From NCBI GenBank assembly GCA_027718005.1, contig JALLOP010000003.1, forward strand, positions 1 through 35,545: a stretch of DNA of 35,545 nt. Reading direction: 5' to 3'. The stretch comes from Patescibacteria group bacterium AH-259-L07. Its GTDB lineage: Bacteria > Patescibacteriota > Patescibacteriia > UBA2591 > UBA6264. The notes beneath the pieces are model-generated. The model was not told the DNA's origin and made no database searches. It saw nothing but the letters and a program-made list of their open reading frames with translations. A program made the position numbers and the translations under genes. Of this stretch, positions 1 to 35,545 are shown in pieces. Every line of letters begins with the position of its first letter. Position 1 is the stretch's first letter.

Positions 1-52
1 ACATGGTTTTACTGTTGATGATATTCATAAAACTATTAAAGTACAACTATGA
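1..52 (+). CDS. C-terminal end of an unidentified upstream gene (partial)
   Basis: Frame 2 is open from the window edge and ends at TGA 50-52, giving a tail that reads HGFTVDDIHKTIKVQL. The stop overlaps the thrC start in an ATGA arrangement (ATG 49-51), the usual sign of translational coupling inside an operon. Because thrC follows, a threonine-pathway gene such as homoserine kinase or homoserine dehydrogenase is plausible, but 16 residues are too few to identify it. Confidence 0.6.
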   Translation, partial: HGFTVDDIHKTIKVQL

Positions 53-1341
53 AGTTTTATAGTACGAACAATAAAAAATTACGAGCTTCATTAAGGAAAG
101 CGATTCTTAAGGGATTGGCTGAAGATGGAGGCCTGTTTATGCCAGAGAAGATCCCTCAGCTTTCTGCTGGATTTTTTATTAGTAGTGCAGATCTGTCTTT
201 TCAGGAAATTTCTCTTGAAGCGCTTCGGCCATATTTTGAGGACGATATTCCTATAAACATACTTCAGGAAATTATCAAGGGTGCATTTAATTTTGATGCG
301 CCGTTGGTGAGATTAGATGACAAAATCTATGTGTTAGAGCTTTTTCACGGACCGACATTAGCATTTAAAGATTTTAGTGCGCGGTTTATGGCGCGGGTGA
401 TGTCATATTTAATAAGAAATTCTGATGATGAGCTTTTTGTATTGGTGGCAACGTCTGGTGATACGGGCAGCGCAGTAGCAAATGGGTTTTTAGGAGTAGA
501 AGGAATTAAGGTAGTTATTCTTTACCCCAGCGGGAAAGTAAGCGAGATTCAAGAAAAGCAATTAACAACCATGGGTAATAATATTACCGCGCTCGAGATC
601 AAAGGAGCATATGATGATTGTCAAAAATTAGTAAAGGCTGCTTTTGTTGATAAAGAGTTATCTTATCAAATGCAATTAACTTCAGCAAATTCAATTAATA
701 TTGCGCGTCTCTTGCCGCAAATTTGCTACTATATGTATGCGTATGCTCAGTTGAAAGACAAAGAAGTTGTTTTTTCTGTGCCGAGCGGTAATTTTGGAAA
801 TCTTACTGCAGGGCTTATTGCAAAAAAGATGGGACTGCCAGTACGTATGTTTGTTGCCGCAACAAACATTAATGATAGTGTTCCGCGGTATTTAGAATCA
901 GGCAGATTTGAGCCGCATCCATCGTATTCTACAATATCCAATGCTATGGATGTGGGTAATCCAAGCAATTTTTCCCGGATGCTTGAATTGTATAATAATG
1001 ATATTGATGCAATGCGAAAGGATGTACACGGAGTACGTTTTACTGATAAGCAAACCAGAGGCATAATAAAACAGGTGCATCAACAGTATAATTATATTCT
1101 AGATCCACATGGCGCAGTTGGATATTTAGGTCTTAAAAATTTGGAAGCTAAGCTTCCAAATAATAGAAATGGCATTTTTTTAGAAACTGCGCATCCAGCT
1201 AAGTTTTTAGACGTTGTTCAGCCGCTCGTTAAAGAGAAAATACAGATTCCTTCTCGATTACAGAAATGTTTAGATAAGAAAAAACAGTCAATTGTATTGT
1301 CAAATAAGTTTGAGGAATTAAAATTATTTCTTTTGAGTTAG
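49..1341 (+). CDS. thrC: Threonine synthase
   Basis: PLP-dependent enzyme that converts O-phosphohomoserine to threonine in the cytoplasm. The 430-aa length fits the bacterial ThrC class typified by E. coli (about 428 aa). The N-terminal domain has the usual opening (STNNKKLRASLRKAIL, then DGGLFMPE). The PLP lysine is K107 in GPTLAFKDFSARF, the same position as the E. coli lysine. The phosphate-binding loop is seen in VATSGDTGSAVA and the glycine-rich SVPSGNFGNLTAGL also fits. The start at 49 is fixed by the ATGA overlap with the preceding gene, which suggests an operon whose promoter lies outside the window. Amino-acid biosynthesis genes are patchy in Patescibacteria, so this is a notable gene to retain. 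The last codons are repeated just downstream (see the repeat at 1308-1416). Confidence 0.95.
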   Translation: MKFYSTNNKKLRASLRKAILKGLAEDGGLFMPEKIPQLSAGFFISSADLSFQEISLEALRPYFEDDIPINILQEIIKGAFNFDAPLVRLDDKIYVLELFHGPTLAFKDFSARFMARVMSYLIRNSDDELFVLVATSGDTGSAVANGFLGVEGIKVVILYPSGKVSEIQEKQLTTMGNNITALEIKGAYDDCQKLVKAAFVDKELSYQMQLTSANSINIARLLPQICYYMYAYAQLKDKEVVFSVPSGNFGNLTAGLIAKKMGLPVRMFVAATNINDSVPRYLESGRFEPHPSYSTISNAMDVGNPSNFSRMLELYNNDIDAMRKDVHGVRFTDKQTRGIIKQVHQQYNYILDPHGAVGYLGLKNLEAKLPNNRNGIFLETAHPAKFLDVVQPLVKEKIQIPSRLQKCLDKKKQSIVLSNKFEELKLFLLS

Positions 1342-1416
1342 GTTTTAGGGTCCCGACCTCCAAGAGGAGGTCGGGACCCGGAGGGGGCGTTTGAGGAATT
1401 AAAGTCATTTCTTTTG
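1308..1416 (+). repeat. Direct repeat of the thrC 3' end flanking a palindrome
   Basis: A 28-nt segment at 1308-1335, covering the last thrC codons, recurs at 1389-1416 with 2 mismatches. Both copies read FEELK(L/S)FLLS followed by a stop (TAG in the gene, TGA in the copy). The serine codons just past the 28 nt differ (AGT, TCT). The palindrome at 1348-1379 lies between them. This looks like a palindrome inserted at the gene end with duplication of the flank, but local slippage is also possible. Confidence 0.6.
1348..1379. repeat. Palindromic element, GACCTCC family (intergenic copy)
   Basis: Perfect 14-bp stem (GGGTCCCGACCTCC) with an AAGA loop just after thrC. The core CCCGACCTCC...GGAGGTCGGG recurs inside rsmA at 10962-10992. 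It could weaken transcription leaving thrC, but it lacks a T-run directly behind the stem, so I class it as a repeat. Downstream, at about 1438-1467, the tail motif GGGATGACAAAAAA occurs twice; the same tail follows the palindrome inside rsmA. Confidence 0.75.
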
Positions 1417-1462
1417 TCTTGATTTCTCACTTTGCTCGGGATGACAAAAAAAGTGGGATGAC

Positions 1463-1493
1463 AAAAAAGAGACATGGTATTCCATGCTCTTTT
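1463..1493. terminator. Bidirectional terminator between thrC and the GWxTD gene
   Basis: The stem AGAGACATGG / CCATGCTCT (one bulge) is flanked by A6 on the left and TTTT on the right. It can therefore act as an intrinsic terminator for both converging genes. It overlaps the stop codon of the minus-strand gene. Confidence 0.65.
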
Positions 1494-2976
1494 AGTATTC
1501 ATTAAATTCTCGATCATTATGGTCTTCTAAACGGCCGCGTCCGTATCTCCCCCCAAATGTATAAGTGCCAAATCCATATTCATCTACAAATATAAAGGTT
1601 TTAGTGACAAAATTTACATTAAGGGGTCCAAAATAGAAATCAGGGTCAGCAGCAGGCAGGCTATAAGTCCATACTTCATAGGTAATATCTCCTGTTCGCA
1701 GGCTTAAAAACTCTTTTTCTTTACGAGCATTATTTTGAGGGATTGGTGGTCCATATCTAATACAGACCATTTTTCGAAAGTCCCCCGTAAATGTATAGTG
1801 TTCATTTGCATATGCAACGCGGTAGTAGTGTTGTCCCATTTCATGTTTACCGCCGTGTTTTTTCCAGAATGCACGGTACAGTTTTTCTTTTTCCCTACCT
1901 TTTGCCTTTTTTAATTTTTTAATAACTTTTCGAGGCGGAGGATCAGTAATATAGGGTAGATTATTAATAAGTTCATTAAGCTCTACTGTTGTTTGCGGGA
2001 CAGGAGAGTAAATCCGTATTGCTTTGGCTACGCTGCGACTGCCGAGCTCAGCAATATCTGTATTTTTATCTTGTATTGAAGCTTGTAATACTAATTGATA
2101 TATACCATTTTTTGCATTTTGGGGAATACTAAATTGAATGCCGACAGTTTGCCGATGTACATTGGGGATAATTTCAAATATTTGTTTGCCTTCAACAACT
2201 TCATTTTTCTCAGAAAAGAGATTATACGTTATAACAAGTTGTTTATTATTATATGAGAGCAGTTGGTATGGCTGTGCATAATAAGCTTCAAAAACAGCAT
2301 TTATAGGGCAATGTGAATCAAGTGTTTGTGAGTTAAGCGGAACAATATCTGTTTTGTTTATTGTTGAATCAAGTATATCGTTAAAGAACTTTTTCCCTTC
2401 AGCAATACCGTTAAAAAATAAAGGATCAGACAAGTTTAGAGCGCCGGTATGAACATTTCTCATAATTATAGGAATAGTAATTTGAGACGGCGGCCTTGTG
2501 GTTGCCTTGTCAGTAATTCTAATGTTAAGTTGATAACTGCCTTGTCCTTTCAGACGTAATATCATCCCTGTATAGGTAAATGGATCTCTGGTTTTGTTAT
2601 AATCAGTTATAGCGCTCGTGGCTCCAGGGTTGCTTATATAGACAATCATAGAATCATTTTTATCATTGAAAATCCAGAGCTCGACATCATATTTTGCTTG
2701 AAATGTGCTATTATGTTTTGTAAATATAAGCTCAGAAAAAGGAATAATAGGGTAGGCAGACGCGACACTTTTTTCAAAAGAATCAGGGTCGGCAATATTA
2801 AATATTTCTGTGTAGAATCGCGGTTGTGTTTGCGATATATTATGAGGTTTTGATTGATCTAGTATTGATACGTTTTGTCTGATACCAGTACAGCCGATTA
2901 AGATAACTGAGAATAGTGCCATCACTTTCAGTGCTCGATTTTTCATCCCGTTAGAAATTCTTTGTTTTTCTAACAT
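1492..2976 (-). CDS. GWxTD-domain lipoprotein, paralogue 1 (diverged motif)
   Basis: Secreted lipoprotein of unknown role. From the start used here (ATG at 2976, SD AGGAG 5 nt upstream) it begins MLEKQRISNGMKNR, followed by a hydrophobic stretch and the lipobox LIGC. The ORF track extends to 3030, where ATG also has a strong SD (AGGAGG); that extension lies inside a palindromic insert, so both starts may be used. The body is beta-rich. The C-terminal part resembles the GWxTD domain (IRYGPP, then YEVWTY), but the signature position reads TGDFRK, so the defining motif is lost here while the neighbouring paralogue keeps it. The family is known mainly from Bacteroidetes/FCB-type genomes, often in outer-surface lipoproteins. 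The family assignment is fairly sure; the function is unknown. Confidence 0.8.
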   Translation of the reverse strand: MLEKQRISNGMKNRALKVMALFSVILIGCTGIRQNVSILDQSKPHNISQTQPRFYTEIFNIADPDSFEKSVASAYPIIPFSELIFTKHNSTFQAKYDVELWIFNDKNDSMIVYISNPGATSAITDYNKTRDPFTYTGMILRLKGQGSYQLNIRITDKATTRPPSQITIPIIMRNVHTGALNLSDPLFFNGIAEGKKFFNDILDSTINKTDIVPLNSQTLDSHCPINAVFEAYYAQPYQLLSYNNKQLVITYNLFSEKNEVVEGKQIFEIIPNVHRQTVGIQFSIPQNAKNGIYQLVLQASIQDKNTDIAELGSRSVAKAIRIYSPVPQTTVELNELINNLPYITDPPPRKVIKKLKKAKGREKEKLYRAFWKKHGGKHEMGQHYYRVAYANEHYTFTGDFRKMVCIRYGPPIPQNNARKEKEFLSLRTGDITYEVWTYSLPAADPDFYFGPLNVNFVTKTFIFVDEYGFGTYTFGGRYGRGRLEDHNDREFNEY

Positions 2977-3024
2977 TATTTCTCCTTTCTTTTCTCTGCC
3001 CCCGCTAGCAAAATTTCTAACGGG
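2947..3024. repeat. Palindromic element inserted at the start of GWxTD-1
   Basis: A 13-bp perfect inverted repeat (CCCGTTAGAAATT at 2947-2959, complement at 3012-3024) encloses the segment encoding the N-terminal extension NPVRNFASGGREKK...ISNG. The right arm is itself a small hairpin (CCCGCTAG/CTAACGGG, one mismatch). Outside it, the 3030 ATG with its AAAGGAGG site matches the leader layout of the two neighbouring lipoprotein genes. The simplest reading is that the element was inserted directly after an original start codon and brought a second SD-ATG with it. Confidence 0.6.
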
Positions 3025-3109
3025 GTTCATGGTTTACCTCCTTTCCGCGCCAAAATTTTTCAAAGAAAAACTTAGGCGGGTAAATGTAAAGGAACTGTTG
3101 ATTGTTTTT

Positions 3110-3138
3110 AAGGTAGCAGGGATATGTATTTGTGTCAA
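3110..3138 (-). promoter_or_regulatory. Promoter for GWxTD-1
   Basis: On the minus strand TTGACA (3133-3138) is followed after 17 nt by TACCTT (3110-3115). The -35 box is perfect and the -10 box is weak. The start site would lie near 3103, giving a leader of about 70-130 nt before either start codon. Confidence 0.45.
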
Positions 3139-3156
3139 CACCGTTAGAGGATTTGT

Positions 3157-3185
3157 CAAAAAAATTAAGCGCTGATTTTCAGCGC
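3157..3185 (-). terminator. Intrinsic terminator downstream of GWxTD-2
   Basis: Stem GCGCTGA/TCAGCGC with a 3-nt loop, followed on the minus strand by TTAATTTTTTT. The TGA inside the stem is in frame with the duplicated C-terminal copy, so it may have been the original stop of GWxTD-2 before the tandem duplication. Confidence 0.8.
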
Positions 3186-3190
3186 CTAAT

Positions 3191-3294
3191 TTCACTGTTG
3201 AGTTCGTAGAAGTTGTGTTCCGAGAGTTTAGTGTATCCGTATTTCACTGTTGAGTTCATGGAAGTTGTGCCACCGAATTTTACTGTATCCACCA
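3191..3294 (-). repeat. 52-nt imperfect tandem duplication of the GWxTD-2 3' end
   Basis: Positions 3191-3242 and 3243-3294 are diverged copies of the same segment, both starting TTCACTGTTGAGTTC on the plus strand. On the coding strand they read GYSKIRWHNFHELNSEI and GYTKLSEHNFYELNSEI. Because 52 is not a multiple of 3, reading from the first into the second copy shifts frame and ends at TAA (3228-3230). Confidence 0.75.
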
Positions 3295-4640
3295 GCACGC
3301 CCAAAGTCAAAGTCATTTATTCCAAAGTGGTCAACAAAGATGAAAACCTTATAATTATACTGGGTGTTTGTTAGATGAAAATAGAATGAGTGAGCTGCGG
3401 CATAATTAGGGTAGTGCCATAGTTCATACTTGATAGGAGGCACCCATCGCCAGTCGCTGCGTATCTCTTTGTCAGCAGGCGGGCCAAATTTAGTATATAC
3501 GCTTCCCATATCAGTGCGCCATCCACTATAGTATTTATTTGCATATTTGACGCGTGCATAAAATTGTCTCATCACATCGTATCCTTGCTCTTCCCAGAAA
3601 TTACGAAGTACTCGAGCTTTTTCTTCTGCGGTTCTTGCTTTTTTAAAGTTCTTTTTCATTGTGTAGGGATGCGGAATAAAGAGTTTTAATGGTGCAACCA
3701 TTTTTTTCATTTCAGATATTGATCGGGGAATTGGCGAGGCAAAGTAAACAGTTTTTACTACGGTACGACTCGCGAGCTCTCTCTTATTTGTTTCAGGGTT
3801 GTGTAAATGTGCGGTAAGTATTAATTGATATAATCCGTCTTGGAATTCTTCTGGTAGATTGATTTGAAGAGTAATAATATCTTGTTTTGTGGTAACAGAA
3901 GCAGTATTGAATTGTTTTTTAAGTATGAGTTTGGTATCATTTCGGAGTTCATATTCTACTGTTATAGGTATTAAGGTAGTTTCAGTTTGATTTGAGTAAT
4001 ATGTTTCAAATGCGCATACTAGATTGTTCCATGGGCTGAGCGCAGAAGCATTAAGTGGAACAAGCTGGGAAATAGCCTGAGCAGTGTTGATAAGGTCAAG
4101 GTTTTTAATAATTATCAGGTCGCTGATATCAAATTCAGGCGAGAGTGATGTTATGGTTGCCGGGATTTGTAAAAATGCTGATCTCTTTGCTATCTTGTCA
4201 GTAACTTTTATATCCAGTATATAGTCGCCTGGTTCTCCTGTATATGGGATTGGATAGACAAAGGACTTGTTGGTATTATCAGCGATTTGGGCATAGGAAA
4301 GAGGCGGCGTGGTAAGTTTGAATATCTTATATTCTGAGGTTCCATTTTCATGATTGATACGAAACTCAATATCGAGTTTTGCCTGGTGTTTACCTTTTAT
4401 TCCTTTTATTTTTTTAAATTTGAGCTCAGAAAAAGGAATGCCTACGTAAATGTTAAGAGCTGCTGTTTTAGAGGAATCAGAATTTTGTATATTTGCTGTT
4501 TCTGCAATAAACTGCGGATGGCCTGTTGATATGTTGCGATGGAGTGGTTCATCAAAAGCAGAGGGTCGTGGAACAATACCGGCACAGCCAATCAGAAATA
4601 TTGAAATTAAGATCATTACGGTCATTGCTATCTTTTTCAT
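3228..4640 (-). CDS. GWxTD-domain lipoprotein, paralogue 2
   Basis: Predicted secreted lipoprotein of 470 aa. The signal peptide MKKIAMTVMILISIFLIGC ends in a clear lipobox (LIGC) with the modified Cys at residue 19. A beta-rich middle region is followed by the GWxTD domain near residue 370, with the signature GWRTDMGSVYTKFGPP and then YELWHY and FIFVDHFG. It is a paralogue of the gene at 1492-2976, with shared IPFSEL, YQLIL and ASRTVVK(T) stretches and the same C-terminal order. The start is supported by SD AGGAG 7 nt upstream and a strong promoter at 4760-4788. Its end is altered by a frame-shifting tandem duplication, so the last residues (RIH) are probably secondary. The role is unknown; two-gene GWxTD sets suggest an envelope assembly, but that is inference. 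Confidence 0.85.
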   Translation of the reverse strand: MKKIAMTVMILISIFLIGCAGIVPRPSAFDEPLHRNISTGHPQFIAETANIQNSDSSKTAALNIYVGIPFSELKFKKIKGIKGKHQAKLDIEFRINHENGTSEYKIFKLTTPPLSYAQIADNTNKSFVYPIPYTGEPGDYILDIKVTDKIAKRSAFLQIPATITSLSPEFDISDLIIIKNLDLINTAQAISQLVPLNASALSPWNNLVCAFETYYSNQTETTLIPITVEYELRNDTKLILKKQFNTASVTTKQDIITLQINLPEEFQDGLYQLILTAHLHNPETNKRELASRTVVKTVYFASPIPRSISEMKKMVAPLKLFIPHPYTMKKNFKKARTAEEKARVLRNFWEEQGYDVMRQFYARVKYANKYYSGWRTDMGSVYTKFGPPADKEIRSDWRWVPPIKYELWHYPNYAAAHSFYFHLTNTQYNYKVFIFVDHFGINDFDFGRAGGYSKIRWHNFHELNSEIRIH

Positions 4641-4714
4641 GATTTGTCTCCTTTGTAAAGGAACTGATTGTTAAAGCTTGGATAAAGATATTACTCCTTA
4701 CAAGCTTCAAGGTT

Positions 4715-4747
4715 CTGGCGAAGTCACGTTAAGCGTGACGAAGCCAG
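4715..4747. repeat. Hairpin in the GWxTD-2 5' leader
   Basis: Inner stem GTCACG/CGTGAC and outer CTGG/CCAG separated by a symmetric GAAG internal loop. It lies between the promoter and the start codon, so it would be transcribed as part of the leader. I cannot match it to a known riboswitch; a palindromic repeat element is as likely as a regulatory hairpin. Confidence 0.45.
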
Positions 4748-4759
4748 GTTCTTATTTTA

Positions 4760-4788
4760 ATTGTATCTTATATTTTAAAGTTTGTCAA
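4760..4788 (-). promoter_or_regulatory. Promoter for GWxTD-2
   Basis: On the minus strand TTGACA (4783-4788) and TACAAT (4760-4765) are separated by 17 nt, close to the sigma-70 consensus. The predicted start near 4753 gives a leader of about 110 nt carrying the hairpin at 4715-4747. Confidence 0.75.
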
Positions 4789-4807
4789 GGTTAATGTGGT
4801 TGCACCC

Positions 4808-5063
4808 CTAGAATGTCACCCTTTAGCGCACAGCCCCAAGGTCTTAGTTTTCCACAGAAATATCAAGCGATTTTTAAAAATTTTTAAAAAAGATGCCAGA
4901 GAAACTTGTCCAGAAAATGACATTTAAGCTTAATATAGCTTATGCTAGGGCACTGGAGAGTATTTTAGTAACCTTGAGCATCCTTCGCCCCTTTTAATTC
5001 TATCATGTGTGCTTTCTCTATCAAGGTGACATTTTGGTGAACAGTAAGGGGTGACATTATCGC
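4808..5063. mobile_element. Possible remnant of an insertion sequence (ends only)
   Basis: The left edge has AATGTCACCCTTTA (4812-4825). The right edge has two inverted subrepeats, GGTGACATTTTGGTGAACA and GGGGTGACATTATC (5025-5061). Repeated GGTGACATT motifs at an end are typical of some IS families with multiple transposase sites. No transposase is left in the 200 or so AT-rich bases between them, which hold no credible gene. This fills much of the 540-nt gap between the GWxTD-2 and propeller genes. Confidence 0.35.
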
Positions 5064-5122
5064 TGGATAACAACAGAGCACGCAAGAGCAAGACTTGAGC
5101 ATGCAAAACAAAAAGTGTAAAA

Positions 5123-5159
5123 CAAAAAAAGCTGGTGACCGAAGCCCCAGCTTTTTTTT
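5123..5159. terminator. Strong bidirectional terminator
   Basis: AAAAAAAGCTGG ... CCAGCTTTTTTTT forms a long stem with an A-tract on one side and a T-tract on the other. It lies just past the stop of the propeller lipoprotein on the minus strand. Confidence 0.85.
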
Positions 5160-5179
5160 GTGAAGATTGGTTGAACGTA

Positions 5180-6022
5180 TTACTCCAGTGGTTCTGTTGA
5201 GCGAAAGATTCCGTCTTCCGTTCCAGCTAAGAGGTAACTGTTCGAGGTGATAGTAAGTGCCCAAATTGGAGAATTTGTTAAACCGGCGTTAATTTGCTCC
5301 CAGGTTTCGCCATTGTCAGTGGAGCGGAATGTCCCGTTGCTTTCAGTTCCGGCAAACACATCGCCGTTTGAATGAGTGGCAAGAGAAAGCACTTTATAGC
5401 CGACTAAGCCAGTTTGTCCCCAGGTTTTGCCGTTGTCAGTGGAGCGGAATGTCCCATCATCAGTTCCAGCTAAGAGATCATCGTCTGAATTAATGGTTAG
5501 GGAATGTATATATCGGTTTGTTAATCCAGTAGTATGTTGAATCCAATCCCGATCAACAGTGCTCCAGTGATAAATATAGCTGCCAGATGTTCCAACAAAA
5601 ACGTCATCGGTTGAGTTAATGGCTATCGAGAGTGCACGAAGTCCGAATCCTTTGTTTAACGTTTGTGTCCAGAAGCTATACGTATCATTGCCAGAACGAA
5701 AAACACCATCATAATACGTTCCGGCAAAGGCATCCGCGTCTGAATTAATGGCCAGAGAGAGTACCTTATAGCCGACTAAGCCAGTTTGTCCCCAGGTTTC
5801 GCCATTGTCAGTGGAGCGAAGCGCCCCGTTGTTTTCAGTTCCGGCAAAAACATCATTAGTTGGGCTGACAGCGAGGGATCTGACTATTCCATCATATCCT
5901 TGAGTTTGCTGCCAAAAAGGCGTTTCTTTGTCATCAGGAGTAGGGCCGGTCGGGCTTTTCTCACATCCGAGAAATACCAAGAAAATGCTGATGAGACCAA
6001 TCATTACTGTTCTTGCTTTCAT
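5180..6022 (-). CDS. Lipoprotein beta-propeller with Asp-box (BNR) repeats
   Basis: A 280-aa secreted lipoprotein. The signal peptide ends in the lipobox FLGC at residue 20, followed by the linker EKSPTGPTPDD, a style common in Bacteroidetes/FCB lipoproteins. The body is a set of about six repeats of about 40 aa built on SLAxNSxxDxFAGTxxNGxFRS, with Asp-box loops STDNGETWGQ, STDNGKTWGQ and STDNGETWEQ, as in Ycf48/sialidase-type propellers. The repeats are also very similar at DNA level, suggesting recent internal duplication. SD AGGAGG precedes ATG 6022. It likely binds a ligand or protein at the cell surface; no sialidase active-site residues can be claimed. It has its own promoter and terminator. 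Confidence 0.85.
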   Translation of the reverse strand: MKARTVMIGLISIFLVFLGCEKSPTGPTPDDKETPFWQQTQGYDGIVRSLAVSPTNDVFAGTENNGALRSTDNGETWGQTGLVGYKVLSLAINSDADAFAGTYYDGVFRSGNDTYSFWTQTLNKGFGLRALSIAINSTDDVFVGTSGSYIYHWSTVDRDWIQHTTGLTNRYIHSLTINSDDDLLAGTDDGTFRSTDNGKTWGQTGLVGYKVLSLATHSNGDVFAGTESNGTFRSTDNGETWEQINAGLTNSPIWALTITSNSYLLAGTEDGIFRSTEPLE

Positions 6023-6059
6023 TTGTTTTTCCTCCTTTGTAAAGAGTGTTTTTACGGTT

Positions 6060-6080
6060 GAGCATACACCTTGTATGCTC
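6060..6080. repeat. Hairpin in the propeller gene 5' leader
   Basis: Perfect 8-bp stem GAGCATAC/GTATGCTC with a 5-nt loop between the promoter and the start codon. It could stabilise the mRNA or act as an operator; nothing identifies it further. Confidence 0.5.
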
Positions 6081-6088
6081 TATTATCT

Positions 6089-6118
6089 ATAGTATGACAG
6101 ATTTTAAAAAAATGTCAA
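6089..6118 (-). promoter_or_regulatory. Promoter for the propeller lipoprotein
   Basis: Minus-strand TTGACA (6113-6118), 18-nt spacer, TACTAT (6089-6094). All three lipoprotein genes have this same arrangement of a perfect -35 box. Confidence 0.6.
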
Positions 6119-6147
6119 CCCCTCGCATCACCCCTTGCATCAAATCA

Positions 6148-6172
6148 TAAATAAAAATCCCTTATGGGATTT
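6148..6172 (-). terminator. Intrinsic terminator after the LysM-CHAP gene
   Basis: Stem AAATCCC/GGGATTT with loop TTAT, followed on the minus strand by TTTTTATTT. A second palindrome (CATTAC arms around CGAC-TGAC-GTCG) lies between it and the stop codon. Confidence 0.7.
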
Positions 6173-6203
6173 AGTGTAATGCTCACGACTGACGTCGCTT
6201 ACA

Positions 6204-7415
6204 TTACTTTGGGTAAATATAGCCAAGGATTTTCCAGCCGCCTTGCCATACCCCGGTTTTATTTTCAATCGTACGTTGTGAATAGGCACGCGGCTTAATG
6301 CCATTCATTTCTGAAATCGTAATAGTATTTTCATCAAAACTTTCTACATAGGCAACATGACCATAACGGCTGCATAACCAGCTCGTACAGGTCATGGCAA
6401 CAATTGCCCCTTCTCTTGGAGAATTCCCTGTTTCATATCCCGCGCGTTTTGCATTATAATACCAGGATTTTGCATGCCCCCATGAGGGAACGCATTGCCC
6501 CTCTTCATCAGCCCATTGATATGCCACCCAGGAAGTGCATTGTCGGGCAATAAATCTATGACATTTTGAAGTTTTCCACCAATCCCAAAAACCAGAATAA
6601 TCTTCGTTTACAAATACTGGTGTTTGGATTTTTGGTTTCGGGGCGGGAGGAGGAGAGCCATCAGGAATGATAAGAACTTCTCCTGGTTCAAGTATTGAGG
6701 TTATCGTAAGATTATTAAATTGAACAATATTTTCTACAGCGGCCCTATATTTTTGAGCGATAGAAGACAGGGTTTCTCCTGTTTTTACTTTGTGCGTAAT
6801 ACCGTTTGTTGGTAATATTTTCAGCTCATCACCTGGTTTAATAATTGACCAATAACTGAGATTATTTTCCCATAAAACCGTAGACCATTTTAGGCCAAAG
6901 TTTTCAGCAATAGAAGAGATGGTATCACCGGGCTGGACAATATAGGTTTCTATTTCAGATCGTGTTAATGGGGCAGGGTTGTTAAATTCAGTGGCAGGAG
7001 TAATTAATGCTGAATCTTCAAGGCTTAATGCAATTTCACTGATACTTGCCGTATCATCATATTGAAGTGCAGCAATTTCAAAGTCAAGTTGGGCAGTTTT
7101 ATCGATAGCAGCAGTTCCAGATTCAATAATGATTGCTTCATTTTTAGATGCAAAATAGGAAAATAAAGAATATGAAAAGAAAACAAAAGCACCGATAACC
7201 AGAAGTATCGGCAGCTTTTTTTTAAGCAAGGGATGGTTGTAAAATTTTTTTACGTTATTAATCCTTTTTTGTATATAAACATGAGTTAATTGATTGGGTT
7301 GGCTGGGTTGATTTCTTAATTTTTTTTCCACAAAATCTGGGCGGGCTTGTTTTGACAAGCGCTTAATGCTATTATATATTATACTGAATATACTGATAAA
7401 TCGGGATTTTTGCAT
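6204..7415 (-). CDS. Membrane-anchored LysM-LysM-CHAP peptidoglycan hydrolase
   Basis: A 403-aa protein with a basic cytoplasmic N-terminus and one membrane segment at about residues 67-88 (LPILLVIGAFVFFSYSLFSYFA). Two LysM domains follow (about 154-198, YIVQPGDTISSIAENFG; about 206-252, HKVKTGETLSSIAQKY), then a Pro-rich linker and a CHAP domain. The CHAP catalytic cysteine is in RQCTSWVAYQW (about 290) and the histidine in RYGHVAYVE (about 352). CHAP enzymes cleave peptide bonds in murein, so a role in wall remodelling or daughter-cell separation is likely. The only ATG near the start is at 7415; it has no SD, but TAATAT lies 6 nt before it, compatible with a leaderless transcript. The leuS promoter lies inside its first codons. 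Confidence 0.88.
   Translation of the reverse strand: MQKSRFISIFSIIYNSIKRLSKQARPDFVEKKLRNQPSQPNQLTHVYIQKRINNVKKFYNHPLLKKKLPILLVIGAFVFFSYSLFSYFASKNEAIIIESGTAAIDKTAQLDFEIAALQYDDTASISEIALSLEDSALITPATEFNNPAPLTRSEIETYIVQPGDTISSIAENFGLKWSTVLWENNLSYWSIIKPGDELKILPTNGITHKVKTGETLSSIAQKYRAAVENIVQFNNLTITSILEPGEVLIIPDGSPPPAPKPKIQTPVFVNEDYSGFWDWWKTSKCHRFIARQCTSWVAYQWADEEGQCVPSWGHAKSWYYNAKRAGYETGNSPREGAIVAMTCTSWLCSRYGHVAYVESFDENTITISEMNGIKPRAYSQRTIENKTGVWQGGWKILGYIYPK
7352..7380 (+). promoter_or_regulatory. Promoter for leuS
   Basis: TTGACA (7352-7357), 17-nt spacer, TATATT (7375-7380): near consensus. The predicted start is near 7387, giving a leader of about 64 nt. It sits inside the 5' end of the divergent LysM-CHAP gene, so the two transcripts overlap and may interfere. 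Confidence 0.75.
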
Positions 7416-7450
7416 AGGAGTATATTAGCAATATTATTAAAAAAGGCAAT

Positions 7451-10045
7451 ATGGCAGTTGGGGATAAGTATAACCATCAAAAAATTGAGCAAAAGTGGCA
7501 GAAAATATGGGAAGAGTTAGGGTTGTATAAAGCTCAGGATTTTAGCAAACGGCCAAAATCCTATATTTTAATTGAGTTCCCGTATCTTTCTGGAGATGGC
7601 TTACATGTAGGACATGGCAGGAGCTATAGCGCGCTCGATGCTATTGCGCGAAAACGGAGAATGCAAGGGTATAATGTGCTGTATCCCATAGGATGGGATG
7701 CATTTGGTTTGCCTACTGAAAATTATGCAATTAAAACCGGGATTCATCCCATTGAGATTACTAAGAAAAATGTTGCGTTATTCCGCCGCCAGCTCAAAAG
7801 CTTAGGGCTTTCATTTGATTGGTCTCGCGAGATTAATACTTCTGACCCAATATATTATAAATGGACGCAGTGGATTTTTTTAAAAATGTTCGAATGTGGC
7901 CTTGCCTATTTGGCAGAGATTCCTATTAATTGGTGTCCGGAATGCAAAATTGGGCTGGCTAATGAAGAAGTAATTGGTGGCAATTGTGAGCGATGCGGAA
8001 AAGAAGTAGAGCGGCGTCAACAAAAGCAATGGATGCTCAAAATTACTGCCTATGCTGATAGATTATTAAAAGATCTTGATGGGATTGATTATTTAGAAAA
8101 AATCAAAGCTCAGCAAGTACATTGGATTGGTCGATCAGAAGGGGTAACAGTAAAATTTAAAGTCAAAAGTTTCAGCCCAAGGCTGATCCGCCCCGGGCGG
8201 AAAAAGTCAAAGGTTGATGAAGTCGTTGAAGTTTTTACAACCAGGGCGGATACGTTGTTTGGGGTGACAGCGCTGGTGTTAGCACCAGAGCATAGGCTGA
8301 TCACTGATTGTTTATCATTGGTTGAGAATAGAAAAGAAGTTGAAGAATATATTAAGCAATCAAAGAAAAAATCAGAATTTGAAAGAACTGAATTAGAAAA
8401 AGAAAAAACAGGCGTACTGCTTAAAGGTATGTATGTCATTAATCCAGTCAATAATGAAAAAGTGCCTATTTGGATTGGCGATTATGTTGTTGCAACCTAC
8501 GGTGGTGGCGCGGTTATGGTGGTGCCTGCTCATGACAAACGAGATTATGCATTTGCAAAAAAATATGGTTTGGAAATTAGGGAAGTCGTAAAAGGCGGCG
8601 ATATTAGCAAAGAAGCATTTGTTGATTATGGGATATTAATAAATTCTGGGAAGTTTAGCGGGTTAGAGTCAAAGGAGGCCATTAAAAAAATTGGGAAATG
8701 GTTAGAACGGCATAAAAAAGGAGAACAAGAAGTTCAGTATAAGCTTCGTGATTGGGTGTTTTCTCGTCAGCATTATTGGGGGGAACCGATCCCGCTTGTT
8801 TTCTGCGAAAACTGCGCGGTCAAAATCAAAAATCAAAAATCAAAAATCAAAAATTTTAGTCAGGGAGAATTGTTAAATCCTGGATGGAAAGCTGTGCCGG
8901 AAGAGGATTTGCCACTTGAGCTGCCCTATGTGAAAAGCTATAAACCAACTGAAACAGGTGAGTCGCCGTTGGCACATATTAGTGAATGGGTTAATACCAC
9001 ATGTCCGAAATGCGGCTCAAAAGCAAAACGAGAAACCGATACCATGCCAAACTGGGCAGGTTCAAATTGGTATTTTCTCCGCTATATTGACCCCAAAAAT
9101 GATAAAGTCTTAGCAGATTATAAAAAACTGAAATATTGGCTGCCTGTTGATCTATACAACGGCGGTATGGAACATACTACGCTTCATCTGCTCTATTCCC
9201 GCTTTTGGCACAAATTCTTATATGACATCGGCGTTGTACCAACCTCAGAGCCATATAAAAGACGACGGTCTCATGGCATGGTATTAGCTGAAGACGGAAG
9301 AAAAATGAGTAAAAGTTTTGGCAATGTAATTAATACAGATGATATTGTTAATACTTTTGGCGCAGACGTGTTTCGTGTATATGAGATGTTTATGGGCCCG
9401 TTTGATCAAGCTATTGCATGGAATCCTAAGACAATATTGGGCGTAGATAGATTCCTGGCTAAAGTAAGAAATATTACCCTTGGTGTCATCCCGAGTTCGT
9501 CTACCTTGTCATCCCGAGCGAGCGGAGTTCCGATGAAATCGGAACAGGCGAGCGAGGGACGAGATGACAATTTAGAACAACTAATGCATCAAACAATCAA
9601 AAAGGTAAGCGAAGATCTGGATAATATGAAGTTCAATACCGCGGTTGCGGCGTTAATGGAGTACACAAATGAACTTATAACGCAATATGGAAAACTGAAA
9701 ACTGAATATATCGAAACGCTATTGTTGTTGTTGGCGCCGTTTGTACCGCATATAACTGAGGAGTTATGGCATCGAATCCATCCTAAATTATCAGAAAAAC
9801 GAAGTATATTTAAAGAACAATGGCCTGGATATAATCTAAGGTTAGCAAAGAGCAAAGAAATAGAGCTTGTTATTCAAATCAATGGTAAAGTACGTGATAA
9901 GACAAGGACAAATGCAGATATTTTAGAAAAACAGGCCGAGAAATTGGCATTAAAACAAAAAAAAATTCAAACGTATATAAAGGGAAAGAAAATTAAAAAG
10001 ATTATATTTATAAAAGGAAAGTTAATCAATCTAGTGATTGATTAA
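7451..10045 (+). CDS. leuS: Leucyl-tRNA synthetase
   Basis: Class I synthetase that charges tRNA-Leu; 864 aa is a normal length. The HIGH-type motif is HVGHG (52-56). Zn-binding Cys pairs are visible (WCPEC...CERCG). The CP1 editing domain contains TTRADTLFGVTALVLAPEH and GGGAVMVVPAHDKRD. KMSKS is at 618-622 (DGRKMSKSFGNV). The C-terminal anticodon-binding and leucine-specific parts follow. Three low-complexity inserts break otherwise conserved sequence and coincide with DNA repeats: about residues 241-250 (palindromic element), 457-468 (heptameric array, reading KIKNQKSKIKNF) and 685-706 (palindromic element). All are in frame, so the enzyme is presumably active. SD AAGG lies about 7 nt before ATG 7451. 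It heads the long plus-strand gene chain. Confidence 0.97.
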   Translation: MAVGDKYNHQKIEQKWQKIWEELGLYKAQDFSKRPKSYILIEFPYLSGDGLHVGHGRSYSALDAIARKRRMQGYNVLYPIGWDAFGLPTENYAIKTGIHPIEITKKNVALFRRQLKSLGLSFDWSREINTSDPIYYKWTQWIFLKMFECGLAYLAEIPINWCPECKIGLANEEVIGGNCERCGKEVERRQQKQWMLKITAYADRLLKDLDGIDYLEKIKAQQVHWIGRSEGVTVKFKVKSFSPRLIRPGRKKSKVDEVVEVFTTRADTLFGVTALVLAPEHRLITDCLSLVENRKEVEEYIKQSKKKSEFERTELEKEKTGVLLKGMYVINPVNNEKVPIWIGDYVVATYGGGAVMVVPAHDKRDYAFAKKYGLEIREVVKGGDISKEAFVDYGILINSGKFSGLESKEAIKKIGKWLERHKKGEQEVQYKLRDWVFSRQHYWGEPIPLVFCENCAVKIKNQKSKIKNFSQGELLNPGWKAVPEEDLPLELPYVKSYKPTETGESPLAHISEWVNTTCPKCGSKAKRETDTMPNWAGSNWYFLRYIDPKNDKVLADYKKLKYWLPVDLYNGGMEHTTLHLLYSRFWHKFLYDIGVVPTSEPYKRRRSHGMVLAEDGRKMSKSFGNVINTDDIVNTFGADVFRVYEMFMGPFDQAIAWNPKTILGVDRFLAKVRNITLGVIPSSSTLSSRASGVPMKSEQASEGRDDNLEQLMHQTIKKVSEDLDNMKFNTAVAALMEYTNELITQYGKLKTEYIETLLLLLAPFVPHITEELWHRIHPKLSEKRSIFKEQWPGYNLRLAKSKEIELVIQINGKVRDKTRTNADILEKQAEKLALKQKKIQTYIKGKKIKKIIFIKGKLINLVID
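8173..8200 (+). repeat. Palindromic element B inside leuS
   Basis: Two adjacent small hairpins, CAGCC/GGCTG and CCGCCC/GGGCGG. It matches 24528-24555 in reverse complement at 25 of 28 positions. It is flanked by the 9-nt direct repeat AAAGTCAAA (8159-8167 and 8203-8211). It is in frame in the CP1 editing domain, where it adds SPRLIRPGR-like residues. Confidence 0.75.
8822..8856 (+). repeat. Heptameric array inside leuS
   Basis: Four copies of AAAATCA and a degenerate fifth, strict 7-nt period. It is translated in frame as lysine/asparagine-rich residues within the synthetase, just after a CENC zinc-type loop. Confidence 0.9.
9506..9570 (+). repeat. Palindromic element F inside leuS
   Basis: Outer stem TTGTCATC/GATGACAA and inner stem TTCCGAT/ATCGGAA around a GAA loop, with GAGCGAG repeats between them. 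A truncated relative (GTGTCATCCCGAG) lies directly before it. It adds about 22 residues (SSRASGVPMKSEQASEGRDD) before the anticodon-binding domain. Confidence 0.8.
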
Positions 10046-10204
10046 AAGTAAAAAGGGAAAACCAAAAATGAAAAACCACAAGGAAAAGTTCAAAACCGAA
10101 TTGAAATCGCAAAGGTTCTTAGAGCAAATATTTTCACTGCAAAAGGACGAAGATAGTTTTACGTTTTAAAATGTCGTTTTTACTTTTTCATTTTTAAATT
10201 TTAA
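10044..10204 (+). repeat. Pair of inverted heptameric arrays between leuS and rsmA
   Basis: On the left, five units of the form AAAANNN (10044-10078); on the right, four units of the mirrored form TTTTTNN (10177-10204). Both have a 7-nt period and are roughly inverted relative to each other. They frame the doubtful small ORF at 10068-10169. Confidence 0.7.
10068..10169 (+). CDS. Possible 33-aa small protein
   Basis: ATG 10068 to TAA 10167-10169 encodes a charged peptide, MKNHKEKFKTELKSQRFLEQ and so on, ending DEDSFTF. A weak SD (AGGG) lies about 10 nt upstream. It sits alone between the inverted heptameric arrays in the leuS-rsmA gap. I do not recognise it. It could be a real small protein, a decayed fragment or chance. 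Confidence 0.2.
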   Translation: MKNHKEKFKTELKSQRFLEQIFSLQKDEDSFTF

Positions 10205-10219
10205 TTTAGTGAAGCGCTT

Positions 10220-11143
10220 ATGTCTTTATTACAACAGACAAAAAATTTGTGTAAACAATATCATATTACGCCCCTCAGACGTCGGGGACAAAATTTTTTA
10301 ATTAACCCTTTCATTGTAGAAAAAGTAATAGCAGCAGCAGGTTTAGATAAGAACGATATCGTAATAGAAGTTGGAGCAGGATTAGGGACATTAACAAAAC
10401 AAATAGCAAAACAGGTTAAAAAGGTAGTAGCGATAGAAATTGATAAAAAGCTGGTTCAAGTGTTAAGCGATGAATTATGTGATTACAAAAATGTAGAAAT
10501 AGTTCATGGCGACATACGAGATCCTACCAGCTACAAGCTACCAGCTACAAGCTATAAAATCGTGGCGAATTTGCCATTTAATATTACTGGTCTAACGTTA
10601 AGAAAATTTTTGGGGCGAAAGAATAGGCCGGAGGTAATGGTGGTGATTGTGCAAAAAGAAGTTGGCGAGCGAATTATAGCCCGTCCCTCAAAAAGGGGAC
10701 GGGATGACAAAAAAGGTAAAATGAATTTATTAGCTGTTTCAGTTCAATTTTATGCTCATCCTGAGATTATATTTTGTATAAGTAAAAATAATTTTTGGCC
10801 CAAGCCAAAGGTGGATTCAGTTATTTTAAAGATCGTTCCCTCGGGAGGGCTGACCTCCAAAAGAGGCCGGACTTTTGATGAGAAATTTTTTCAGATAGTG
10901 AAAGCTGGGTTTTTACATTCTCGGAAGTATTTACTTAACAATTTAGCAACCCTCCCCCTCCGACCCCCGACCTCCCGAGGAGGTCGGGGGTCTACAGCTT
11001 TAAAAAATAGTGCTATAATGATTAAATCATTAAAACAAGAATTGATGAAAATTTTTAACGAGATTGGGTTGAGTCCAAGAGTTAGGGCCCAGGAGTTGTC
11101 AGTGGAAAAGTGGGTCGCTTTAGTTAATAAATTATGCCAGTAG
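10220..11143 (+). CDS. rsmA: 16S rRNA dimethyladenosine transferase
   Basis: SAM-dependent enzyme (KsgA) that dimethylates the two adjacent adenines near the 16S rRNA 3' end during small-subunit maturation. The family opening RRGQNFLIN is followed by motif I EVGAGLGTLTKQIA, the acidic SAM residue in AIEIDKK, GDIRD, and the catalytic NLPF in IVANLPFNITG. The C-terminal helical domain ends SPRVRAQELSVEKW. At 307 aa it is longer than the usual 260-280. The excess matches four repeat-derived inserts: residues about 102-113 (heptameric array), 154-161, 207-217 and 248-258 (palindromes). The start lacks an SD. Its stop overlaps the next start by 10 nt. Confidence 0.95.
   Translation: MSLLQQTKNLCKQYHITPLRRRGQNFLINPFIVEKVIAAAGLDKNDIVIEVGAGLGTLTKQIAKQVKKVVAIEIDKKLVQVLSDELCDYKNVEIVHGDIRDPTSYKLPATSYKIVANLPFNITGLTLRKFLGRKNRPEVMVVIVQKEVGERIIARPSKRGRDDKKGKMNLLAVSVQFYAHPEIIFCISKNNFWPKPKVDSVILKIVPSGGLTSKRGRTFDEKFFQIVKAGFLHSRKYLLNNLATLPLRPPTSRGGRGSTALKNSAIMIKSLKQELMKIFNEIGLSPRVRAQELSVEKWVALVNKLCQ
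10525..10559 (+). repeat. Heptameric array inside rsmA
   Basis: TACCAGC and TACAAGC alternate twice and are followed by a degenerate unit, strict 7-nt period. It lies between the GDIRD and NLPF motifs and is translated as TSYKLPATSYK. Confidence 0.9.
10680..10703 (+). repeat. Palindromic element inside rsmA, copy 1
   Basis: Perfect 8-bp stem CCCGTCCC/GGGACGGG followed by the tail GGGATGACAAAAAA, which also occurs in the thrC downstream region. It is in frame at about residues 154-165. Confidence 0.75.
10838..10870 (+). repeat. Palindromic element inside rsmA, copy 2
   Basis: CCCTCGGGAGGG followed by CCTC/GAGG arms around an A-rich loop. Related by its GACCTCC core to the copy at 10962. Reads SGGLTSKRGR in the protein. 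Confidence 0.55.
10962..10992 (+). repeat. Palindromic element inside rsmA, copy 3 (GACCTCC family)
   Basis: Perfect 14-bp stem GACCCCCGACCTCC with loop CGA. The core is the same as in the intergenic element at 1348-1379. Inserted directly after the conserved RKYLLNNL segment, adding RPPTSRGGRGS. Confidence 0.85.
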
Positions 11144-11787
11144 AAAAACAAAATAGACGTTTAGTATTATTTCTTACAATTTTTAGTGTTTTTATTTTTG
11201 TAGTGGGTTATTTTCAGTTTAGGCATGCTATTTATGCGCCGTTTGGTGGTGTTTCTAAAGAACAAACATCACAGCAAATCGAACAGGAGTTATCTACATT
11301 AGTTTTACAAGACGTGGATAAAGACGGGCTAACTGATTTTGATGAACAGTTTGTATATTCTACTTCACCATATATTGCTGATACTGATAGTGATGCATAC
11401 TCTGATAAAGAAGAAGTTGATGCAGGGAGTAACCCTTTAGACCCAAAAAGCACTCCGTATGCGGTCAGAAAAGAGTCGGGAATTCAAACACAAAAAGAAG
11501 GGCCCGCCTCTGCTGAAGCTTCCGCCTCCACTAAAGTTTCGGCGGACAAAACGGCGGGCAAGGAGGAGATTTTAGAGAAAGTATTTCCGGCCCCGGAAAT
11601 AATAGAAGAACCTACCCAAATTTTTAAAGAAAATTTGACTGGGCAGGAGATTAGAGATTTGTTAATACAATCTGGAATAGATAAAGATATTGTGGATAAG
11701 ATGGATGACAAAACCTTAATAAAGTTGTATAATGAAACTATACAAGAAACTGGTATTAACCTAGAGAAATTACAAGGCGCTGAATAG
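11134..11787 (+). CDS. Membrane-anchored protein with TSP3-like calcium-binding repeat
   Basis: A 217-aa protein. One N-terminal membrane segment (about 9-30, LVLFLTIFSVFIFVVGYF) is followed by an acidic repeat region (about 50-105) with the loops DVDKDGLTDFDE and DTDSDAYSDKEE, then GSNPLDP. This is the thrombospondin type 3/EF-hand-like calcium-binding pattern. A repeat-derived Ala/Ser/Lys stretch (about 123-142) links to an acidic C-terminal part with IRDLLIQSGIDKDIVDKM. ATG 11134 overlaps the rsmA stop by 10 nt and is presumably coupled. It directly precedes the giant surface protein, so an extracellular structural or anchoring role in the same apparatus is likely but unproven. Confidence 0.8.
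   Translation: MPVEKQNRRLVLFLTIFSVFIFVVGYFQFRHAIYAPFGGVSKEQTSQQIEQELSTLVLQDVDKDGLTDFDEQFVYSTSPYIADTDSDAYSDKEEVDAGSNPLDPKSTPYAVRKESGIQTQKEGPASAEASASTKVSADKTAGKEEILEKVFPAPEIIEEPTQIFKENLTGQEIRDLLIQSGIDKDIVDKMDDKTLIKLYNETIQETGINLEKLQGAE
11502..11559 (+). repeat. Palindromic element C inside the TSP3-like gene
   Basis: Outer stem GCCCGCC/GGCGGGC and inner arm TCCGCC/GGCGGA over 58 nt. It shares CTCTGCT at its start and TTCGG(A/C)GGACAAA at its end with the element at 23292-23338. Reads PASAEASASTKVSADKTAG. Confidence 0.75.
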
Positions 11788-11804
11788 AATAGAGGGCCAG
11801 TTTT

Positions 11805-14800
11805 GTGTTCGGTAATATTAATTTTATGAGTTACTCAGGGTTTAAAAAATCAGTTTTAGTTAGTTTGATCACTATTTTGATGTTAGTTAGTTTATTTTTG
11901 CCTAAAACGGTTCATGCTCAATTTTTGATTTCTGATCCTGCAGGATTACTTCGAGATATTGGTGAGTTTGCGTGGAAACAGGCTAAGGATTTGGCCAAGG
12001 CAGCGTGGAAGCACGGCGGTGCGTTAGCATACAAAAATACTGTTAACTTTTATTTAGGCGAGATGGCTAAGCAAAGCGCTGAATGGGTGGCGACCGGCGG
12101 AAAAGGGAAAAAACCTTTATTTGCAAGGGATCCTGCTTTTTGGTCCAAATTAGGCGATCAAGCATTAGGAGAATTGATTGATCAGTATTCAAAAGGTTTT
12201 ACCGGAAGAAGCTTATGTGATCCATTTGATCCTACCATTCGTTTTAAAATGCTGGTTTCTATGGACCCAAAGTATCGGGAGATTAAGTTTGATGAGCAAT
12301 TGCGGTGTCCGGTGAGCAAAATCAAACAACGAATAAAAGAGGCAAGCAAAAAAAAGCTTTTTGAGTTTGATTTTGATTTGCGTGATGGACCAGTTGCTGG
12401 GTATAAAGCAAACATGCGGATTATTATAGCAGGAGATAGTGTTTTAAATAAAAATTATACCGGGATCACCAATGCGACTCATGTTTGTTATTCAGATCCA
12501 TCTCTTGATTTGAGCCAGTTTCCTCTTGGGTGTTTAGGGATTTTTGGATTAGGAACGGTAAATAAGGGCGTTGAGAAATTAATTGATATTACGTATAAAC
12601 TTGAAGATATGGGGAAGGAGCTTGAGCGGATTATTACTATATTAAAGCTTTTTGAAGCAGATCAAACCGAGATACGAGAAAAATTAGATGAATTAAATCA
12701 ACAACATATAAAGGCGCAGGAGGACATAATAGCTGCAGAAAACGCAGGCGTGCCAAGGGATCACCTGATACTGTTTTTTCTTAACAAAGATAAAGACAGG
12801 ATAAGGAAACAAATAGATAAGCTTGAGAAAATGCGTATAGATAAAGCCGAACAGATTGAGGCAGTTAATGACCTTATTAAATTACAACGAGATTTAGTAG
12901 ATAATATATGGGCATGGGAATTACTAGATAAAAATCCTGACACACCTGATATTCCTGGTGGACCTCATACGCTTTCTTTTTGGAGCCATTATACTCCTAT
13001 TTGTTCTGCTTTAGGAGATATGAGAGAATACATGAATAACGATGGATGTTTTGAGATTTCTGCTTTAGCAGTAGGTACAAATTTTGCTCCACTTACTATA
13101 CAAGAGGCATATACTAATTCACTTGCATATACCAAACGAGCTAATTCATACGTAAGACAATTAGTTGACTGGGCAAACACATTAGGAGATATGATTGAGG
13201 ACACAAAACTAAGTGATGATAAGGTACTGGAGACCCCAGATCTTGATCCATTAGAGGATATTAATCGTATGTATAACCCTGAAGGCAGTGATATTGGCGT
13301 ATTAGCAAGAATAGAATCTGATCTGTTGCGAAAGCAAACAACCGAAGTAGAAAAGTCTAAATTTTTCCAAACACTTCAGGGGCAAATGAATTCGTTGACA
13401 ACACAAATTTCTGATTTAGTAAAAACGCCATCGATTTATGTGAGTGAATCTGCGAGTCAAGCAGTAGAACAAGGCACTGCTGGGCCATTACAGTATACTG
13501 AAGTTGCGGCAGTTGACGCGATTGGTATTTTTACCAATACGTTGATTAATAAACTTTTAAAACAAATTTTTGAGACTGGGTTTAATCCACAACTTACCCC
13601 AGAGCTTGCAGAGAGAACAAAGCCATTTTTAGATGATGAAGGAGAGTCCGGCAGTCCATGGAGTCCATCGCGCCAGCAAAGCCGAGCCCTGTTTGCTGAT
13701 TTAGCTACGGCTCAATTAAAACGAGGACGAGAAATAACGATTTATGATGAATTTAACGTTTGTCCAAAAAATCCAGCGTACGCACTCCCCACCAATTGTT
13801 TATTAGAAGATAAAGACGGTAATACAATATTGCGAGCAGTAGAGGAAGGGTTGACCATAGCAGATGTTATAGAGAAAGGATTGGGCAGCGGCGCTTTAGT
13901 TGGCCGGCCAAATAATAATACCGGTCTTTTAAGTTTGACTAATATTAAAAAGTTACGGCGGGCACGTATTTTCCCTCTCGGGTTAGAAATTGCTGCTTCT
14001 AAAATTTATAATGGAGAACTTGGTGAAGATCCTGAATACACCCTAGAAGATATTGTTAACGAGTTTAATCAAACAAATTCGTTGGGCACATGTACCGATT
14101 TCAACGGAAGTTTTGAAAATGATGTTAATGACGATAATATCCCAGATGGATGGGTTCTGGGAGGCGATGTTTCACTTGAGACAAGCGAGGTACATTCAGG
14201 TTCTGTTGCATTGCGATTGAGCGGGAGTGGGTGGACCTCTAAGGTACGGCGGACCATCCCTATAAAATCAAATACGGTGTATACCATTTCAACATATGCA
14301 AAAGCAGAGAATAATAAACAACTATTTATTGGTCTATATTTTTATGATAAAGATGGCAATCAATTATTAGCATCTGGTTCAGCTGATGAGATTAATATTA
14401 GCGGTGGATTTGACTGGAGAAAAGGATGCGGCGCATCCTCATGTTATGCAACTGGCAGCATTAGTTTAACCAATACGTATGAGCAGTATGCGTATAGTTT
14501 TCGTTCCTTGCCTGATGCAGCCAGTGTAGAGCTTGTTCCCGAAGGTGCAGCACTTGCTGGTGCTCAAAGCGGAGATGTATTAATTGATGATGTTCAATTG
14601 ACGAGAGGGCAAACTGCTTCAGAAGAATATATGGAGCCATCGCCATTTTGTCATTTAGTTGACTCGAATTGGATATTTAAGAATTTAACCTATCAATGTG
14701 AAACTATTGGTTATTCAGCAATTCCTTTGCCCGGCAGTACTCAGCGTCAGGAAACGTGTGTTGATCTGCGTGATTGTATTAATGAAGATGAAAATGGACA

Positions 14801-17800
14801 ATGTGATACCTGGGGGTATTGTACGCGTGAAAAAAATACATGGCGTTTTAGTGGTAATTCTTGCGATGAGCAGTATGCAACATGCAAGACCTATATACGC
14901 TCAAAAGATAAAAAGCAGGTTTCGTATATAGAAAGAACAGTTGATTTTGGTGAGTGTACTGAAGGCAGTGTTGGGTGTAAATGGTACTGTACTGATTGGG
15001 ACGAAGATAATGGGCGTTGGCAATGTGCTGAGCCGGGAAAGGCACAATGTATAATAACTTCGCCTGCGCCAAGCGGCGGACAAAATTGTGTTTGTGATGG
15101 GACTAACGGGTGTTCTTTTGGTTTTTGTACTGTTAGAGAGGGCGAGAAATCTTGTTTAGTTGATAGTCCTGGCAATGCAATATTTTTTAATACTAATGTT
15201 GAGCAGTGTTTACCCGAAGTTGAAGGATGTAATGAATATATTAGAACCGTAGATGCGCCGCCAGCCCCAGATGGCTCAATAGATGATGAAGCATATAACA
15301 TTAATGATATAATTTATTTAGCAAGCGCTCCCACGTGTCAAGCAAAATATGTAGGATGTCAAATCTATACCCCTTCTGATCAAGGAGTTGCGATTCCGGG
15401 AATTGTAAATGTAGATGATCGATGCGAGGCTCAATGTGTTGGGTATGAAACATTTCAACAAATGCCAACTCATTTTGATACAAATACGAGCTGGGTTAAT
15501 TTTATTCCCGAGACCGCGAAGATGTGTTCGGTTCCTGGATGTGAGGAATTTACTAATTTAGATACGGTGACGCAAGGAGGGGAAGGATTAGAGTATTATG
15601 CATATCTGCGGCACTGCGCCAAGCTTCCTGATGAGGCAGCAAGCTGCGCTAATTTTTATACATGGATTGGATCTGAAACTACGGGATACCAATTAAAACG
15701 GTATCAATTAAAAGCTGATAATAATAACGAGCCAGAAAGAGTTTCTGCTTATAGTGAGGCAAAGAATGTATGGGACAAATGTGAGGATGCGACTGATTCT
15801 TTTTTTAATCCACATTGTAAAGAATTTTATAACGAATCAGGCATATCATCGTATCGTTTATTTAGAAATACGATTAGCTGTTCAGAGGAGTGCTCTCCTT
15901 ATCGGAGAACTATTGATGGGTCTTCGCGTATGGCAATTCCAAATCAGGGAGAAGTATGTAGTTTAGCTGATGTTGGATGCTATGAATATAAAGGACCAAC
16001 TGCTAATAATATACGCATATTATTTACTGATGATTTTGAATCAGGAATAGTTACGCTATGGCAGGGTGGAGAAATTTCCTCAGAATCAGTCAATCCTCCT
16101 CCCAGTTCATCAATGGAAGTATCAGGGGGCGAGGCTTCAAAGAAAGTGGCTAGTTTGGTCGCGCAAAATAAATCATATTTCCTCTCTTTCTGGGTTAAAG
16201 GAATTAATAGTATTAGCGCTCGGTTTTCTTCACTATCTTCTCAACCAAGATCCGGGCTTGATGCAAGTGAATGGGAAGAAGTACAATTAGGCCCGTTTTA
16301 TTTTGATACGGCGCCTCAAACTAATGAAACACTGTTCATTACCGCTGCTGATATTTTCTATATTGACAATATTACGCTCAAAGAAATATCTGATGATGTA
16401 TATGCAATTAAGGATTCATGGTTTACGCCGCAAATTTGTGATCAAGATTTTCAAGACAATGATATCCTTGGCGCAAAGCTTGGGTGCCGTCTTTATACTG
16501 ATAAAGATAATGATCCACATTATTTAAAATCATTTACCCGTTTATGTAAAGATTCTGATGTCGGGTGTGAAGCATTAATTGATACACAAAATTATTCAGC
16601 TTCACGTACGGGCGGCACGTTTAATGATGACAATACTGATTCAAAAGATAATGTAACGGTTCCTGCTGATGAAGTAGTGTATCGTGTTAATGATAAAGAG
16701 TATTTTTGTCAGGCAAAAGATAAGGGGTGTGAGAAAATGGGGCTGCCTCAATTAAGGCAAGATAATACGGTAGAGCGCTATGATACGGTATATATAAAAA
16801 ATGATCCTGAGCTTTATACAAAAGAGCCACTGCTTTGCCAGATTGAAGATTTAGGGTGTGAGGCATATGAGGGCGAGGGCGGTAATAGATATTTTAAAGA
16901 TCCAGAGATTACTAATAAGCTGTGTGAGTATCGAGAAAATGTTTTGATAGGAGGAGAGGCTAAAGTTGGCTGGTTTAAGACTGACACTGATCAGCCATGT
17001 TATGATAATCCTGTTTATTATCAACCGGATAGTCTTACCTATGGTATTCGTTCAGCTTATAAAGTATGTGATGCCGGGGATAATATTGGCAACGCTTGTT
17101 TGAGTGATGCTGATTGTCAAGGAGAGACCTGTGTCAAGATCTATGATGGTTGGGTCGGGATTTGTCCGCGCAGTCAGAATAGTTGTACCGCGTTTTTTGA
17201 TCCAGGCTGGGCTGGCCGCAAAGGTACTAATATACAACAAGAGGGGGCAGAAGTTAGGAAACTTGAAACTGGTTTTAGGGAGGGAGATTTCCATATTGCC
17301 GTTCAAGCGGCTGCACCTGCGTTAGTATCATCATCATCATCATTTACACCTCTCCCCCAATATTATTATTATCTTAACAACGAGAGATTGGATAGAGGAG
17401 CAGAAGAATGTCAAGCGCAAGTTTCATTAAAACGAGGTTGTATCCTTTTCAACGATCCAAATATTTCTTCTTCATCATACAGTAGTTTGGCCACTTACAT
17501 AAAATCAGCTCAATCAGATGTTCCTGATGGGCCTGTAGTCCCTGTTGATTGTGAACCAACTCCTAAACCTGATTGTACTGATCCATTAAATGCAGAGCGT
17601 GAGTATTGTTTGTATTGTGATCCATATGGGCAGGAAAGAAATGATACGAATGCCATAATAAAGGTGCGCAGAGATCGGACTTGCGGTGAATGGTTGAGCT
17701 GTACTAGTTTTCATTTAGAGACTTCAGGGGGAACAACCCGTCAAGTTTGTGATGAAGTAAGTCGTTGTGATGAACTTGTTGGATCGGGAGAAGCCTCACG

Positions 17801-20150
17801 ATGTGCTAATTTTGTCGGACCACCCCCAGAAGTATTAACTGAAGAAGTGTATAAGAGCCGCGATATATCATTTTATGGCATGGATTACTCTGGCTATTCT
17901 TTACACAATATGTATCCAGTCGAAGAGTTAGTCCTTGCCGAAACGCAAGGAATTTATCGATTAACCTATGAAGGTACTGCTTCTGGAGTTGATGGAAAAG
18001 GAAATACGATTGAAAAAGCGTGCCGAATTTATCCAGAAAAGGATTCACCATTTAAGAAGAGCATAGGCCCGGGCGGTAATAATTATTATCCTGATGTTAC
18101 TGTTTGTGAAGATGAGAACGATCCGCAATGCCAATGCTCATATACCAAAGCAGAATATAGCGGCGCTGTTAAATATTATAATTCAGACAGCTCTGTACCG
18201 ATTGGGATTTGTATTGGCGGCAATGATAATGGCAAGGCATGTGTAACCAACAATGATTGCGATAAACAGAATTGTTCATTTAAGACAAAGCAGACACGGG
18301 CTGTTGGCGTAAGCGGATATTGTTTAGAGCCTGATGTGAGTAAAGAGCCAAGTCCTAATAAGCTAGATATTAATGTCTGTATTACCTGGTGGCCAGGACA
18401 GAGTTTAGGTGATCCAAGCGTAAATCAGCAGTTTAGAAGCGCAGGGTATGAGGCATCAGAAAACAGACAGTGGTATTGTCTAAATGAAATATTTGGACCT
18501 ACTGAGATTGTTTTTCAAGATACTAAGGCAGGAGGGTGTAGTAATAATTTTAATACTGAATGCGAGCTTATAACTTATTCGTTAGCAAACCTTTCTCCAC
18601 CCAATCCCGAAGTTCAATCAAAAGAAGTGGAAAAAATTAAAGTTAAACTCATAGTAGATGATGGAGCCGCAGATCAAGGTAAAAATTGTAGTAATGCAGA
18701 CTGGAGAGGTGATGTTGAATTAACGAGTGCTAATAATTGGACGCGCGGAAAACACAATGATGATGGTACGACTTCTGAGAGTAATACGTGGGATACTAGT
18801 TGTGTTGATGTTGGTGAAACAGCCGTAAAAGTAAGAGCCTGTTTTGGCAATACGTGTAATAATGGAGATGAGGATTTTTTAAATAGATTTGAATTTATAT
18901 TGTCTGACAAGTCTGGCGGTAAAGCAACGGTTGGGGTTAAGGATATAAGGATTTATCTTAAAACAGGGTGTGAATATATTGTTAATGTTGCTACGGACGG
19001 GAATATAACTACTGCATGGACTGATCGTTTATGGAGTGAGAGTAAGTATTATAAGGATAATGATGGCGCAGTAGAGTGCCGTCCCTATGGCACAGCTGAC
19101 ATTAGTGGCTCACCAGAAGAATTAGTTTTGGTAGGAGACGGCGAAGCATGTACATTAGGCCAGGCCAATGTTGCTTATAGTGAAGCAGGTCTACAAGATT
19201 TATTTGCTCGAATTGGTCAGAAAAAACAGTTTCTTTATAAGGTTCAAGATCAAACATGTGTAGGAGCACTTCAGGGGATGTGTACACTGGATTCGAGTAT
19301 ACCGTGTCATGAGAATGCCGATTGTGTTGATGAGGGATTCTGTATTGGACCGTTTCCACCTGATTTTGACAGCGCGTGTTCAAATACAGGAGATCGGTGC
19401 AATTCTGATAGTGACTGTTCCCAAAATTACGGGACGTGTAGTGGAGGGAATATAGGACATTGTTCTGTTACTACCGGTATAGAATGTAGGGAGCCTAATC
19501 CTGAAGAACTTACTCCTGATTGTCCACAAGGTGACGCTCTCATGAAGTATGTTGATGTAAATTTAGAGGTTAAAAATTGGGATATTACCAGCACTGCAGT
19601 ATCTCGCGCACCTCAGGTGGCTTCATTAGATTGTAGAACTAAGAGCACTTGTCTTGGTATAAATAAGGTTACGATTGGGAATTCTGACAGCGGAAATATT
19701 GATCGAGAAGAATCATATACTGCTAATTTAAAATTTTATGCATGGGCCAATGAGAACCATATGCCTATCAGAAATATTGCTATTGATTGGTTAGGCAATG
19801 GCGCAGAAGATATTTCTTATAAGGTAATGGCTAAAAATCATAGGCCATTTTGCGACGACAGGCCTACTCCTGGCGGAGATAGTTTTGGCGGCAGTGAGAA
19901 AGCTTGTGTTGAAGAGTATTGGGAATTTACACGTATTTTTAAATGCGTTGGTGATACGAGTGAAGGGTGGGGGGCATTTAAGAATGAAAATAGTATATGT
20001 GCTACGGCTTGCTGTTTTAAACCAACAGTGTATGTCAAAGATAATTGGGATTGGTGTAATGGCGAAGTATATGCTGGAGCGGATAGTAGATGTGTTAGTA
20101 TAAGTGGCGCGGGGACTTCGTACGATGGTGTAGTTATTGTGAGACCATGA
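11805..20150 (+). CDS. Giant secreted cysteine-rich surface protein
   Basis: A 2781-aa protein with a signal peptide (hydrophobic VSLITILMLVSLFLP, likely cut after VHA|Q). The GTG at 11805 has a GAGGG site 9 nt upstream; ATG 11826 is an alternative without SD. Order of parts: N-terminal globular region; coiled coil about 265-370 (LEDMGKELERIITILKLFEA onward); two jelly-roll carbohydrate-binding-like domains (about 762-945, starting NGSFENDVNDDNIPDGW; about 1405-1532, starting DDFESGIVTLW); and many short motifs of the form CxxxxxGCxxY (CSLADVGCYEY, CQIEDLGCEAY, CKDSDVGCEAL). C-terminal modules follow the pattern GxxCxxDxDCxxxxC (GNACLSDADC, GKACVTNNDC). It precedes virB6-like and fits a disulfide-stabilised fibre or adhesin of the secretion/pilus apparatus; the function is inferred. 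Confidence 0.85.
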   Translation: MFGNINFMSYSGFKKSVLVSLITILMLVSLFLPKTVHAQFLISDPAGLLRDIGEFAWKQAKDLAKAAWKHGGALAYKNTVNFYLGEMAKQSAEWVATGGKGKKPLFARDPAFWSKLGDQALGELIDQYSKGFTGRSLCDPFDPTIRFKMLVSMDPKYREIKFDEQLRCPVSKIKQRIKEASKKKLFEFDFDLRDGPVAGYKANMRIIIAGDSVLNKNYTGITNATHVCYSDPSLDLSQFPLGCLGIFGLGTVNKGVEKLIDITYKLEDMGKELERIITILKLFEADQTEIREKLDELNQQHIKAQEDIIAAENAGVPRDHLILFFLNKDKDRIRKQIDKLEKMRIDKAEQIEAVNDLIKLQRDLVDNIWAWELLDKNPDTPDIPGGPHTLSFWSHYTPICSALGDMREYMNNDGCFEISALAVGTNFAPLTIQEAYTNSLAYTKRANSYVRQLVDWANTLGDMIEDTKLSDDKVLETPDLDPLEDINRMYNPEGSDIGVLARIESDLLRKQTTEVEKSKFFQTLQGQMNSLTTQISDLVKTPSIYVSESASQAVEQGTAGPLQYTEVAAVDAIGIFTNTLINKLLKQIFETGFNPQLTPELAERTKPFLDDEGESGSPWSPSRQQSRALFADLATAQLKRGREITIYDEFNVCPKNPAYALPTNCLLEDKDGNTILRAVEEGLTIADVIEKGLGSGALVGRPNNNTGLLSLTNIKKLRRARIFPLGLEIAASKIYNGELGEDPEYTLEDIVNEFNQTNSLGTCTDFNGSFENDVNDDNIPDGWVLGGDVSLETSEVHSGSVALRLSGSGWTSKVRRTIPIKSNTVYTISTYAKAENNKQLFIGLYFYDKDGNQLLASGSADEINISGGFDWRKGCGASSCYATGSISLTNTYEQYAYSFRSLPDAASVELVPEGAALAGAQSGDVLIDDVQLTRGQTASEEYMEPSPFCHLVDSNWIFKNLTYQCETIGYSAIPLPGSTQRQETCVDLRDCINEDENGQCDTWGYCTREKNTWRFSGNSCDEQYATCKTYIRSKDKKQVSYIERTVDFGECTEGSVGCKWYCTDWDEDNGRWQCAEPGKAQCIITSPAPSGGQNCVCDGTNGCSFGFCTVREGEKSCLVDSPGNAIFFNTNVEQCLPEVEGCNEYIRTVDAPPAPDGSIDDEAYNINDIIYLASAPTCQAKYVGCQIYTPSDQGVAIPGIVNVDDRCEAQCVGYETFQQMPTHFDTNTSWVNFIPETAKMCSVPGCEEFTNLDTVTQGGEGLEYYAYLRHCAKLPDEAASCANFYTWIGSETTGYQLKRYQLKADNNNEPERVSAYSEAKNVWDKCEDATDSFFNPHCKEFYNESGISSYRLFRNTISCSEECSPYRRTIDGSSRMAIPNQGEVCSLADVGCYEYKGPTANNIRILFTDDFESGIVTLWQGGEISSESVNPPPSSSMEVSGGEASKKVASLVAQNKSYFLSFWVKGINSISARFSSLSSQPRSGLDASEWEEVQLGPFYFDTAPQTNETLFITAADIFYIDNITLKEISDDVYAIKDSWFTPQICDQDFQDNDILGAKLGCRLYTDKDNDPHYLKSFTRLCKDSDVGCEALIDTQNYSASRTGGTFNDDNTDSKDNVTVPADEVVYRVNDKEYFCQAKDKGCEKMGLPQLRQDNTVERYDTVYIKNDPELYTKEPLLCQIEDLGCEAYEGEGGNRYFKDPEITNKLCEYRENVLIGGEAKVGWFKTDTDQPCYDNPVYYQPDSLTYGIRSAYKVCDAGDNIGNACLSDADCQGETCVKIYDGWVGICPRSQNSCTAFFDPGWAGRKGTNIQQEGAEVRKLETGFREGDFHIAVQAAAPALVSSSSSFTPLPQYYYYLNNERLDRGAEECQAQVSLKRGCILFNDPNISSSSYSSLATYIKSAQSDVPDGPVVPVDCEPTPKPDCTDPLNAEREYCLYCDPYGQERNDTNAIIKVRRDRTCGEWLSCTSFHLETSGGTTRQVCDEVSRCDELVGSGEASRCANFVGPPPEVLTEEVYKSRDISFYGMDYSGYSLHNMYPVEELVLAETQGIYRLTYEGTASGVDGKGNTIEKACRIYPEKDSPFKKSIGPGGNNYYPDVTVCEDENDPQCQCSYTKAEYSGAVKYYNSDSSVPIGICIGGNDNGKACVTNNDCDKQNCSFKTKQTRAVGVSGYCLEPDVSKEPSPNKLDINVCITWWPGQSLGDPSVNQQFRSAGYEASENRQWYCLNEIFGPTEIVFQDTKAGGCSNNFNTECELITYSLANLSPPNPEVQSKEVEKIKVKLIVDDGAADQGKNCSNADWRGDVELTSANNWTRGKHNDDGTTSESNTWDTSCVDVGETAVKVRACFGNTCNNGDEDFLNRFEFILSDKSGGKATVGVKDIRIYLKTGCEYIVNVATDGNITTAWTDRLWSESKYYKDNDGAVECRPYGTADISGSPEELVLVGDGEACTLGQANVAYSEAGLQDLFARIGQKKQFLYKVQDQTCVGALQGMCTLDSSIPCHENADCVDEGFCIGPFPPDFDSACSNTGDRCNSDSDCSQNYGTCSGGNIGHCSVTTGIECREPNPEELTPDCPQGDALMKYVDVNLEVKNWDITSTAVSRAPQVASLDCRTKSTCLGINKVTIGNSDSGNIDREESYTANLKFYAWANENHMPIRNIAIDWLGNGAEDISYKVMAKNHRPFCDDRPTPGGDSFGGSEKACVEEYWEFTRIFKCVGDTSEGWGAFKNENSICATACCFKPTVYVKDNWDWCNGEVYAGADSRCVSISGAGTSYDGVVIVRP

Positions 20151-20155
20151 TAAAC

Positions 20156-20176
20156 GTAATGCGTAATGCGTAATTT
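20156..20176 (+). repeat. Short heptameric array before virB6-like
   Basis: GTAATGC twice and then GTAATTT, 7-nt period, in the 46-nt gap between the giant gene and virB6-like. Confidence 0.85.
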
Positions 20177-20196
20177 ATTTTGAGTTTTGAAAAATA

Positions 20197-23100
20197 ATGA
20201 GATTTAATTTATTTCAAAAATTTGGATTCCTCCCAAATCGGGGGTCGGACCCCCGATTTTGGGGATTGTGGAATGACACAAAAAAGTGGTTTGTTTTACT
20301 GCTGTTTTTTATTGTTATTGGTGGTGTTTTAATTCCTGAACAAGCACATGCTCAGCTTTTTGGTATATTTAAAGCAGTTAATGAGGGCGTAGCGTCTTTA
20401 TTCGCAAATATATTTCTTTTATTGGCAAATTTGGTTGGTCAGCTTTTATCAGTCGTGATTTATGTATTAGTCCAAGTGGTTCAATATAATGGTTTTATTA
20501 GTTCTCCGGCAGTTTCAAAAGGATGGATTATTATCCGCGACTTGTTTAACATGTTTTTTGTGGTGATTTTGCTGGTTATTGCGTTTTCTGCGGTGTTAAA
20601 AATAGAGAAGTATCCATATAAGCGCATGTTGTCAGCTTTTTTAATTGCGGCCGTATTGGTGAATTTTTCTAAATTAATTTCCGGGGTATTAATTGATTTT
20701 AGTCAAATTTTAATGTTGACGTTTGTGAATGCGTTTAAAGATGTGGCAGGGGGCAATTTTGTTGAAATGTTAGGACTTAAAGAAATAATGAGTTTGAGTG
20801 CGAATGTCGGCGCAGAAGTGATTACTCCATGGAAAACAGCGATTACCATTATGTTAGGTTTTATTATGGCGCTCGTTGCATTGGTGGTAATGATAGTGGT
20901 GACCCTTATATTTGTATTTCGCATTGTAGGACTTTGGTTTTTAGTGGTGTTGTCTCCCTTAGCATTTATGGCGATGGTTCTACCATCAACACAAAGTTAT
21001 GGCAGGCAGTGGTGGCAAAAATTTACCAATTATTTAATTGTTGGGCCGGTATTGGCATTTTTTATTTGGCTTTCATTAGCCGTTGTGCAGGAACCTGGCG
21101 GCAGACAACTTTTACCCGCAACTGAAAGCATCGGTGGTGAGTTTAGCGTAGGCGTGTCCCAAATTGGCCAGCCCCAATATATGCTTAATTTTATCATTGG
21201 TATTGCCATGCTGATCGCATCACTTATGGTGGCAAAACAATTAGGCGTTGCCGGCGCGGGTCTCGCAACCCAGGCAGTTGGCAAGCTTCAAGGAGTTGCT
21301 ACGGGTGCTATTAAACTGCCGTTTAAAGGCATGAAATTCGGCGCAAAAGAGATGGTCAAGACTGCAGAAGCAGGAATAGGGATTCCCTTGACAAAAGAAC
21401 GGTGGCAGCAAGCATGGCAGACACGGCGAACAAAAGTTAAGGAAAAAAGAGAGGAAAAGTGGGCCAGGAGAAGAATGCCAGGACTTCCTGCTGGATATGA
21501 GGAGTGGGGAGATGTAATGTCATTGAAAGGATTAGCTTCATTTCCAAAACATATTATACAGGGTTTTACTGGAAAAGCGCAAAGACTACGTAAGGACGCA
21601 GAAGGAAAAGAGGATGTATATGACAAGATTGGACAGGGAATAAAAGCAAAAAGTTCCCGAGAAGATCGTGATAAGCTAGATAAAGATATTGATGAGACAA
21701 CTCAGGATATAATTACGGCTAAAAGGGATAGCAAAGACTTTGGGGCCAGGGGCACAATGACGTTCTCTCATTTTGATGATTTTTCAAAAACCTTAATACA
21801 AGAGAGAGATCTCCTGCGTGAATCAAAAGAGGCTAAGGATCAAAAGCGAGCAAAGGAATTAGATGATTTAATTAAGAGTCTTAAGATTGGGAGGGGCAGG
21901 GCTAAAAAGGCAGGACAACGAGAAGTTGGAGCAAGTAATTTAATATCTGATAGAGATTTATATAAAAATGAAGCGTCGAAATGGTATACTAAACAAATGC
22001 AGACCAAAGAAAGCCACCTGAATAATTTAACTGAGAAAAAAAAGAATACTGAATTTAGCGAAGGCGATCAAAGCGAGATTAAGAAAAATTTACAAGTTCT
22101 ACAGGCAGAGATACAAGAATTTGATATTGATGATACTGCAAAAACAGGTCTTTTAGATAATGTTAATAGTGCATTAAAAAATGTGAGCGTTCCCTTAGAT
22201 GAGTTGACACCGGAGGCAAGAAAAGAAATGGCAGATGCTATGTGGGATGTACAGCAAAAAATACAACAATTAAGAGATGAGGAGGAAATAGGAATGCCAG
22301 AAGCAGAAACCCCGCTTGAGCAAATACAAGACAGTCATTTCCGATTATCAAAAGACGTAATCGCGGATGAAGATATGAAAAAATTAAAAGAAGATCAGGA
22401 GAAAAGGAGGCAGGAAATTCTTGGTTTACGCGCTCAAGCTGAGATGATTAGCCCGACTACTATGACTCCGGATCAGCGAGAAGCCATAAACCGAGGCACA
22501 TATCGAGAATATGAAAAATTGAAAGGAATAGATAGTGCCCCAGAGTTAATGACATTATACGCTCGTGCAGAAAAAGAAAAAAATGCCAATCTTGCCCGAG
22601 CAGTAATTACAAAATTAAATGATCAATTTGACATTAATGAGCTTTTAGAAGTATATGATTTAGAACAGGGTTGGAAAGGTATGGCTGACTTAGCAGATAG
22701 ATTGAAAGAAAACTTTGATATTCCTGAACAGCAAGCATATTCATTTATGAATGATATCGGGGCGACAAATAAACTAAGAGGCAATTTTAAGTTTGTAATG
22801 CCCTTTAAGAAAGATCAAAAAACTGGCAGATTAGAGAAAGTTACCCAGAAGCAGCACGAAGAGTTTGCATATATTGAATCGGGAAAGATTGCTGCTCAGC
22901 AATTGTGGGGTAGAGGAAGTTGGGGAGGAGTATTTGCCAAGCATAAAGATCCAGTCACCGGTCAGCGCGTGCCCATTTATGATGATCTGGTTGGAAAAAT
23001 GTTTAAAAGAGCAATGGGGACAATCGAGTATGAAGGAGTTCATAGAAATAGATTGCTGCCCGAGATTACCGCGGGTTTATCTCATCCCAATGTTATGGGA

Positions 23101-23244
23101 GGACTGAAAGGGCTGCGCCCAGGGCTTGCTCCGGCTGATAGACAAAGACTTGATAATATTCTCTCATGGCTCGAGGGCCAGCAAGGGAGTTATTGGGGAA
23201 GAGAAGGCGGCGAAAAGATAGAACCGGTAATGAGTAGCGAGTAA
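20197..23244 (+). CDS. VirB6/TrbL-like polytopic membrane protein with long cytoplasmic tail
   Basis: A 1015-aa protein. An N-terminal hydrophobic segment ends with the signal-like site EQAHA|Q (about residue 50). Several membrane segments follow to about residue 360, including the block KGWIIIRDLFNMFFVVILL and then NFSKLISGVLIDFSQ, typical of the VirB6-like proteins of Patescibacteria. The remaining 650 or so residues are hydrophilic, highly charged and coiled-coil rich (KREEKWARRRMPGLP, QKRAKELDDLIKSLK). VirB6 forms the inner-membrane channel of type IV secretion systems; the long tail is lineage-specific and may bind the neighbouring cytoplasmic proteins. A palindromic element codes for about residues 12-25 (PNRGSDPRFW), ahead of the first hydrophobic segment. 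No SD precedes ATG 20197. Confidence 0.85.
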   Translation: MRFNLFQKFGFLPNRGSDPRFWGLWNDTKKWFVLLLFFIVIGGVLIPEQAHAQLFGIFKAVNEGVASLFANIFLLLANLVGQLLSVVIYVLVQVVQYNGFISSPAVSKGWIIIRDLFNMFFVVILLVIAFSAVLKIEKYPYKRMLSAFLIAAVLVNFSKLISGVLIDFSQILMLTFVNAFKDVAGGNFVEMLGLKEIMSLSANVGAEVITPWKTAITIMLGFIMALVALVVMIVVTLIFVFRIVGLWFLVVLSPLAFMAMVLPSTQSYGRQWWQKFTNYLIVGPVLAFFIWLSLAVVQEPGGRQLLPATESIGGEFSVGVSQIGQPQYMLNFIIGIAMLIASLMVAKQLGVAGAGLATQAVGKLQGVATGAIKLPFKGMKFGAKEMVKTAEAGIGIPLTKERWQQAWQTRRTKVKEKREEKWARRRMPGLPAGYEEWGDVMSLKGLASFPKHIIQGFTGKAQRLRKDAEGKEDVYDKIGQGIKAKSSREDRDKLDKDIDETTQDIITAKRDSKDFGARGTMTFSHFDDFSKTLIQERDLLRESKEAKDQKRAKELDDLIKSLKIGRGRAKKAGQREVGASNLISDRDLYKNEASKWYTKQMQTKESHLNNLTEKKKNTEFSEGDQSEIKKNLQVLQAEIQEFDIDDTAKTGLLDNVNSALKNVSVPLDELTPEARKEMADAMWDVQQKIQQLRDEEEIGMPEAETPLEQIQDSHFRLSKDVIADEDMKKLKEDQEKRRQEILGLRAQAEMISPTTMTPDQREAINRGTYREYEKLKGIDSAPELMTLYARAEKEKNANLARAVITKLNDQFDINELLEVYDLEQGWKGMADLADRLKENFDIPEQQAYSFMNDIGATNKLRGNFKFVMPFKKDQKTGRLEKVTQKQHEEFAYIESGKIAAQQLWGRGSWGGVFAKHKDPVTGQRVPIYDDLVGKMFKRAMGTIEYEGVHRNRLLPEITAGLSHPNVMGGLKGLRPGLAPADRQRLDNILSWLEGQQGSYWGREGGEKIEPVMSSE
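20232..20263 (+). repeat. Palindromic element inside the virB6-like gene
   Basis: A 15-bp stem CCCAAATCGGGGGTC and its complement with one bulged T, followed by GGAATGACACAAAAAAG, a variant of the tail behind other copies. It is in frame near the N-terminus. Confidence 0.8.
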
Positions 23245-23276
23245 AAGAAAATAAAAAATAGTGATTTACTAAAATT

Positions 23277-25202
23277 ATGGCAGAGAAACAATCCTCCTCT
23301 GCTAAACCTGTCCGTCCGGCAGGCGGAGCTTCGGAGGACAAAGAAAAAAAAATAGATTTTAAAGATAAAAAAGTAAGAAAGTCGCTCTATAAAGAGATTG
23401 GCCAGGGTTTTTATGATAATCCAACAAAGATTAAACAGTGGAATAAAAAACGAGCAGCCTTGGAGGAGTTTTTAAAAGAAAATAAGACGCTGCCTGAAGA
23501 TAATCCTTCTTTATATAAAGAATGTCAGGATTTATTAACTCGGCTTCAATGGTATTCATTTTTCTTTATTTCTTCAGACGATGCAGTTAATCTTTTTAAG
23601 TCGGGGATTAATATTGCGCTTTCGGAAAAGTCTTTTCCTCTAGAGACATATTTAAGTGTATTTTTGCTCAATATTCCTTCACTTACTTTACGAGATGAGT
23701 ATAAAGGAAAAATTCGCCAAGCAGTAGTAGAAAGTAAAAAAAGAATAACCTCAGGAGATATTAGAACAGTTGCTGATTGGCTTACATTGTATAATAGGGA
23801 ATTAGGAACAGGAGAAGTGGAAAAAGTAAGAGTGGCAGAATTTTTAAATAAAAATGAACATATTATTAAACTGTCTTCATCTGAAAAAACAAAGATCAAG
23901 AGGCTTTTTGAATTGTATGAAGAATTAAAAATTCCTGCTAACACTATTGAGGGACTTGAAGAAGAAGTATATGTGCTTAATGAACAAGGGGAACTAGAAT
24001 TTCATAAAAGAGGAAAGGTGGAAAATATAACAAGAGCAGTTGAGCGGGAAGAAGCAATGGAAGAAGCAAAAAAAAAGCCGTCCCCACCTCCACCAATTAA
24101 TTTAAACACCGCAATAAAGAATGCGATGGAGGGCGCAGGCCTTACATTACCTGACCAAGCATTACAAAAAAGATTTGAAAATATTGCTAAATCATATTTT
24201 GGTAATGTACGTACTGAAATTGAAACGCGCATTGTATTAAAACGGGATACAAAAGTTGGCGGTATGGGGCTTGATGACGAAACAGCAGATAAAGTTATAA
24301 ATATATTTAAAAAAGAAAAGCCGCAGGTCACTGTTGAAGAGCCAGTTAAAACGCCCGGCGTTAAACAGGCTATTTCTAAGCCAACGCCGGGCGTTAGCAA
24401 GAAACCGGATACAGGATTGGCTAAAGAATTAAGGCCGCCGGAGGAATTAATTGCTGCAGAGACAAGAATGCAGGCTGTGTCACGTAAACCAGAAGAAAAA
24501 CCTAAAAAAGCGCTTGAAGAAAAACTTCCGCCCAAGGCGGATCAGCCTCGGGCTGAAAAAGAACCGGAAATTAAACCAGAACCAAAATTAGAAGAAAAGC
24601 AAGCGCCAGTATCTGAACCTCGGCTTGTTCAAGAAAAAAAGGTTGAACCACCAAAAGAAGTAAAAATTGAGGAAAAAGTTGAACCCAAAAGAGCACCTCA
24701 GGCAGCGCCGAAAGCAGGGGCCCCTCCGCCTACTCCAGAGCCGCCCAAGGCAGAACCAGAAAAACCTCCATCTCCTGCGCCTATAAAACCAGTAACACCG
24801 CCAGTACCAGAAATAAGAAAACCAGCTGCCCAACCGCCAGAAGGAAAACCAATAGCCGAAGAAATAAGAGTTAAGCCGCGAGCACAGGGACCTGTTGATG
24901 AATTGCGGTATCTTACTTTAGGTGACTGGCGTAGATGGGGTTCAACTCAGGATGCGGCCCAAAAAATTCAAGATAAAATTAATTTATTAGCTGAAGAATC
25001 ATTAACTAAAAAAGCAGAAGCGGTAAAAGCATGGAAAGAGTCAGAAATTAGTAAATTGTATTTACAGCTTGGCGAGGAATCAATTAATGAGGGAAAATCA
25101 GTTGAAGAGGTTATTAAAGATCGCCAGCAGACTGGAAAACAAACTTTGACCAAAGAGGAGTTTGATGCAGTAGTAGGACTTAATCGAAAGCTACGCTTTT
25201 GA
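23277..25202 (+). CDS. Proline-rich cytoplasmic protein of the secretion locus, function unknown
   Basis: 641 aa, with no signal peptide or membrane segment. The N-terminal 260 residues or so are predicted helical (KSLYKEIGQGFYDNPTKI, then LKIPANTIEGLEEEVYVL). A second helical block at about 275-345 (NLNTAIKNAMEGAGLTLPDQ) follows a Pro-rich hinge. A long Pro/Lys/Glu-rich disordered part comes next (about 370-540). A conserved-looking C-terminal block begins near 543 (DELRYLTLGDWRRWG) and runs to the end. It sits between virB6-like and prgI in the same direction with small gaps, so it is probably a cytoplasmic accessory subunit. Three palindromic elements are translated within it (N-terminus, about 357-373, about 418-427). 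I do not recognise the family. Confidence 0.75.
   Translation: MAEKQSSSAKPVRPAGGASEDKEKKIDFKDKKVRKSLYKEIGQGFYDNPTKIKQWNKKRAALEEFLKENKTLPEDNPSLYKECQDLLTRLQWYSFFFISSDDAVNLFKSGINIALSEKSFPLETYLSVFLLNIPSLTLRDEYKGKIRQAVVESKKRITSGDIRTVADWLTLYNRELGTGEVEKVRVAEFLNKNEHIIKLSSSEKTKIKRLFELYEELKIPANTIEGLEEEVYVLNEQGELEFHKRGKVENITRAVEREEAMEEAKKKPSPPPPINLNTAIKNAMEGAGLTLPDQALQKRFENIAKSYFGNVRTEIETRIVLKRDTKVGGMGLDDETADKVINIFKKEKPQVTVEEPVKTPGVKQAISKPTPGVSKKPDTGLAKELRPPEELIAAETRMQAVSRKPEEKPKKALEEKLPPKADQPRAEKEPEIKPEPKLEEKQAPVSEPRLVQEKKVEPPKEVKIEEKVEPKRAPQAAPKAGAPPPTPEPPKAEPEKPPSPAPIKPVTPPVPEIRKPAAQPPEGKPIAEEIRVKPRAQGPVDELRYLTLGDWRRWGSTQDAAQKIQDKINLLAEESLTKKAEAVKAWKESEISKLYLQLGEESINEGKSVEEVIKDRQQTGKQTLTKEEFDAVVGLNRKLRF
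23292..23338 (+). repeat. Palindromic element C-like at the start of the 641-aa gene
   Basis: Outer arms TCCTCC/GGAGGA and an inner CCTG...CAGG hairpin. Its ends match the element at 11502-11559 (CTCTGCT, GGACAAA). Encodes SSSAKPVRPAGGASED. Confidence 0.65.
24345..24395 (+). repeat. Palindromic element D, double copy inside the 641-aa gene
   Basis: GTTAAAACGCCCGGCGTTAAAC at 24345-24366 and the inverted core AACGCCGGGCGTT at 24383-24395. The same palindrome family (GTTTAA-GCC-GGC-TTAAAC) lies between genes at 31090, 32520 and 34107. Here it is translated twice as TPGV. Confidence 0.75.
24528..24555 (-). repeat. Palindromic element B inside the 641-aa gene (inverted copy)
   Basis: CCGCCC...GGCGG and CAGCC...GGCTG hairpins. 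The reverse complement matches the leuS copy at 8173-8200 at 25 of 28 positions. It is in frame in the disordered part, reading PPKADQPRAE. Confidence 0.8.
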
Positions 25203-25228
25203 TTGACAAAAGAACTGAAGAACGAATT

Positions 25229-25268
25229 GTTCATAGGTTCATAAGTTCTTAAGTTCATAAGTTTAAGC
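25229..25268 (+). repeat. Octameric array before prgI
   Basis: Five units of the form GTTCATAA with an 8-nt period fill most of the gap between the 641-aa gene and prgI. Confidence 0.8.
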
Positions 25269-25277
25269 GAAGCGTTT

Positions 25278-25694
25278 ATGCAATTTGTCGTTCCACAATT
25301 TATTGATGTTGAGAGTAAAATTATTGGGCCGGTCACCCCCAAACAGTTTGTTATTCTTATCATTACCGCCCTGTTTTTGTTTGTTTCATATAAACTGGCT
25401 GATTTTACCTTATTTATTATTGAGGCAGTCATTATTTTTGGATTAGGCGTAACACTTGCATTTTTAAAAGTAAATGGTCAGCCGTTTTACTTTTTTCTCC
25501 TCAATATTGGTCATTCATTAAAGAAACCAAGTTTACGCATTTGGAAAAAAGAAATGATTCCTATTGTTGAAGAAAAAGGAAAAAAATTAAAAGAAGAAGA
25601 AAAGGTAGTTACGGCGCGAAAGCCTTTAGCCACATCCAAGCTTTCACAATTAGCGTTACAAGTTGACACGGGAGGAAGATATGAGGAGGAGTAA
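25278..25694 (+). CDS. PrgI family membrane protein
   Basis: 138 aa. Family opening MQFVVPQFIDVESKIIGPVT, two adjacent membrane segments (about 25-60, including FVILIITALFLFVSYKLA), then a basic cytoplasmic part (KKPSLRIWKK). PrgI-family proteins regularly precede VirB4-type ATPases in conjugation-like loci of Gram-positive and Patescibacteria genomes and are comparable to VirB3. No SD precedes the start; an octameric array lies just upstream. Its last codons hold the AGGAGG site of the next gene, so the two are likely co-translated. Confidence 0.88.
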   Translation: MQFVVPQFIDVESKIIGPVTPKQFVILIITALFLFVSYKLADFTLFIIEAVIIFGLGVTLAFLKVNGQPFYFFLLNIGHSLKKPSLRIWKKEMIPIVEEKGKKLKEEEKVVTARKPLATSKLSQLALQVDTGGRYEEE

Positions 25695-25699
25695 AATTT

Positions 25700-26374
25700 A
25701 TGGCAAAAGCAAAATCGAAAACTAAATTACCATCAACTCAAAAGTATTTAGATATTTCTGAGATTAGAAATGATTGTGTTGTGTTAACAAACGGCAGTTT
25801 GTGTGGTATTGTATTAACATCTTCTATTAACTTTGCCTTAAAATCAGAAGATGAACAAAAAGGTGTAATCTCCGGCTATGTGCAATTTTTAAATAGTTTA
25901 GATTTTCCTATGCAAATCATTATTCATAACAGGCCGTTTAATATTAAGCCATATCTTGCGCAGATAGAACAATTAAAAAAAGCGCAAACGAATGATTTAT
26001 TAAAAGATCAAATGGGTGAGTATAGTGATTTTATAAAGGAATTAGTTGGTATGGGTGAGATTATGAGCAGACGCTTTTATATTGTCGTTCCGTATAATCC
26101 CTTAGGCGATAAAAAGCGCGGATTTTTTTCTCGCTTATCTGATGTGTTTAGCGCGGCAAGGGTAGTTAAAATTAAAACAGAACGATTTGAAAAGTATCGA
26201 GAAGCGCTTTTTAAACGAGTTGATACAGTACGATCCGGTTTAAGTACGATTGGCGTGAGTGCAGCACCGCTCGATACCCAAAGTTTAATTGAATTTTTCT
26301 ACACCATTTATAACCCGGCTGAGTCAGAAATGCAAAAAATGACAGAAATGAAGAACCTCAGGGTTCAACAATGA
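25700..26374 (+). CDS. TraC-like protein (VirB4 N-terminal-domain-like)
   Basis: 224 aa, cytoplasmic. The opening PSTQKYLDISEIRNDCVVLT and the segment LDFPMQIIIHNRPFNIKPY resemble the N-terminal domain of TraC/VirB4 ATPases. No Walker motifs are present, so it is a stand-alone companion, as usual upstream of VirB4 in Patescibacteria loci. SD AGGAGG lies inside the prgI end, 6 nt from the prgI stop to this ATG. Its stop lies in the first unit of the heptameric array that separates it from virB4. It probably forms part of the ATPase assembly at the membrane. Confidence 0.8.
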   Translation: MAKAKSKTKLPSTQKYLDISEIRNDCVVLTNGSLCGIVLTSSINFALKSEDEQKGVISGYVQFLNSLDFPMQIIIHNRPFNIKPYLAQIEQLKKAQTNDLLKDQMGEYSDFIKELVGMGEIMSRRFYIVVPYNPLGDKKRGFFSRLSDVFSAARVVKIKTERFEKYREALFKRVDTVRSGLSTIGVSAAPLDTQSLIEFFYTIYNPAESEMQKMTEMKNLRVQQ

Positions 26375-26486
26375 AGAATGCAGAATGAAGAATGAAGAAT
26401 TGGGGTAGAGCTCATTCATTATTCTAAATTCATCATTCATCATTGAAAATAATTCATCATTCTAAATTCATAATTCATAATTGTAA
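26370..26486 (+). repeat. Two inverted heptameric arrays between traC-like and virB4
   Basis: Units AATGAAG (26370-26404) are followed by units of the form ATTCATC/ATTCATA (26414-26448 and 26452-26486), all with a 7-nt period. The first set is roughly the reverse complement of the second, so the gap can fold on itself. It fills the whole intergenic space. Confidence 0.9.
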
Positions 26487-26487
26487 C

Positions 26488-29400
26488 ATGGCTATTGAAG
26501 TACCAACAACGGAGAAACAAACCTCACCAAAGAAGGCAAAGAAACAAAAAACCCGCCAAGATACAATTACTGCAGAGCAAGTTTTGGTTACAGAAGAGGC
26601 GTATCGTAGAGGGCTGGTGTCTATTCGCGATTTGATTGCCCCGTCTTCGCTGCAGGTTAGTCCTATGTATTTACAGCTTGGCAATCGATATTTGCGAACG
26701 ATTTTTGTAACCACATTCCCTCGATATATTTCAGTTGGCTGGTTTGCTCCCATTATTAATTTTAATGCCTCTTTAGATGTGGCAATGTTTTTCTATCCGG
26801 TTGAGGCAAAAATTGTGCTAAAGCAATTACAAAATCAAGTAGGCAATATTGAAGCACAATTGTCTGAAGAGCATGAAAAAGGCATGCCAAGAGACCCGGT
26901 AAAAGAAACTGCGTTAAAAGATATTGAACGACTACGCGATGAGTTAACAACTGGCGTTGAACATTTTTTCCAATTTTCTCTGTATGTGACCATTTATGCT
27001 AAAGATGAGAAAGAGTTAGATACCTTAACAGAGAAAATAGAAAATTTATTTGCGTCAAAGCTGGTATATACACGCCGGGCATTTTATCAAGCTGAACAAG
27101 GATTTGACTCAACCCTTCCTTTGGCAAATGACAAGATAATGGTTTCCATAAATATTAATTCATCACCTATTGCTTCAAGTTTCCCGTTCATCTCTGCTGA
27201 CCTTACTTCAGATAATGGCATTTTATATGGGATTAATCGGCATAATAATAGTTTGATTTTGTTTGATCGATTTTCCATGCCTAACGCCAATTTCACAATT
27301 TTCGCAAGTTCAGGCAGCGGTAAAAGCTTGACAAAAGACACTCCTGTTTTAGTAAAAGACAAAGGAAATATTCAGCTAATAGAGATCGGTCCTTTGGTTG
27401 AAAAAATAATTAAAAAGCGTGGAGCCGTTCAGATAGAGGATGAAATTGAAGGGGTAGTTGATCCAGGCCTTGAGGTTTATACTTTTAATAAAGAACTGAA
27501 GGGCGAATGGTCAAACGTTACAATTGCGGCGCGAAAAAAAGCGCCAAAAACGTTGTATCAATTTAAAACACAAAGCGGCAGATCAATTACCACCACCGGT
27601 GATCATAATATGTTGGTTTTACGAGAGGGGAAAGTAGTTGCTGACAAGAGTGATAATATTAAAGAAGGAGAATACGTGCCTTTGTCTCGAGAAATTTCTG
27701 GACCAAAAAATCCAACAAAAGACTTTAATCTGCTCACTCTTTTAAAGAATGCATATAACGTATATGTTGATGGTGCACAAGAATTTATACAACAACATTA
27801 TTCTGTTCTAAAGAACGCAAAAATTAATCCTAAGTTTGATAGATATCTATATAAATATCGCCAGCGCAGACGGATTCCATTAAGTTATTTTATGCAGATT
27901 TTACAGTATCTTAGTATAGAACCGGACAAAGAATTATGTCAAAAGGTAAAAGTTTGTTCTCGCAATAATAAAGGGAAAGAAAATACATATTTACCTGCCT
28001 TATTTGAGATTACGCCAGAATTTTTACGCATTTTAGGATATATTATAAGTGAGGGAACGACTGGCGATAAGTATGTTTTGATTACTAACACTAATCCAGA
28101 AGTGCAAGACGATATTAAACTATGCTTGAAGAAGTTAAATATTGCATATAATATTCGGGCAGGCGAAACATTTGCATTTATTGGAAGAGCATTTGTTGAG
28201 CTTATTAAAGCTATAGGAGCATATGGAAAATCAGGGGAAAAAAGGGTGCCGCCATTTATATTTAATCTCTCTAATGAACATATCGCCGAATTCTTAAAAG
28301 CATACTTTGAAGGAGATGGCGGCGTTGAGTCTGCTTCAATCAATGCGACTTCCAAGTCCGCTGACCTTATATCTGATCTTTCATATCTTTTAATGCGACA
28401 TGGTATTGTTTCGCGTTCTGGAGTAAAAAAGAAATGCGCTACCAACACCCTAGATAAAAAGATGAGAAGTTATTGGCATATAAGCATTACAGGACAGAGC
28501 AATTTAAAACAGTTTTTAAATAATATTAATTTTGTTTCTGTTCTTAAGAAGGAAAAGTTAAGAGCGTTGATAGGTAAGAATGAAAATACTAATGTTGATT
28601 TGGTGCCAGGAGTTCAAAATATTTTCAGGGAGGTATATGAATTATTTTCTTTTCAATTACATGGGCTGTCAGATATTAGCAACATCAAGAATGGATTTTA
28701 TAATCCCTCAAGAGATAAACTAAAGGAGCTAATCAAAAAAATTGAACAAAGAATTGAACAATTTAAAGAGTTGGAAAAAAAGTTTGAGATTTTAGAAACA
28801 TTGCCGCAATTATCTTCCATAATTGATACTGGTAAAAATAATAAAGAAATAAATACAGAGCTGTGGAGTAGTTTAGGACATAGTTGGCGATTAATGAAAA
28901 ATAAAGAAATCCGTCCACGTTCAGTAAATGTTTTTAAAGCAGTTAAAATTATTAATGGCGCATTATATTCTTTAACTGATATTAAACAAGCAGTTCATAC
29001 GGGTTTCAAACGAATGAATCTGTCCATAAAGCATTATAAGCATTCACTCAATACCTCGTTAGTTCATAAACCAGAGAGTAATATGCGATATGATATACTT
29101 TATGAAGCAGCCACTTTTGTTCAAGATAATTATCAGAGGATGCTTGAAAGGATTCCCCAAGTCGAAGAGAAATTGCAGCATCTTAAGCTGTTGGCTCATT
29201 CCGATCTATTTTGGGATCCGATTGTTGAGATTAAAAAACTTCAAAATAAAGGTAAATATGTATATGATTTAATGGTTGATAATGAGGTTTTCTTAGCTGG
29301 CCAAAATGGGATGTTTGTTCATAATTCATTTTTCGCTAAATTGGAGGTGCTGCGATCAATGATGATGGGGACTGATGTGATTATTATTGATCCGGAAAAA

Positions 29401-30375
29401 GAGTATAAGCATTTGTCTGATGCGGTAGGCGGGACATATGTAAATATCTCCTTAAGTGCAGACGCAAAATTAAACCCATTTGATTTACCGCGCGCTCAAT
29501 CAAAAGACGTAAAAACCACTGATTTGATTCGATCCGCTGTTATTACGGTAAAGGGATTGCTAAAAATTGCGATCGGGGCTCATATCGGGGAAGGAGTCAA
29601 AGGATTTACGCCGCAGGAAGATTCGTTGCTTGATCGAGCACTTTTAGAAACGTATGCGAAAAAAGATATTATTCCCGGTGCTGATTTATCTAGAGCAGAA
29701 ATGCCTACGATGAGCGATTTGCAGCAGGTTTTAGAAGGCATGGAAGGAGGTGCAGATTTAGCCCAGCGGCTTAAAAAATATACTGAAGGGACCTTTTCTG
29801 GATTTTTAAACCACCCCACGAATGTAAAAATGGATAATCAATTAGTCGCATTTTCAGTACGTGACTTAGAAGATGAACTGCGGCCATTAGCAATTTATAC
29901 TATTGTTAATTATGTGTGGAATACTGTTCGATCAGAGTTAAAAAAGAGAATTTTATTAATTGATGAGGCATGGTGGTTAATGCAAAATGAAGATTCGGCT
30001 AAATTTATCTTTGCATTGGTTAAGCGATGTAGAAAATATTATTTAGGTGTGACGACCATTACCCAAGATGTGGCTGACTTTTTAAACTCTCCCTATGGCC
30101 GCGGCGTTGTGACAAACTCTGCCATGCAATTATTGCTTAAGCAATCTACTGCTGCAATTGAGCAAGTTTCAAAAACATTTATGTTAACTGAGGGTGAGAA
30201 ATATTTGCTTTTGGAGTGCGGCGTAGGAGAAGGTATATTTTTTGCCGGACAAAAGCATGCCGCCATTAAAATTGTTGCATCATATTCTGAAGATCAGTTA
30301 ATTACGTCTGATCCGCAGCAATTGCTAGAAATTGAGCGGTCGAAGCAAGAGTTTGCCGAAAGCCAGGAGGAATAA
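26488..30375 (+). CDS. virB4: VirB4-type secretion ATPase precursor containing an intein
   Basis: Energises a type IV secretion/conjugation-like machine at the inner membrane. I start at ATG 26488 (MAIEVPTTEK); the ORF-track start at 26443 only adds residues coded by heptameric repeats. The precursor has 1295 aa; removal of a 667-aa intein (residues 280-946) leaves about 628 aa, a normal VirB4 length. The N-terminal half has YLQLGNRYLRTIFVTTFPRY and a helical insert. Walker A is ASSGSGK|S, split by the intein exactly between K279 and the serine. After the intein: FFAKLEVLRSMMMGTDVIIID, Walker B LLIDEAWWLM (D1159, E1160) and TTITQDVADF. Splicing is required for a working P-loop. Confidence 0.93.
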   Translation: MAIEVPTTEKQTSPKKAKKQKTRQDTITAEQVLVTEEAYRRGLVSIRDLIAPSSLQVSPMYLQLGNRYLRTIFVTTFPRYISVGWFAPIINFNASLDVAMFFYPVEAKIVLKQLQNQVGNIEAQLSEEHEKGMPRDPVKETALKDIERLRDELTTGVEHFFQFSLYVTIYAKDEKELDTLTEKIENLFASKLVYTRRAFYQAEQGFDSTLPLANDKIMVSININSSPIASSFPFISADLTSDNGILYGINRHNNSLILFDRFSMPNANFTIFASSGSGKSLTKDTPVLVKDKGNIQLIEIGPLVEKIIKKRGAVQIEDEIEGVVDPGLEVYTFNKELKGEWSNVTIAARKKAPKTLYQFKTQSGRSITTTGDHNMLVLREGKVVADKSDNIKEGEYVPLSREISGPKNPTKDFNLLTLLKNAYNVYVDGAQEFIQQHYSVLKNAKINPKFDRYLYKYRQRRRIPLSYFMQILQYLSIEPDKELCQKVKVCSRNNKGKENTYLPALFEITPEFLRILGYIISEGTTGDKYVLITNTNPEVQDDIKLCLKKLNIAYNIRAGETFAFIGRAFVELIKAIGAYGKSGEKRVPPFIFNLSNEHIAEFLKAYFEGDGGVESASINATSKSADLISDLSYLLMRHGIVSRSGVKKKCATNTLDKKMRSYWHISITGQSNLKQFLNNINFVSVLKKEKLRALIGKNENTNVDLVPGVQNIFREVYELFSFQLHGLSDISNIKNGFYNPSRDKLKELIKKIEQRIEQFKELEKKFEILETLPQLSSIIDTGKNNKEINTELWSSLGHSWRLMKNKEIRPRSVNVFKAVKIINGALYSLTDIKQAVHTGFKRMNLSIKHYKHSLNTSLVHKPESNMRYDILYEAATFVQDNYQRMLERIPQVEEKLQHLKLLAHSDLFWDPIVEIKKLQNKGKYVYDLMVDNEVFLAGQNGMFVHNSFFAKLEVLRSMMMGTDVIIIDPEKEYKHLSDAVGGTYVNISLSADAKLNPFDLPRAQSKDVKTTDLIRSAVITVKGLLKIAIGAHIGEGVKGFTPQEDSLLDRALLETYAKKDIIPGADLSRAEMPTMSDLQQVLEGMEGGADLAQRLKKYTEGTFSGFLNHPTNVKMDNQLVAFSVRDLEDELRPLAIYTIVNYVWNTVRSELKKRILLIDEAWWLMQNEDSAKFIFALVKRCRKYYLGVTTITQDVADFLNSPYGRGVVTNSAMQLLLKQSTAAIEQVSKTFMLTEGEKYLLLECGVGEGIFFAGQKHAAIKIVASYSEDQLITSDPQQLLEIERSKQEFAESQEE
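27325..29325 (+). mobile_element. Intein with LAGLIDADG homing endonuclease in VirB4
   Basis: A 667-aa in-frame protein intron. Residue 1 is Ser (SLTKDTPVLV, block A). Block B is TTTGDHNMLVL with the conserved His. The endonuclease motifs are LGYIISEGT and LKAYFEGDGGV. Block F/G is YVYDLMVDNEVFLAG, ending FVHN before the +1 Ser of the extein. All splicing residues (Ser1, block B His, His-Asn, Ser+1) are present, so it looks active. A helical segment of roughly 200 residues between the second endonuclease motif and block F is more than a minimal LAGLIDADG intein needs. Insertion directly in a P-loop is a recurrent intein site. Confidence 0.93.
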
Positions 30376-30517
30376 TCCCTCACCCAGAAATTATAATGCT
30401 CAGCATTTTTGTCATGTTCTGGGGAAGGGAAATAAAATTAGAGAAATAAAAGGTTAGAACTAAGTAAATTAATAATTATGCTTCGCATTAAAAAATGCAT
30501 AATTTCTGGGTGAGGGA
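30376..30517. mobile_element. MITE-like element with 19-bp terminal inverted repeats
   Basis: TCCCTCACCCAGAAATTAT (30376-30394) and its perfect complement (30499-30517) bound 142 bp that fill the gap between virB4 and the next gene. Inner nested hairpins are present on both sides (CCCAGAA/TTCTGGG, AATTATGC/GCATAATT). It has no coding capacity. The right end abuts the next start codon and supplies its GAGGG. Confidence 0.65.
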
Positions 30518-31080
30518 TGAAAAAACAAATTTTAACTATAATCATAATTATACTAGCCGGAGTGGTGGTTTTTGCATTAGTTCAGAGCATACGAACAGGT
30601 ATAGTAAGCGAAAAAGGCCCAGTAGGATCTCAAAAAGAAGTTGAAAAACCAGAAGTGCCTAAAGAGACGGAAATGACTGAAGCGCCTGCAGAAGAGGAGG
30701 GGCAAATGCCATCAAAAACAGAATCAGAATTAAAGCTTCAAGCGCGCGCGTTTATACAGACCTATGGTACGTATTCGTCTGACAGCGGCTATGCAAACCT
30801 TGTGGGATTATTAGATTTTATGACTGATAAACTGCGGCAGGAAACACAAGCAAGAATTGACTCTGGTGTTGATAAGTCAGAAGGATTTTTTAGTATCATA
30901 GTTAAGGTGGGGTCAATTGAAACACTAAGCTTTATGTTTGACGCCAGAGCATTATTTACCGCGCAAACACAGGTTCAGGAAATGAAAAAAGGAGAGACAA
31001 AACTTTCTCAGCAAATAGTTGATGTATTGTTTATAAAAGTTGGAGATGATTGGCTGGTAGATGATATCGAATTTAAATAA
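30517..31080 (+). CDS. Membrane-anchored NTF2-like protein, possible VirB8 counterpart
   Basis: 187 aa. One N-terminal membrane helix (about 4-24, ILTIIIIILAGVVVFALVQS), an acidic linker rich in E/P/K (about 38-67), then a domain of about 115 residues whose alternating helices and strands (AFIQTYGTYSSD, then VDVLFIKVGDDWLVDDIEF) resemble NTF2-like folds. One membrane helix plus an external NTF2-like domain is the architecture of VirB8, and the gene lies between virB4 and a VirB2-like pilin. That makes a VirB8-type scaffold a fair inference, though not proven by motif. GAGGG ends directly at the ATG, unusually tight for an SD. Confidence 0.65.
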   Translation: MKKQILTIIIIILAGVVVFALVQSIRTGIVSEKGPVGSQKEVEKPEVPKETEMTEAPAEEEGQMPSKTESELKLQARAFIQTYGTYSSDSGYANLVGLLDFMTDKLRQETQARIDSGVDKSEGFFSIIVKVGSIETLSFMFDARALFTAQTQVQEMKKGETKLSQQIVDVLFIKVGDDWLVDDIEFK

Positions 31081-31089
31081 TAAATAGTA

Positions 31090-31114
31090 ATGTTTAAAGC
31101 CGGGCTTTAAACAT
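31090..31114. repeat. Palindromic element D, copy before the pilin gene
   Basis: Perfect 12-bp palindrome ATGTTTAAAGCC/GGCTTTAAACAT with a single central G, immediately upstream of the pilin-like gene. Confidence 0.85.
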
Positions 31115-31119
31115 ATATT

Positions 31120-32511
31120 ATGACTAAAAAGGTATTACTTTTATTAATAATAGCAGTTATTGGTTTTGCATTCGTGGCAATGCCTGTTTTGGCGTTGGGC
31201 CATAAAGAGCCGATAAAGTTTCAGCCGCAGGTGGAGATTCCTGGCTCAAAGTTTAAGCCAGGAGAAGAAATTGTCATTACCAAGGAAGGGACATCATTTG
31301 CTGAGTATCTTTCTGCATTTTTTGATTGGTCAATTCGGGCAATTGTACTTATTGGTGTGGTTATGATTATGGTTGGTGGATTTCAGTGGATGACCGCGGC
31401 AGGGAATGCGCCAAAAGTAGGACAGGCAAAAGCGCGAATTATATCTGCGTTAATCGGCATTGGTCTGGCGCTTGGCTCATATTCCATTTTAAACTTTATT
31501 TCTCCCTCTTTGACGCGGTTGGAGGGGATAAAACTGGGAGAGCCTCTAGGAAGAAAAGAGCTATTGGCGGGATTAAGTGAATCACCGTGTGGTAAATGTG
31601 GAAGTAATGAAATTTGTGTATATGAAGTAGTTGAGATAAGAGGAACAATAAGAGGTGAGTGTAAAGGTGGGCGGTTGATAACTAATGCTTTGCAGTGCGG
31701 CTTCGTGCATGAAACTGCTAATATACGGACTGTAGGGAACAAGTGCAGCATAGGCGAGCAGTGTAGTATAGAAGCTTCTAAAACAAAACTCCTTCCTACA
31801 ACCGACTATAAAGAGGCAAAGTGTTTAAAAGCAGAGACTGTGGCAGGGCAAAGTTGTACAGCAGAAAGAAAGGATGAAAATGGTGCAGTGATTGAGACTA
31901 TAGAGGGAATTTGTATAGATGCTGGCACTGAGGCAAGATATAAGGAATATAAAGAAGGGAAAGTGTCGGGCTATGTGTGTGCGCCAGGTGGATGCGGAGC
32001 AGGCTGGGATATTTGTTGTAGAAATTTGGGACTACAAGATCTTTATGATACTGTGTCTGGTTCGATATCTTACCCTGAAGCCTCTACCCCCATTGAAGAT
32101 TATCCAGATAATAGAAGGGTTAAGAAAGTTAGCCTTGAGGTAAAATCTTATTTACCAAAGTCAGAGGGAGGTGTTTATAGGTATTATGACACTGGTTCAG
32201 GGTATACTACTTATACTAAAGATAAAGATAGATATTCTCTTGATCCAAAAAACGCTATTTCAAGATCAAATATTGATGTAACTAAAGGCGTACAAGGTCT
32301 TTTACGGGTTATAATTCAGGATAAGGGACCCGATGTTGATGATACCTGTTGTATTGGAACAAAGGGGTATAGATTCAAAGATAATACTTTTACGGGAGGG
32401 GAAGCAAGATGCAAAGAAGAAGATGAGGACCTAGGATTGTTTTCCTTGTTTAAAGAAAATAATAAAAGTCAATTGTCCATTGATGTTAATGTATTAAAGT
32501 GCCTTCAATAA
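31120..32511 (+). CDS. VirB2/TrbC-like pilin fused to a Cys-rich extracellular domain
   Basis: 463 aa. The signal peptide ends near VLALG. Two membrane helices (about 70-90, AIVLIGVVMIMVGGFQWMTA; about 107-127, ISALIGIGLALGSYSILNFI) separated by a short basic loop with GNAPKVGQAKARI are the hallmark of VirB2/TrbC-type pilins in Patescibacteria. Typical family members end soon after. Here a Cys-rich region of about 320 aa follows (CGKCGSNEICVYEV, GCGAGWDICCRN, DDTCCIGTKG), similar in style to the giant surface protein, so the two could be linked by disulfides outside the cell. No SD; palindrome D lies directly upstream. Confidence 0.8.
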   Translation: MTKKVLLLLIIAVIGFAFVAMPVLALGHKEPIKFQPQVEIPGSKFKPGEEIVITKEGTSFAEYLSAFFDWSIRAIVLIGVVMIMVGGFQWMTAAGNAPKVGQAKARIISALIGIGLALGSYSILNFISPSLTRLEGIKLGEPLGRKELLAGLSESPCGKCGSNEICVYEVVEIRGTIRGECKGGRLITNALQCGFVHETANIRTVGNKCSIGEQCSIEASKTKLLPTTDYKEAKCLKAETVAGQSCTAERKDENGAVIETIEGICIDAGTEARYKEYKEGKVSGYVCAPGGCGAGWDICCRNLGLQDLYDTVSGSISYPEASTPIEDYPDNRRVKKVSLEVKSYLPKSEGGVYRYYDTGSGYTTYTKDKDRYSLDPKNAISRSNIDVTKGVQGLLRVIIQDKGPDVDDTCCIGTKGYRFKDNTFTGGEARCKEEDEDLGLFSLFKENNKSQLSIDVNVLKCLQ

Positions 32512-32519
32512 AAAGAAAT

Positions 32520-32540
32520 GTTTAACGCTGGGTGTTAAAC
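32520..32540. repeat. Palindromic element D, left border of the HEPN-MNT region
   Basis: GTTTAACGCTGGGTGTTAAAC, an imperfect copy of the family. Its relative at 34107-34127 lies on the other side of both HEPN-MNT pairs. Confidence 0.75.
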
Positions 32541-32558
32541 GCCCTAAAAAGCTAACAT

Positions 32559-32661
32559 ATGGATAAGAAAAAGTTATTTATCCTGTTAAATAAAATCAAA
32601 GATTTTAGGCCAAAGGCCTATTTAACAGGGTGAATTAGTGATTGGTTTTATTGGAGTGGTC
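32559..32661 (+). pseudogene. Degenerate copy A of the TolB-like gene 5' end
   Basis: Starts ATGGATAAGAAAAAG, as the gene at 34191 does. After an inserted palindromic element it resumes with a segment that reads LVIGFIGVVI and matches 34191's second part at 26 of 29 nt, then runs into the HEPN start (ATATGA). The inserted element (32582-32629) has 11-bp outer arms CCTGTTAAATA and two inner hairpins (TAAAATC/GATTTTA, GGCC/GGCC). The insertion shifts the frame, so no full peptide is made. Its GGAG now sits 7 nt before the HEPN ATG. Confidence 0.75.
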
Positions 32662-32663
32662 AT

Positions 32664-33065
32664 ATGACAAAGAATTTAAAATCTCAAGTTGAATATTGGA
32701 GAAATTCTGCACAACGCAATTGGAAAACTGCGTTAAGTTTGTTTGACTTAAAACATTATGATTCTTGTCTTTTCTTTTGTCATTTAACTTTAGAGAAAGC
32801 TTTAAAAGCATTGGTTGTCCAACAAATAAACAAGCCGGCGCCCTATATTCATGATTTAGCAAAATTATCTGAAATAGCTCAGTTGGAAACATCTGAAGAC
32901 CAGACTCAAAATTTAAGGACTATTACTGGATTTAATATGGCGGCTCGATACGACGATGTAAAACTTTCTTTTTACAAGAGATGCACAAGAGAATATACTC
33001 AAAAGTATTTAGAAATAACAAGAAAATTATACTCATGGTTAAAAAAACAATACCTCAAAAAGTAA
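32664..33065 (+). CDS. HEPN-domain protein, pair 1 (toxin-like)
   Basis: 133 aa, helical HEPN family: VEYWRNSAQRNWKTALSLF, then SCLFFCHLTLEKALKALVV, YIHDLAKL, and the late ARYDD segment that corresponds to the RYP region of this family. The classic Rx4-6H RNase motif of HepT-type toxins is not obvious, so activity may differ or the protein may act in a regulatory way. It is paired with the overlapping MNT nucleotidyltransferase (overlap 31 nt). GGAG, 7 nt before ATG 32664, comes from the duplicated leader copy. The first 36 nt are almost identical to the second HEPN gene; the rest is much more diverged. Confidence 0.87.
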   Translation: MTKNLKSQVEYWRNSAQRNWKTALSLFDLKHYDSCLFFCHLTLEKALKALVVQQINKPAPYIHDLAKLSEIAQLETSEDQTQNLRTITGFNMAARYDDVKLSFYKRCTREYTQKYLEITRKLYSWLKKQYLKK

Positions 33066-33361
33066 AAAATGAGGTTAAGGAATATATTGATGTATTGAGG
33101 GCAGATAAATTGCCGATTACCAAAGCAATTGTATTTGGTTCATACGCGAAAGGCACCCAGCATAAGTGGAGCGATATTGACCTGTGTATTATTTCACCAA
33201 AATTTAAAAATGCATTTAATGCAATGCAATATTTATGGTCAAAACGTATTAAAGATTCAGGATTAACTATTGAGCCGGTTGGATTTAGCCCCAAAGATTT
33301 TAAAGATGATACATCTCTTACCTATGAGATAAAGCAGACAGGGGTAGAATTAAAGATTTAG
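33035..33361 (+). CDS. MNT-type nucleotidyltransferase, pair 1 (antitoxin-like)
   Basis: 108 aa from ATG 33035 (MVKKTIPQKVKNEVKEY); the ORF-track start at 32981 is unlikely because it lies deep inside the HEPN gene. The Pol-beta fold signature is complete: FGSYAKGTQHKWSDIDLCII with the metal-binding Asp pair. In characterised pairs, MNT proteins AMPylate and silence their HEPN partner. The overlap with the HEPN gene implies coupled translation and complex formation. Confidence 0.87.
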   Translation: MVKKTIPQKVKNEVKEYIDVLRADKLPITKAIVFGSYAKGTQHKWSDIDLCIISPKFKNAFNAMQYLWSKRIKDSGLTIEPVGFSPKDFKDDTSLTYEIKQTGVELKI

Positions 33362-33372
33362 TTTTTATAAAA

Positions 33373-33414
33373 ATGGATAAGAAGAAATTATTATTTGTTG
33401 GAGTTGTTATATGA
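33373..33414 (+). pseudogene. Short in-frame copy B of the TolB-like gene 5' end
   Basis: A 13-codon ORF, MDKKKLLFVGVVI and stop. It is a shortened version of the N-terminus of the gene at 34191 (MDKKKVLLVIGFIGVVI). Its stop overlaps the start of HEPN-2 (ATGA), and its GGAG is 7-8 nt from that start. It could be a remnant or a working leader peptide that couples translation. Confidence 0.65.
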
Positions 33415-33809
33415 CAAAAAATTTAAAATCTCAAGTTGAATATTGGGTAAAGACATCTCAGCACGATTATAAAACAATGCTTGGCTTGTTTAGAATTAAA
33501 AGATATTCTGATTGTTTGTTCTACGGGCATATAGTTTTGGAAAAGATTCTAAAAGCATTGGTGGTTTATAAAACAAAAAAATATGCGCCCTATACCCATG
33601 ATCTTGTTTATTTAGTCAATTTGGCAGGTCTTAAATTAACAAATAGCCAGTTGAACCTTTTAGATAGGGCTAACCGTTTTAATATCAGAGCAAGATATCC
33701 GGATGCCAGACTTGAATTTTATAAAATTTGCAACAGGAAATACGCAGAGAAGTATTTAAAACAAATCAAAGTTTTATACAAATTTTTATGTCAAAAAATA
33801 AAGCTATAA
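33411..33809 (+). CDS. HEPN-domain protein, pair 2 (toxin-like)
   Basis: 132 aa. Same family as pair 1 (VEYWVKTSQHDYKTMLGLF, then CLFYGHIVLEKILKALVV, YTHDLVYL) with a cleaner family-type ARYPD near residue 90. No clear Rx4-6H motif. ATG overlaps the stop of the 13-codon leader and its own end overlaps the MNT gene by 22 nt, so leader, HEPN and MNT form one coupled unit. Identity with HEPN-1 is near complete over the first 12 codons and then falls sharply. Confidence 0.87.
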   Translation: MTKNLKSQVEYWVKTSQHDYKTMLGLFRIKRYSDCLFYGHIVLEKILKALVVYKTKKYAPYTHDLVYLVNLAGLKLTNSQLNLLDRANRFNIRARYPDARLEFYKICNRKYAEKYLKQIKVLYKFLCQKIKL

Positions 33810-34099
33810 AATCAGTTAGAAAATATATTGATACGCTTAAGCAAGAAAATTTTCCTTTGAGCGCTGTTTATATTTTCGGCTCGTATGCTAAGGGGAGAGC
33901 ACATTTTGGCAGTGACATTGACGTTGCTATAGTTTCTCCTAAATTAAGAGAAAATTGGGACGAAGTGGAAAGTTGGCTTTGGGAAAAAAGAAGAGGTATA
34001 GATGCGCTCATTGAGCCAGTTGGTTATGCGCCAGAAGATTTTACTGAAGCCGACCCTTTAGTATCCGAAATTAAGGCAACAGGCATAAGAGTATTATAG
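33788..34099 (+). CDS. MNT-type nucleotidyltransferase, pair 2 (antitoxin-like)
   Basis: 103 aa from ATG 33788 (MSKNKAIKSVRKYID); the upstream start in the ORF track is inside the HEPN core. The signature FGSYAKGRAHFGSDIDVAIV contains the catalytic Asp pair. The C-terminal end IEPVGYAPEDF...SEIKATG parallels pair 1. It presumably neutralises HEPN-2 by nucleotide transfer, as known for the family. Confidence 0.87.
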   Translation: MSKNKAIKSVRKYIDTLKQENFPLSAVYIFGSYAKGRAHFGSDIDVAIVSPKLRENWDEVESWLWEKRRGIDALIEPVGYAPEDFTEADPLVSEIKATGIRVL

Positions 34100-34106
34100 A
34101 ACAAGT

Positions 34107-34127
34107 GTTTAAAGCCTGGCGTTAAAC
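34107..34127. repeat. Palindromic element D, right border of the HEPN-MNT region
   Basis: GTTTAAAGCCTGGCGTTAAAC directly after the second MNT gene. Same family as 31090, 32520 and the in-gene copy at 24345. Confidence 0.8.
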
Positions 34128-34146
34128 ATTTATAAATGCAAAATTA

Positions 34147-34188
34147 ATTCATCGCTCATTATTCTGAATTCATAATTCATCATTGTTT
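34147..34188 (+). repeat. Heptameric array before the TolB-like gene
   Basis: Six units of the ATTCATC/ATTCATA type with 7-nt period, the same unit family as in the traC-virB4 gap, ending 2 nt before ATG 34191. Confidence 0.88.
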
Positions 34189-34190
34189 TT

Positions 34191-35489
34191 ATGGATAAGA
34201 AAAAGGTATTATTAGTTATCGGATTTATTGGAGTGGTCATTGTGATGGCAGTGCTTTTATATTTTGCGTTTTTTAAACGTCCGCCTGCACCACCCCCCGT
34301 AGTTGTTCCACCGGAGGAAGTAGAAGTAGTGAGACCAGCACGGTTGCCAGTGACACGAGAAATTTGGGAGCGGATGACGATTGAGGAGCGCATTACGCGC
34401 GGCTTGTCTGTATATGAGTTTGAAGAAGAGCGGGCAAAAGAAGTGACCGTGCCGCCAACAATTGAACGGCGCGTTGCACCTCAAATTGACGAGGTAGCGC
34501 AAGGCGGGAGAACCTGGATAAATCCAATATCAAGCGATCCAGTGCAAGGCGCAACCTTAGCTGCAGATGGACAAAATAATGTTTTTTATGATAAAAGTAC
34601 AGGCCAGTTTTATGAGATTGATAGTTTTGGCAATAAAACCTTATTAACTGATCAAGTTTTTTATAATGTAAGTGATGTTAATTGGGCGCCGACTAAAGAT
34701 CGGGCAATTATTGAATATCCTGACGGTTTTAAAGTAATGTATGATTTTGATAAAGATCAGCAATATACCCTGCCAAAAAACTGGGAAGAGTTTTCCTGGG
34801 ACTCAGCTGGCGGAAGAATCGCGTTTAAAGCAATGAGTAAGTATCCTGAAAATACGTGGCTGGCTGTTGCGCGTCCTGACGGATCCGGAGCAAAACCCAT
34901 TGAGCACATGGGAGACAATGCTGATAAAGTTACGGTTTCATGGTCCCCCAATAGTACGATAATTGCATTTTCAGCCACTGGAACACCGCGCGGGACATGG
35001 GAGCAGGAACTTCTTTTAATTGGCCAGCATGGAGAGAATTTTAAACCTTTAGTTGTTGATGGCCGCGGGTTTGAATCACGGTGGGCGCCAGAGGGCGATA
35101 AAATTGCCTATAGTGTATACAGTGCTGATTCTTTATACCAGCCCCGTTTATATATAGCTGGTGCTTCACCAGATAATATTGGAGAAAATAAAATAGCTAC
35201 GGGTTTAGCTACGTGGGCGCATAAATGCGCATTTAATAATGGCGGTTCGTACTTATATTGTGCCGTACCGCAGTTCTTGCCTGAAGGAGCAGGATTGGTT
35301 GCTGAATTGAGCGAAAATACACGCGATGATTTTTATAAGATAAATACTGCTACGGGAGAAGTTTCTTTTTTGGCCGAAGGAGCAATGGGAGGATATAATG
35401 TGCGCGATATGTATGTATCAGGTGATGACTCAGTTCTTTATTTTGTAGATGAAAATACAGAAAGACTAAGGAGCATTCGATTAAAATAA
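34191..35489 (+). CDS. Membrane-anchored TolB/WD40-like beta-propeller protein
   Basis: 432 aa. One N-terminal membrane helix (about 6-27, VLLVIGFIGVVIVMAVLLYFAF), a Pro/Val/Glu-rich stalk (about 30-75), then a propeller with repeated blade motifs: VNWAPTKDRAIIEY, FSWDSAGGRIAFKA, VSWSPNSTIIAFSA, SRWAPEGDKIAYSV. TolB-like propellers bind partners in the envelope; here the domain is predicted outside the membrane. It closes the visible secretion-like locus, so it may belong to it. Its first codons exist in two extra degenerate copies upstream of each HEPN gene. No SD precedes ATG 34191. Confidence 0.82.
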   Translation: MDKKKVLLVIGFIGVVIVMAVLLYFAFFKRPPAPPPVVVPPEEVEVVRPARLPVTREIWERMTIEERITRGLSVYEFEEERAKEVTVPPTIERRVAPQIDEVAQGGRTWINPISSDPVQGATLAADGQNNVFYDKSTGQFYEIDSFGNKTLLTDQVFYNVSDVNWAPTKDRAIIEYPDGFKVMYDFDKDQQYTLPKNWEEFSWDSAGGRIAFKAMSKYPENTWLAVARPDGSGAKPIEHMGDNADKVTVSWSPNSTIIAFSATGTPRGTWEQELLLIGQHGENFKPLVVDGRGFESRWAPEGDKIAYSVYSADSLYQPRLYIAGASPDNIGENKIATGLATWAHKCAFNNGGSYLYCAVPQFLPEGAGLVAELSENTRDDFYKINTATGEVSFLAEGAMGGYNVRDMYVSGDDSVLYFVDENTERLRSIRLK

Positions 35490-35490
35490 G

Positions 35491-35525
35491 TAACCCGTAA
35501 CGAGTAACGGATAATTAATTATTCG
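35491..35525 (+). repeat. Heptameric array after the TolB-like gene
   Basis: GTAACCC, GTAACGA, GTAACGG and two degenerate AT-rich units, 7-nt period, directly behind the stop codon. Confidence 0.75.
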
Positions 35526-35545
35526 AGATGAGCTGTTTCAACTGA

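Follow-up and report, generated by a model that had tools for sequence, protein, structure and literature searches.

A giant cysteine-rich exported protein encoded beside virB6 in one class of Patescibacteria is a candidate host-contact part of the type IV secretion system

The locus described here raises the question of what an 8.3 kb gene for a Cys-rich protein is doing directly upstream of virB6 in a bacterium with a small genome. The gene lies in a 35,545 nt stretch of DNA from Patescibacteria group bacterium AH-259-L07 (hereafter the window; the genome assembly is 1.41 Mb in 148 contigs and 75.6% complete). According to the main text of Wang 2023 (PMC10633639), Southlakia cannot grow epibiotically without its type IV secretion system (T4SS). 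A survey of Patescibacteria T4SS (Quinonero-Coronel 2025, PMC12102498) lists the components of these systems, with no adhesins such as PrgB, and its main text (word search and T4SS repertoire section) does not mention a giant or Cys-rich protein.

The gene order in the window is leuS, rsmA, a bitopic membrane protein with calcium-type loops, the giant gene, an extended virB6, a gene for a cytoplasmic protein and prgI, followed by an ORF for the N-terminal part of VirB4, virB4 with an intein, a 187 aa membrane protein and a T4SS pilin (Table 1). VirB6, PrgI/VirB3 and the VirB2-like pilin were all matched, each below its curated Pfam cut-off, and class-wide synteny supports the assignments; together with VirB4, this gene content marks the locus as a FATA-like Patescibacteria T4SS locus. 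The predicted neighborhood of the giant gene and virB6 was confirmed, virB6 being the next gene and part of a family that is homologous throughout the class. The intein (Intein_splicing and LAGLIDADG matches) is placed at the P-loop (GSGKS) of VirB4, and the 187 aa single-pass protein of the T4SS cluster (30517-31080), which has no Pfam match, is possibly VirB8-like by size and position. A Cys-rich style shared with the C-terminal part of the pilin had been pointed out; the two proteins have only Cys richness in common, no sequence similarity was detectable (best BLASTP E 0.98), and homology was rejected.

Other features of the window are recorded here for completeness. At the DNA level, the first ~25 codons of the cytoplasmic protein gene (23277-23363) are nearly identical to those that open a gene for a DsbA-like protein (L210, G000:C134), and they recur in two more places in the genome; this is probably a repeat, scattered through the genome, that is translated in frame to give an N-terminal tag. 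The 1492-3030 ORF opens with a stretch, MNPVRNFASGGREKK, that looks like another case of the kind. Two neighboring lipoprotein-like ORFs at 1492-4640 resemble GWxTD domains, one scoring over the cut-off and the other only weakly, and two HEPN proteins and a nucleotidyltransferase, an arrangement like that of HEPN/MNT toxin-antitoxin systems, are encoded after the T4SS cluster and before the end of the window (32664-33809).

Table 1. Coordinates of the T4SS locus in the window and of the regions of the giant protein.
Feature	Position	Strand	Size, match or basis
Bitopic membrane protein, two DxDxDGLxD calcium-type loops (TSP3-like)	11134..11787	+	
Giant exported Cys-rich protein	11805..20150	+	2781 aa, likely start ATG 11826
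Signal peptide, residues 8-38, cleavage predicted between VHA and Q	11826..11918	+	hydrophobic segment; aligned in homologues
N-terminal helical domain, conserved LC...C pair Cys138/Cys168	11919..12464	+	homology, AlphaFold model
Coiled coil, residues ~254-370	12564..12914	+	AlphaFold model, alignment
Second helical domain, residues 485-765	13257..14099	+	AlphaFold model, alignment
CBM_4_9 jelly roll, residues ~766-935	14100..14609	+	Pfam
Conserved Cys-rich all-beta core, residues 945-1800	14637..17204	+	alignment, AlphaFold model
Second jelly roll, residues ~1405-1530	16017..16394	+	placed by lack of Cys and by beta strands
C-terminal Cys-rich region, residues 1840-2781	17322..20147	+	CxxDxDC-type modules; more variable
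Extended VirB6 (TrbL)	20197..23244	+	PF04610 E 1.1e-5, below curated cut-off; class-wide homologous family
Cytoplasmic protein, conserved after virB6	23277..25202	+	synteny
PrgI (VirB3-like)	25278..25694	+	E 8.4e-5, below cut-off; synteny
VirB4 N-terminal part / TrsD-like, separate ORF	25700..26374	+	
VirB4 ATPase with intein	26443..30375	+	P-loop TraG PF19044, 78.6 bits, over cut-off
T4SS pilin domain, Cys-rich C-terminal tail	31120..32511	+	E 1.2e-5, just under cut-off; 18 Cys

The giant gene is an intact ORF with no internal stop, and its coordinates and length proved to be exactly those originally predicted. The product contains 114 Cys (4.1% of residues). A GTG start would place seven residues ahead of the signal-peptide Met, so the ATG at 11826 is probably the real start. 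The sole hydrophobic segment is N-terminal (residues 17-35), the rest of the protein being without a TM-like stretch, and a simple threshold detects a clear N-terminal hydrophobic segment in 53 of 64 N-termini of related loci. None of 58 complete C-termini of giants carries a TM segment or an LPxTG-like sorting motif. Searches with Pfam and NCBIfam recognized neither an SLH or other S-layer domain nor a T4SS, toxin or enzyme domain in the protein, and PHROGs gave no match.

Relatives of the giant belong to one class, which we take from their names (Buchanan-, Falkow- and Magasanikbacteria) to be GTDB class ABY1. Counting the window's own, the giant is present in 54 of 58 class genomes, and a VirB4N protein in 50 of 56. 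Two of the four genomes lacking it (G001, G044) also lack VirB4N and two (G012, G021) have it; since these are drafts, loss of the gene and a gap in the assembly would look the same. The size of the protein had been called very large for an organism with a reduced genome, which is true, but within the family it is normal, as the median length of the 57 complete homologues is 2705 aa (3.6% Cys) and the giants in 20 neighborhoods are 2530-3742 aa long with 88-143 Cys. The usual order, rsmA - calcium-loop protein - giant - virB6 - prgI - virB4N, was seen in these 20 neighborhoods and in 80 further loci (those kept from 199 in a scan of GTDB genomes). The giant gene follows the calcium-loop gene in nearly all of the 20, and in most of them virB6 is adjacent or a few genes downstream; other genes intervene in some relatives, and a few genomes have virB6 on another contig. 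The calcium-loop gene (DxDxDGLxDxxE loops) is kept directly upstream of the giant across the class, and some loci from other classes have a recognizable counterpart in this position; on gene order alone, its product could anchor or partner the giant. Several Cys-containing ORFs near other giants were considered and found to be unrelated genes.

The domain layout of the protein falls into a helical N-terminal part and a Cys-rich, all-beta remainder. The coiled coil that had been predicted appears in the AlphaFold model as two long helices (residues ~254-313 and 318-370), and has low occupancy among homologues. Near the end of the second helical domain are the motif KLRxxRIxPxGLEIAA and a Cys pair (653-665). 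The model of the N-terminal part (N-domain) is of modest quality (pLDDT 70, pTM 0.37) and has no PDB match by Foldseek at E <= 1e-3; sequence searches against solved structures found nothing for the N-domain and only marginal CBM matches for the giant as a whole. The two predicted jelly rolls were both recovered. The first is a Pfam CBM_4_9 match (residues 766-851; it scores 37.5 bits where 25.9 is the cut-off), an insertion not found at the same place in most homologues; the second, conserved in the class, corresponds to a CBM22-like fold found by Foldseek inside residues 945-1800 (E 1.6e-7, query range not printed). The core, with about 35 strongly conserved Cys, is modeled as all-beta (pLDDT 84, pTM 0.69). 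Its better-superposed Foldseek matches cover only ~150 residues, the CBM22-like jelly roll, and the rest is taken to be without a close PDB relative, with the reservation that Foldseek gives no query range. Matches in BFVD were weak, long and poorly superposed, many of them to phage tail proteins, and were set aside as probably reflecting jelly rolls and generic beta repeats. The best reading of these models is an ectodomain of disulfide-stapled beta units and lectin-like jelly rolls. Both jelly rolls match the folds of CBM4/9 and CBM22 modules, but in the giant they sit in a larger Cys-rich scaffold, and carbohydrate binding is putative.

Counts of the Cys motifs vary with how strictly they are defined. 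Strict CxxxxxGC occurs seven times, about five of these as CxxxxxGCxx[YF], and about ten are obtained once the spacing and the Gly are relaxed, while GxxCxxDxDCxxxxC occurs once in strict and four times in relaxed form; the original prediction of about ten CxxxxxGCxxY motifs and several of the latter thus holds for the relaxed forms but not for the strict ones. Cys is by far the most conserved residue type (at the 70% level, 57% of Cys are conserved and 0-34% of each of the other types), and this lead over other residues argues that the Cys richness of the giant is more than chance. Among variable Cys columns, 43% have a partner at r >= 0.95, compared with 0-5% for Y, W, G, P, F and N. The pair 653-665 is complete in 69 cases and missing in 6 (3 changes on the tree), 1281-1359 in 32 and 19 (4 changes), 1869-1879 in 71 and 3 (2 changes), and 2101-2109 in 30 and 24 (2 changes), with a single Cys never found in any of the four. 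Since each pair has few independent changes, the weight of the pairing rests on the whole set, across which the variable Cys are gained and lost in pairs. These four pairs, and a fifth at 2225-2389, are predicted disulfides.

Absence of any disulfide-forming enzyme had been named as a finding that would speak against disulfide linkage, and it is not what the genome contains: two VKOR and two Thioredoxin_4 (DsbA-like) proteins are encoded, one VKOR carrying WCFWC and one DsbA-like protein CPFC. Neither VKOR nor Thioredoxin_4 was matched in seven relatives with a Cys-rich giant (G005, G007, G009, G015, G017, G018 and G019). Taken with the signal peptide, the lack of another anchor and the paired Cys, these enzymes give good support to the disulfide-linked extracellular structure originally proposed, so that the giant is well supported as a disulfide-bonded extracytoplasmic protein, the bonds themselves being predicted.

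A profile of the N-domain (residues 39-765) was run blind against 192 genomes from across the phylum, and matched 16 of 16 class genomes and six outside the class (G256, G077, G141, G138, G112 and G095). All six outside matches are directly upstream of a virB6 match on the same contig and strand; E-values for G112 and G095 are only ~3e-4, and these two count mainly by position. Twenty outside-class loci were sampled because virB6 is present, and in 18 the ORF just upstream of virB6 specifies 286-791 aa, with one of 1959 aa; the starts of these ORFs are mostly signal-peptide-like. Across the 557 ORFs of the 20 loci, every N-domain match at E < 1e-3 falls between rsmA and virB6. By homology, then, the N-terminal helical domain corresponds to short exported proteins found upstream of virB6 in other classes, and the N-domain represents a T4SS-linked exported family in several classes of the phylum. 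As the matches are confined to the slot upstream of virB6, the reading of the giant that fits best is a small exported protein, linked to the T4SS, which carries an extension specific to the class. Most likely, the ~750 aa N-terminus is the ABY1 form of the small protein, to which ABY1 adds a C-terminal ectodomain of ~2,000 aa. Locus L195 has a small 280 aa protein and a larger, Cys-containing 791 aa protein as separate genes, and the giant may possibly have formed by fusion with a neighboring gene. The 1959 aa protein (L193 of G078, 5196-11072; 27 Cys), which also lies just upstream of virB6 outside the class, has no profile match to the giant and is perhaps an independent enlargement.

The remainder of the giant is distributed differently. 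Outside the class, a profile search of the phylum with the core gave only weak, short matches (E 3e-12 to 4e-4), mostly at profile positions 160-350 or 615-740, which we read as the jelly-roll parts, and apart from these the Cys core was absent. To judge from these searches, ABY1 alone has the Cys-rich all-beta remainder.

What computation shows for the giant is an export signal, homology, linkage of the genes, pairing of Cys and a predicted beta fold; its docking, surface exposure and host contact we infer. The explanation we favor, with moderate confidence, is a T4SS-linked exported protein whose disulfide-stapled, lectin-bearing ectodomain contacts the host while its N-domain is docked at the channel. 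The protein would be exported by Sec and oxidized by VKOR/DsbA-type enzymes; the helical N-domain would dock against VirB6 on the outside of the secretion channel, perhaps together with the calcium-loop membrane protein, and the rigid ectodomain would project outwards to meet the host cell. Counting against this explanation are the relatives in which other genes precede virB6 or virB6 is on another contig, the two draft genomes with VirB4N and no giant match, the seven relatives in which neither VKOR nor Thioredoxin_4 was matched, and the modest quality of the N-domain model. The host-contact fiber suggested at the outset is in this sense plausible.

The main rival, which we regard as unlikely though it deserves weight, is a T4SS scaffold that does not bind the host: a collar spanning the cell wall, or a sleeve round the channel or pilus. 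A monoderm envelope without VirB7/9/10 would suit such a part, and the survey, as far as its main text goes, found outer-membrane core proteins near virB4 only rarely (PMC12102498). The core has a median identity to the window of 34%, close to the VirB6 TM domain (38%) and RsmA (39%); the second helical domain reaches 28%, the first 25% and the C-terminal region 20%. These values argue that the core is structural and that the C-terminus changes faster. A core so well conserved, in a protein that nearly every genome of the class encodes, is not typical of an adhesin that evolves fast, and would count against host contact. However, the lectin-like jelly rolls, one of them an insertion that most homologues lack at that place, and the variable C-terminal region partly fit a binding role.

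We think it rather improbable that the giant is an adhesin or S-layer-like envelope protein that works apart from the T4SS and happens to be encoded in its operon. Peribacteria are reported to have large exported proteins, rich in Cys, for which a part in attachment has been proposed (PMC4736985), and the lack of a T4SS domain recognized by Pfam and NCBIfam would agree with this; against it are the position of the N-domain upstream of virB6 across classes, the single conserved locus, and the lack of an S-layer domain match or LPxTG anchor. As far as the descriptions can be compared, the Peribacteria proteins resemble the giant in size, Cys richness and signal peptide, but they are several and strain-variable with no T4SS link given, whereas the giant has one conserved locus.

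A VirB5/TrbJ homologue enlarged to a pilus-tip adhesin is very unlikely. VirB5 makes up the tip of the pilus, resting on VirB6 (PMC12624023). VirB5/TrbJ is likewise exported, encoded beside virB6 and helical at its N-terminus, and four of 19 giant family members have a weak DUF4141 match (best E 7e-4) over the signal peptide region. Pfam and NCBIfam gave no VirB5/TrbJ match to the family, hhalign against ten plasmid VirB5 proteins reached probabilities of 28%, 8% and 6%, and Foldseek found no VirB5 structure among matches of the N-domain model, itself of modest quality. The profile test is of low power, since its positive control, the VirB6 family against one R388 VirB6, also reached only 27%. 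A VirB5-like motif follows the signal peptide in 5 of 70 giants and in 32 of 311 other proteins, by a crude parsing of signal peptides, and this comparison is given no weight. The giant also differs in being more than 10x larger and disulfide-rich. By analogy, it could possibly work like VirB5, in a comparable place at the tip of a stalk. We give almost no credence to a T4SS-secreted substrate or effector, as might be suggested by the shared operon and the very large exported product, given its own Sec-type signal peptide, the lack of a toxin or enzyme domain in Pfam and NCBIfam, and a single copy conserved in size and gene order within the class.

Among known systems, the MPF-FATA-like T4SS of Patescibacteria (PMC12102498, PMC10633639) have the same locus type, with VirB4, a TrsD-like protein, PrgI/VirB3, VirB6 and a VirB2-like pilin; the main texts of the two papers, as far as searched, do not mention the giant, the N-domain family or a class-restricted Cys ectodomain. 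PrgB and other Gram-positive conjugation adhesins are likewise large, exported, encoded in a FATA-type T4SS locus and possibly engaged in cell contact, but the giant has no LPxTG anchor or PrgB domain match and is built of Cys-rich beta units.

We propose, tentatively, that an undescribed family of Patescibacteria T4SS proteins is encoded beside VirB6, and that one class has enlarged it into a disulfide-stapled, lectin-bearing host-contact organ of ~300 kDa. A giant ectodomain tied to virB6 throughout a class, together with the small family in the corresponding slot of other classes, provides a concrete candidate for the part of the T4SS that contacts the host and makes the question of T4SS host contact testable.
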